Shown here: positions 1 through 38,936 of the stretch, one piece after another
Layout: each line of letters starts with the position of its first letter
Position numbering within the stretch: position 1 is the first letter of the stretch
Assembly: GCA_947367375.1 (NCBI GenBank)
Contig: CANBDZ010000008.1
Location: 1 to 38,936, forward strand
Direction: 5' to 3'
Source: an uncultured Bacteroidales bacterium
GTDB lineage: Bacteria > Bacteroidota > Bacteroidia > Bacteroidales > UBA932
DNA length: 38,936 nucleotides
The notes under the pieces: generated by a model
What the model saw: the letters and a program-made list of their open reading frames with translations, nothing else
The model's database searches: none
What the model was told of the DNA's origin: nothing
Position numbers and translations under genes: made by a program

Positions 1-574
1 GAATGCCTGTGCGTGAGTTGAGTTCCTTTGCGAAGAAATATGCAAGAGCAGACATCTCCATCACGTCAGCCTGAGTAACTGATTTCCATGAGCCCTGTAC
101 GTCTTCCTTGTGGCCGTCGAAGGAAGGGGAGTTAGGCACTCCGAAGTACCTGATCTGGTCGTTGGTGTAGGATGCGATCTCCTTTGCGAACATGTCAGTG
201 ACTCTTCTGACAGGGAGTTCCATGTTGGACTGGCCGGAGCACAGGAAGAGGTCTCCCACGAGGATGTCTTTGATTTCCTTGTCTGCAATCTTCAGTGTGT
301 AGGGGCCGCCGGCGGGGGCTTGCGGCAGCTCCAGCTGCCACCTGCCGTCGCAGCCGGCCTGCACCGGATAGCATTGGTTCTGCCAGCACACTCCGAAGCT
401 CTCCTCAGGATCCGCCCAACCCCAGACAGTAAAATCCTGTCCCTGCTGGATAAGCATGCCGTCACTGATAACCGCCGGCAGCCTCACCTCAGCCTTCGCC
501 TGGGTTGCCACTGTCAGTCCGAAACTGCATAAAATTGCAAGAACTGTAATCCTGATTGCTGTTCGTGTATTCAT
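1..574 (-). CDS. Sialate O-acetylesterase-family SGNH esterase, 3' end cut by window edge
   Basis: Not in the ORF track because it runs off the window; I translated it from the reverse complement. The visible 191 residues begin MNTRTAIRIT and have a signal peptide ending near residue 28 (TQAKA). A beta-sandwich-like stretch follows, then LCSGQSNMELP at about 111-121, the block I motif of the family with Ser116 as predicted nucleophile. The catalytic His and Asp would lie in the missing C-terminal part. Family members remove O-acetyl groups from sialic acids or from plant glycans. The neighbouring GH51, GH10 and SusCD genes make xylan or arabinoxylan deacetylation more plausible than sialate removal, but that is inference from context. 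It is separated from the locus by the transketolase gene, so the link is not certain. It is probably exported to the periplasm. Confidence 0.85.
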   Translation of the reverse strand, partial: MNTRTAIRITVLAILCSFGLTVATQAKAEVRLPAVISDGMLIQQGQDFTVWGWADPEESFGVCWQNQCYPVQAGCDGRWQLELPQAPAGGPYTLKIADKEIKDILVGDLFLCSGQSNMELPVRRVTDMFAKEIASYTNDQIRYFGVPNSPSFDGHKEDVQGSWKSVTQADVMEMSALAYFFAKELNSRTGI

Positions 575-673
575 ACTTCTGGAGTTTTCGTTTGCTGGTT
601 GTTTTTTAATCCTCGGACTGCCTGCCATCATTCCCTGTCATATCGAGCGACTGAATTGCCTGCTGCCTTTCTA

Positions 674-709
674 TGTCATATCGAGCGACCGAAGGGAGTC
701 GAGATATCT
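674..709 (-). repeat. Dispersed palindromic repeat, GATATC-type copy
   Basis: A 36-nt element closely matching 23486-23521. Read on the minus strand it starts with A then GATATC and ends in GATATGACA, with ATATC/GATAT arms and an inner CGAC/GTCG pairing. A truncated copy sharing TGTCATATCGAGCGAC (plus strand) lies just before it at 636-651. The other full copy has ATGTC/GACAT arms, a compensatory change on both sides. Confidence 0.8.
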
Positions 710-715
710 GTATCA

Positions 716-723
716 CAAAGTTA
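716..723 (-). promoter_or_regulatory. Candidate -7 element for the esterase gene
   Basis: Read on the minus strand this is TAACTTTG, a perfect match to the Bacteroidota -7 consensus TAnnTTTG. The nearest upstream TTG lies only 14 nt away, shorter than the usual 19-20, so the call is weak. If used, the leader of about 135 nt would contain the palindromic repeat at 674-709. Confidence 0.3.
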
Positions 724-909
724 GTCAATAACTCCCTCAAACCATCCTCAGATTAGTACATTGTATTGTCAAATTTGTTCGAACGGTATCAGATAAAAAA
801 CTAATCCTATCATTTTTGTAACATATCCCCCTCAGCCGCCTCCTGCAGTCTCACAACGGTGCGCACTAACCATCCTTATGAGCCCCAGCCGCGACTTTCT
901 GGGGTGTTA

Positions 910-1018
910 GCACTCACGGGGGTATTTTGGACCGACCCCCGTGAGTGCCAACCTTGCTCAGATGTGCTTCTGAGGCATTTTGCGTCACACGGGGGTGCCG
1001 GCAAAATACCCCCGTGAG
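910..1018. repeat. Composite inverted-hairpin element (REPIN-like)
   Basis: Three hairpins lie within 109 nt. The first has 14-bp perfect arms (GCACTCACGGGGGT, 910-923 and 935-948) and an 11-nt loop. The second has 5-bp arms CTCAG/CTGAG (957-961, 970-974). The third has 9-bp perfect arms (CACGGGGGT, 988-996 and 1008-1016) and also an 11-nt loop. The outer hairpins are inverted copies of each other: CTCACGGGGGTATTTTG at 913-929 is the exact reverse complement of 1002-1018. Two inverted REP-like hairpins around a short spacer is the layout of a REPIN. No transposase gene is present nearby. Confidence 0.75.
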
Positions 1019-1042
1019 CATTTCTCTATATGACAGCCTTGC

Positions 1043-1091
1043 TAATTTTGAGGGTGGCTATCGGATTTGTGGGGGAAAGTTGCTAAATTTG
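1043..1091 (+). promoter_or_regulatory. Candidate promoter elements for transketolase
   Basis: Two perfect TAnnTTTG elements lie upstream of the gene: TAATTTTG at 1043-1050 and TAAATTTG at 1084-1091. Neither has a TTG at the ideal 19-20 nt upstream; the second has one only 14 nt away at 1067-1069. The second would give the shorter leader. The choice cannot be made from sequence alone. Confidence 0.35.
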
Positions 1092-1126
1092 TACGATTTT
1101 CTGGGAAATTAATCATTCAATATCAT

Positions 1127-3142
1127 ATGAGCAACAAAACTATGAACCTTGCTGCGGATAATATCCGTATCCTTGCAGCTTCTATGGTCGAGAAGGCCAA
1201 GTCTGGTCATCCGGGCGGTGCTATGGGTGGCGCTGATTTCATGAACGTTCTCTATTCGGAGTACCTTCAGTATGATCCTGAGAACCCTAAGTGGGAGGGA
1301 AGAGACAGATTCTTCCTTGATCCAGGTCATATGTCTCCAATGCTCTACTCTCAGCTTGCATTGGCAGGCAAGTTCACTATTGACGAGCTTAAGCAGTTCC
1401 GTCAGTGGGGATCACCTACTCCAGGTCACCCGGAGGTGGATTTCCTTCGCGGTATCGAGAACACATCAGGCCCTCTCGGACAGGGACATGTGTTTGCGTT
1501 AGGTGCTGCAATTGCTGCAAAGTTCCTTGCTGCCCGCACAGGTAACCCTACATTCTCTAAGGAGACTATCTACGCATACATCTCTGACGGTGGAGTGCAG
1601 GAGGAGATTTCTCAGGGAGCAGGCCGTGTAGCAGGTCACCTCGGACTCGACAACCTCATCATGTTCTTTGACTCAAACGACATCCAGCTCTCTACAGAGT
1701 GCGCTGAGGTGATCTCAGAGAACACAGAGATGAAGTACAAGGCTTGGGGCTGGCATGTGATCACTATCGACGGAAACGACTGCGACCAGATCCGCAAGGC
1801 TCTCGACGAAGCTAAGGCTGTTGAAGGCAAGCCTACCCTCATCATCGGTAAGTGTGTGATGGGTAAGGGTGCACGCCAGGCTGACGGTTCAAGCTACGAG
1901 CGTAACTGCAAGACTCACGGAGCACCTCTCGGCGGAGATGCATACAGAAATACAATCATCAACCTCGGCGGTAATCCAGACGATCCGTTCGTGATCTTTG
2001 ACGAGGTGAAGGAGCTTTATGCAAAGCGTGAGGCTGAGCTTAAGGCAATTGCTGCAGAGCGTCATGCTGAAGAGGCTGCTTGGGCAGCTGCAAATCCAGA
2101 GATGGCTGCGGCACAGGCTGAGTGGTTCAGCGGAAATGCTCCTAAGATCGACTGGAGCAAGGTGCAGCAGAAGCCGGGCGATGCAACAAGAAATGCATCT
2201 GCAGTGGTTCTCGGACAGCTTGCACAGCAGGTTCCTAACATGATCTGCTCATCAGCAGACCTTTCAAACTCAGACAAGACTGACGGCTTCCTCAAGCAGA
2301 CAAAGGCTATCGTAAACGGAGACTTCAGCGGAGCCTTCTTCCAGGCAGGTGTTGCAGAGCTCACAATGGCTTGCTGCTGCCTCGGTATGGCACTTCACGG
2401 TGGTGTACTCGCAGCTTGCGGAACATTCTTCGTATTCTCAGACTACATGAAGCCAGCGGTCCGTATGGCAGCTCTTATGGAGCTTCCAGTGAAGTTCATC
2501 TGGTCACACGACGCATTCCGCGTGGGAGAGGACGGTCCTACTCACGAGCCAGTTGAGCAGGAGGCACAGATCCGCCTTATGGAGAAACTCAAGAACCACA
2601 GCGGCAAGAACTCAGTTCTCGTACTCCGTCCGGCTGACGTAGATGAGACTACAGAGTGCTGGAAGATGGCAATGGAGAACATGGACACACCTTCAGCCCT
2701 CATCCTTTCACGCCAGAACATCGAGCAGCTTCCTGCAGGAACTGACTACACTCAGGCAGAGAAGGGTGCTTACATCGTAGCAGGCTCAGATGAGAACCCA
2801 GACGTGATCCTCGTAGCTTCAGGTTCTGAGGTTTCAACACTCGTTGCAGGTGCAGCGCTTCTCCGCGAGGACGGTCTTAAGGTACGCGTCGTAAGCTGCC
2901 CTTCAGAGGGACTCTTCAGAAACCAGCCTAAGGAGTACCAGGAGTCAGTGCTTCCAAACGGAGCAAAGATCTTCGGTCTCACAGCAGGTCTTCCAGTAAA
3001 CCTCCTCGGCCTCGTAGGAGCAAACGGTAAGGTCTTCGGCCTTGAAAGCTTCGGATTCTCAGCACCTTACAAGGTTCTCGACGAGAAGCTCGGCTTCACA
3101 GCCCAGAACGTTTACAACCAGGTAAAGGAAATGTTCAACTAG
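1127..3142 (+). CDS. tkt: Transketolase
   Basis: A thiamine-diphosphate enzyme of the non-oxidative pentose phosphate pathway, moving two-carbon ketol units between sugar phosphates in the cytoplasm. The ORF track starts at 1067, but the ATG at 1127 (MSNKTMNLAADN) gives 671 aa, the usual family length; the upstream 20 codons do not resemble the family and overlap a candidate promoter. Visible motifs are KSGHPGGAMGGADF near the N-terminus, the cofactor-site region SDGGVQEEIS, and the pyrimidine-domain stretch DAFRVGEDGPTHEPVEQ. The phosphate/cofactor loop reads GPLGQGHVFALG, unlike the common GPLGQGxxNAVG, but the protein is full length and looks functional. It sits beside a pentose-polymer locus, and xylose and arabinose catabolism would feed this enzyme. 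It is followed by a strong terminator and appears monocistronic. Confidence 0.96.
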   Translation: MSNKTMNLAADNIRILAASMVEKAKSGHPGGAMGGADFMNVLYSEYLQYDPENPKWEGRDRFFLDPGHMSPMLYSQLALAGKFTIDELKQFRQWGSPTPGHPEVDFLRGIENTSGPLGQGHVFALGAAIAAKFLAARTGNPTFSKETIYAYISDGGVQEEISQGAGRVAGHLGLDNLIMFFDSNDIQLSTECAEVISENTEMKYKAWGWHVITIDGNDCDQIRKALDEAKAVEGKPTLIIGKCVMGKGARQADGSSYERNCKTHGAPLGGDAYRNTIINLGGNPDDPFVIFDEVKELYAKREAELKAIAAERHAEEAAWAAANPEMAAAQAEWFSGNAPKIDWSKVQQKPGDATRNASAVVLGQLAQQVPNMICSSADLSNSDKTDGFLKQTKAIVNGDFSGAFFQAGVAELTMACCCLGMALHGGVLAACGTFFVFSDYMKPAVRMAALMELPVKFIWSHDAFRVGEDGPTHEPVEQEAQIRLMEKLKNHSGKNSVLVLRPADVDETTECWKMAMENMDTPSALILSRQNIEQLPAGTDYTQAEKGAYIVAGSDENPDVILVASGSEVSTLVAGAALLREDGLKVRVVSCPSEGLFRNQPKEYQESVLPNGAKIFGLTAGLPVNLLGLVGANGKVFGLESFGFSAPYKVLDEKLGFTAQNVYNQVKEMFN

Positions 3143-3164
3143 GACATAGGAATATATGAACGCA

Positions 3165-3199
3165 GAATAGGGTGACCAGACGGTCACCCTATTCTTTAA
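3165..3199 (+). terminator. Intrinsic terminator after transketolase
   Basis: A perfect 13-bp stem (GAATAGGGTGACC at 3165-3177 with 3182-3194) and 4-nt loop AGAC, followed by TTTAAT. It lies 22 nt after the transketolase stop. The minus side lacks a T-tract, so it is best assigned to the plus strand, though the hairpin may also slow transcription coming from the GH51 gene. Confidence 0.88.
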
Positions 3200-3205
3200 T
3201 ATCGG

Positions 3206-3231
3206 GATGCCCGGTCGGAGCCGGGCATGAC
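3206..3231 (+). repeat. Dispersed palindromic repeat, GCCCGG-type copy
   Basis: Arms GATGCCCGGTC and GCCGGGCATGAC around a 3-nt centre. It has the same frame as the copies at 9499 and 23350, but the arm base is G/C where those have C/G, a compensatory change. It sits between the convergent 3' ends of transketolase and GH51. Confidence 0.75.
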
Positions 3232-3237
3232 GGTGTG

Positions 3238-5187
3238 TTAGAATGCTATTCTGTAGATGTTGAACGAGTATGGCTCGAGCTGGAGGTTAAGGGTTTTGCC
3301 TGAGGCCGGGAGTTCTTTTGTTTTTGGAGAGATGATCTCGTTGCCGAAGGTGTTTACTGTACTCAAACTGCTGTTCTGCAGGTAGATATGTCTGCAAGAT
3401 GTCATATACTGCTTCTTTTTCAGGCCGTCAAGGGCGATCTCTACAGTCTTTGCAGAGTCTGACGAGTTCACGATTTTGATGACGAGTTCACCGCTCTCAG
3501 AATCGATTACTGCTGAGGCATAGAGGTTCTCCTGGCCGATGAGGGTCTTGCCGTCCATTGTGATGTCGAGTACTTCTGTGCCGGAGTTGTTGCCGTACAT
3601 CTGCTGCACATAGTAGTTTGCTGTCCTCAGGACCTCGAGGTTGTTGAACCAGATGAGGTCCGGGCTCCACTGCCATGCTTCCGCGTGAGCGAAGAGGGGA
3701 GCGTAGGTTGCAAGACGGACTATGTCGGCATTTCTTTCGAGACCTGTCATGAAGGCAGCTTCAGAAAGGGCTGCGAGGAATGAGTTTTCTCTGTCTGTGC
3801 TGTAGTCGTGGCTTGCGAACTCTCCTGCAAACACCTTCGGACCCTTTCTGTCGTAAGAGTCGTATCTGTCGGCGTTCTTCCAGAACCAGTCCGGCTCCTG
3901 ATAGTAGTGTTCGTCCACCAGGTCTGCTCCAAGTCGTGCCATTTCTGGCCAGAGGTATTTGAAATGCTCGTCTTCCGGGTATGGGCCTGAACTTCCGATC
4001 AGGAGGATCTCAGGATGCACCTTTCTGATCTCTTTCATAAACACTTCAAGGCGCTCGACATAGCCTGGACCCCACTGCTCGTTGCCGATTGCGAGGTATT
4101 TCATTCCGAAAGGCTCCGGATGGCCCATTTCTGCTCGTACCTTGCCCCAAGGAGTCTCAGGACTTCCGTTTGCGAATTCGATGAGGTCAATCGCGTCCTG
4201 GATGTACGGTCCAAGCTCATCCACAGGCACAACCTCGGTGCTCTCAAACTGGCAGGCCATTCCGCAGCTGATTACTGGAAGCGGGGTCGCTCCGAGGTCC
4301 TCTGCAAGGAGGAACATCTCATAGAAACCCATTCCGGTGCTCTGGAAATAGTCCGGAGCAGCCCTATGCTTGAAGACATGGTTCCATCTGTTCTCATTGA
4401 GCGGACGGTTTTCCACCGGGCCCACACTCTTCTTCCATTCGTATCTGGTGTCCAAGCTGTTACCTTCGATGATGCAGCCGCCCGGGAATCTGAAGAATCC
4501 AGGGTTCAGGTCATACAGAGCCTGAACGAGGTCCTTCCTGAGGCCGTTTTCCCTGCCTTTCCAGGTGTCCACAGGGAAAAGGGATATATGGTCAATCTCC
4601 ACAGTACCCTTGCTCTCAAGCAGGATTCTGAGCTTGCTGTGGGCATCTGTGAACGGAGAAGTCATATTTACGGTGATCTTGTGCCAGCCCTTGCCCTGCA
4701 CGTCCATATATACACCATAATCTCCGTTATATCCATTCGAAGCCACGAGCTCTGCCTTCAGCGTCATCGGCCTGTCCTCGTCGGTCCTTACGTACGCCGA
4801 AAGGCGGTACTCCTTGCCCTCCTTGAGGCCGATGCCCCTATATCCCTCATTGTCGATTCCGGCCCTGAGTCTTCTTCCGTCGTTGGTTATGCACACATAA
4901 TGCGGGTTCCTGTCGAAGCATGGGTCCTCATCCTCGATGCTGACCAGGCCGAACGGTGTCCAACCTACAAGGCTGTTCGGGAACTCGAACGAGCGGTTCT
5001 TCACGAGCTCCGCGTAGAGTCCGCCGTCGGCTCCGAAGTTGATGTCCTCGAAGAATATACCGTACATTTCAGGGGATATGGCTTTGCCTGTTCCCTTCAT
5101 GTCCACGTTGAGGTGGTGTACCGGTGCCTGCGCAGCTGCACAAAGGCAGACTGCTGACAGTGTCAGAGTGAGCAATGACTTTTTCAT
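3238..5187 (-). CDS. GH51 alpha-L-arabinofuranosidase
   Basis: Releases L-arabinofuranose side chains from arabinoxylan or arabino-oligosaccharides. The 649-aa protein has a signal peptide (cleavage near residue 20, CAAAQ), so it is probably periplasmic; no lipobox is seen. The catalytic barrel starts at about 35 (MYGIFFEDIN). A CBM4/9-like beta-sandwich is inserted at about 66-205, then the barrel resumes with FFRFPGGC (231-238). The acid/base is Glu370 in AIGNEQWG and the nucleophile Glu456 in FAGEFASH, both typical of GH51. A C-terminal beta domain covers roughly 500-649. The gene begins 4 nt after the HTCS stop on the same strand, so the two are almost certainly co-transcribed. Substrate is inferred from the family and from the GH10 and SusCD neighbours. 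Confidence 0.94.
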   Translation of the reverse strand: MKKSLLTLTLSAVCLCAAAQAPVHHLNVDMKGTGKAISPEMYGIFFEDINFGADGGLYAELVKNRSFEFPNSLVGWTPFGLVSIEDEDPCFDRNPHYVCITNDGRRLRAGIDNEGYRGIGLKEGKEYRLSAYVRTDEDRPMTLKAELVASNGYNGDYGVYMDVQGKGWHKITVNMTSPFTDAHSKLRILLESKGTVEIDHISLFPVDTWKGRENGLRKDLVQALYDLNPGFFRFPGGCIIEGNSLDTRYEWKKSVGPVENRPLNENRWNHVFKHRAAPDYFQSTGMGFYEMFLLAEDLGATPLPVISCGMACQFESTEVVPVDELGPYIQDAIDLIEFANGSPETPWGKVRAEMGHPEPFGMKYLAIGNEQWGPGYVERLEVFMKEIRKVHPEILLIGSSGPYPEDEHFKYLWPEMARLGADLVDEHYYQEPDWFWKNADRYDSYDRKGPKVFAGEFASHDYSTDRENSFLAALSEAAFMTGLERNADIVRLATYAPLFAHAEAWQWSPDLIWFNNLEVLRTANYYVQQMYGNNSGTEVLDITMDGKTLIGQENLYASAVIDSESGELVIKIVNSSDSAKTVEIALDGLKKKQYMTSCRHIYLQNSSLSTVNTFGNEIISPKTKELPASGKTLNLQLEPYSFNIYRIAF

Positions 5188-5191
5188 ATGA

Positions 5192-8100
5192 TTATTCGAA
5201 TATTTTCTTCAATGTTTCCTCGTCCTTGCAGTCCATATACTTGGCTACAAACTCTTTAGGTGTCATTCCGAAGTAGTCGTGGAATGAGTTTGAGAAGTAC
5301 GAGTGTGTAGAGAAGCCGACCTTGTAGGCGACCTCCGAGATGTTTACCTTGTTGTTCAGGAGAAGGAAGGCAGCCTGTTTGAGCCTTATCGACTTGATGA
5401 GGTTGCTTGGTGAGATGTTCATAAGTTCCTTCAGCTTGCGGTTCAGGTGGACGCGGCTCATTCCGACCTCGTGGCTCAGCGTCTCGACGCTGAATTCGGT
5501 GTTCTCCATGTTCGCACGGATGGTCTTTATGACCTTGTCTATCAGCTGGTTGCCTGAATCGACCATCTGTGTCTCAGTGTAGCCATAGTCTATCTCCTTG
5601 CTGAACTTGTTCCTTATCGTGTCGCGTGTCGAGATGGCAGCCGCGATGGCGCTCTTAAGCATATCCAACGAGATAGGCTTGGTGAAGAATCTGTCTGCAC
5701 CGCTCTCTATAGACCTCTGCTGGCTCTGTTCGTCTGATGATGAGGTCAGGAGGATTACCGGGATGTGGTTGGTACCAGGATTCTTCTTGATCTTTTCGCA
5801 AAGTTCCGCTCCGTCCATTCCTTCCATAACGAGGTCTGTGATCACGGCGTCAGGGATGGTGGTCGATATCTTGGCCCATGCCTCCTTACCGTTCGCAGCT
5901 ACCTCTATATTATATATAGTCTGAAGTTCGTGCTTCAGATAAGCCCTCATCTCGCTGTCGTCGTCTACAAGCACGATCCTTCGCTTCGCTCTACCGTGCT
6001 TCTGCGCCTCCTCTTCCTTCACATTGCCGGTGAAAGTCACATCCTCTCTGCTCGAAGAATGTTCCTCCAGCTTAGAGAGAGTCTTGGTGTAGAGGTCCTT
6101 ATGGTTTGTAGGCTGTGTAAGCTCTTCCGCACTCAAGTGGCTGCTTCCCACAGGGATTCTGATACGGAATGACACACCCTCGTCGGTGTTGTAGGCACTG
6201 ATCTCACCGTGGTGAAGTTCTACAAGCATCTTGGCGAGGTTCAGACCTACTCCGGAGCCTACTTTTGCGTCTGCAATGTCCGCCTGGTAGAATCTGTCAA
6301 ACAGTTTGTCCAGATGCCTCTCCTCGATAGGGTTTCCGGTGTTGAATATGGTGAATTCCACGTACTCGGCTACATTTCCTGCAAGCACTCCGTTGTTCTG
6401 TTTAGGCGAGCTGACACTGATGGTGATCTCGCCTGCGTCAGGAGTGTACTTGAACGCATTTGAGAGGATATTGAATATGATCTTGTCGAAGTTGCCCTGG
6501 TCAATCCAGAGGTTAGTTATCTCGTTCTCCGGATGGATAGTGAAGCGGATATCTCTGCTTATTGCCAGATTATCAAAGGATTGCATGATGTCCTTGATGA
6601 AATATACGACATCTGTCTCAAGGAAATGCAACTGCATCTGTCCGTTGTCCACCTTGCGCATGTCCAGAAGCTGGTTTACAAGACGCAGCACTCGCAGACT
6701 GTTGCGGTACATGAGGTTGTACAGGTCCTTCTGCTTCGGATCGGTCTCCGCCTCACGCAGCTTTTTAAGCGGCGTCATCACGAGCGTCAGCGGTGTGCGG
6801 ATCTCGTGTGATATATTCGTGAACATATCCAACCTGAACTCCTTCAGCTCCGACTCGCGCTGCTTCTCCTTCAGCGCCTGCTTTCTTTTGATATATTTCC
6901 TTACGGCCGAGCTTATATATATAATTATAAGTATATATATGATCCACGCCCAAAGGGAGCTGTACCAAGGCGGGAGGATGCGGATGCCTATCTCCTTGTA
7001 GGAATATTCCTCCGGCTCGCCGTCGAAGAAGGCCATCGCCTTCATTGTGTACCTTCCTGACGGAAGGTTGGTATAAGTGATTGTCCTTGAATTGGATATG
7101 GATCTGTTCCACTCCTTTTCAAAGCCTTCCATCATGTAGGAATATGTGATCTTCTTCGGGTTGGTGTACTCGAGGACCGCAAATTCAAGGGAGAATATGT
7201 TGGAGTTGTATGGGAGGGTGATCTGGGTGGCCTGGGTTATATGCTTGTCCAGGATGTTGGCGTCGCCCAGTGACGGATCGTAGTCAACAGGACGGTTCAT
7301 CACTGTAAGGTTGGACAGGTGAAGAGGCGGAACCGGGTGACTGCGCTGGTCCACGATGTGAGGGAAGAATGATGTGAGGCCCTTGATTCCTCCGAACCAG
7401 AGCTTTCCGTTTCTGTCCTTCATCGAGGCGTTTGCGTGGAATTCGTTTTCCTGAAGTCCGTCGTAGTGGTAGTAGTTCTTGAATTCCCCAGTCTTGATCT
7501 GGAGTCTTGAGAGTCCGTTAAGTGTTGATATCCAAAGGTTTCCTTCGTCTGCCTGGAGGATGTTGGTGATGACGTTGCTCGGAAGTCCGTCAGATGTGGT
7601 GTAGGTCTTTGTGGTTTTCTCGGACTTGTCAAAACGTACAAGGCCTTCTCCAGTTCCTATCCAAAGTTTGCCTTCGCTGTCTTCGCAGAAGGAATATACG
7701 CGTGTCGTGAGGTCTTCGTTTGTGTCGTAATGGATGATCTTTCCTGTTCTTTTGTCATATGACATAGGACCATTGTATGTGCCGATCCAAAGGATGCCGG
7801 CCTTGTCCATATGCATTGTGCTGACCCATTTGTTGTCGTTGTCGTTCCAGATCCTCACAACATTCTGGGCTGCAGCATCGATTGCTGAGATGCCGTTTCC
7901 GTGGGTTCCGGCGTACATTATGTCCTCTTCCTTGGAGTACTCCAGACTTATTATCTTTTCAGTTTCAATGCTTTGCTGATCTTTGAAAGGTCTGATTCCT
8001 TCGTCTTTGGTGTATGTCAGCACGCCGTCAAGATAGGTCGCAATCCACAGTCTGCCTCTCTTGTCAAGGGCGAGTGACATGATGGAGTTGTTGGTCAGAC

Positions 8101-9328
8101 CGGAGTTTCTGCTGGAGAAATGGGTGATGTTCCTGTTTCCTTCTACCTTATATATACCGCCTCCGTCTGTTCCGACCCAGATGGTATCGGTCGCGTCGTC
8201 CCTTATAATGGATGTGACGCAGGAACTGTAGTCTGCGTTACTTCCTGCCGGGCTGAGGTGCATATAGTCAAAGCCGTACATTGATTTCGGGATTACCATA
8301 ACGCCGGTCTGGTAGGCTCCGACCCAAACATTTCCCTGGGTGTCTTCTACGAGGTTGTGAACTTTCCACGAAGATGTGTTGTGAGGAATGTTTGCGAAGC
8401 TGATCTCCTTCATCGTCTCGTCTGCAGGGTTGAAGAGTTTGATTCCTTCGTTCTCAAGGCCGGCGAGATAGGTAATTTCCTCTCTCTGAGGAGCTATGCT
8501 GTTCTTCAGGAACGAGATGACGCGGCATTCCCTTGCCGATTTGTCCGCAGCCCTGCGGATCAGGCCGGATTTGGATTCATATATGAATACGCCATTGTTG
8601 AATGAACCTATGAATATGTTGCCCGACCTTTCATCTTCGATGAATGTCCTGAAGATGTCGTTCTTCATATTCTCCATTCCTTTTCCCCATATGTCAGAGA
8701 TGACGCTTCTTGTTTCAGGGTCGTAAAGCAGCAATCCGCCGTCTTCGAAGGCAAACCAGATTCTGTTCTGTGAGTCTGCGAATGCTGTGGTTACAAAATC
8801 TGACGGTATTGCAGTGTTGATGGACTTCTGAAGTTCTGTGTCTGTCTCGTGTGTTACGCTGTCCAGAATGTAAACCCTGTCTCCGGATGTGGTGATGAGG
8901 ATTTTGTTCTGTCCGCTTATGGTGATTTCTGTTATTGAGGAGATGTGCTGGCCTGATTCTGGATAGGTCTCGCCGACTAGCGGAACTGTTGTGAATGTGT
9001 TGTACTCGGAATTGAAGATCTGGAGTCCTGTCGATGTGCCGACCCAGAATACGCCGTGCGAGTCCTCAAAGGTGGTGAGGACCATGTTGCTGGCTATGGC
9101 AGTAGGAAGGCTCCTGTCTGAGCGGAAGGTGGAGAAGTTTATTCCGTCAAATCTGGACAGGCCGTTCTCTGTGGAGATCCACATAAAGCCGTTCTTGTCC
9201 TGATAGATGTAATTGATCTGGCTGTTGGCCAGTCCTGATTCGGATGTATACAGTCTGGCCATCTGTGCATTGACGTTGATGCAGCAGAAGCAGGCCAGCA
9301 TAAGTGCCAGAAGCTTGGTATATTTCAT
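5192..9328 (-). CDS. Hybrid two-component system regulator (HTCS)
   Basis: An inner-membrane sensor and transcription factor in one chain, which senses glycan fragments in the periplasm and switches on a polysaccharide utilisation locus. The 1378-aa order is: signal sequence 1-22; two seven-bladed-propeller-type repeat sets of Reg_prop units (about 25-690, e.g. DKNGFMWISTENGLSRFDG); Y_Y_Y domain (about 700-785); membrane helix near 790-810 (WAWIIYILIIIYI); HisKA with NISHEIRTPLT, phospho-acceptor His841; HATPase with GSGVGLNLAKML; receiver domain with phospho-acceptor Asp1165 in VITDLVMEG; and a C-terminal AraC-type HTH (about 1275-1370, ISEVAYKVGFSTHSYFSNSF). All catalytic motifs are intact. 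It is co-oriented with GH51 and divergent from GH10, and is the probable regulator of both and of the susCD operon. The ligand is probably a xylo- or arabinoxylo-oligosaccharide (inference). Confidence 0.96.
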   Translation of the reverse strand: MKYTKLLALMLACFCCINVNAQMARLYTSESGLANSQINYIYQDKNGFMWISTENGLSRFDGINFSTFRSDRSLPTAIASNMVLTTFEDSHGVFWVGTSTGLQIFNSEYNTFTTVPLVGETYPESGQHISSITEITISGQNKILITTSGDRVYILDSVTHETDTELQKSINTAIPSDFVTTAFADSQNRIWFAFEDGGLLLYDPETRSVISDIWGKGMENMKNDIFRTFIEDERSGNIFIGSFNNGVFIYESKSGLIRRAADKSARECRVISFLKNSIAPQREEITYLAGLENEGIKLFNPADETMKEISFANIPHNTSSWKVHNLVEDTQGNVWVGAYQTGVMVIPKSMYGFDYMHLSPAGSNADYSSCVTSIIRDDATDTIWVGTDGGGIYKVEGNRNITHFSSRNSGLTNNSIMSLALDKRGRLWIATYLDGVLTYTKDEGIRPFKDQQSIETEKIISLEYSKEEDIMYAGTHGNGISAIDAAAQNVVRIWNDNDNKWVSTMHMDKAGILWIGTYNGPMSYDKRTGKIIHYDTNEDLTTRVYSFCEDSEGKLWIGTGEGLVRFDKSEKTTKTYTTSDGLPSNVITNILQADEGNLWISTLNGLSRLQIKTGEFKNYYHYDGLQENEFHANASMKDRNGKLWFGGIKGLTSFFPHIVDQRSHPVPPLHLSNLTVMNRPVDYDPSLGDANILDKHITQATQITLPYNSNIFSLEFAVLEYTNPKKITYSYMMEGFEKEWNRSISNSRTITYTNLPSGRYTMKAMAFFDGEPEEYSYKEIGIRILPPWYSSLWAWIIYILIIIYISSAVRKYIKRKQALKEKQRESELKEFRLDMFTNISHEIRTPLTLVMTPLKKLREAETDPKQKDLYNLMYRNSLRVLRLVNQLLDMRKVDNGQMQLHFLETDVVYFIKDIMQSFDNLAISRDIRFTIHPENEITNLWIDQGNFDKIIFNILSNAFKYTPDAGEITISVSSPKQNNGVLAGNVAEYVEFTIFNTGNPIEERHLDKLFDRFYQADIADAKVGSGVGLNLAKMLVELHHGEISAYNTDEGVSFRIRIPVGSSHLSAEELTQPTNHKDLYTKTLSKLEEHSSSREDVTFTGNVKEEEAQKHGRAKRRIVLVDDDSEMRAYLKHELQTIYNIEVAANGKEAWAKISTTIPDAVITDLVMEGMDGAELCEKIKKNPGTNHIPVILLTSSSDEQSQQRSIESGADRFFTKPISLDMLKSAIAAAISTRDTIRNKFSKEIDYGYTETQMVDSGNQLIDKVIKTIRANMENTEFSVETLSHEVGMSRVHLNRKLKELMNISPSNLIKSIRLKQAAFLLLNNKVNISEVAYKVGFSTHSYFSNSFHDYFGMTPKEFVAKYMDCKDEETLKKIFE

Positions 9329-9586
9329 TTTTATAAGTAGTTCAGTGTTATATTCGTGTGATTAGTTACAAAAATAACATTTATTTCGTGGAAAATTCAG
9401 TGTTTTTGTGATTATATAACATATTTTTAGTTTAATTTTGTGTTTCTGATACATAACCACTAATAACATTCGTCATTGCCGATGTGATGGCAAGCTGAGA
9501 TCCCCGGTCGAGCCGGGGATGACATAAGGAACCTGGTCGCGGATGACATAAGGAACCTGGTCGGGGATGACGGGAGGACTGATACT
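9329..9586. promoter_or_regulatory. Divergent HTCS / GH10 control region
   Basis: This 258-nt region separates two divergent genes. On the minus strand TATTTTTG (9369-9376) is a perfect -7 element for the HTCS, but no TTG is seen at the expected distance. On the plus strand TAATTTTG (9433-9440) is a -7 candidate for GH10, with TTG at 9406-9408, 24 nt upstream and rather far. An imperfect direct repeat, TTCAGTGTT followed by TGTGATTA, occurs at 9341-9364 and 9396-9414. It overlaps both promoter areas and could be the regulator's operator. The last 90 nt before GH10 hold a palindromic repeat and a short tandem array. Confidence 0.5.
9499..9574 (+). repeat. Palindromic repeat plus 24-bp tandem array upstream of GH10
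   Basis: The palindrome GATCCCCGGTC / GCCGGGGATGAC (9499-9523) is followed by 24-bp direct repeats beginning GGATGACATAAGGAACC at 9517 and 9541, with a third unit truncated at 9565 (GGATGACGGG). The array ends about 12 nt before the GH10 start codon, so it must lie in the GH10 leader if the promoter at 9433 is used. Confidence 0.8.
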
Positions 9587-11356
9587 ATGAGAAGAATTTT
9601 TGTGATCTGTGCGGCTGCAGTTGCTGCAATGATTTGCTTTACCGGATGTGAACCGGATTCTCCGGACATCATTACGCCGATTCCGGGACCGGGTACAGGT
9701 GGGGAGGAGACTCCGAAGCCTCCGCAGGAAGAGCAGCTGGACTATAATCATCTGGAGGCGTATGGTCCGCTCAAGAGCTATGTGAACCGTACGGTTTCTC
9801 CGGATTTCAAGCTTGGAGCGGCAGTTACTGTGAGCAATTACCTCAAGAAGACTCAGGAATATAAGATGGCTGTGGAGAATTTCGATGAGATGACAGCCGG
9901 AAATGCCATGAAGCAGTCTTCTGTAATGCGTGCGGACGGTACGATGAACTTCAGCCAGGTGCGTAATTTCCTTGATCTGGCGGCTCAGAGCGGAATGACA
10001 GTCTATGGTCACACTCTCGCATGGCATTCTCAGCAGCAGAACACCTATCTGAATAACCTTATTGCCGACAAACGCGTGGATCTCCCTGCGGAAGAGGGTG
10101 TGGATGTGGTTCTTTTCGAGTCAGATTTCAACAATGGTCAGAATCCGTTCATCGGCTGGGGCAACAACTCAACAATTGGAGTCGAGAACGGTGTGTTCAA
10201 GGTTACAAATCCTTCAGCAGCAAACTTTTGGGAGGCTCAGTTCGCCCGCGATTTCAACGAGCCGTTCACAAAGGGACAGAAATATGTTCTTAAATTCAAG
10301 ATAAAAGGCTCGGCTGAGGGCAAGATTACTCCAGGCATTCAGATCCTTGATGACAACTACACATCTGCCGGAGATTTCCCTGCAATCCAGTTCGGTACAG
10401 AGTGGTCTGACGCCGAGGTGGCTTGCGAATGCAAGGCAGACGGCGGAACACGCCTCGTCTTCAGCTTCGGCGAATTCGCCGGTGACATATATATAGATGA
10501 CTTCCAGCTCAAGGCGATAGGAGTTCAGTACACATATGAATCTATGTCTCCTGAGGAAAAGAAGGCTGTTCTTACCGATGTTATGGACAGGTGGATCAAG
10601 GGAATGATGGAGGTCACAGCCAAGGATGTGTCGGCTTGGGATGCTGTAAATGAGGCAATTTCGGCTCAGGACACAGACAGAGATGGCTTCTACGAGCTTG
10701 AGTCGGGAAAATGGGGAAGCTCTGACCACTTCTTCTGGCAGGACTACCTCGGATCTGAGGATTATGTGCGTATCGTGATTGCAAAGGCAAGACAGTACTA
10801 TGCTGAATACGGCGGAACAAAGCCTCTGCGCCTGTTCATCAATGACTATAACCTCGAGTCAGATTGGGATAATAATAAAAAGCTCAAGAGTCTCATTCAT
10901 TGGATAGAGATCTGGGAGTCTGACGGTGTGACCAAGATTGACGGAATCGGTTCGCAGATGCACATTTCATATTACGAGAATCCTTCGACTCAGAAGAGTA
11001 AGGAAGACCACGTAGTGCAAATGCTTCAGCTGATGGCAAACACAGGCAAGCTCGTGAAGATTTCAGAGCTCGATATGGGATATGTCGACAAGAACGGAAA
11101 TACGCTCGCGGCTTCCAGCCTTTCGCTCGCGCAGCACAAGGCGATGGCCGATTTTTATGAGTTTATCGTGAGGAAGTATTTTGAGATCGTCCCACCTGCC
11201 CAGCAGTACGGCATCACTCAGTGGTGTCCTACAGATTCACCTGGTGCGCTTGGTACAGGATGGCGTGGCGGAGAGCCTACAGGCCTCTGGGATCAGAGCT
11301 ATAACCGTAAATATGCCTATGCGGGATTCGCAAATGGCCTCAGATCGGTCAAATGA
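9587..11356 (+). CDS. GH10 endo-1,4-beta-xylanase lipoprotein with inserted CBM
   Basis: Hydrolyses internal beta-1,4 bonds of xylan. The 589-aa protein has a lipoprotein signal with Cys21 in CFTGCEPD, followed by an acidic, Pro/Gly-rich linker, which suits a surface-anchored enzyme. The GH10 barrel begins at about 52 and includes TLAWHSQ (143-149). It is interrupted at about 170-312 by one CBM4/9-like beta-sandwich (from VVLFESDFNNGQNPFIGW), an arrangement known from Bacteroidota xylan loci, some of which carry two such modules. The acid/base is Glu356 in WDAVNEAI and the nucleophile Glu494 in ISELDMG. It is divergent from the HTCS, upstream of the susCD genes, and followed by its own terminator, so it may be a separate transcript. 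In the Prevotella xus arrangement the xylanase follows the transport genes; here it precedes them. Confidence 0.96.
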   Translation: MRRIFVICAAAVAAMICFTGCEPDSPDIITPIPGPGTGGEETPKPPQEEQLDYNHLEAYGPLKSYVNRTVSPDFKLGAAVTVSNYLKKTQEYKMAVENFDEMTAGNAMKQSSVMRADGTMNFSQVRNFLDLAAQSGMTVYGHTLAWHSQQQNTYLNNLIADKRVDLPAEEGVDVVLFESDFNNGQNPFIGWGNNSTIGVENGVFKVTNPSAANFWEAQFARDFNEPFTKGQKYVLKFKIKGSAEGKITPGIQILDDNYTSAGDFPAIQFGTEWSDAEVACECKADGGTRLVFSFGEFAGDIYIDDFQLKAIGVQYTYESMSPEEKKAVLTDVMDRWIKGMMEVTAKDVSAWDAVNEAISAQDTDRDGFYELESGKWGSSDHFFWQDYLGSEDYVRIVIAKARQYYAEYGGTKPLRLFINDYNLESDWDNNKKLKSLIHWIEIWESDGVTKIDGIGSQMHISYYENPSTQKSKEDHVVQMLQLMANTGKLVKISELDMGYVDKNGNTLAASSLSLAQHKAMADFYEFIVRKYFEIVPPAQQYGITQWCPTDSPGALGTGWRGGEPTGLWDQSYNRKYAYAGFANGLRSVK

Positions 11357-11360
11357 TAAC

Positions 11361-11396
11361 GAAACAGGGTAAAAATGCCCTGTTTCTTTCGTTTTT
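11361..11396 (+). terminator. Intrinsic terminator after GH10
   Basis: A 9-bp perfect stem GAAACAGGG / CCCTGTTTC (11361-11369, 11378-11386), 8-nt loop, then TTTCGTTTTT. It starts a few bases after the GH10 stop and separates the xylanase from the susCD operon. Confidence 0.8.
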
Positions 11397-11614
11397 GATG
11401 CATTTCTTTTGTTTTTGATACTTTTTTCTCCGCTTTTTGTATTGTGTGTTTCAAATTTGAACGCCTTTGTTTCCAAAATTAATCGCACAACCCACATTGT
11501 TTGCTAAATTTACAAATCTTTAAGATGTAATCTTAGACAACCGCGAAATTCATAAACAACTTATGTTTTTTTAATAACCATCCCTAACGGGAAAACTAAT
11601 CAACCTATCACATT
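11397..11614 (+). promoter_or_regulatory. Leader and presumed promoter region of the susCD operon
   Basis: An AT-rich stretch with no gene. It contains a 12-bp perfect palindrome TTCAAATTTGAA at 11450-11461. The closest -7-like string is TAAATTTA in TTTGCTAAATTTAC (about 11504-11511), which misses the final G and has no well-placed TTG. A weak core promoter would suit activator-dependent expression by the HTCS. The direct repeat seen upstream of the HTCS is not found here. Confidence 0.4.
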
Positions 11615-14600
11615 ATGAAAGCGAAAAAGCTAACTCATCTGTTCGGATTCGTGGCGCTTATGCTCCTGATTTCCGGACAAGCATTCGCCCAGAACACTCG
11701 AGTAACAGGTCGAGTTCTGGATGAACTGGGGGAGGGCTTGATTGGAGCCGGCGTGGTAATTCAAGGAACCACAACGGGTACAGTCACAGACTTGGACGGT
11801 AACTATGAACTTCCGTCTGTTCCTCAGGGTGCAATTCTCGAGTTCTCTTGCGTCGGCTATGCGACTCAGGCAGTCCAGGTAACTGGTGCGTATCTTGATG
11901 TCACAATGAAGCCGGACACAAGGCTTATTGACGAGTCTGTTGTCGTGGCTTACGGCCAGCAGACTAAAGTCACCATCACCGGTGCTGTCACAGCAGTCGG
12001 TGGTGACGCCCTTTTGAAGTCGCCTGTTGCCAACGTGGCGAACGCGCTTCAGGGAAATCTTCCTGGTGTATCGGCAGTGCAGGCATCGGGCATGCCTGGT
12101 GCTGACGAGCCTGTCATCAGAATCCGCGGTGTCGGCTCTTTGAACAGTGCTGAGCCTCTCGTATTGGTCGACGGTGTAGAGCGTCCGTTCTCTCAGCTCG
12201 ATCCTAACGAAATCGAGAGTATTTCAGTACTCAAGGATGCTTCTGCGACAGCAGTGTTCGGTGTACGCGGTGCCAATGGTGTAATCCTCGTTACCACAAA
12301 GCGTGGTGAAGTCGGAAAGGCTTCGGTTACAGCATCTGCCAGCGCAGCTATGCAGACCATCTCGCAGTTCATCGACTTTGCTGATTCATACACTTATGGC
12401 CAGATGTGGAACTACACAGCCATCACTGACGCTCTCCCTGTAGAGCAGTGGCCTGGTACAGTAAAGATCGCTGATTACACTCCTTATGCTGACAACGGTA
12501 TCCGTTTCTCACAGGACGTGATGGAACATTTCCGTACAGGAGATATGCCGACTACATTCCCTAATACCGACTGGATCGACTACATTATGAACGACAAGGC
12601 TTGGCAGGAACAGGCCAATGTTAATGTTTCCGGCGGTACTGAGAAGGTTCGTTACTTCGTTTCGGCAGGTATCCTCAATCAGAATTCATTGCTCAAGACT
12701 TTCTCGAACAATAAGAACGAGACCTTCGACTATCAGCGTCTGAACTATCGTGCAAACCTCGATATCGAAGTCTCTAAGTACAGCCAGCTCTCACTTACCC
12801 TCGGTGGCCGTATGCAGGACCGCAACACAATGGGTGGTGGTGAAGGTTTCCTTTTCCGTTATCTCCAGGGTGCTACTCCTTATGCAGGTATCGGAGTTGA
12901 CGAGCAGGGCCGTCACATTGTTTCTGATGCAAACATCGTAGGTCCGTTTGACCGCGACGCTCTCTCAAACTACTACGAGCTCGGTTATGAGAACCAGAGC
13001 ACAAATGCCCTCAACTTCGACATCCAGTACAAGCTCGACCTGAGCTTCCTCGTGAAGGGTCTGGATTTCAAGGCTAAGGCATCTTACAACTCAGAGTATA
13101 CAGCTCAGAAGTATCGTCAGAACGGTTATGGTACAGGTCTGACATACATTGCTACCCTCGTGGACGGCAAGGAAGTTCTCCGCAAGGATAACGTGACTTG
13201 GCCTATCCCTTACAGCGAAGGCAAGTGGGGCAGCCGTAACTGGTACGCAGAGGCAAGCTTCAACTACAACCGCCGTATCGGAAAGCATAACATCGGTGGT
13301 CTCCTCCTCTATAACCAGAGTAAGTCTTACTATCCTTGGGATTCTGACGGAAGCATCTACCAGTCTATCCCTAAGGGTTATGTAGGTCTTGTGGGTCGTG
13401 TTACATATGACTATGACACCAAGTACCTCCTCGACCTTAACATTGGTTACAACGGATCCGAGAACTTCGCTCCAGGCAGACGTTATGGTACCTTCCCTTC
13501 AGTCTCTGTAGGTTGGATTCCATCTCAGGAGCAGTGGTGGGCACCTATGAAGAATGCCATCAGCTACTTGAAGTTCCGTGCATCATACGGTCTCGTAGGT
13601 AACGACAGCACAAACGGTGCACGCTTCCTCTACCTCCCTGGTACTTGGCAGTTCTACAACGGTTCTATGACCTGGAACCCACAGGAGCGCGGTGCCAACT
13701 TCGGTGTGAACGGAAACTGGCTTCCAGCTGTCAAGGAGCTTACTGCAGGTAACCCTAACGTTACTTGGGAGACTGCAACAAAGATCAACCTCGGTGTTGA
13801 CGCAGGTTTCTTCAAGGACAGACTCCACGCTTATGTTGACTTCTTCTGGGAGGACCGCAGAGACATCCTCGTGTCAAATGCTTCGACTCTTCCTGCAGTT
13901 ACTTCACTTCCGGCAAACTACGTGAATGAAGGCCGCGTGAAGAACCACGGTTTCGAGGTTTCGCTCAACTGGGAGCAGAAGTTCGGTGACTTCCGTTACT
14001 CTATCTCTCCAAACTTTGCATTTGCAAGAAACAAGGTCATCGAGATGCTCGAGGTTCCACCTATGTATGCGTACCTCAGCCGTACAGGTCTCCCTGTAGG
14101 ACAGCGTTTCGGTTATGACCTCTTCGAGTTCTATGAGCCAGGTGCAACAGAGGAGCGCTACTTCGAGAAGTACGGCGTGGAAATGCCTGACCAGGTGTCA
14201 GCTATCAAGCCGGGTGACTGTGTGTATGTCGACTTGAACGGTGACAAAGTCATCGACGCAAACGACCAGAAGCCTCTCGGCTACACTGACAATCCTGAAA
14301 TCACATATTCAGTTAACTTCAACTTCCAGTGGAAAGGCCTCGACTTCACAATGCTTTGGATCGGAGCTGACCACGTGAGCCGCCAGCTGAACGGATACTT
14401 CCGTGACCAGTTCGGTTCTACTAACACTTCAGCACTCACTCAGTGGGTTGCAGACAACTCTTGGACAGAGGACAATACTGACGCTATCCTTCCTCGTATC
14501 TCATTCACCAACCGTGTTCACAACAACCGTGACTCACAGGCTTGGGTTGTGGATTCGAAGTATGTACGTCTCAAGAATGTCGAGCTCGGTTACACCTTCA

Positions 14601-14776
14601 CTCCTAAGGCAGGATCATTCTTTAATTATATAAGAGTGTACGCTTCAGGTAACAACCTCCTTACTTTTGCTGACTTCAAGGGTAATGACCCTGAGGCTCC
14701 AGGTTCAGGACTTGACTATGGTGTGCGCTATCCGATGACACGTCTTTTCAACCTCGGTGCACAGTTTAACTTCTAA
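11615..14776 (+). CDS. susC: SusC-like TonB-dependent outer-membrane transporter (first pair)
   Basis: The barrel half of a SusCD importer, moving oligosaccharides across the outer membrane with TonB energy. Length is 1053 aa. Signal peptide 1-26 (SGQAFAQ); CarboxypepD_reg-like domain about 27-100 (TRVTGRVLDELGEGLIGAGV); TonB-box-like ESVVVAYG at 107-114; plug about 115-230 with IRIRGVGSLNSAEPLVLVDG and ANGVILVTTKRG; then the beta-barrel, ending in an aromatic residue (GAQFNF). This is the complete classic architecture. The partner susD starts 12 nt downstream. With the second pair and the glycan-binding gene it makes up one operon closed by the terminator at 23312. It corresponds in position to XusA of Prevotella xylan loci (inference by order, not by alignment). 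Confidence 0.95.
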   Translation: MKAKKLTHLFGFVALMLLISGQAFAQNTRVTGRVLDELGEGLIGAGVVIQGTTTGTVTDLDGNYELPSVPQGAILEFSCVGYATQAVQVTGAYLDVTMKPDTRLIDESVVVAYGQQTKVTITGAVTAVGGDALLKSPVANVANALQGNLPGVSAVQASGMPGADEPVIRIRGVGSLNSAEPLVLVDGVERPFSQLDPNEIESISVLKDASATAVFGVRGANGVILVTTKRGEVGKASVTASASAAMQTISQFIDFADSYTYGQMWNYTAITDALPVEQWPGTVKIADYTPYADNGIRFSQDVMEHFRTGDMPTTFPNTDWIDYIMNDKAWQEQANVNVSGGTEKVRYFVSAGILNQNSLLKTFSNNKNETFDYQRLNYRANLDIEVSKYSQLSLTLGGRMQDRNTMGGGEGFLFRYLQGATPYAGIGVDEQGRHIVSDANIVGPFDRDALSNYYELGYENQSTNALNFDIQYKLDLSFLVKGLDFKAKASYNSEYTAQKYRQNGYGTGLTYIATLVDGKEVLRKDNVTWPIPYSEGKWGSRNWYAEASFNYNRRIGKHNIGGLLLYNQSKSYYPWDSDGSIYQSIPKGYVGLVGRVTYDYDTKYLLDLNIGYNGSENFAPGRRYGTFPSVSVGWIPSQEQWWAPMKNAISYLKFRASYGLVGNDSTNGARFLYLPGTWQFYNGSMTWNPQERGANFGVNGNWLPAVKELTAGNPNVTWETATKINLGVDAGFFKDRLHAYVDFFWEDRRDILVSNASTLPAVTSLPANYVNEGRVKNHGFEVSLNWEQKFGDFRYSISPNFAFARNKVIEMLEVPPMYAYLSRTGLPVGQRFGYDLFEFYEPGATEERYFEKYGVEMPDQVSAIKPGDCVYVDLNGDKVIDANDQKPLGYTDNPEITYSVNFNFQWKGLDFTMLWIGADHVSRQLNGYFRDQFGSTNTSALTQWVADNSWTEDNTDAILPRISFTNRVHNNRDSQAWVVDSKYVRLKNVELGYTFTPKAGSFFNYIRVYASGNNLLTFADFKGNDPEAPGSGLDYGVRYPMTRLFNLGAQFNF

Positions 14777-14788
14777 ACACTTTACGAA

Positions 14789-16819
14789 ATGAAAAAGATA
14801 TTGAATAACATATTGATTCTGGGAATCTTTACAGTGTTCTTCAGTACTTCCTGTGTTGATAAGATAGCTGTAGGAGACAACTTCCTTGAGAAGGCTCCAG
14901 GTGTCGATGTCAATATTGATACTGTATTCACAAGCGCAGAGTACACCCGTAACTTCCTTTGGAGTGCGTACGGTCAGATCTACTGCACATATACTTCCGG
15001 AAATATGATCAACGGAGCTCCTATCGACGCTCTGTCTGACTCTTATCATTGCTACTGTTCTTGGGGTGGCCCTATCCAGAGCTACTATCCAGGCGGTCTT
15101 ACCGAGGATGCCCAGGACACAGCTGACTCTAACTTCCAGGGTAAGTTCTCTTATTCTACAAAGAATCCTTCATCATCAGCTGACGGCCGCGTCTCTATCT
15201 ATGAGACTGTACGTAAGTGCTGGCAGATCATCGAGAACATCGACAAGGTTCCTGATATGGATGAGGACGAGAAGAGCCGTCTCCGCGGTGAGGCTTATAC
15301 CATTATGGCAAGCCGCTATTTCGACGCTTTCCGTAACTTCGGAGGACTCTGCCTTGCAAAGAAGGCTTACGCAGTAGGTGAAAACTTCGAAGATGGCCGT
15401 GCTACTGCTATGGAGACTGTCGAGTTCATCGACTCTCTCATCGTGTGCGCTATCAATGAGCCTGGTTACATCTGGAACATTCCTGATGCAGACATCGCTC
15501 AGTGGTCAGGTCGTCTTACAAAGGCTTCCGCTATGGCTCTCCGCGCAAAGGTTTGGATGCACGCAGCTTCTCCGCTCTTCAACAATGCTGAGCCTTATAT
15601 GGAGTACAACCCTCTCAAGGTTACTGAGTTCACAAACATCGAGCACGTGTGGTTCGGAGGTTATGACCAGACACTCTGGGATCGTTGCCGCGAGTATTGC
15701 GAGGATTTCTTCGAGGAGAATGCGGCTAACGGCAACTACTATCAGCTCGTGCAGCCTGCAACTCAGGACGAGGCAGGTTACCGTATGGCTTTCCGTAATG
15801 CCTACAGATACCGCAATGACGGAACTATCCGCGAGAAGATCTTTGACGCTCACCCAACACAGTGGATGTCAAGTTCAGGAACTGACGGTGTAATCAACAA
15901 CAACGGCTGGGGCTGGGGTTGGGCCGGTTTCGCTCTTGACGGCTATCGTCAGGGTGGAGCAGTTCCTACAAACGAGCTTATGGAGTGCTTCGGTATGGCA
16001 GACGGTAGAAACTTCCCATATGAAGATATTTATGGTCAAGGTGCAAACCCAGATGGCATCGACATCTATAAGGACCGTGACCCACGTCTTTATGAGACTA
16101 TCCTCGTTCCAAGAGAATCTTTCCCTTACGCAGTGGTTGGAGACTACAATGGAAAGACTTACATCGACACTTGGGTAGACGGTGCAATGGATTATGACTC
16201 AGGTAACTTCGGTAATGTTGCTGATGATGCAGCAACCCGCTACAGAAAGTTCAAATGGATGCTTGACTACTCTGCTGGAAAGATGGACGACAAGATGATC
16301 GGAGTTCCTTACATCCGTCTTGCTGAAATGTACCTTATCTATGCTGAGGCTCTTGCTGAGACAGGTAACCTCACAGGTGCAATCGAGCAGGTTGACATCG
16401 TGCGTAAGCGCGTAGGATTGGGCGGACTCGCTGAAAAGAATCCTGAACTCAACCTCACATCTGACAAGGATGCCCTTATCAACGAGATTCTTCGTGAGAG
16501 AAACTGTGAGATCGGAGCAGAGTGCGCAGACCGTCTTTACGATATGATCCGCCGCAAGCGTCAGGACCTCTTTACCAAGCCGCTTCACGAAATCAGAGTA
16601 TATCGTCTCGATGACAACGGTCAGCGTATGACAGGATCTGATGTACGTTGGGATCCTTCTACTCCTTGGCCTAAGTTTGAGTACGAGAAGGTACGTATCT
16701 CTGTAGGTGCACGCCGCTGGTGGGATGAGGGTTACTGGACTAACAAGTGGTACCTTGACCCAGTTTCACGTATCGAGATCCAGAAGGGTTACGGTCTTAC
16801 TCAGAATCCTGGTTGGTAA
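14789..16819 (+). CDS. susD: SusD-like surface glycan-binding lipoprotein (first pair)
   Basis: Caps the SusC barrel and binds oligosaccharide at the cell surface. The 676-aa protein has a lipobox with Cys22 (FFSTSCVDK). Typical RagB/SusD features are the helical TPR-like part (EDEKSRLRGEAYTIMASRYFD), the IRLAEMYLIYAEALAETG stretch, the LRERNCEIGAECADRLYDM region, and the characteristic C-terminus ending in QNPGW. It is larger than common SusD proteins of about 550 aa and rich in Trp in its middle section (GWGWGWAGFAL), which may line the binding site. It lies 12 nt after its susC, and 17 nt before the second susC. Confidence 0.94.
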   Translation: MKKILNNILILGIFTVFFSTSCVDKIAVGDNFLEKAPGVDVNIDTVFTSAEYTRNFLWSAYGQIYCTYTSGNMINGAPIDALSDSYHCYCSWGGPIQSYYPGGLTEDAQDTADSNFQGKFSYSTKNPSSSADGRVSIYETVRKCWQIIENIDKVPDMDEDEKSRLRGEAYTIMASRYFDAFRNFGGLCLAKKAYAVGENFEDGRATAMETVEFIDSLIVCAINEPGYIWNIPDADIAQWSGRLTKASAMALRAKVWMHAASPLFNNAEPYMEYNPLKVTEFTNIEHVWFGGYDQTLWDRCREYCEDFFEENAANGNYYQLVQPATQDEAGYRMAFRNAYRYRNDGTIREKIFDAHPTQWMSSSGTDGVINNNGWGWGWAGFALDGYRQGGAVPTNELMECFGMADGRNFPYEDIYGQGANPDGIDIYKDRDPRLYETILVPRESFPYAVVGDYNGKTYIDTWVDGAMDYDSGNFGNVADDAATRYRKFKWMLDYSAGKMDDKMIGVPYIRLAEMYLIYAEALAETGNLTGAIEQVDIVRKRVGLGGLAEKNPELNLTSDKDALINEILRERNCEIGAECADRLYDMIRRKRQDLFTKPLHEIRVYRLDDNGQRMTGSDVRWDPSTPWPKFEYEKVRISVGARRWWDEGYWTNKWYLDPVSRIEIQKGYGLTQNPGW

Positions 16820-16836
16820 CATTAGAACTTATCATT

Positions 16837-19620
16837 ATGAAATTAAGAAATATATTTATATTCAGCTTGTTAGGGTTCTGTCTTGTTCCAATGACAGCTG
16901 ACGCTCAGGCACAGCTTGCCGACAAGAAGTCGCAGACAGTGGATTTGGGCTACGGCGTGGAGACATCAGAATACCTTACTACAGCGGCGACATATACCAT
17001 CACCGCTGAGGAGCTTAGCCGTACTTCTGCAATCAGCCTCGCTGATGCGCTTTACGGCAAACTGCTTGGACTTACTGCAGTTCAGAATACCGGTTTCAAG
17101 GGTGAAGAGGGCAGAGGTGCCTCATTCAACATCCGCGGTATTCAGACTACCGGTGAGCAGGACATCCTTATTCTCGTCGATGGAATCGAGCGTCCTATCG
17201 ACAGACTTACAGTAGAGGAAGTTGAAAGCGTGACTGTTCTCAAGGATGCGGCTGCAGCTGCTCTTTACGGACACGAAGCTGTAAACGGTGTACTCCTCGT
17301 GAAGACAAAGCGTGGAGCTGCAGGTACAGGAAACCACATCAAGGTCGGTGCTTCCCACAAGCTTCAGTTCGATCCGGACTATGCTGACATGGTTGGTGCT
17401 TATGACTATGCAAGCGCTCTCAACATCGCAAGAGCTAATGACGGTCTTGCAGCAGCTTACTCAGAGGCAGAGCTCCAGAAGTTCCTTGACGGCAGCGATC
17501 CTTTCGTTTACCCTAACGTAAACTGGAAAGATGAGGTCTTCAAGAACACAGCAAGCGAGACTAACGCATACATCTCTATGTATGGTGGTTCAGACAGAGT
17601 GCAGTACTACTCTCTCCTCGACTACACAGATGCACGCGGTCTTTATGCAAATCCAGACCAGGGTGACTGGAACTCTCAGCTCAGATATTCAAAGGCTAAC
17701 ATCCGTACCAACGTGGACTTCCAGGTGACTGAGTCTACAAGAGTGAAGACAAACATCCTTGCACTCTTCATGGAGACTAACGGTGTTCCTAACATCAACT
17801 CAAACGATGCTTGGTGGCATCTTTATAAGGTTCCTGCATTGGCATTCCCTATCAAGACTCAGGAGGGTACTTGGGGAGGTAGCCAGACTTACGGTGACTT
17901 CAACCTTTTGGCTAAGTCTCAGGGCGCAGGTTACTCAAAGACTCACCAGCGTCAGATCTGGGCAGACATCACATTGGAGCAGGATCTCTACGGTATTCTC
18001 GAGGGACTCCAGTTCTATGTAGGCGGATCTTATGACAATGCTTCAAACATCATTGAGAACCGTACAAAGGGTTATCAGTATGGATGGAACTACTACGATC
18101 CTGCTACTGGTGAAATGATGCAGACTACAATGGGTACAGTTGAGGATAAGCTCGTGTTCAATTACTGGGTTGACTCACAGTGGCGCAGCGGAACCGTTAA
18201 GACTGGTTTCAAGTATGCTACCAAGTTTGACAACGGTGACGACTTCGCAGCTAACCTCAACTACAATACAAAGAGCGAAATCCGTGACGGACGCAGCAAC
18301 ACATGGTATCGTCAGAATGTGGCTCTCGCAGCTCACTACGATCACGCTGACAAGCTCATGGCTGACCTCGTTCTCGCAGCTAACGGTTCTAACCGTTCAT
18401 ACCCTGCCAAGTGGGCGTTCTCACCTACATTGGCTCTCGGTTGGATCTATGCTGACAACGCTGACAAGGGCAACTATGGTAAGCTTCGCGCTTCAGCTGG
18501 TATCCAGCACACTGACTATGTTCCTGCAGCAGGTCTCTGGCTTGACCGTTGGGACGGCGGACACGGTGATTTCTACTACGGAAACAACTTCGCTCAGTCT
18601 TGGGGTGCCTTCCTTACTCAGTTCCCTACATCGAACTTCCGTCAGGAGGCTGCTTACAAAGCTAACTTCGGTACTGACGTAAGAATCGCAGGTTGCCTCG
18701 ACATCGTTGCTGACGTATTTTATCAGCAGCGCCGCAACATCCTTGTAAGCGCTTCTTCACTCAACTCTTCAGTAGTAGGTCTCCAGTCAGCATATGATGA
18801 CAAGGGTGCTGTTCAGAGCTATGGCGCTGAACTCGGCCTCCGTTTCGCGAAGACATTCGACAACGGACTTAACTTCAATGCTACAGGTATGGCTACATAC
18901 TCAAAGAACCAGATCATCGAGTGGATCGAGAATCCTGTATATCCTAACCTCTCTGTAATCGGAACTCCAGCTGATGCAGCTCGCGGACTCGTAGCCCTCG
19001 GCTTCTTCGAGAGCCAGGAGGACATCGACAACAGCCCGCTCCAGCAGTTCGGTCAGGTGAAGGTCGGTGACATCAAGTATCAGGATATCAACGGTGACAA
19101 CGTGATCAACGAGAATGACTATGTTGCTCTTGACTATGGTACAGCATTCCCTTCATTGAACTACTCTTTCAGCCTCGGTCTCGAGTACAAGGGTGTAGGT
19201 TTCAATGCTTCATTCCAGGGCGCTGGCAACCATATCAAGAACCTCCGCTATGTTGACGGTGTTTGGGGAGCTCTCTCTGACAACAGAAACATGTCGAAGG
19301 AGTACTATGCAAACTGCTACGACATCGCAGGTGCAAACGCATTGTATCCACGTCTTTCTACTGAGAACGTAGCAAACAATGCTCAGGAGTCTACAATCTG
19401 GTATCGCAATGTGTCTTGGTTCAAGATGCGTGACTGCGAACTTTACTACAAGTTGCCTGCATCTGTTCTCAATCGTGCAAAGATCTCTGACGGCAAGGTG
19501 TTCGTGAAGGGTCAGAATCTCCTTTCATTTGACAACATCGCTGCTATGGATGCCGAGAATCTCAACACAGGCTATCCTGTGATGAAGGCGGTTACCTTTG
19601 GATTTTCTGTAGTATTCTAA
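16837..19620 (+). CDS. susC: SusC-like transporter lacking the N-terminal CarboxypepD_reg domain (second pair)
   Basis: The track starts at 16813 inside susD, but MKLRNIFIFSLLGFC at 16837 gives a proper signal peptide and 927 aa. After signal cleavage near residue 24 (TADAQ) only about 20 residues precede the plug, with a TonB-box-like TVDLGYG at 34-40. The plug follows (ISLADALYGKLLGLTAVQ; FNIRGIQTTGEQDILILVDG; VNGVLLVKTKRG), then a full barrel ending in SVVF. The roughly 80-residue CarboxypepD_reg-like domain present in the first SusC is absent. It cannot be a start-site error, since the sequence upstream codes for SusD. The protein should still form a transporter with the adjacent SusD. 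It matches the position of XusC. Confidence 0.92.
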   Translation: MKLRNIFIFSLLGFCLVPMTADAQAQLADKKSQTVDLGYGVETSEYLTTAATYTITAEELSRTSAISLADALYGKLLGLTAVQNTGFKGEEGRGASFNIRGIQTTGEQDILILVDGIERPIDRLTVEEVESVTVLKDAAAAALYGHEAVNGVLLVKTKRGAAGTGNHIKVGASHKLQFDPDYADMVGAYDYASALNIARANDGLAAAYSEAELQKFLDGSDPFVYPNVNWKDEVFKNTASETNAYISMYGGSDRVQYYSLLDYTDARGLYANPDQGDWNSQLRYSKANIRTNVDFQVTESTRVKTNILALFMETNGVPNINSNDAWWHLYKVPALAFPIKTQEGTWGGSQTYGDFNLLAKSQGAGYSKTHQRQIWADITLEQDLYGILEGLQFYVGGSYDNASNIIENRTKGYQYGWNYYDPATGEMMQTTMGTVEDKLVFNYWVDSQWRSGTVKTGFKYATKFDNGDDFAANLNYNTKSEIRDGRSNTWYRQNVALAAHYDHADKLMADLVLAANGSNRSYPAKWAFSPTLALGWIYADNADKGNYGKLRASAGIQHTDYVPAAGLWLDRWDGGHGDFYYGNNFAQSWGAFLTQFPTSNFRQEAAYKANFGTDVRIAGCLDIVADVFYQQRRNILVSASSLNSSVVGLQSAYDDKGAVQSYGAELGLRFAKTFDNGLNFNATGMATYSKNQIIEWIENPVYPNLSVIGTPADAARGLVALGFFESQEDIDNSPLQQFGQVKVGDIKYQDINGDNVINENDYVALDYGTAFPSLNYSFSLGLEYKGVGFNASFQGAGNHIKNLRYVDGVWGALSDNRNMSKEYYANCYDIAGANALYPRLSTENVANNAQESTIWYRNVSWFKMRDCELYYKLPASVLNRAKISDGKVFVKGQNLLSFDNIAAMDAENLNTGYPVMKAVTFGFSVVF

Positions 19621-19633
19621 TAAAGATTGACTT

Positions 19634-21298
19634 ATGAAACTTGATAAAATTTGTTTATTTATTCTCGCCTGTGTCATCTCGGCATCGTGTGCGGACCTCA
19701 ACTACACTGAGGAAAACACACGCGATGAGGATTGGACATACGAATACTATGGAGAAGGTATCAAGAATATGGTATTCGACGTTTATGCCCAGGTGTATAA
19801 TCGCGAGTTTGAGTCCAACAGTGCAACCTTCCTTGCCGGTGCTACCGATGAGGCAGTCTATGCATTGGAGACTGGTGCTGTAAATGGCTATGTAAACGGT
19901 GGATGGAGTCCGGCAAATCCTTTCTCTTCTACTTGGGACAAGGCCTACACTGCAATTTCTGAAATCCATATGTACCTTGAGAAGATCCACAAGACTGATC
20001 TTTCAGAATGGCAGTACAATCCTGAGTATCAGACCTGGATCCAGCAGATGGAGCTCTTCCCTTACGAGCTTCGTTTCCTCAGGGCTTACTTCTACTTCGA
20101 ACTGTTCAAGACTTACGGAGATGTTCCGCTTGTCACAACAACTCTTACAAACGCTCAGGCAAACAACGTTACACGTACTCCTGCAGCTGAAATCGTGAAG
20201 TTCATCGTGGACGAGCTCGATGAGATCGCTCCACATCTTCCGCTTTCATATGCAACTGAGGTAGGAGCCGAGTTCGGCCGTGCAAACCGCGTTGCAGCTT
20301 ATGCATTGAAGGCTCGTACACTCCTTTATGCAGCATCTCCACTCCACAATGTGGCTACTTGGGATGAGGCAGCAAAGGCTTGTGCATATGTTATCGACAA
20401 TGCTGCTGACTGGGGTCTCAAACTCAGCAAGTACGGTGACCTTTGGGGTGAGAACGCATTCTTCAACTCAGAGCTTATCTGGGGTATCGGACGTGGTGCA
20501 AGCAACACATTCGAGATGGCTCACTATCCAATCGGAGTCGAGAACGGATCATCAGGAAACTGCCCTTCTCAGAGCCTCGTAGACCAGTATGAGTACCAGG
20601 ACAATGGCCAGACTTTCGCTCAGCGTTACCCTGGCAACATCGACCTTACTCAGGTTAATCCTTATGAGGGTCTCGATCCACGCTTCGCCCTTACAGTAGT
20701 CAAGAACGGTGATGAGTGGCCTACAAACGGTTCACAGAAGAAGATCATCGAGACTTTCTACGGCGGATTCAACGCTTCACCTAAGTATGGCGCAACATCT
20801 ACAGGTTACTATTTGAGAAAGTATGTTGACGGAGCTGCTGTCACAACTGCTGACAACCAGGTTACACGTCGTCACACTTGGATCATCTTCCGTCTCGGTG
20901 AGCTTTATCTTGACTATGCAGAGGCTGTGTACAATGCTACCGGCAGCGCAAATGACAAGACTTACGGAATGTCTGCAAACGAGGCAATCAACGTACTCCG
21001 CACACGCGCAGACGTGAATATGCCTAAGTTTACAGAGGACGGAGTTGAGTGGGTAGAGCGTTATGAGCGCGAGCGCCTCGTAGAGCTTGCTTTCGAGAAC
21101 CACCGTTTCTGGGATGTACGTCGCTGGAAGAAGGGTGCACAGTACTTCAAGGAGGTTCAGGTTGCCGAGATCAGCGGCTCTATGCAGCTTACAAGATCTA
21201 CAGTTAAGCGTCAGTGGGATGAGAAGTATAATTTCTATCCTATCCCTCAGACTGAAAATAAGAAGAATCCAAATCTTGGACAGAATCCAGGATGGTAG
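19634..21298 (+). CDS. susD: SusD-like surface glycan-binding lipoprotein (second pair)
   Basis: 554 aa, the usual SusD length. Lipobox Cys19 in ISASCADLN is followed by many acidic residues (YTEENTRDEDW), consistent with export to the cell surface. RagB/SusD features include the helix LFPYELRFLRAYFYFELFK, AAYALKARTLLYAASPLHN, IIFRLGELYLDYAEAVYNA, the LAFENHRFWDVRRWK motif, and the C-terminal QNPGW. It starts 13 nt after the second susC and presumably caps that shorter transporter. Confidence 0.95.
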   Translation: MKLDKICLFILACVISASCADLNYTEENTRDEDWTYEYYGEGIKNMVFDVYAQVYNREFESNSATFLAGATDEAVYALETGAVNGYVNGGWSPANPFSSTWDKAYTAISEIHMYLEKIHKTDLSEWQYNPEYQTWIQQMELFPYELRFLRAYFYFELFKTYGDVPLVTTTLTNAQANNVTRTPAAEIVKFIVDELDEIAPHLPLSYATEVGAEFGRANRVAAYALKARTLLYAASPLHNVATWDEAAKACAYVIDNAADWGLKLSKYGDLWGENAFFNSELIWGIGRGASNTFEMAHYPIGVENGSSGNCPSQSLVDQYEYQDNGQTFAQRYPGNIDLTQVNPYEGLDPRFALTVVKNGDEWPTNGSQKKIIETFYGGFNASPKYGATSTGYYLRKYVDGAAVTTADNQVTRRHTWIIFRLGELYLDYAEAVYNATGSANDKTYGMSANEAINVLRTRADVNMPKFTEDGVEWVERYERERLVELAFENHRFWDVRRWKKGAQYFKEVQVAEISGSMQLTRSTVKRQWDEKYNFYPIPQTENKKNPNLGQNPGW

Positions 21299-21319
21299 TA
21301 ATTAATAAGGAGTTCAATT

Positions 21320-23293
21320 ATGAAGAATATATTTAAATTTTTCGGAACAATTCTGACAATTGTCCTCACTGCTGCTTTGACTGGCTGTACACTTGAGGAG
21401 CAATTCGAATCTGCTGATGCCGGATTGCACATCAAGGTGTTCTTCCCGACAAAAGTGGTTGCAGGACAGCCTATGACCATCAATGGTTCGGGCTTTGCAG
21501 ATGCTACCAAGGTTGTGTTCCCTGGCGATGTCGAGGTTACAGATTTCGAGATCGTAAGCAATGATATGATCAGAGTGAACGCTCCTGCAGGAATCGCTGC
21601 AGAGGGTGGAAAGATCCGCGTCTGCACAGAGGCGGAAGAGGTTGAGTCTCCGCTCCCTCTCACTCTTGGTAAGACAGTGGTCGCAGGTTACTCGGCTAAT
21701 GAGGGTGATGTGATCGACGGTGGTGCCCAGATTACTATCTACGGTACTGACCTCGAGTTCATCACTGGAGTTGAGTTGCTTGATGCAGATGGTAACCCAG
21801 ACCTCATCGAGGACGAGCTTTTCAACCGCAAGGGTACAAGCTCTATCATCTTCACAGTTCCTAAGAAGGTTTATGAGGGTACATTTGTAGGTAAGGTCTA
21901 CACTATCGACGGCAAGACTTTCGAGATGCCTGAGCTTACTTACAAGCCGGCTTCTGACGGTGGCTACTTCGAGACTGTAGAGCACATTATCTGGGAGAAC
22001 CCTGATCCTGCAGGAATCGGTTCTGTAAGCTGGAGCGGTCAGTACCGTTTCTATGGCGAGGGCAATGCTGACTCTAACAACGAGTGTATCGCAATGATCT
22101 CAGCTGACCATTGGAACATCATCAAGACCGGCACATTCTACCTCAAGTTTGCTCCTGCGGCTGATGCATATCAGATCCGTGCAAACACAGGATGGTGGTC
22201 ATTCGACGGTGACGGAGCTTACGATATCCACGGCGGTGACGAGCGCATCATCGACAATGGAGACGGCACATTCTCACTCGCTTACACATTGTCAGAGGAG
22301 CCTCTCGCAAGCGGTATCCTTGGTCTGATCGATGAGCAGCATCTCCTCTTCACGGGTTCTGGATATACTCCTCTCGCACTTTACTATACTGAGGAAGTGT
22401 GGGTACCTGGCGGTGGCACAGTCGAGATAGTAAGGACTTCTATCTGGAAGAACGACGGTTCAGTAGGTGCAGCTTCTTGGTCAGCTCACATCTATCGCTT
22501 CGGAATGGAAGGTGCAGACGCTAATAACGAGTGTATAGCTACAATTGCTCCTGAACTTTGGGAGAAGATGAAGACTACTCCATTCAATGTACAGATCCAG
22601 CCTGCAGCAGATTGGTGGCAGATCCGTATGCTTGACGGTTGGTGGTCAATCGGAAACGATGAGGCTAACGACATCTCGCCAAACACACCTGACAAGTATG
22701 TTGATAATGGAGATGGAACATACACATTTGTTGTAGATCTCCAGTCATATCCAAACCCTGACACTCCATTGGTATCTGTAGTGGATGCTCAGCATCTCCT
22801 TTTCGCTGGTGCAGACTTCATCATCCTCGAGATGTACTGGGAAGAAGAGATCTTCGTTCCTGGTGGCGGAGACACTCCAGCAGAGACAGTTATCTGGGAG
22901 AATGACGGTTCATTCGGAGAAGGAACTTGGGGCAATACTTACCGCTTTGCTCTTGAGGGCACAAACGGTGGCGACGCTTCAGTAGATGTTCCTGCTGACC
23001 TCTGGCAGTATTTCAAGTCAGGTCCGTTCCATGTTGTGGTTCTTCCTGTTGCTGACTGGTGGCAGATCCGCGTCCTCACAGGATGGTGGAGCGCTCAGTG
23101 GCCTACAGATGACAACTCTGGTGAAGGTGACGTCAATGTAAACTGGACAGATGTTGTTGCGGATAACGGCGACGGTACATTTACAGTGACTATCGACTTT
23201 ACCGGTCACGCAATCCTTGATGCGATGGATGATCAGAATCTCCTCTTCGCAGGTTCGGGATTCCAGATCCAGAAGATCTATAGCTTGCAGTAG
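21320..23293 (+). CDS. Surface glycan-binding lipoprotein: two TIG-like domains and three tandem Trp-rich modules
   Basis: Occupies the SusE/SusF (XusE) position after the second susD, and is predicted to hold xylan at the surface for the GH10 enzyme and SusCD pairs. The 657-aa protein has lipobox Cys23 (AALTGCTLEE) followed by acidic residues. Two IPT/TIG-like Ig domains span about 35-117 (GQPMTINGSGF) and 117-208 (GAQITIYGTDL). Three repeats of about 135 residues follow at 223-362, 373-510 and 523-656. Each has a WENDGS-like start, a YRF segment, a QIR...GWWS block, DNGDGTF and HLLFAGSGF. The Trp pairs DWWQIR and GWWS recur and are likely sugar-stacking surfaces. I cannot name the module family with confidence. 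It is the last gene of the operon. Confidence 0.88.
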   Translation: MKNIFKFFGTILTIVLTAALTGCTLEEQFESADAGLHIKVFFPTKVVAGQPMTINGSGFADATKVVFPGDVEVTDFEIVSNDMIRVNAPAGIAAEGGKIRVCTEAEEVESPLPLTLGKTVVAGYSANEGDVIDGGAQITIYGTDLEFITGVELLDADGNPDLIEDELFNRKGTSSIIFTVPKKVYEGTFVGKVYTIDGKTFEMPELTYKPASDGGYFETVEHIIWENPDPAGIGSVSWSGQYRFYGEGNADSNNECIAMISADHWNIIKTGTFYLKFAPAADAYQIRANTGWWSFDGDGAYDIHGGDERIIDNGDGTFSLAYTLSEEPLASGILGLIDEQHLLFTGSGYTPLALYYTEEVWVPGGGTVEIVRTSIWKNDGSVGAASWSAHIYRFGMEGADANNECIATIAPELWEKMKTTPFNVQIQPAADWWQIRMLDGWWSIGNDEANDISPNTPDKYVDNGDGTYTFVVDLQSYPNPDTPLVSVVDAQHLLFAGADFIILEMYWEEEIFVPGGGDTPAETVIWENDGSFGEGTWGNTYRFALEGTNGGDASVDVPADLWQYFKSGPFHVVVLPVADWWQIRVLTGWWSAQWPTDDNSGEGDVNVNWTDVVADNGDGTFTVTIDFTGHAILDAMDDQNLLFAGSGFQIQKIYSLQ

Positions 23294-23311
23294 TCATATA
23301 TGACTCTATAT

Positions 23312-23348
23312 ATCAGGGCTGGCCTTCGGGTCAGCCTTGATTTGTTAT
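23312..23348 (+). terminator. UUCG-loop terminator of the susCD operon
   Basis: A 13-bp stem (23312-23324 with 23329-23341, two G-U wobbles) closed by a TTCG tetraloop and followed by TTGTTAT. It lies 19 nt after the stop of the glycan-binding gene and marks the end of the xylan locus. Confidence 0.88.
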
Positions 23349-23349
23349 A

Positions 23350-23521
23350 GATCCCCGGTCAAGCCGGGGATGACGGGGAGAGATTCCTCGACAAGCTCGG
23401 AATGACAAGGGGATGACTCGGAATGACAAGGGGATGACTCGGAATGACAAGGGGATGACGTGGAATCACAAGGGGATGACGTGGTTGTCATGTCGAGCGA
23501 CCGTAGGGAGTCGAGACATCT
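23350..23521. repeat. Cluster of palindromic repeats and a 21-bp tandem array
   Basis: In order: a GATCCCCGGTC / GCCGGGGATGAC palindrome (23350-23374); a GATTCC-type variant (23382-23406, ATTCC/GGAAT arms); a tandem array of 21-bp units beginning CTCGGAATGACAAGG at 23396, 23417 and 23438, with a degenerate fourth at 23459; and a 36-nt minus-oriented copy (23486-23521) matching 674-709. Units follow one another directly with no spacers, so this is not a CRISPR array. Confidence 0.85.
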
Positions 23522-23559
23522 TTAGATTGATATATTTACGTAGTTGGTTGAATTACTGA

Positions 23560-23589
23560 TTGGAAAACAGCAAAAAAATTTTATCTTTG
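23560..23589 (+). promoter_or_regulatory. Bacteroidota-type promoter for the 892-aa lipoprotein gene
   Basis: TTG at 23560-23562, 19-nt spacer, then TATCTTTG at 23582-23589, a perfect TAnnTTTG with ideal spacing. It predicts a transcript start near 23596 and a leader of about 47 nt. Confidence 0.8.
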
Positions 23590-23642
23590 CCGCGATATAC
23601 CGGATAGTCTGAAATATCATTAATTACAACTCAAATATTTTT

Positions 23643-26321
23643 ATGAAGAATTTACTTAAACTTTTGGTAGTTACTGCATTGTGCGCATTCGGTTGCGTAT
23701 TTACAGGCTGCCAGGAAAAATTGAAAGGCAACGAGTTCTCCCTTTCAGTCAAAGAGGCAGGTGCAGACTTTATCACGCTTGCAGTTACTGCATCAAAGCC
23801 AATGGAGATCGCTTACAAGGTGACAACAAAGGCTCAGCTTGTGACTCCTGCTGTTCTTTTCAAGACCGGTGAGGTCATCGAAGTTGCAGACGGCGATGTG
23901 ATCGAACTGAGGGAGGGCATCCAGCAGGACACACATTATTATGTCTATGCTGTCGCAAGATTTGACGAGACTACTTATTCTGAGAAGATTTCTCTTGAGG
24001 TCACTACAACCAAGTATGAGTTCAATGAGCTCATCACTATTGTTGAGACTTACCTTGACGGTTACAAGGCTCACATCACTGTACCGCAGGAGACCAAGGA
24101 CAGAAATCACGCTATCCGCGCAGGTTCTATGCCGCTTTCGTGGTACTACCTTATGACCAGCTCAAAAGGTCAGACAACAGTAGACGTACAGGCTATCGCT
24201 TCGAACGGTAACCCATACGAGGGACATATGTTCACAGACTCTACTATCGTCCTGAATGACAAGAATGTGATCCTCCTCGATGAGAAGGGCAACCCTGTAC
24301 TGGATGAGAATAACGAGCAGATCGACATCCACGACCCTATCGTTCCGGGTGAGCCTACTATCCTGATCGCAGGTGAGACTTATTACGGTACTCCTGAGGA
24401 TTTCAATTATGTGGTAGGCTACACAGCTCCTACAAAGGATTCCTGGTCAGTTCCTTACTTCGATCCAGAGAAGAGAGAGTGGCTTGGAGCATTCCAGAAG
24501 AAGGAGTTCTTCACCAAGGAGCCTGCTCTTTGTGACGCAACAGTTGAGATCGACATCCCTGAGGATGAGATCACAGTTACTGACGCAATGATCTATTTCG
24601 AAATGTCGGATGACGCGTACTCGTATTTCTATATCGTACTCGACAATTCTACCTATAACCAGATCCTCTCTACTTACCTCAACGGCAATGAAGACTGGTA
24701 CAGATGGTTCCTCACATCTTACATCGGATTCTATGAGTGGGGTATATTCCCTGAGACAGAGAACATTGCTGTCAATGCTGCAAGCAGCTTCATTGAGCCT
24801 CTTACCGGTGGTGAGACTTACCACGTTCTCGTGACAGTCTTCGGTGATGAGGACGGTGCTACACAGCGTTTCATCCACAAGACATTCAAGGCTAAGGACA
24901 AGACTAAGGTCGCTCCAGTAATCGAGGTGACTGCAATCGAGTCTTCAGATCCTTACACAGCAACATTCAACATCAAGGCAGGTGTAGACTCAAGAGGTAA
25001 CGTTCAGCCGATCATGGGTGCATACTGGGTATGTAACTATGCAAGAGATTTCGAACTTATGTTCAACGCTGACTACACTTATGCAACTCTCCTCAAGAAC
25101 CTCGGATGGACATTCTCTTCAGAGGAGATCGCAGCTGTGAACTCTGCAGAGGGTTACACAGTTTCATTCCCTACACTTGACGGTGAGGTTACACGTTTCG
25201 CTGCATACGGTTGCAACGACGAGTACACCTTCAACGTGATCGACGAGGAGCACAACGCAGGTTGGGCTGACTGCAAGACACCGCTTGCTGAAAACGCAGC
25301 TCCAGTGTCATCGGAGCTCTTCACTCTCCTTGAGGGTGACTGGACAGCGACTGCAACATTGAGAGCTCTCCAGCAGGAGCCAGACGGAACAACTCTTGCT
25401 TACAACGTTGACCACAAGTCAAAGATCAATATCTCTGCAACTGCGCCAGAGCTTCCTGCATCACTTGACGAGAGTGTATATGCCCTCTACGCAGGTACAG
25501 AAGAGAAGCCAGGCAAGTCAAGAGAAGAGGTTGACAATATGTTCGAGGAGCTCAAAGATCTTTCTGACCTCTTTACAGAGGCACGTCTCGTAGGTCAGAA
25601 CAGACTCCTCTGCAGCGGCTTCATGGACTTCGATCCGGCAGCTCCTACTTTGGGTGTGAACAGACTTGAGTTCCGTTCGCCATATGACCTCTTCGTGGCT
25701 ACTGACTACAGCTCTGTAGACGTGTCGCAGCTCATCTATGACTTCGGTCCGAAGTGGTTCCTCCAGGTTCAGGAGGACGGAAGCGTGATCGTGCCGTTCC
25801 ACTCTATGAAGATTCCTCCAATGAGCAACTGGCCAGGTTATGCATTCTACACAGGTGGTGTTGCTGACGGTATGGCATTCTATGATGCAAATGAGGCTTA
25901 TCCAGGATTCCCTGTAGTGATTTCTGATGACTTCAACACAATTAATATCAAGCCTATCGTTCTCAACGACGGAACAAAGGATTACTACTATTATATGAAC
26001 GCAATCGGAGTTTCTCAGCAGGGTGGTCTTGAGATCATTTCTACTGTCATCACTGACATCGTCCTCAAGAGAGGCTGGACAGAGTCAACTCCTGCAAGCT
26101 CAAGCGTAGTATACTCTGCTCCTGTCAACTCAGTGAACGCTGTCGACATGAACGGTTCGTATGTAAACGAGCTTCCAAAGGCTGCTGTCTACAAGTCAAT
26201 GACAGAGTTCAAGCCTGAGCAGCTCCCTACATACACTCTCAAGGAAAAGGCAAATGTGGTAACAAAGGAAATGGTGGATGAAACATCTGCTAAGATCCTC
26301 AGAAAATACAATCTCCAGTAA
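23643..26321 (+). CDS. Large modular lipoprotein of unknown function (892 aa)
   Basis: I do not recognise a named family. Lipobox Cys23 in FTGCQEK places it as a lipoprotein, probably outer membrane. The N-terminal third reads like Fn3/Ig-type beta-sandwiches (FSLSVKEAGADFITLAV; THYYVYAVARFDETTYSE). Further modules include YHVLVTVFGDEDG and DPYTATFNIKAG. A lipocalin-like stretch begins LLEGDWTATATLRALQQ at about 560. The C-terminal part is rich in Tyr and Trp. No catalytic motif is seen. Its stop overlaps the start of the Omp28-like gene (TAATG), so the two are translationally coupled, suggesting they act together. The modular style resembles the 768- and 1060-aa lipoproteins downstream, so all three may be related surface proteins (inference). 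Confidence 0.7.
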   Translation: MKNLLKLLVVTALCAFGCVFTGCQEKLKGNEFSLSVKEAGADFITLAVTASKPMEIAYKVTTKAQLVTPAVLFKTGEVIEVADGDVIELREGIQQDTHYYVYAVARFDETTYSEKISLEVTTTKYEFNELITIVETYLDGYKAHITVPQETKDRNHAIRAGSMPLSWYYLMTSSKGQTTVDVQAIASNGNPYEGHMFTDSTIVLNDKNVILLDEKGNPVLDENNEQIDIHDPIVPGEPTILIAGETYYGTPEDFNYVVGYTAPTKDSWSVPYFDPEKREWLGAFQKKEFFTKEPALCDATVEIDIPEDEITVTDAMIYFEMSDDAYSYFYIVLDNSTYNQILSTYLNGNEDWYRWFLTSYIGFYEWGIFPETENIAVNAASSFIEPLTGGETYHVLVTVFGDEDGATQRFIHKTFKAKDKTKVAPVIEVTAIESSDPYTATFNIKAGVDSRGNVQPIMGAYWVCNYARDFELMFNADYTYATLLKNLGWTFSSEEIAAVNSAEGYTVSFPTLDGEVTRFAAYGCNDEYTFNVIDEEHNAGWADCKTPLAENAAPVSSELFTLLEGDWTATATLRALQQEPDGTTLAYNVDHKSKINISATAPELPASLDESVYALYAGTEEKPGKSREEVDNMFEELKDLSDLFTEARLVGQNRLLCSGFMDFDPAAPTLGVNRLEFRSPYDLFVATDYSSVDVSQLIYDFGPKWFLQVQEDGSVIVPFHSMKIPPMSNWPGYAFYTGGVADGMAFYDANEAYPGFPVVISDDFNTINIKPIVLNDGTKDYYYYMNAIGVSQQGGLEIISTVITDIVLKRGWTESTPASSSVVYSAPVNSVNAVDMNGSYVNELPKAAVYKSMTEFKPEQLPTYTLKEKANVVTKEMVDETSAKILRKYNLQ

Positions 26322-27472
26322 TGAAAAGATTTTTCCAATATGCATCACTGCTCCTGGCAGCAGTGATGCTTATCTCCTGCGGAGGAGATGGCGGCTCGAC
26401 TGATGCTGGCAAGACCTTGAAGCTTACAAGCGACAAGAACCTTATCCAGACATTCGGAGGTGATTATGCAACCCTTACTGTTACGCTTGACGGACAGAAG
26501 ATCGTTGAGGACGTAATGTTCTTTGATGACAACAACGAGCTGATCGACATCACTGATTTCAAGTTCTCAACAACTGAGGTAGGTGAGTACAGCATCTGGG
26601 CTAACTACGGAACTTACACTTCCGAGACTATCACTATCAGAGCTATTGACATCCAGATTCCTTCGACTCCTGCAGACCCTAAGCCGGCAAGCACTGACTT
26701 CAAGACCAGAGCTCTCATCACAGAGTTCACTACAGTCGGTTGCAGCGCGTGTCCAAGTATGAAGGAGGTTCTTCACACTATCGAGGAAGATGCAGCATTG
26801 GCTGATATGGCTATCTGCGCTGAGGCTCATACAGGTCTTATAAATTCTGTTGCCGACCCGTGCTACCTGCACAACAGGGCTTTTGAAGATTTCTGCGTAA
26901 TCACAGGCTTCCCTACAGTGAAACTTGACCTTGCAAGTACTTACAACAACGGTAATCGTTTTGACATCAAGGAGGACCTCCAGGAGGTCGTTGCTGCAAA
27001 GGAAAGCTTTGCTCCTGGTATCGCTGTGAATTCTGTACTCAAGGATGGAAAGGTTGTGGCAAAGGTAACAGTAAAGGCAAAGGTGGCAGCCTCTTACAGA
27101 GTGGGAACTTACCTTGTAGAGGATGGCATCTATGCGAAGCAGTATAGTGCAACTGCCGACTATATGCATACACACGACAATGTGATCCGTTATATTGATG
27201 CTCAGCACAAAGGCTCGTTCTATGGAATCCCGGTAGCGGAGATTGCAGAGGGTAAGACCGGCGATGCTGTGTTCTCTTGGTTCCTTGATGAGATCTGGGA
27301 GTATGGCTCAAATATGGGCGAGATCAATGGCGGAATCGCTTGGCCGGAGCGCAAGGATGAAAATCTTCATTTGATTGTTTTCGTGACAATGTCAGACGGA
27401 CAGGGCGGATATGTGGTTGCAAACGCAATCGACTGCCCGATCAACGGCGAGACAAAGTTCGAATATAGATAA
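26321..27472 (+). CDS. Omp28-like lipoprotein with thioredoxin fold, CSAC motif
   Basis: 383 aa. Lipobox Cys20 (MLISCGGDGG); Ig-like N-terminal domain about 30-110; thioredoxin-like domain from about 128. The active-site-like motif is CSAC at 141-144 (TVGCSACPSMK), followed by a His 26 residues after the second Cys (CAEAHTG) and a cis-Pro-type GFPTVKLDL. Two further cysteines lie in between (DPCYLHNRAFEDFC). The C-terminal region is beta-rich. Omp28-related proteins are outer-membrane proteins of Bacteroidota whose function is poorly known; the CxxC suggests thiol-disulfide chemistry at the envelope. It is translationally coupled to the 892-aa lipoprotein and followed by a strong terminator. 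It is a paralogue of the three lipoproteins at 29743-33059. Confidence 0.8.
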   Translation: MKRFFQYASLLLAAVMLISCGGDGGSTDAGKTLKLTSDKNLIQTFGGDYATLTVTLDGQKIVEDVMFFDDNNELIDITDFKFSTTEVGEYSIWANYGTYTSETITIRAIDIQIPSTPADPKPASTDFKTRALITEFTTVGCSACPSMKEVLHTIEEDAALADMAICAEAHTGLINSVADPCYLHNRAFEDFCVITGFPTVKLDLASTYNNGNRFDIKEDLQEVVAAKESFAPGIAVNSVLKDGKVVAKVTVKAKVAASYRVGTYLVEDGIYAKQYSATADYMHTHDNVIRYIDAQHKGSFYGIPVAEIAEGKTGDAVFSWFLDEIWEYGSNMGEINGGIAWPERKDENLHLIVFVTMSDGQGGYVVANAIDCPINGETKFEYR

Positions 27473-27496
27473 TATATATTTGAATATCAGTTATAT

Positions 27497-27531
27497 AAGG
27501 AAGTCCCAAATTCTGGGACTTCCTTTGTTTT
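27497..27531 (+). terminator. Intrinsic terminator after the Omp28-like gene
   Basis: A perfect 12-bp stem AAGGAAGTCCCA (27497-27508 with 27514-27525), 5-nt loop, then TTGTTTT. It separates the first and second envelope transcription units. Confidence 0.92.
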
Positions 27532-27552
27532 ACCGGTGAGTGCTCCAATTTT

Positions 27553-27586
27553 TTGTTGTATAATCCGATAAAAGTCTGTACCTTTG
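27553..27586 (+). promoter_or_regulatory. Bacteroidota-type promoter for the TlpA-to-1060-aa operon
   Basis: TTG at 27556-27558 (another at 27553-27555), 20-nt spacer, then TACCTTTG at 27579-27586, a perfect TAnnTTTG. It predicts a start near 27594 and a leader of about 53 nt before the TlpA-like gene. Confidence 0.82.
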
Positions 27587-27646
27587 TCCTTATTATGGCT
27601 TAATGTAAATCAGCCACTTTCTTTAAAAACTTAAGTAAATTTATTT

Positions 27647-28135
27647 ATGAGAACATTCCTTTTGAGCATCGTAGCACTTATGGTGTCTGCTATTGCTGTA
27701 GCACAGGTTCCATCTGTAACAGTTGAAAACGCTAAGGGCGAAACAGTGAACACAAAGACCCTTATCAAAGAAGGCAAGCCAATGATCGTATCTTTCTGGT
27801 CAACATCGTGCAAGCCTTGCATCCGTGAGCTCGATGCTATTTATGACGCTCTCCCTGATTGGCTTGAGGAGGCTGATTTCCGTGTAGTAGCTGTGTCTAC
27901 TGACGACAGCCGTCTTCTTGCAAAGGCAAAGTCATTCGCTGAAGGCCGTGGCTGGGGTGAGGACTTCACACTCCTCTTCGACAAGAACCAGGACTTCATG
28001 AGAGCAATGAACGTTTCAGTGGTTCCTCATGTGTTCGTACTTGACGGTACAGGCAAGGTGGTGTATTCACACACTTCATATGTGCCAGGTAACGAGCTCG
28101 AACTCCTTGAGGCTATCAAGAAATGCAGCAAATAA
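27647..28135 (+). CDS. TlpA-like periplasmic thioredoxin
   Basis: 162 aa with a cleavable signal peptide (cut near residue 20, AIAVAQ) and no lipobox, so periplasmic. A single thioredoxin/AhpC-TSA-type domain carries CKPC at 55-58 in SFWSTSCKPCIRE, and the cis-Pro in SVVPHVFVLDG. Such proteins reduce or exchange disulfides in exported proteins. It is the first gene of an operon that goes on to encode a barrel and three thioredoxin-fold lipoproteins, so it may supply reducing power to them (inference). The next gene begins 33 nt downstream. No DsbD/CcdA-type electron donor is present in the window. Confidence 0.92.
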   Translation: MRTFLLSIVALMVSAIAVAQVPSVTVENAKGETVNTKTLIKEGKPMIVSFWSTSCKPCIRELDAIYDALPDWLEEADFRVVAVSTDDSRLLAKAKSFAEGRGWGEDFTLLFDKNQDFMRAMNVSVVPHVFVLDGTGKVVYSHTSYVPGNELELLEAIKKCSK

Positions 28136-28168
28136 TCCTAAGGAACAACTAAACTGACCTCTATAAAT

Positions 28169-29743
28169 ATGAGACTTTTCATTACATTCGTCGGCATCCT
28201 TATGTCAGCGTCCATCCTCTCAGCTCAGGATGAGGGCTATCTTACTGGTAGCTTTGAAACAACTGACCACGCCTATGTGAAGGATGAGGCCAACAAGTTC
28301 ACGCCTGCAGATGATCCGTTCGGATCTAACAACTATCTGAAGCTGGACTATTATAAAGGTAACTTCTCTGCAGGTATGCAGCTCGAGGGTTATGCTCCGG
28401 TACTTATCGGATTCCCAGATGAACTCAGCAAGTTCGCTTTGAGCAACCTCTATGCAAGCTGGAGAGATGAGGACTTCCAGATCACAGCAGGTACATTCTA
28501 CGAGCAGTTCGGCAGCGGACTTCTTTTCAGAAGCTGGGAGGACCGTCTTCTTGGTCTGAACAACGCAGTTATGGGTGCACGCTTTGCCTACAACTTTGAG
28601 GATAAGGTGGCATTCAAGGCTTTCTGGGGAACCCCACGTCTCGGAATGGATCTTTCTGACACTCAGCTCAGAGGAGCTGACCTCAGCGTTTCCCTTTCCA
28701 ATATCCTCGGCTTTGACGAAGTGATGCTTGCTGTTGAGGGATCTGTACTCAACAGATACGAGAAGATCAGCCTTGACGCTGAAGAGGCAGGCGGAAAGCC
28801 TACTTCAACAGGTTTCTCGGGAAGACTTAACTTCGACTGGAACGGTATGTTCTTCAAGGGTGAGTATGTTGACGTCGGCAAGAAGCTCGTGTCTCTTACT
28901 CCTAAGAGAGGTAACGCACAGCTCGTTGAGATGGGTTATAACGGTCGTGGACTCGGAGTCACTCTTACTGGACGCCGTCTCGAGTGGATGGGCCAGAAGA
29001 TCTCTTCAAGGTCTCTCTCTACTGCCAACCTCATCTCATATGTGCCTGCAATGAGCACCCAGTACACTTATATGCTCACTACATTGCATCCATACAACCC
29101 TCAGGTAGGTGATGAGTCTACTCACACTTTCAACAGCGGTGAGATGGGCGGACAGCTTGACGCGTTCTACAACTTCCGTCGCGGTACCAAGATCGGTGGC
29201 AAGAGAGGCATGAAGGTTCACGCGAACTTTTCTACTTACTATACTCTCGCTCAGGAAGGAAGCTACACCCCTGGCAACCTTCTTTTCCGTGACTTCAGCT
29301 TCGACCTCGAGAAGCAGTGGACCAAGGAGTTCAAGATGGTTCTCCTCTACTCTATGCAGGAGTACAATCCTACTTACGGTAACTTCAAGACCACTTGGCT
29401 CTCTAACATCATGGTGGCTGACCTCCTCTACAAGTGGACTCCTACATTCTCTACACGTATGGAACTCCAGTACCTTACTACTCAGGAGGATAAGAAGGAC
29501 TGGATGGCTGCTCTCCTCGAGGTGAACTTCGCACCTCACTGGAGCATCTGGGGAAGCGACATGTACAACCATGGCTCAACAAAGATGCATTACTACAATG
29601 CCGGTGTAAGCTACACCAAGGGACGTACCCGCCTCGCAGCAGGTTACGGACGCTACAAGGACGGATTCATCTGCTCAGGCGGAGTATGCCGTCAGATCCC
29701 ACAGTACACCGGAGCTAACTTCAGCCTTACAACTTCATTCTAA
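28169..29743 (+). CDS. Predicted outer-membrane beta-barrel, DUF6029-like
   Basis: 524 aa with a signal peptide ending SILSAQ (about residue 20). The mature part has repeating amphipathic strands with many aromatic residues (LYASWRDEDFQITAGTFYEQFG; YYNAGVSYTKGRTRLAAGYGRY) and ends in TTSF, a barrel-type C-terminus. I assign it to the DUF6029 group from recall of its sequence style, not from a search. Its stop overlaps the next start (TAATG), so it is coupled to a thioredoxin-fold lipoprotein. It could be a channel, or an anchor or export partner for the lipoproteins encoded after it; no direct evidence distinguishes these. Confidence 0.75.
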   Translation: MRLFITFVGILMSASILSAQDEGYLTGSFETTDHAYVKDEANKFTPADDPFGSNNYLKLDYYKGNFSAGMQLEGYAPVLIGFPDELSKFALSNLYASWRDEDFQITAGTFYEQFGSGLLFRSWEDRLLGLNNAVMGARFAYNFEDKVAFKAFWGTPRLGMDLSDTQLRGADLSVSLSNILGFDEVMLAVEGSVLNRYEKISLDAEEAGGKPTSTGFSGRLNFDWNGMFFKGEYVDVGKKLVSLTPKRGNAQLVEMGYNGRGLGVTLTGRRLEWMGQKISSRSLSTANLISYVPAMSTQYTYMLTTLHPYNPQVGDESTHTFNSGEMGGQLDAFYNFRRGTKIGGKRGMKVHANFSTYYTLAQEGSYTPGNLLFRDFSFDLEKQWTKEFKMVLLYSMQEYNPTYGNFKTTWLSNIMVADLLYKWTPTFSTRMELQYLTTQEDKKDWMAALLEVNFAPHWSIWGSDMYNHGSTKMHYYNAGVSYTKGRTRLAAGYGRYKDGFICSGGVCRQIPQYTGANFSLTTSF

Positions 29744-30834
29744 TGAAAAATCTTCTTTACATATCAGCTCTCGCCCTCATGGCCGCATGCTCAGGAACAG
29801 TGGACCCTGAGGACGATCAGGTCATCATCCCTGATGAGTACACCGAGCCTTTTACCCTTTATGTCGACAAGACAACAGTTCAGGCTGACGGAAAAGATGT
29901 CGTCACCTTCTCGCTCAAAGATGCCTATGGAAGGGAAATGCTTGATGACAAGAACACACTTCAAGGAATCAACATCACTTCTGCAGAGGGTGTCAGAGTT
30001 ACCAGAATGGAGAAGACAGCCTCTTTCATCGCGAACGGCACTTACCATTTTACAGCAAAATATAAGGGAAAGGAAAGCGCAAACACTGTTGAAGTTGTAG
30101 CGGAGAATAGAGTAGCATATGAAAAGTACCATAAGAACGTCGCTATATATAAGGTAACAGCGACATGGTGCGGCCCATGTGCAGTAATGACCAGAGCTCT
30201 TGCAGCCCTCAACGAAGATGCAAAGTCTCATTCAGTTGAGCTTTGCTGGCACGGACAGGATGAACTTGCTGTCACTCCTGACGGATGGGATTATGACTAT
30301 GGCTCTTTCCTTATGTCTTATTTCGGTGGATCGGGTTTCCCTACAGTCATACTTGACCTGAAGAAGAACACTATTGAAAACACATCAAGCGGACTCGAGA
30401 AGGAAATCTGGAATCTTCGTGCAGATTATCCAGCAACTTGCGGAGTCAAGCTTTCTACAGAGTATGATGAGTCGGCTGGCGTCATCAATGCAACAGCTGA
30501 GCTGACATCGTCCACAGGAGGAAGCTATGACATGGGTATGGTACTTCTTCTCAACAATCAGATCGTTCAGAGTGGTACAAATGACGGAGGTAAGTACTCC
30601 CACATCGTGAGAGCTACAACAGGTAACTTCTTCATGTACTCTTCTGAGAGCCTGACCAAGCTTGAGAAAGATGGCAAAATGACATTCTCGCAGCAGATTC
30701 CGACAGGAAACCATAAAGTAGAGGATCTGTCAGTGGTTGCATTCGCTCTTGTTCCAGACGGAGACTATGCAAGGATGGACAACATCGTGCAGGTCCAGGC
30801 TGGTGAGTCTGTAGATTATATCTTGAATAAGTAA
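29743..30834 (+). CDS. Thioredoxin-fold lipoprotein, CGPC motif
   Basis: 363 aa. Lipobox Cys16 in LMAACSGTVDPEDD; the acidic residues just after the Cys fit a surface-export signal. Ig-like domain about 35-118 (FTLYVDKTTVQADGKDVVTF). The thioredoxin-like domain starts near 130 with ATWCGPCAVM: CGPC at 143-146 is the classical thioredoxin motif. A His follows 24 residues after the second Cys (LCWHGQDE), then cis-Pro-type GFPTVILDL. A beta-rich C-terminal domain follows. It is the first of three tandem paralogues that share CSGTVD at the mature N-terminus. Start overlaps the barrel gene's stop; the next gene begins 1 nt after its own stop. Confidence 0.85.
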   Translation: MKNLLYISALALMAACSGTVDPEDDQVIIPDEYTEPFTLYVDKTTVQADGKDVVTFSLKDAYGREMLDDKNTLQGINITSAEGVRVTRMEKTASFIANGTYHFTAKYKGKESANTVEVVAENRVAYEKYHKNVAIYKVTATWCGPCAVMTRALAALNEDAKSHSVELCWHGQDELAVTPDGWDYDYGSFLMSYFGGSGFPTVILDLKKNTIENTSSGLEKEIWNLRADYPATCGVKLSTEYDESAGVINATAELTSSTGGSYDMGMVLLLNNQIVQSGTNDGGKYSHIVRATTGNFFMYSSESLTKLEKDGKMTFSQQIPTGNHKVEDLSVVAFALVPDGDYARMDNIVQVQAGESVDYILNK

Positions 30835-30835
30835 T

Positions 30836-31984
30836 ATGTTAAAGAAGATAGCATATATATTCGCCCTCTTGGCTTTCGCTGCGTGTTCGGGCACTGTGGA
30901 TCCGGAGGCCGATAACACGGACCAACCTGTAGGAAATCCTATGGAGGAGGTTCCGGAAGGCGTGCTTCGTATCTTTGCCGACAAGACTGAAATCATGGCA
31001 GACGGCAACGAAGTCGTGACATTTACAGTGATGTTCGGCAAGGAAGATGTCAGCACAGCGCAGACTCTTGTACTTTTGAGAGAGTACGAAGGGGAAGTGA
31101 AGCGTTCAAAGTCAGCTAACAAGTTCTCTACAGTCACAGCGGGTACATATAGCTTTACCGCAGAGTACTACTATGGCGGCAAGTACTACACCGACAACTC
31201 TGTCACAGTTGAGGCTAAGCCATATTTCTCAGGTGAGGCAAAGGCATATGAGAGACGTGTGCTGGGAGTGTATTTCACTTCGACCGGATGCACCAGCTGT
31301 CCGGCTGCGACTAAGGGAATAAAGAACCTTCAGGACGCTAATCCAGAAATGATTTCGGTGGTTGCCTTCCACTCGCATATGGGAGGAATTGAAGATCCGA
31401 TGACCATCTCTGAGACAACCCTTTTCAATGCTGTCCTCGGTGGTTTCGACGGTCTTCCAAGACTGTTCTGGAACATGCGTAAGGGCACAAACTTCATAGG
31501 TCCTACCTTTGACCAGGGCTTCGCTGAGGAAATTGCAGCATACGAACCTCAGTGCGGAGTGTCGATTAAGACCGAGCCAATACCAGATGCATATGACGGT
31601 ATGCCGGAAGATCACATTTCGCCGTATCAGATAAAGGTGGGTATAACATCGAATATACCGTCAGTATATCGCTACCTTGTGTTTGTCGTTGAAGACGGTA
31701 TCGTGGCTGAGCAGACAGGAAATCGTGATTATGTCCATAATAACGTAGTAAGAGCCGTTCTGACAAGCGAAAAGGGTGACAAACTCAATGACAACCTGCC
31801 TTTTACAACTGGAGTCGAAGTGAGCGCAACCAAGATTTTGGAGATCTCGCCTGAGTGGAATTGCGATAACATCCGCATCATCGTAGCGGCGACTACCTCA
31901 TCGGACGGAGGCTTTTCATTCGTAGCGAACAACGTCGCAGAGTGCAAACTCGGAGAGAGCGTGTCATATAAATATGCAGAGTAA
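30836..31984 (+). CDS. Thioredoxin-fold lipoprotein, CTSC motif
   Basis: 382 aa. Lipobox Cys17 in FAACSGTVDPEAD. Ig-like domain about 42-127 (LRIFADKTEIMADGNEVVTF), clearly homologous to that of the preceding gene. The thioredoxin-like domain has CTSC at 152-155 (TSTGCTSCPAATK), a His 24 residues after the second Cys (VAFHSHMGG), and GLPRLFWNM in the cis-Pro position. A beta-rich C-terminal domain ends SYKYAE. It differs from the CGPC neighbour mainly in the two residues between the cysteines, which usually set redox potential. One nt separates it from the next gene. Confidence 0.84.
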   Translation: MLKKIAYIFALLAFAACSGTVDPEADNTDQPVGNPMEEVPEGVLRIFADKTEIMADGNEVVTFTVMFGKEDVSTAQTLVLLREYEGEVKRSKSANKFSTVTAGTYSFTAEYYYGGKYYTDNSVTVEAKPYFSGEAKAYERRVLGVYFTSTGCTSCPAATKGIKNLQDANPEMISVVAFHSHMGGIEDPMTISETTLFNAVLGGFDGLPRLFWNMRKGTNFIGPTFDQGFAEEIAAYEPQCGVSIKTEPIPDAYDGMPEDHISPYQIKVGITSNIPSVYRYLVFVVEDGIVAEQTGNRDYVHNNVVRAVLTSEKGDKLNDNLPFTTGVEVSATKILEISPEWNCDNIRIIVAATTSSDGGFSFVANNVAECKLGESVSYKYAE

Positions 31985-31985
31985 T

Positions 31986-33059
31986 ATGAAGATATTCAGA
32001 TATATAGCGTCAGCTGTCGCTGCCGTGGCCATATTCGCCTGCTCAGGAACTGTCGACGAGTCGTCACTTCCTGTGCTCGAGGTCAGCGACGCCGAGATCG
32101 ATCTCGCAAGCGAGACCGAGGCGGTGTTCACTGTGACATATAACGGAGCGGATGTGACTGACAAGTCTCAGATAGTTTCGACTGCTGAGGGACTTGCAGG
32201 CAATGTGTTCACACCTTCAGCTGAGGGCTCGGCATCGTTCTATGCCATTTATGAAGGTCTTGAGTCAAACACTGTGACTGTCAATGTGGTCAACACAGAT
32301 GTGAAAGTCGAGTCAAAATATGTAAGGCACGCCCTCATAACTGAGTTCACAGGAGCCTCTTGCGCATTCTGTCCGGAAGGATATGACAATATGATGCTTC
32401 AGCTTTCAAAGCCGGCGATGGCTTCGTATAAAAAGAACGCTCACATCTGCGCCTTCCACTCTGAGGAGATGGGTCAGGATTCGCTTGCTATTGCTGCGAC
32501 TATGGATGTGAAGAACCTTTTCGGCAGCCTGGAGCTTCCTTCATATTCAGTCGATCTTCGTGAAGCCGGTGGACTGAACACTGAGGGTCTTGCTGGATTC
32601 AATGCAGCGCTCAAGGCTTCATTCCAGGAGCACACTCCACACTGCGGAGTAGCCGTTTCATCTTCTTTGACAGAGGACGGAGCTTCTGTGCAGATCGAGG
32701 CTAAGATCACTTCAGAGCTTACATCAGAGTACCGTGTGGTGGTTCTTGTGGTTCAGGACAGAATCGTTGGCTATCAGAAGCATGGCACTTACGGCGAACT
32801 TGATGATTATAAGCATATGCACGTTGTACGCCAGGTGGTGACCAAGTACGCCGGCACATTTACCGGTGAGAAGATGACTGATGACGGTAAGATTGCCGCT
32901 GGTCAGGAGGTTTCAAAGTCATGGACTGTTCCAGTCGATTCGAGATGGGTGCTTGAGAACACGCAGGTTTATGCAATTGCCCTGGACAAGGACGGACACG
33001 TGAACAATATGAACATCTGCGCCATTGACGGCGGAGATTCAGGATATGATCTGAAATAA
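31986..33059 (+). CDS. Thioredoxin-fold lipoprotein, CAFC motif
   Basis: 357 aa. The track starts at 31974, but MKIFRYIASAVAAVAIFAC at 31986 gives the proper lipoprotein signal and follows the previous stop by one nt. Lipobox Cys19 in IFACSGTVDESS. A shorter Ig-like domain covers about 28-102. The thioredoxin-like domain has CAFC at 126-129 (TGASCAFCPEG), a His 29 residues after the second Cys (ICAFHSEEMG), and ELPSYSVDL in the cis-Pro position. The C-terminal beta domain resembles the other paralogues (VVVLVVQDRIVGYQKHGTY). It is the third of the tandem set. Confidence 0.84.
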   Translation: MKIFRYIASAVAAVAIFACSGTVDESSLPVLEVSDAEIDLASETEAVFTVTYNGADVTDKSQIVSTAEGLAGNVFTPSAEGSASFYAIYEGLESNTVTVNVVNTDVKVESKYVRHALITEFTGASCAFCPEGYDNMMLQLSKPAMASYKKNAHICAFHSEEMGQDSLAIAATMDVKNLFGSLELPSYSVDLREAGGLNTEGLAGFNAALKASFQEHTPHCGVAVSSSLTEDGASVQIEAKITSELTSEYRVVVLVVQDRIVGYQKHGTYGELDDYKHMHVVRQVVTKYAGTFTGEKMTDDGKIAAGQEVSKSWTVPVDSRWVLENTQVYAIALDKDGHVNNMNICAIDGGDSGYDLK

Positions 33060-33076
33060 TATAACAACACCATACT

Positions 33077-35383
33077 ATGAAAAAAACATTTAGTCTTTTA
33101 TTGACAGCGCTTCTCCTTGCGGGATTTACAGCTTGTGAGAAGCCGCAGCCGGAGGATGACACCAAGAAGCCGGACACAGAAAATACCGAGAAGCCGGATA
33201 ATGGCGAAGGTAACGGTAACGGCGAAGGAAACGGTAACGGTAATGAAGAAGTGGGTGGAGTCGACAAGAACCTTCCGCAGTTCGAGTTCCCGTTCATTGA
33301 CGAATTTCCTCTCGAGTGCGGAAACCTCATCGCAGAGGGTTCTGAGGTGGGAGTGACTATTGAGGTTACCAAGGTTGAAGACCAGAACTTTGTGTTCGAA
33401 CTTCGTCCAGGCCCTATGGTACAGTCCTTCAAGATAGATGTGTATCCTTTGTCTCAGCTCTACAACAACCTTCTCAATGACAAGGCCTATGGTCTTTTGA
33501 CATCTTCAGAGTCTTGGGCTGTGAACGAGCGTATCCGTGAGTATCTCTTCAATGAGAGCGGAAGCGGTGGATATGCTTTCAGCATCAAGGATTTCCCAAG
33601 CGAGGATGACTTCCTTCAGATCGAGTTCGACTGGATGAACACTGCATACGCAGCAGCTTCTGCTGTTGCAATTCCTGACTGCGACTATGTGATTGCAGTT
33701 GTTGCAAGTACAGAGGAGTCAATCAGCAGCGTTACTCAGGAGGATCTTACACTCTGCTTCGTACACACTACAAGCCAGCCGCTCATCGGTGATCCGCAGT
33801 GTGAGATCGAGGTAAATACAGGATATACAGCATTCGGAGTACAGCATTATCTCAATTCTGACGCAGCTGCGGTATATTTCTTCGGCTACCTCACTTCAGA
33901 GATTGATGCATATATCGATGCATTCGGTGACACATTGTTCCGTGATTTCATCCGTACACGCGTGACTTCACCGTCAATTCCAAATGACCCTAACAATCCT
34001 GAGAGCCTTTATTACTCAGTAAACTACGGTGAGTCTGCAGACCACAGAATCCTCAGCACTACTTGCGCTGTGGCAGTGGACGCAAACCTTACACCGCAGG
34101 AGGGCTACAGCCGTCGTGACTTCCATCTCAAGGAGATTCCGGAGGATATTCCTGAGCCTGAACTTTCTGTTGATGTCCTCGAGGAAAGAGTTGCTTCTTC
34201 ATATGTGGAGTTTGACGTAAACTTTACAGCTGATTGCCAGACAGTGTTCTACAATGTGTTCCCTGTTTCATATCTTCAGACTATCGAGGCTATGAGTGAC
34301 AAGGAGAAGAGAACACTTGCACGATACATCAGAGATTTCGGCTACGGTTGCCACAATCCTAACTTTGCATGGAATGACAGCACAGGTGAGGCTACTGGTA
34401 GCGGTGCAGTCGTAAGACTTGATGCAGTCAGCTCTTTTGTTGCGATGAACGTAGCTAACGGCCCTATCATGCCTGGCAACTCTTATGCAGTGGTTTATGT
34501 GGGACGTAACGGAGCTCAGCAGCTTTCAGGCTTGAACATCTCCGAGACTTTCACAACTGACGAGAGAAACCTCACTTCACCAGACGGCTTCAATGCAACT
34601 GATCTCAAGCTCGTTCTTGACAATCCGGGCAGAACACAGTTCAGAGGTACCATCACTTATGATCCTTCGGTAGTTTCAATGGTTTATGTTCAGTACATGA
34701 CAGCTGACAACAACCCAGGTCTCGATGAGAGCAACTCTTGGAGCGAGTGGATGGAGTTCATCTTCGGTTCAGGTACTTCAAATATGCTGGTCAATGCATG
34801 GCCTACAGAGCCTAGCGGACGCGACGGCCTCACCTGGACAGGTATGAATCCTGACACAGACTACACTGTCTTCATGTGTGCTGAGGACTTCGACGGAAAC
34901 GTCAGCCCTATGTACTTCGAGACAATCAGAACTTCTGAGATACAGGTAGGACCGGATCCTACAATCAATATGTCCCTCGTAGCGTCAAATTACGATAACT
35001 ATGACTGGACAGTGAAGTACGAAATCGACCACGACGTAGAGTACTTCCTCTATTGCTACACTGACAGCCCAGCTGATCTTGCTGCTCACATGCCAGGCCT
35101 CAACAAGGGTCACATGAACAACATCAAGGATTCAGGCTTCAGCTATGAGGACTGGGTGAACGGTATCTACGAGTGGGTTGCCGGCGGCTTCGAGGAGAAT
35201 GGCGGCGGTATGCGTGCCGAGAGCGACACTTCGCAGGATTGGGCTGGTGACCAGACCGTGATTGCAGCTTGTATCGCAGCGGGACGTGACGCTGACGGCG
35301 CTCCTGTCTACAAACTCTATCACCTCATCTGCCAGGGCGGAAAGGCTCAGACTCTTGAGGAGATCTTCGGTATAACAGAATAA
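33077..35383 (+). CDS. Modular lipoprotein of unknown function (768 aa)
   Basis: No family recognised. Lipobox Cys20 in GFTACEKPQ, then an acidic Lys/Asp/Glu linker and a Gly/Asn/Glu low-complexity tract (GEGNGNGEGNGNGNEE, about 44-59) that would hold the folded part away from the membrane. The rest appears to be several Fn3-like beta modules of about 130-150 residues (e.g. PELSVDVLEERVASSYVEF, NATDLKLVLDNPGRTQFRG, INMSLVASNYDNYDWTVKYE). It contains few cysteines. No enzyme motif is visible. It begins 17 nt after the CAFC lipoprotein and is followed by a 57-nt AT-rich gap before the 1060-aa gene, with no terminator between them. Confidence 0.72.
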   Translation: MKKTFSLLLTALLLAGFTACEKPQPEDDTKKPDTENTEKPDNGEGNGNGEGNGNGNEEVGGVDKNLPQFEFPFIDEFPLECGNLIAEGSEVGVTIEVTKVEDQNFVFELRPGPMVQSFKIDVYPLSQLYNNLLNDKAYGLLTSSESWAVNERIREYLFNESGSGGYAFSIKDFPSEDDFLQIEFDWMNTAYAAASAVAIPDCDYVIAVVASTEESISSVTQEDLTLCFVHTTSQPLIGDPQCEIEVNTGYTAFGVQHYLNSDAAAVYFFGYLTSEIDAYIDAFGDTLFRDFIRTRVTSPSIPNDPNNPESLYYSVNYGESADHRILSTTCAVAVDANLTPQEGYSRRDFHLKEIPEDIPEPELSVDVLEERVASSYVEFDVNFTADCQTVFYNVFPVSYLQTIEAMSDKEKRTLARYIRDFGYGCHNPNFAWNDSTGEATGSGAVVRLDAVSSFVAMNVANGPIMPGNSYAVVYVGRNGAQQLSGLNISETFTTDERNLTSPDGFNATDLKLVLDNPGRTQFRGTITYDPSVVSMVYVQYMTADNNPGLDESNSWSEWMEFIFGSGTSNMLVNAWPTEPSGRDGLTWTGMNPDTDYTVFMCAEDFDGNVSPMYFETIRTSEIQVGPDPTINMSLVASNYDNYDWTVKYEIDHDVEYFLYCYTDSPADLAAHMPGLNKGHMNNIKDSGFSYEDWVNGIYEWVAGGFEENGGGMRAESDTSQDWAGDQTVIAACIAAGRDADGAPVYKLYHLICQGGKAQTLEEIFGITE

Positions 35384-35440
35384 TGTGAAAACTGAAAAAA
35401 GTTATATATACCATTTTTTATTAATTAATCCCTATTTATT

Positions 35441-38400
35441 ATGAAAAGACAATTTATGAAAGGCCTTATGGCTTTTTGCGCAGGTGTCATGACATTGTGC
35501 GCAGCGTCTTCTCTTTTCGTATCTTGTGACAAGTACGATGATTCTGAGCTCCGTGAGCAGATCTCAGCACTCGACACAAGAGTAAAGAACCTTGAGGCTA
35601 TCAAGGAGCAGCTCGCAGCTCTCACAGCTCGCGTTGACGCTCTTTATACCCTCACTTTCCAGGTTACTGATGCAAACGAACTTCAGTACTCATTTGACGG
35701 TGGAAAGACTTGGAAAAGCACAGGTATCGTTCTCGCAGCACAGTGCGAGCATGAGTGCCCTCCTTGCCAGTATGTTCCATGCGATCATGAGTGCCCGCAG
35801 GTGTCACTTGTTGACAACGGCGACAGCGTGACTATCAAGATCGGTGACGCAGAGTTCACTATCGAGAAGCCACAGGAAATCGTGTTCGAGATCCGCGCTG
35901 GTAAGGTTTACTTCGAGTCAGAGAGCACAATGAAGGTTTCTATCAAGTCTTCAGGTATCGAGGACATCACAGTTATGTCAGCTCCTAAGGGCTGGTATGC
36001 TGAGATCAACTCTGAGGGAATGGTAGAGATTACAGCTCCTAACTACGAGGACTGCCAGGAAGGCTACGGCTGGGACGAGAACGACGAGTACTATGAGATC
36101 CCTGCTAAGTGCGCAGCTTCAGGTTATGTAAAGGTACATGCATGCTCAGTTGACGGTAAGTGCATGGTAGGTAAGCTTCCTGTAGAGGTTGCAAGCCAGC
36201 CGCTCATCGTTAAGGCTTTCGGTGGAACAGCTTACTTCAAGCTTGCTGGTACAGCTAGCTGGTGGAACGCTACATTCTACTATGGCGTTTCTGAGAAGGA
36301 GAACCTTGCAGCTGACACAGCTGACCTCCTCAAGCGTATGAATGACGGTGACTGGTCACTTTCTGATGACTATCTTTCTAACTACGGTGAGCTTACTGAC
36401 ATCGAGGTTTCTATCGCTGAGCTTCTTGGCGAGGAGCCACAGGTTGGTAAGGAGTACGTTATCTGGGCTGCTGTAGAGAATTCTAACGCAATGCCTTATG
36501 ACGTTGAGGACCTCGTTCTTGCATACTACTCTCCACTTAACGTAACTATCACTGAGAATGAGGCTGCAAAGACAGCTTACAATGTTGAGGTGACTGTTGA
36601 TGTTCAGGGTGCTGATTCATACGTTGCAGTAGCAATGCCAGAGTCACAGCTCCAGTGGACTTCAGTTGACGACATCAAGGAGCAGATGGCTATGGCAATG
36701 GCTGAGGGAATGTACTATGGTAAGCTCTACAATGAGAGCTACACTGGTTCAGCTCTCGACATCGCAGCTGGTACAAGCTACTCAATGAGCGGCAACTACT
36801 CACCAGATTCAGATGTATACGTATTCATCCTTCCAGTTGACGGACGTTCTAAGGAGGATTACACTCCAGCTGACGTAGTTTACGCACAGTTCGCTACAGC
36901 TCCTCTTACTGCAGGTGGTTCAATCGACCTTACTGCTGAGCAGGTAACTTCATACATGGGCGAGGTTTACGACTATGAGATCTGGGAATATGTAATGCAG
37001 GAGATCGTTCTCGATCCTTACACTCAGCTTGGTGTTGCTGTTACACCTTCAACAAACGGCGAGTGGTCAGCATTCTACTATGGTTGGATGGACGAGGCTA
37101 CTTACGCTGATTACGGTGCATACGAAGAGGACGTTGTAGACTACCTCCTCCAGAACTCATATGGTAACACACCTGCTGAGATCAAGGAGTGGCCTCTTTA
37201 CCTTACTGAGACAGTTTCTCCAGCTACTACAATGCACTTCGTTGCATTCATCGTTGATGCAGCTGGTAAGTATGGTAAGCTTGCTCACGTAGAGGCAACT
37301 ACTCAGGAGCTCGTTAAGGCTGACTTCGTTTGGGCTGAGCCTTTCACAACTAACCTCCAGGACGGCGTTCTCAAGAACTCACAGACTCTCCAGTTCACTC
37401 CTGTATTCGAGGATGGTAAGGAGCCTGCTTCTTACAAGTACGTTCTTGCACAGACTATGTACTACAACCAGTACGAGGGTAAGGATGACGCACAGATGGC
37501 AGAGGAGCTCTTCTTCTCTACTTCATCTTCAGTGAAGACTGTTTCTGCTGAGGAACTTGCTAACGGTGTTCTCTATGTTGAGGGTCACTCATATGGCTAT
37601 CCTTACTACTTTGCTATCGTTCCTATCGACGCTGAGGGTAACCCTGGCGCATCTGCAGCTATCCTTGAGTACGAGTGTGTATTCGAGATGGACGCAGTTG
37701 TAACCGAGGGTGCTGAGTTCGAGGCAACTGCACCGCAGATCAACATCAACTTCCCAGACGAGTGGGAGTTCTATCCTGATTACGGTTGGGGTGACGCTGC
37801 TTACTACGGCCACGGCTACAGCGAGTATGACGGACTCTATCAGTTCTTCTATGAGATCAACTTCGACTTCACTCCAGCTGCTGGTACTGAGGTTTGCGCA
37901 GTTCTCGTTGACGCTGAGTCTTACGACCTTACTGCAGCTGCTAACGTGAAGGCAGGAAGCGCTTGGGCAGGTTCTTATGGTTCATGGGCTACAGTAACAG
38001 GTACAGAGTACACTGAGTCTTCATTCAAGTACTATAGCCACTATGAGAACACTCCAGCTCCAAACGTAGTTCTCGTTGTAAGCTGGGTTGACGCTAACGG
38101 TACATACTACTACAGAGAGTATCCACTCCAGGAGCAGTTCCAGTACTATGCTGACCTCATGAAGGAGTACATCGCTGGTACTAAGGAAGTTCCTTCAAAG
38201 CCAGAGGCTGAGGCTCTTGCAACTCCAGCAGGAAAGCAGTGGGCATTTGACTGGGTTGACTATGCTATGGAGATGGAAATGGAGCACATGTCTTCATGCA
38301 TCGACCTTGGTGTTTCAATCGAGGGTTACTTCATGGCAGGTATCGACTACGAGGCTATCTATGGTCCAGACGCAGCAGGAATGTGGATGGCAGGTGTAGA

Positions 38401-38623
38401 AGCATACTTCGAGGTTGAGGCAACAGACGAGACTTCAGGTCTTATCTGGCTTCTCCAGAGCGACTGGGAGACAGGTGAGCTTGCAAGAGAAATGTACATC
38501 GAGTACAGCGATCTTACAGAGACCACTTGTACATTCAACGCACCAGAGCTTATGCTCAACAATGTTGTGGCAACTCTCATGACAGAGAACGTTACAGTAA
38601 TGCCACAGGGTATTGCAATGTAA
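35441..38623 (+). CDS. Large lipoprotein with N-terminal coiled coil, cysteine cluster and repeated beta modules (1060 aa)
   Basis: Lipobox Cys29 in FVSCDKYDD. Residues 35-68 form a heptad-like coiled coil (SELREQISALDTRVKNLEAI), like the N-terminal region (DUF4988/PL29 N-terminal type) found in many Bacteroidales surface lipoproteins. A short segment FDGGKTWKSTG follows, then a cluster of five cysteines at 102, 106, 109, 114 and 118, with a near-duplicated C(E/D)HECP unit. Next comes an Ig-like domain (about 120-250, with further cysteines), then several Fn3-like modules very rich in Tyr, Glu and Ala up to the C-terminus. No lyase catalytic region is seen. Codon use is strongly biased (Lys almost all AAG), hinting at high expression. 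It is the last gene of the operon, followed by two hairpins. Confidence 0.75.
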   Translation: MKRQFMKGLMAFCAGVMTLCAASSLFVSCDKYDDSELREQISALDTRVKNLEAIKEQLAALTARVDALYTLTFQVTDANELQYSFDGGKTWKSTGIVLAAQCEHECPPCQYVPCDHECPQVSLVDNGDSVTIKIGDAEFTIEKPQEIVFEIRAGKVYFESESTMKVSIKSSGIEDITVMSAPKGWYAEINSEGMVEITAPNYEDCQEGYGWDENDEYYEIPAKCAASGYVKVHACSVDGKCMVGKLPVEVASQPLIVKAFGGTAYFKLAGTASWWNATFYYGVSEKENLAADTADLLKRMNDGDWSLSDDYLSNYGELTDIEVSIAELLGEEPQVGKEYVIWAAVENSNAMPYDVEDLVLAYYSPLNVTITENEAAKTAYNVEVTVDVQGADSYVAVAMPESQLQWTSVDDIKEQMAMAMAEGMYYGKLYNESYTGSALDIAAGTSYSMSGNYSPDSDVYVFILPVDGRSKEDYTPADVVYAQFATAPLTAGGSIDLTAEQVTSYMGEVYDYEIWEYVMQEIVLDPYTQLGVAVTPSTNGEWSAFYYGWMDEATYADYGAYEEDVVDYLLQNSYGNTPAEIKEWPLYLTETVSPATTMHFVAFIVDAAGKYGKLAHVEATTQELVKADFVWAEPFTTNLQDGVLKNSQTLQFTPVFEDGKEPASYKYVLAQTMYYNQYEGKDDAQMAEELFFSTSSSVKTVSAEELANGVLYVEGHSYGYPYYFAIVPIDAEGNPGASAAILEYECVFEMDAVVTEGAEFEATAPQININFPDEWEFYPDYGWGDAAYYGHGYSEYDGLYQFFYEINFDFTPAAGTEVCAVLVDAESYDLTAAANVKAGSAWAGSYGSWATVTGTEYTESSFKYYSHYENTPAPNVVLVVSWVDANGTYYYREYPLQEQFQYYADLMKEYIAGTKEVPSKPEAEALATPAGKQWAFDWVDYAMEMEMEHMSSCIDLGVSIEGYFMAGIDYEAIYGPDAAGMWMAGVEAYFEVEATDETSGLIWLLQSDWETGELAREMYIEYSDLTETTCTFNAPELMLNNVVATLMTENVTVMPQGIAM

Positions 38624-38627
38624 TATC

Positions 38628-38648
38628 AAAAAGGTATAGGCCTTTTTT
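38628..38648 (+). terminator. First hairpin terminator after the 1060-aa gene
   Basis: AAAAAGG (38628-38634) pairs with CCTTTTT (38641-38647), loop of 6 nt, ending in a T-run. It begins 5 nt after the stop codon. Confidence 0.7.
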
Positions 38649-38656
38649 CAGACAAT

Positions 38657-38690
38657 AAGGTCCGACGGGAAACCGCCGGACCTTTCTATT
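38657..38690 (+). terminator. Second hairpin terminator, GAAA tetraloop
   Basis: AAGGTCCGACGG (38657-38668) pairs with CCGCCGGACCTT (38673-38684) with one A-C mismatch and a GAAA loop, followed by TCTATT. It lies between convergent genes, so it may also serve the fhs transcript. Confidence 0.78.
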
Positions 38691-38715
38691 TATATATATG
38701 TATGTATGGATATTT

Positions 38716-38936
38716 TTAGCTGAGGCCTTCGATTACGCCGTTGACGATGTCGATCTTGTTGGCCTGAGGTACCTTTGGAAGTCCTGGCATACGGATGATG
38801 TCGCCGGCAATCGCCACGATCATCTCGGAACCGGTGTTGATGACGATGTCCTTGATGTCAAAGCGGAATCCTTCAGGCGCGCCGTAGAGCTTAGGATCCT
38901 GGGAGAAGGAGTACTGAGGCTTGGCGATGCAGACAG
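38716..38936 (-). CDS. fhs: Formate-tetrahydrofolate ligase, C-terminal fragment (cut by window edge)
   Basis: Not in the ORF track because its start lies beyond the window. The reverse complement gives 73 codons including the stop. They contain the family's C-terminal signature: [20 protein letters not shown], then [20 protein letters not shown], and an ending GVIEGLS. The enzyme joins formate to tetrahydrofolate using ATP, giving 10-formyl-tetrahydrofolate for one-carbon metabolism in the cytoplasm. It is convergent with the envelope operon and has no visible link to it. Confidence 0.93.

Follow-up and report, generated by a model that had tools for sequence, protein, structure and literature searches.

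What thiol chemistry might be performed by an operon that places a TlpA-like thioredoxin beside an outer-membrane barrel and several thioredoxin-fold lipoproteins, and on which side of the outer membrane would it act? The window analyzed here, a 38,936-nucleotide stretch of DNA from an uncultured Bacteroidales bacterium of the gut, contains a candidate operon of seven closely packed genes (27647-38623; all features given here are on the + strand). These genes code for a TlpA-like protein, a DUF6029 barrel, three tandem Omp28-type lipoproteins, and two large lipoproteins. As a sequence-only reading had described, all seven are present between a promoter-like site and a double hairpin and are separated by no more than 1 to 57 nt (gaps of 33 nt, a 1-nt TAATG overlap, and gaps of 1, 1, 17, and 57 nt). 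A putative Bacteroides-type -7 promoter box, TACCTTTG (27579-27586), lies 60 nt 5' of tlpA, with TTG ∼20 nt upstream, and adjoining tandem hairpins (38628-38647 and 38657-38684; z, -4.8) form a probable terminator 3' of the last gene. An intrinsic-terminator-like hairpin with a T-run (27497-27525) closes the upstream unit, and this hairpin and the -7 box set the seven genes apart from an upstream pair. That pair encodes an 892-amino-acid large lipoprotein (23643-26321) and its Omp28 partner (26321-27472; CSAC, 26741-26752), and the pairing was retained in loci L039 to L042.

SusC/SusD-type genes and a gene for a GH10-type enzyme are located closely upstream on the same strand (9587-21298), so the earlier statement that no SusCD or glycan enzyme is present holds for the operon only and not for the window. 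Membership of the operon in a polysaccharide locus was rejected, however, because in relatives folP or manA-like genes are found upstream instead.

Comparison of gene order revealed that the TlpA-DUF6029-Omp28 triad is conserved across Bacteroidota. The tlpA gene (27647-28135), which codes for a 162-amino-acid TlpA/ResA-like thioredoxin with a CKPC motif (27809-27820) and a signal peptide but no lipobox, was directly 5' of the barrel gene in 74 of 78 loci, compared with 6 of 795 positions at a distance of at least three genes. Omp28 genes were found at position -2 in 48 of 76 barrel loci and at +1 in 22 of 74, versus 2 of 405 positions at least six genes away, but 6 of 60 well-covered barrel loci lacked Omp28 within three genes. 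Among 198 Bacteroidales genomes, 109 had both DUF6029 and Omp28, 3 had DUF6029 alone, 13 had Omp28 alone, and 73 had neither (Fisher P = 2e-36); the complete genome of a genus mate (G008) was among those with neither family. The module is not a core function, as 43% of the sampled Bacteroidales are without DUF6029. Both the gene order and the CxxC pairs, on which the sequence-only reading had staked its proposal of a dedicated thiol system, were retained in relatives.

The barrel anticipated from the sequence (28169-29743; 524 amino acids, 24 predicted strands) proved to be a full-length member of DUF6029 (PF19494; E = 1.2e-170, 569 bits against a curated cutoff of 27 bits, positions 13 to 538). 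In its AlphaFold model (pLDDT, 91.4) the outer loops average 14.6 residues and the inner turns 3.9. The last loop carries an invariant C-S-G-G-V-C (Cys502/Cys507; 29672-29689), and the Cys pair was kept by all of the ∼150 barrels compared (31/31, 84/84, 7/7, and 29/29). Strand parity in the single-chain AlphaFold model puts this loop on the predicted outer side. The pair may be a structural disulfide that closes the hairpin.

The three tandem lipoproteins have 363 (29743-30834; CGPC, 30169-30180), 382 (30836-31984; CTSC, 31289-31300), and 357 (31986-33059, alternative start 31974; CAFC, 32361-32372) amino acids. With TlpA and the upstream CSAC protein they make up the five CxxC proteins, four with a lipobox, that had been recognized from the sequence. 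The curated PF11551 (Omp28) cutoff was passed by three of the four thioredoxin-fold lipoproteins, those encoded at 26321, 30836 (E = 2.5e-15), and 31986 (E = 4.7e-21). The product of 29743-30834 had no direct PF11551 match in the Pfam profile search and was placed in the Omp28 superfamily because it matches the Omp28 protein of a relative (L131:4680-6098; E = 1e-11). The Omp28 lipoprotein subfamily NF033782 was not reached (28 to 51 bits versus an NCBIfam cutoff of 150 bits).

A direct PDB search with a single Omp28 sequence found nothing, whereas a profile of 72 Omp28 proteins matched solved thioredoxins, which align to its CxxC/P185 region, and HBP35. Only three columns of the 72-sequence alignment are invariant: the lipobox Cys and the CxxC pair (C126/C129). 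Downstream, the cis-Pro position P185 is conserved in at least 90% of the sequences. Annotated selenoproteins are found within the Omp28 family (NF045500), in keeping with a redox active site. After the lipobox, where an acidic lipoprotein export signal would lie, 75% of Omp28 proteins carry at least two acidic residues at +2 to +9, and so do 53% of other predicted lipoproteins.

Among relatives of known structure, HBP35 of Porphyromonas gingivalis (PG0616; PDB 5y1a) is the closest (profile match, E = 2.5e-23 over 235 residues); it combines a thioredoxin domain with an Omp28-like beta domain. Its demonstrated thioredoxin activity, a CxxC-dependent reduction of insulin, and its arrival at the cell surface (PMC2907840) favor a thiol function for the module. 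Unlike the lipoproteins studied here, HBP35 is type IX secretion system (T9SS) cargo on an A-LPS anchor, and it has not been described with TlpA or DUF6029. HBP35 also binds hemin, and a mutant grows poorly without hemin (PMC2907840), which might suggest that the module takes up heme, a metal, or another ligand, with the barrel as pore and Omp28/HBP35-type proteins as surface binders. An iron study in P. intermedia lists one TlpA family gene as well, although not necessarily the tlpA of the module (PMC10434189). However, truncated HBP35 retained hemin binding without its thioredoxin domain, so that the CxxC would not be needed, and in the loci read the module had no recurring TonB-dependent receptor or metal transporter. 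Thus, ligand uptake is improbable. Other members with the same C-terminal domain are P. gingivalis PG2173 (PDB 2r2c) and Paraprevotella 00502. The latter, a T9SS protein with Ig-like domains that recruits trypsin with no thiol step described (PMC9477747), counts against a redox role.

A second, divergent barrel subfamily provided further evidence. All seven divergent barrels kept TlpA and the Cys pair, and in all seven an AhpC/TSA-type CxxC protein is the neighbor in place of Omp28. Five of these neighbors have a T9SS tail (one weak) and two have a lipobox; one surface-type thioredoxin has thus been replaced by another. The idea that the module is strictly a T9SS accessory was rejected, as the barrel occurs without SprA in genomes G000, G126, G059, and G113.

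In a family mate (G126), genes for DsbD, Omp28, TlpA, the barrel, and a further Omp28 form a tight same-strand run, and this DsbD is the only DsbD match in that genome. G000 (86% complete), G008, and G126 have one DsbD match each, and no match to DsbB or VKOR was found in these three genomes. DsbD was rejected as a common neighbor of the module, since it adjoined the module only in the G126 operon.

DsbA and DsbC form or correct a disulfide in LptD, and TlpA could similarly be a dedicated folding helper that forms or corrects a structural disulfide in the barrel. The barrel would then be an ordinary transporter and its thioredoxin-fold lipoprotein cap incidental. The adjacency of TlpA to the barrel is stricter than that of Omp28, and roughly half of the aligned barrels contain two cysteines and no more, as such a helper might lead one to expect. 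However, a folding helper leaves unexplained why both barrel subfamilies have a CxxC thioredoxin-fold protein as third gene, from different families, and why no part of Omp28 is more constrained than its CxxC. We therefore consider this explanation unlikely, if worth keeping in view.

Could the barrel instead be an export or assembly pore, usher- or SLAM-like, that serves Omp28 and the large lipoproteins, cargo that TlpA would hold in reduced form? The route of surface lipoproteins across the outer membrane is unknown (PMC11885536), DUF6029 co-occurs near-obligately with Omp28, and double-barrel operons with large lipoproteins are found at L046, L048, L050, and L051. The best PDB fold matches of the barrel are 24-strand ushers, but these matches are weak and generic (TM, 0.45 to 0.50; ∼10% identity) and stand among many generic barrels; PDB matches of the barrel profile to recA and a capsid protein were dismissed as spurious. 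Furthermore, DUF6029 is missing from the 43% of Bacteroidales noted above, and the usual T9SS tail on the partner of divergent barrels gives that partner its own export route. An export pore therefore seems quite unlikely. The only role suggested for the family is that of a tentative Wzi-like porin, from an HHpred resemblance (PMC9603273), which would make the barrel a porin for polysaccharide export or attachment. The 24 predicted strands, compared with 18 in Wzi-type barrels, and the lack of recurring, recognizable polysaccharide export genes in the neighborhood make such a function highly improbable.

The large lipoproteins g768 (33077-35383), with Ig/Fn3-like repeats, and g1060 (35441-38623), which has few relatives, appear to be lineage-specific accessories. 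Both are restricted to close relatives, and their cysteines beyond the lipobox Cys are poorly conserved. The suggestion that they are clients of the thiol system thus did not hold up. The core idea, a dedicated thiol module at the outer membrane or surface, is supported by the comparative data: gene order, CxxC retention, the barrel Cys pair, the DsbD operon, and the replacement of Omp28. In the lineage of this genome the surface partner was triplicated and two large repeat lipoproteins were added.

The module most likely carries a reducing pathway driven by DsbD outward as far as the cell surface. In the reductive thiol relay that we propose, which we give about an even chance, inner-membrane DsbD would reduce the TlpA-like protein, the putative periplasmic electron donor, and TlpA would hand electrons to the barrel, whose two conserved cysteines occupy the final outer-side loop, in the mouth of the pore or next to it. 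This pair would in turn exchange with surface thioredoxin-fold proteins (Omp28 here, AhpC/TSA-type proteins in other lineages), which would then reduce or isomerize disulfides of extracellular proteins. We infer surface exposure of the lipoproteins, electron flow, its direction, and a redox rather than structural role of the pair. Against the relay, one Cys pair on the outer side is not enough on its own to bridge the membrane, which leaves the access of TlpA to the pair unexplained. More tentative, and somewhat doubtful, is the specific claim that the Cys pair makes the barrel an electron conduit, in which thiol-disulfide exchange carries reducing equivalents over the outer membrane from periplasmic TlpA to surface thioredoxins.

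Among known systems, DsbD pathways (DsbC/DsbG/CcmG; the TlpA/ResA family) share the TlpA-fold CxxC protein and a DsbD in the genome, in one relative within the operon itself. Their known branches end in the periplasm, whereas the TlpA-like protein here is partnered by an outer-membrane barrel and by T9SS cargo or lipoproteins of the surface type. LptD/LptE likewise pairs a barrel with functionally important cysteines and a lipoprotein, but its cysteines are at other positions and it has no dedicated TlpA partner. No description of the TlpA-DUF6029-Omp28 module was found in the literature searched. A search by name returned only the brief Wzi link for DUF6029 and mostly unrelated Omp28 proteins, and the papers searched on the Bacteroidota BAM complex made no mention of Omp28, thioredoxin, or DUF6029.

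Surface thioredoxin-like proteins such as HBP35 are already known in Bacteroidota, and the literature searched describes no electron source for them beyond the outer membrane. The combination of a periplasmic thiol enzyme, a pore with a Cys pair, and surface thioredoxin-like lipoproteins looks like a carrier of reducing power to the surface. DUF6029 thereby gains a functional proposal, and the module makes the electron source for surface thioredoxins a directly testable question. If the conduit is real, it would explain how Bacteroidota return their surface thioredoxins to the reduced form outside the cell.

The operon consists of seven genes on one strand (27647-38623), with successive gaps of 33, -1, 1, 1, 17, and 57 nt. 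Upstream on the plus strand, an intrinsic-terminator-like hairpin with a T-run (27497-27525) precedes a -7 box of the Bacteroides type, TACCTTTG (27579-27586, plus strand), which lies 60 nt 5' of tlpA; two adjoining hairpins 3' of the last gene fold far better than shuffled sequences. TlpA (PF00578; CKPC) has a signal peptide without a lipobox, and the barrel belongs to DUF6029 (PF19494; E, 1e-170). Three thioredoxin-fold lipoproteins carry, in gene order, CGPC, CTSC, and CAFC, the second and third scoring above the Pfam cut-off for Omp28 (PF11551), and the last two genes encode lipoproteins of 768 and 1060 aa (g768 and g1060) that matched no Pfam family. Directly upstream, the genes for a fourth Omp28 (CSAC) and for a lipoprotein of 892 aa form a separate unit. 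The strand of the operon also carries, farther upstream, genes of SusC/SusD type and one for a GH10-type enzyme; by eye, translations of 3238-21298 include a putative GH51-type arabinofuranosidase, a hybrid two-component regulator, a GH10-type enzyme, and two SusC/SusD-type pairs, which looks like a xylan utilization locus directly upstream. Within the intergenic region 23294-23642, a GGGGATGACTCGGAATGACAA-like unit recurs in several nearly identical copies.

The TlpA-barrel-Omp28 triad is conserved. Scanning genome contigs with an alignment of the barrel yielded 583 relatives, of which the best 80 loci were retained. In these loci (Bacteroidales, Flavobacteriales, Chitinophagaceae, and others), tlpA was directly 5' of the barrel in 74 of 78, and Omp28 was either the next gene 3', mostly in Bacteroidales, or divergent beyond tlpA, mostly in Flavobacteriia; positions far from the barrel hardly ever held either gene. 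Across 198 Bacteroidales genomes, which are related to one another so that a p-value is only a rough guide, 109 had both DUF6029 and Omp28, 3 DUF6029 alone, 13 Omp28 alone, and 73 neither. The complete genome of a genus mate (G008) has neither. In Omp28-only genomes the domain was mostly within long proteins, several without CxxC; one (G192) may reflect a contig break, because tlpA follows its Omp28 near the end of the available G192 sequence.

The only invariant columns in 72 aligned Omp28s (mean column identity, 16%) were the lipobox cysteine and the CxxC pair, and the cis-Pro position was nearly invariant. CxxC was present in all TlpA-type proteins of two sets (30/30 and 83/83), and C-x-[GSA]-G-[VIL]-C just ahead of the last strand in every barrel of four sets between which some species may recur (31/31, 84/84, 7/7, and 29/29). 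The 524-residue window barrel has no other cysteines. A main alternative to a thiol relay, which we consider unlikely, is that TlpA folds a structural disulfide of the barrel.

An AlphaFold2 model of the barrel (49 alignment rows; mean pLDDT, 91.4) has 24 strands. With both termini assumed to be periplasmic, predicted outer loops average 14.6 residues versus 3.9 for inner turns, which fits known barrels; in this topology the last outer loop forms a small hairpin that bears Cys502/Cys507. The top PDB matches in Foldseek, among hundreds of other barrels, were 24-strand ushers (TM, 0.45 to 0.50; ∼10% identity), which we read as a sign of a probable large pore rather than usher membership. Such a pore could serve ligand uptake, which we consider very improbable, or act as a polysaccharide porin, the least probable explanation.

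Seven divergent barrels (L137-L142 and L162), among them those of all three barrel-only genomes, matched the main profile weakly. All seven retained an adjoining TlpA and the cysteine pair (RRGGPxCxxGxCYEV), and none had a recognizable Omp28 next to the barrel. In its stead was an AhpC/TSA-type CxxC protein, followed by a T9SS sorting domain in five (that of L142 below the Pfam cut-off) and bearing a lipobox in two. In third place, both groups have a thioredoxin-fold protein that carries CxxC and a putative means of reaching the surface. That the barrel is simply a pore exporting its partner is improbable, and the exporter that T9SS-tailed partners already have counts against it. No SprA match was found in the window's genome (G000), G008, or a family mate (G126); type IX secretion thus seems to be missing from this family, while most of the sampled order retains it.

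The g768 protein is predicted to be a chain of Ig/Fn3-like domains (pLDDT, 82.8). Its relatives occur 3' of the Omp28 genes at 13 loci (L040-L052); these loci all come from the nearer relatives, among them Alistipes, Tidjanibacter, and Phocaeicola coprocola. Relatives of g1060 are scarcer. Four loci (L046, L048, L050, and L051) are two-barrel DUF6029 operons, in which lipoproteins of 800 to 1040 aa follow the first barrel and Omp28s and g768 the second. G000 has seven Pfam Omp28 matches, and Omp28 genes there repeatedly pair with large repeat lipoproteins, because three further ones (L132, L133, and L134 on contigs C11, C29, and C67) each adjoin a large lipoprotein. Both giant proteins are best seen as lineage-specific partners.

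In G126, a tight same-strand run encodes a large lipoprotein, DsbD, Omp28, TlpA, DUF6029, and Omp28. This DsbD (654 aa; DsbD_N, DsbD_TM, and thioredoxin domains) is the only one found in that genome. Because DsbD was found in each of G000, G008, and G126, with no match to VKOR or DsbB in these genomes, a reductive direction is favored, as we infer it. The closest tested protein is HBP35, a thioredoxin of the cell surface whose insulin reductase activity depends on CxxC (PMC2907840); the match of the Omp28 profile to HBP35 spans 235 residues. Searches of open-access full text turned up no account of the TlpA-DUF6029-Omp28 unit. Its components are of known kinds, and their outer-membrane arrangement is undescribed in the literature searched. 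We give an even chance to a relay in which DsbD would reduce TlpA, TlpA would pass electrons to the barrel cysteine pair, and that pair would reduce the surface thioredoxin, with disulfides at the cell surface as end substrates.
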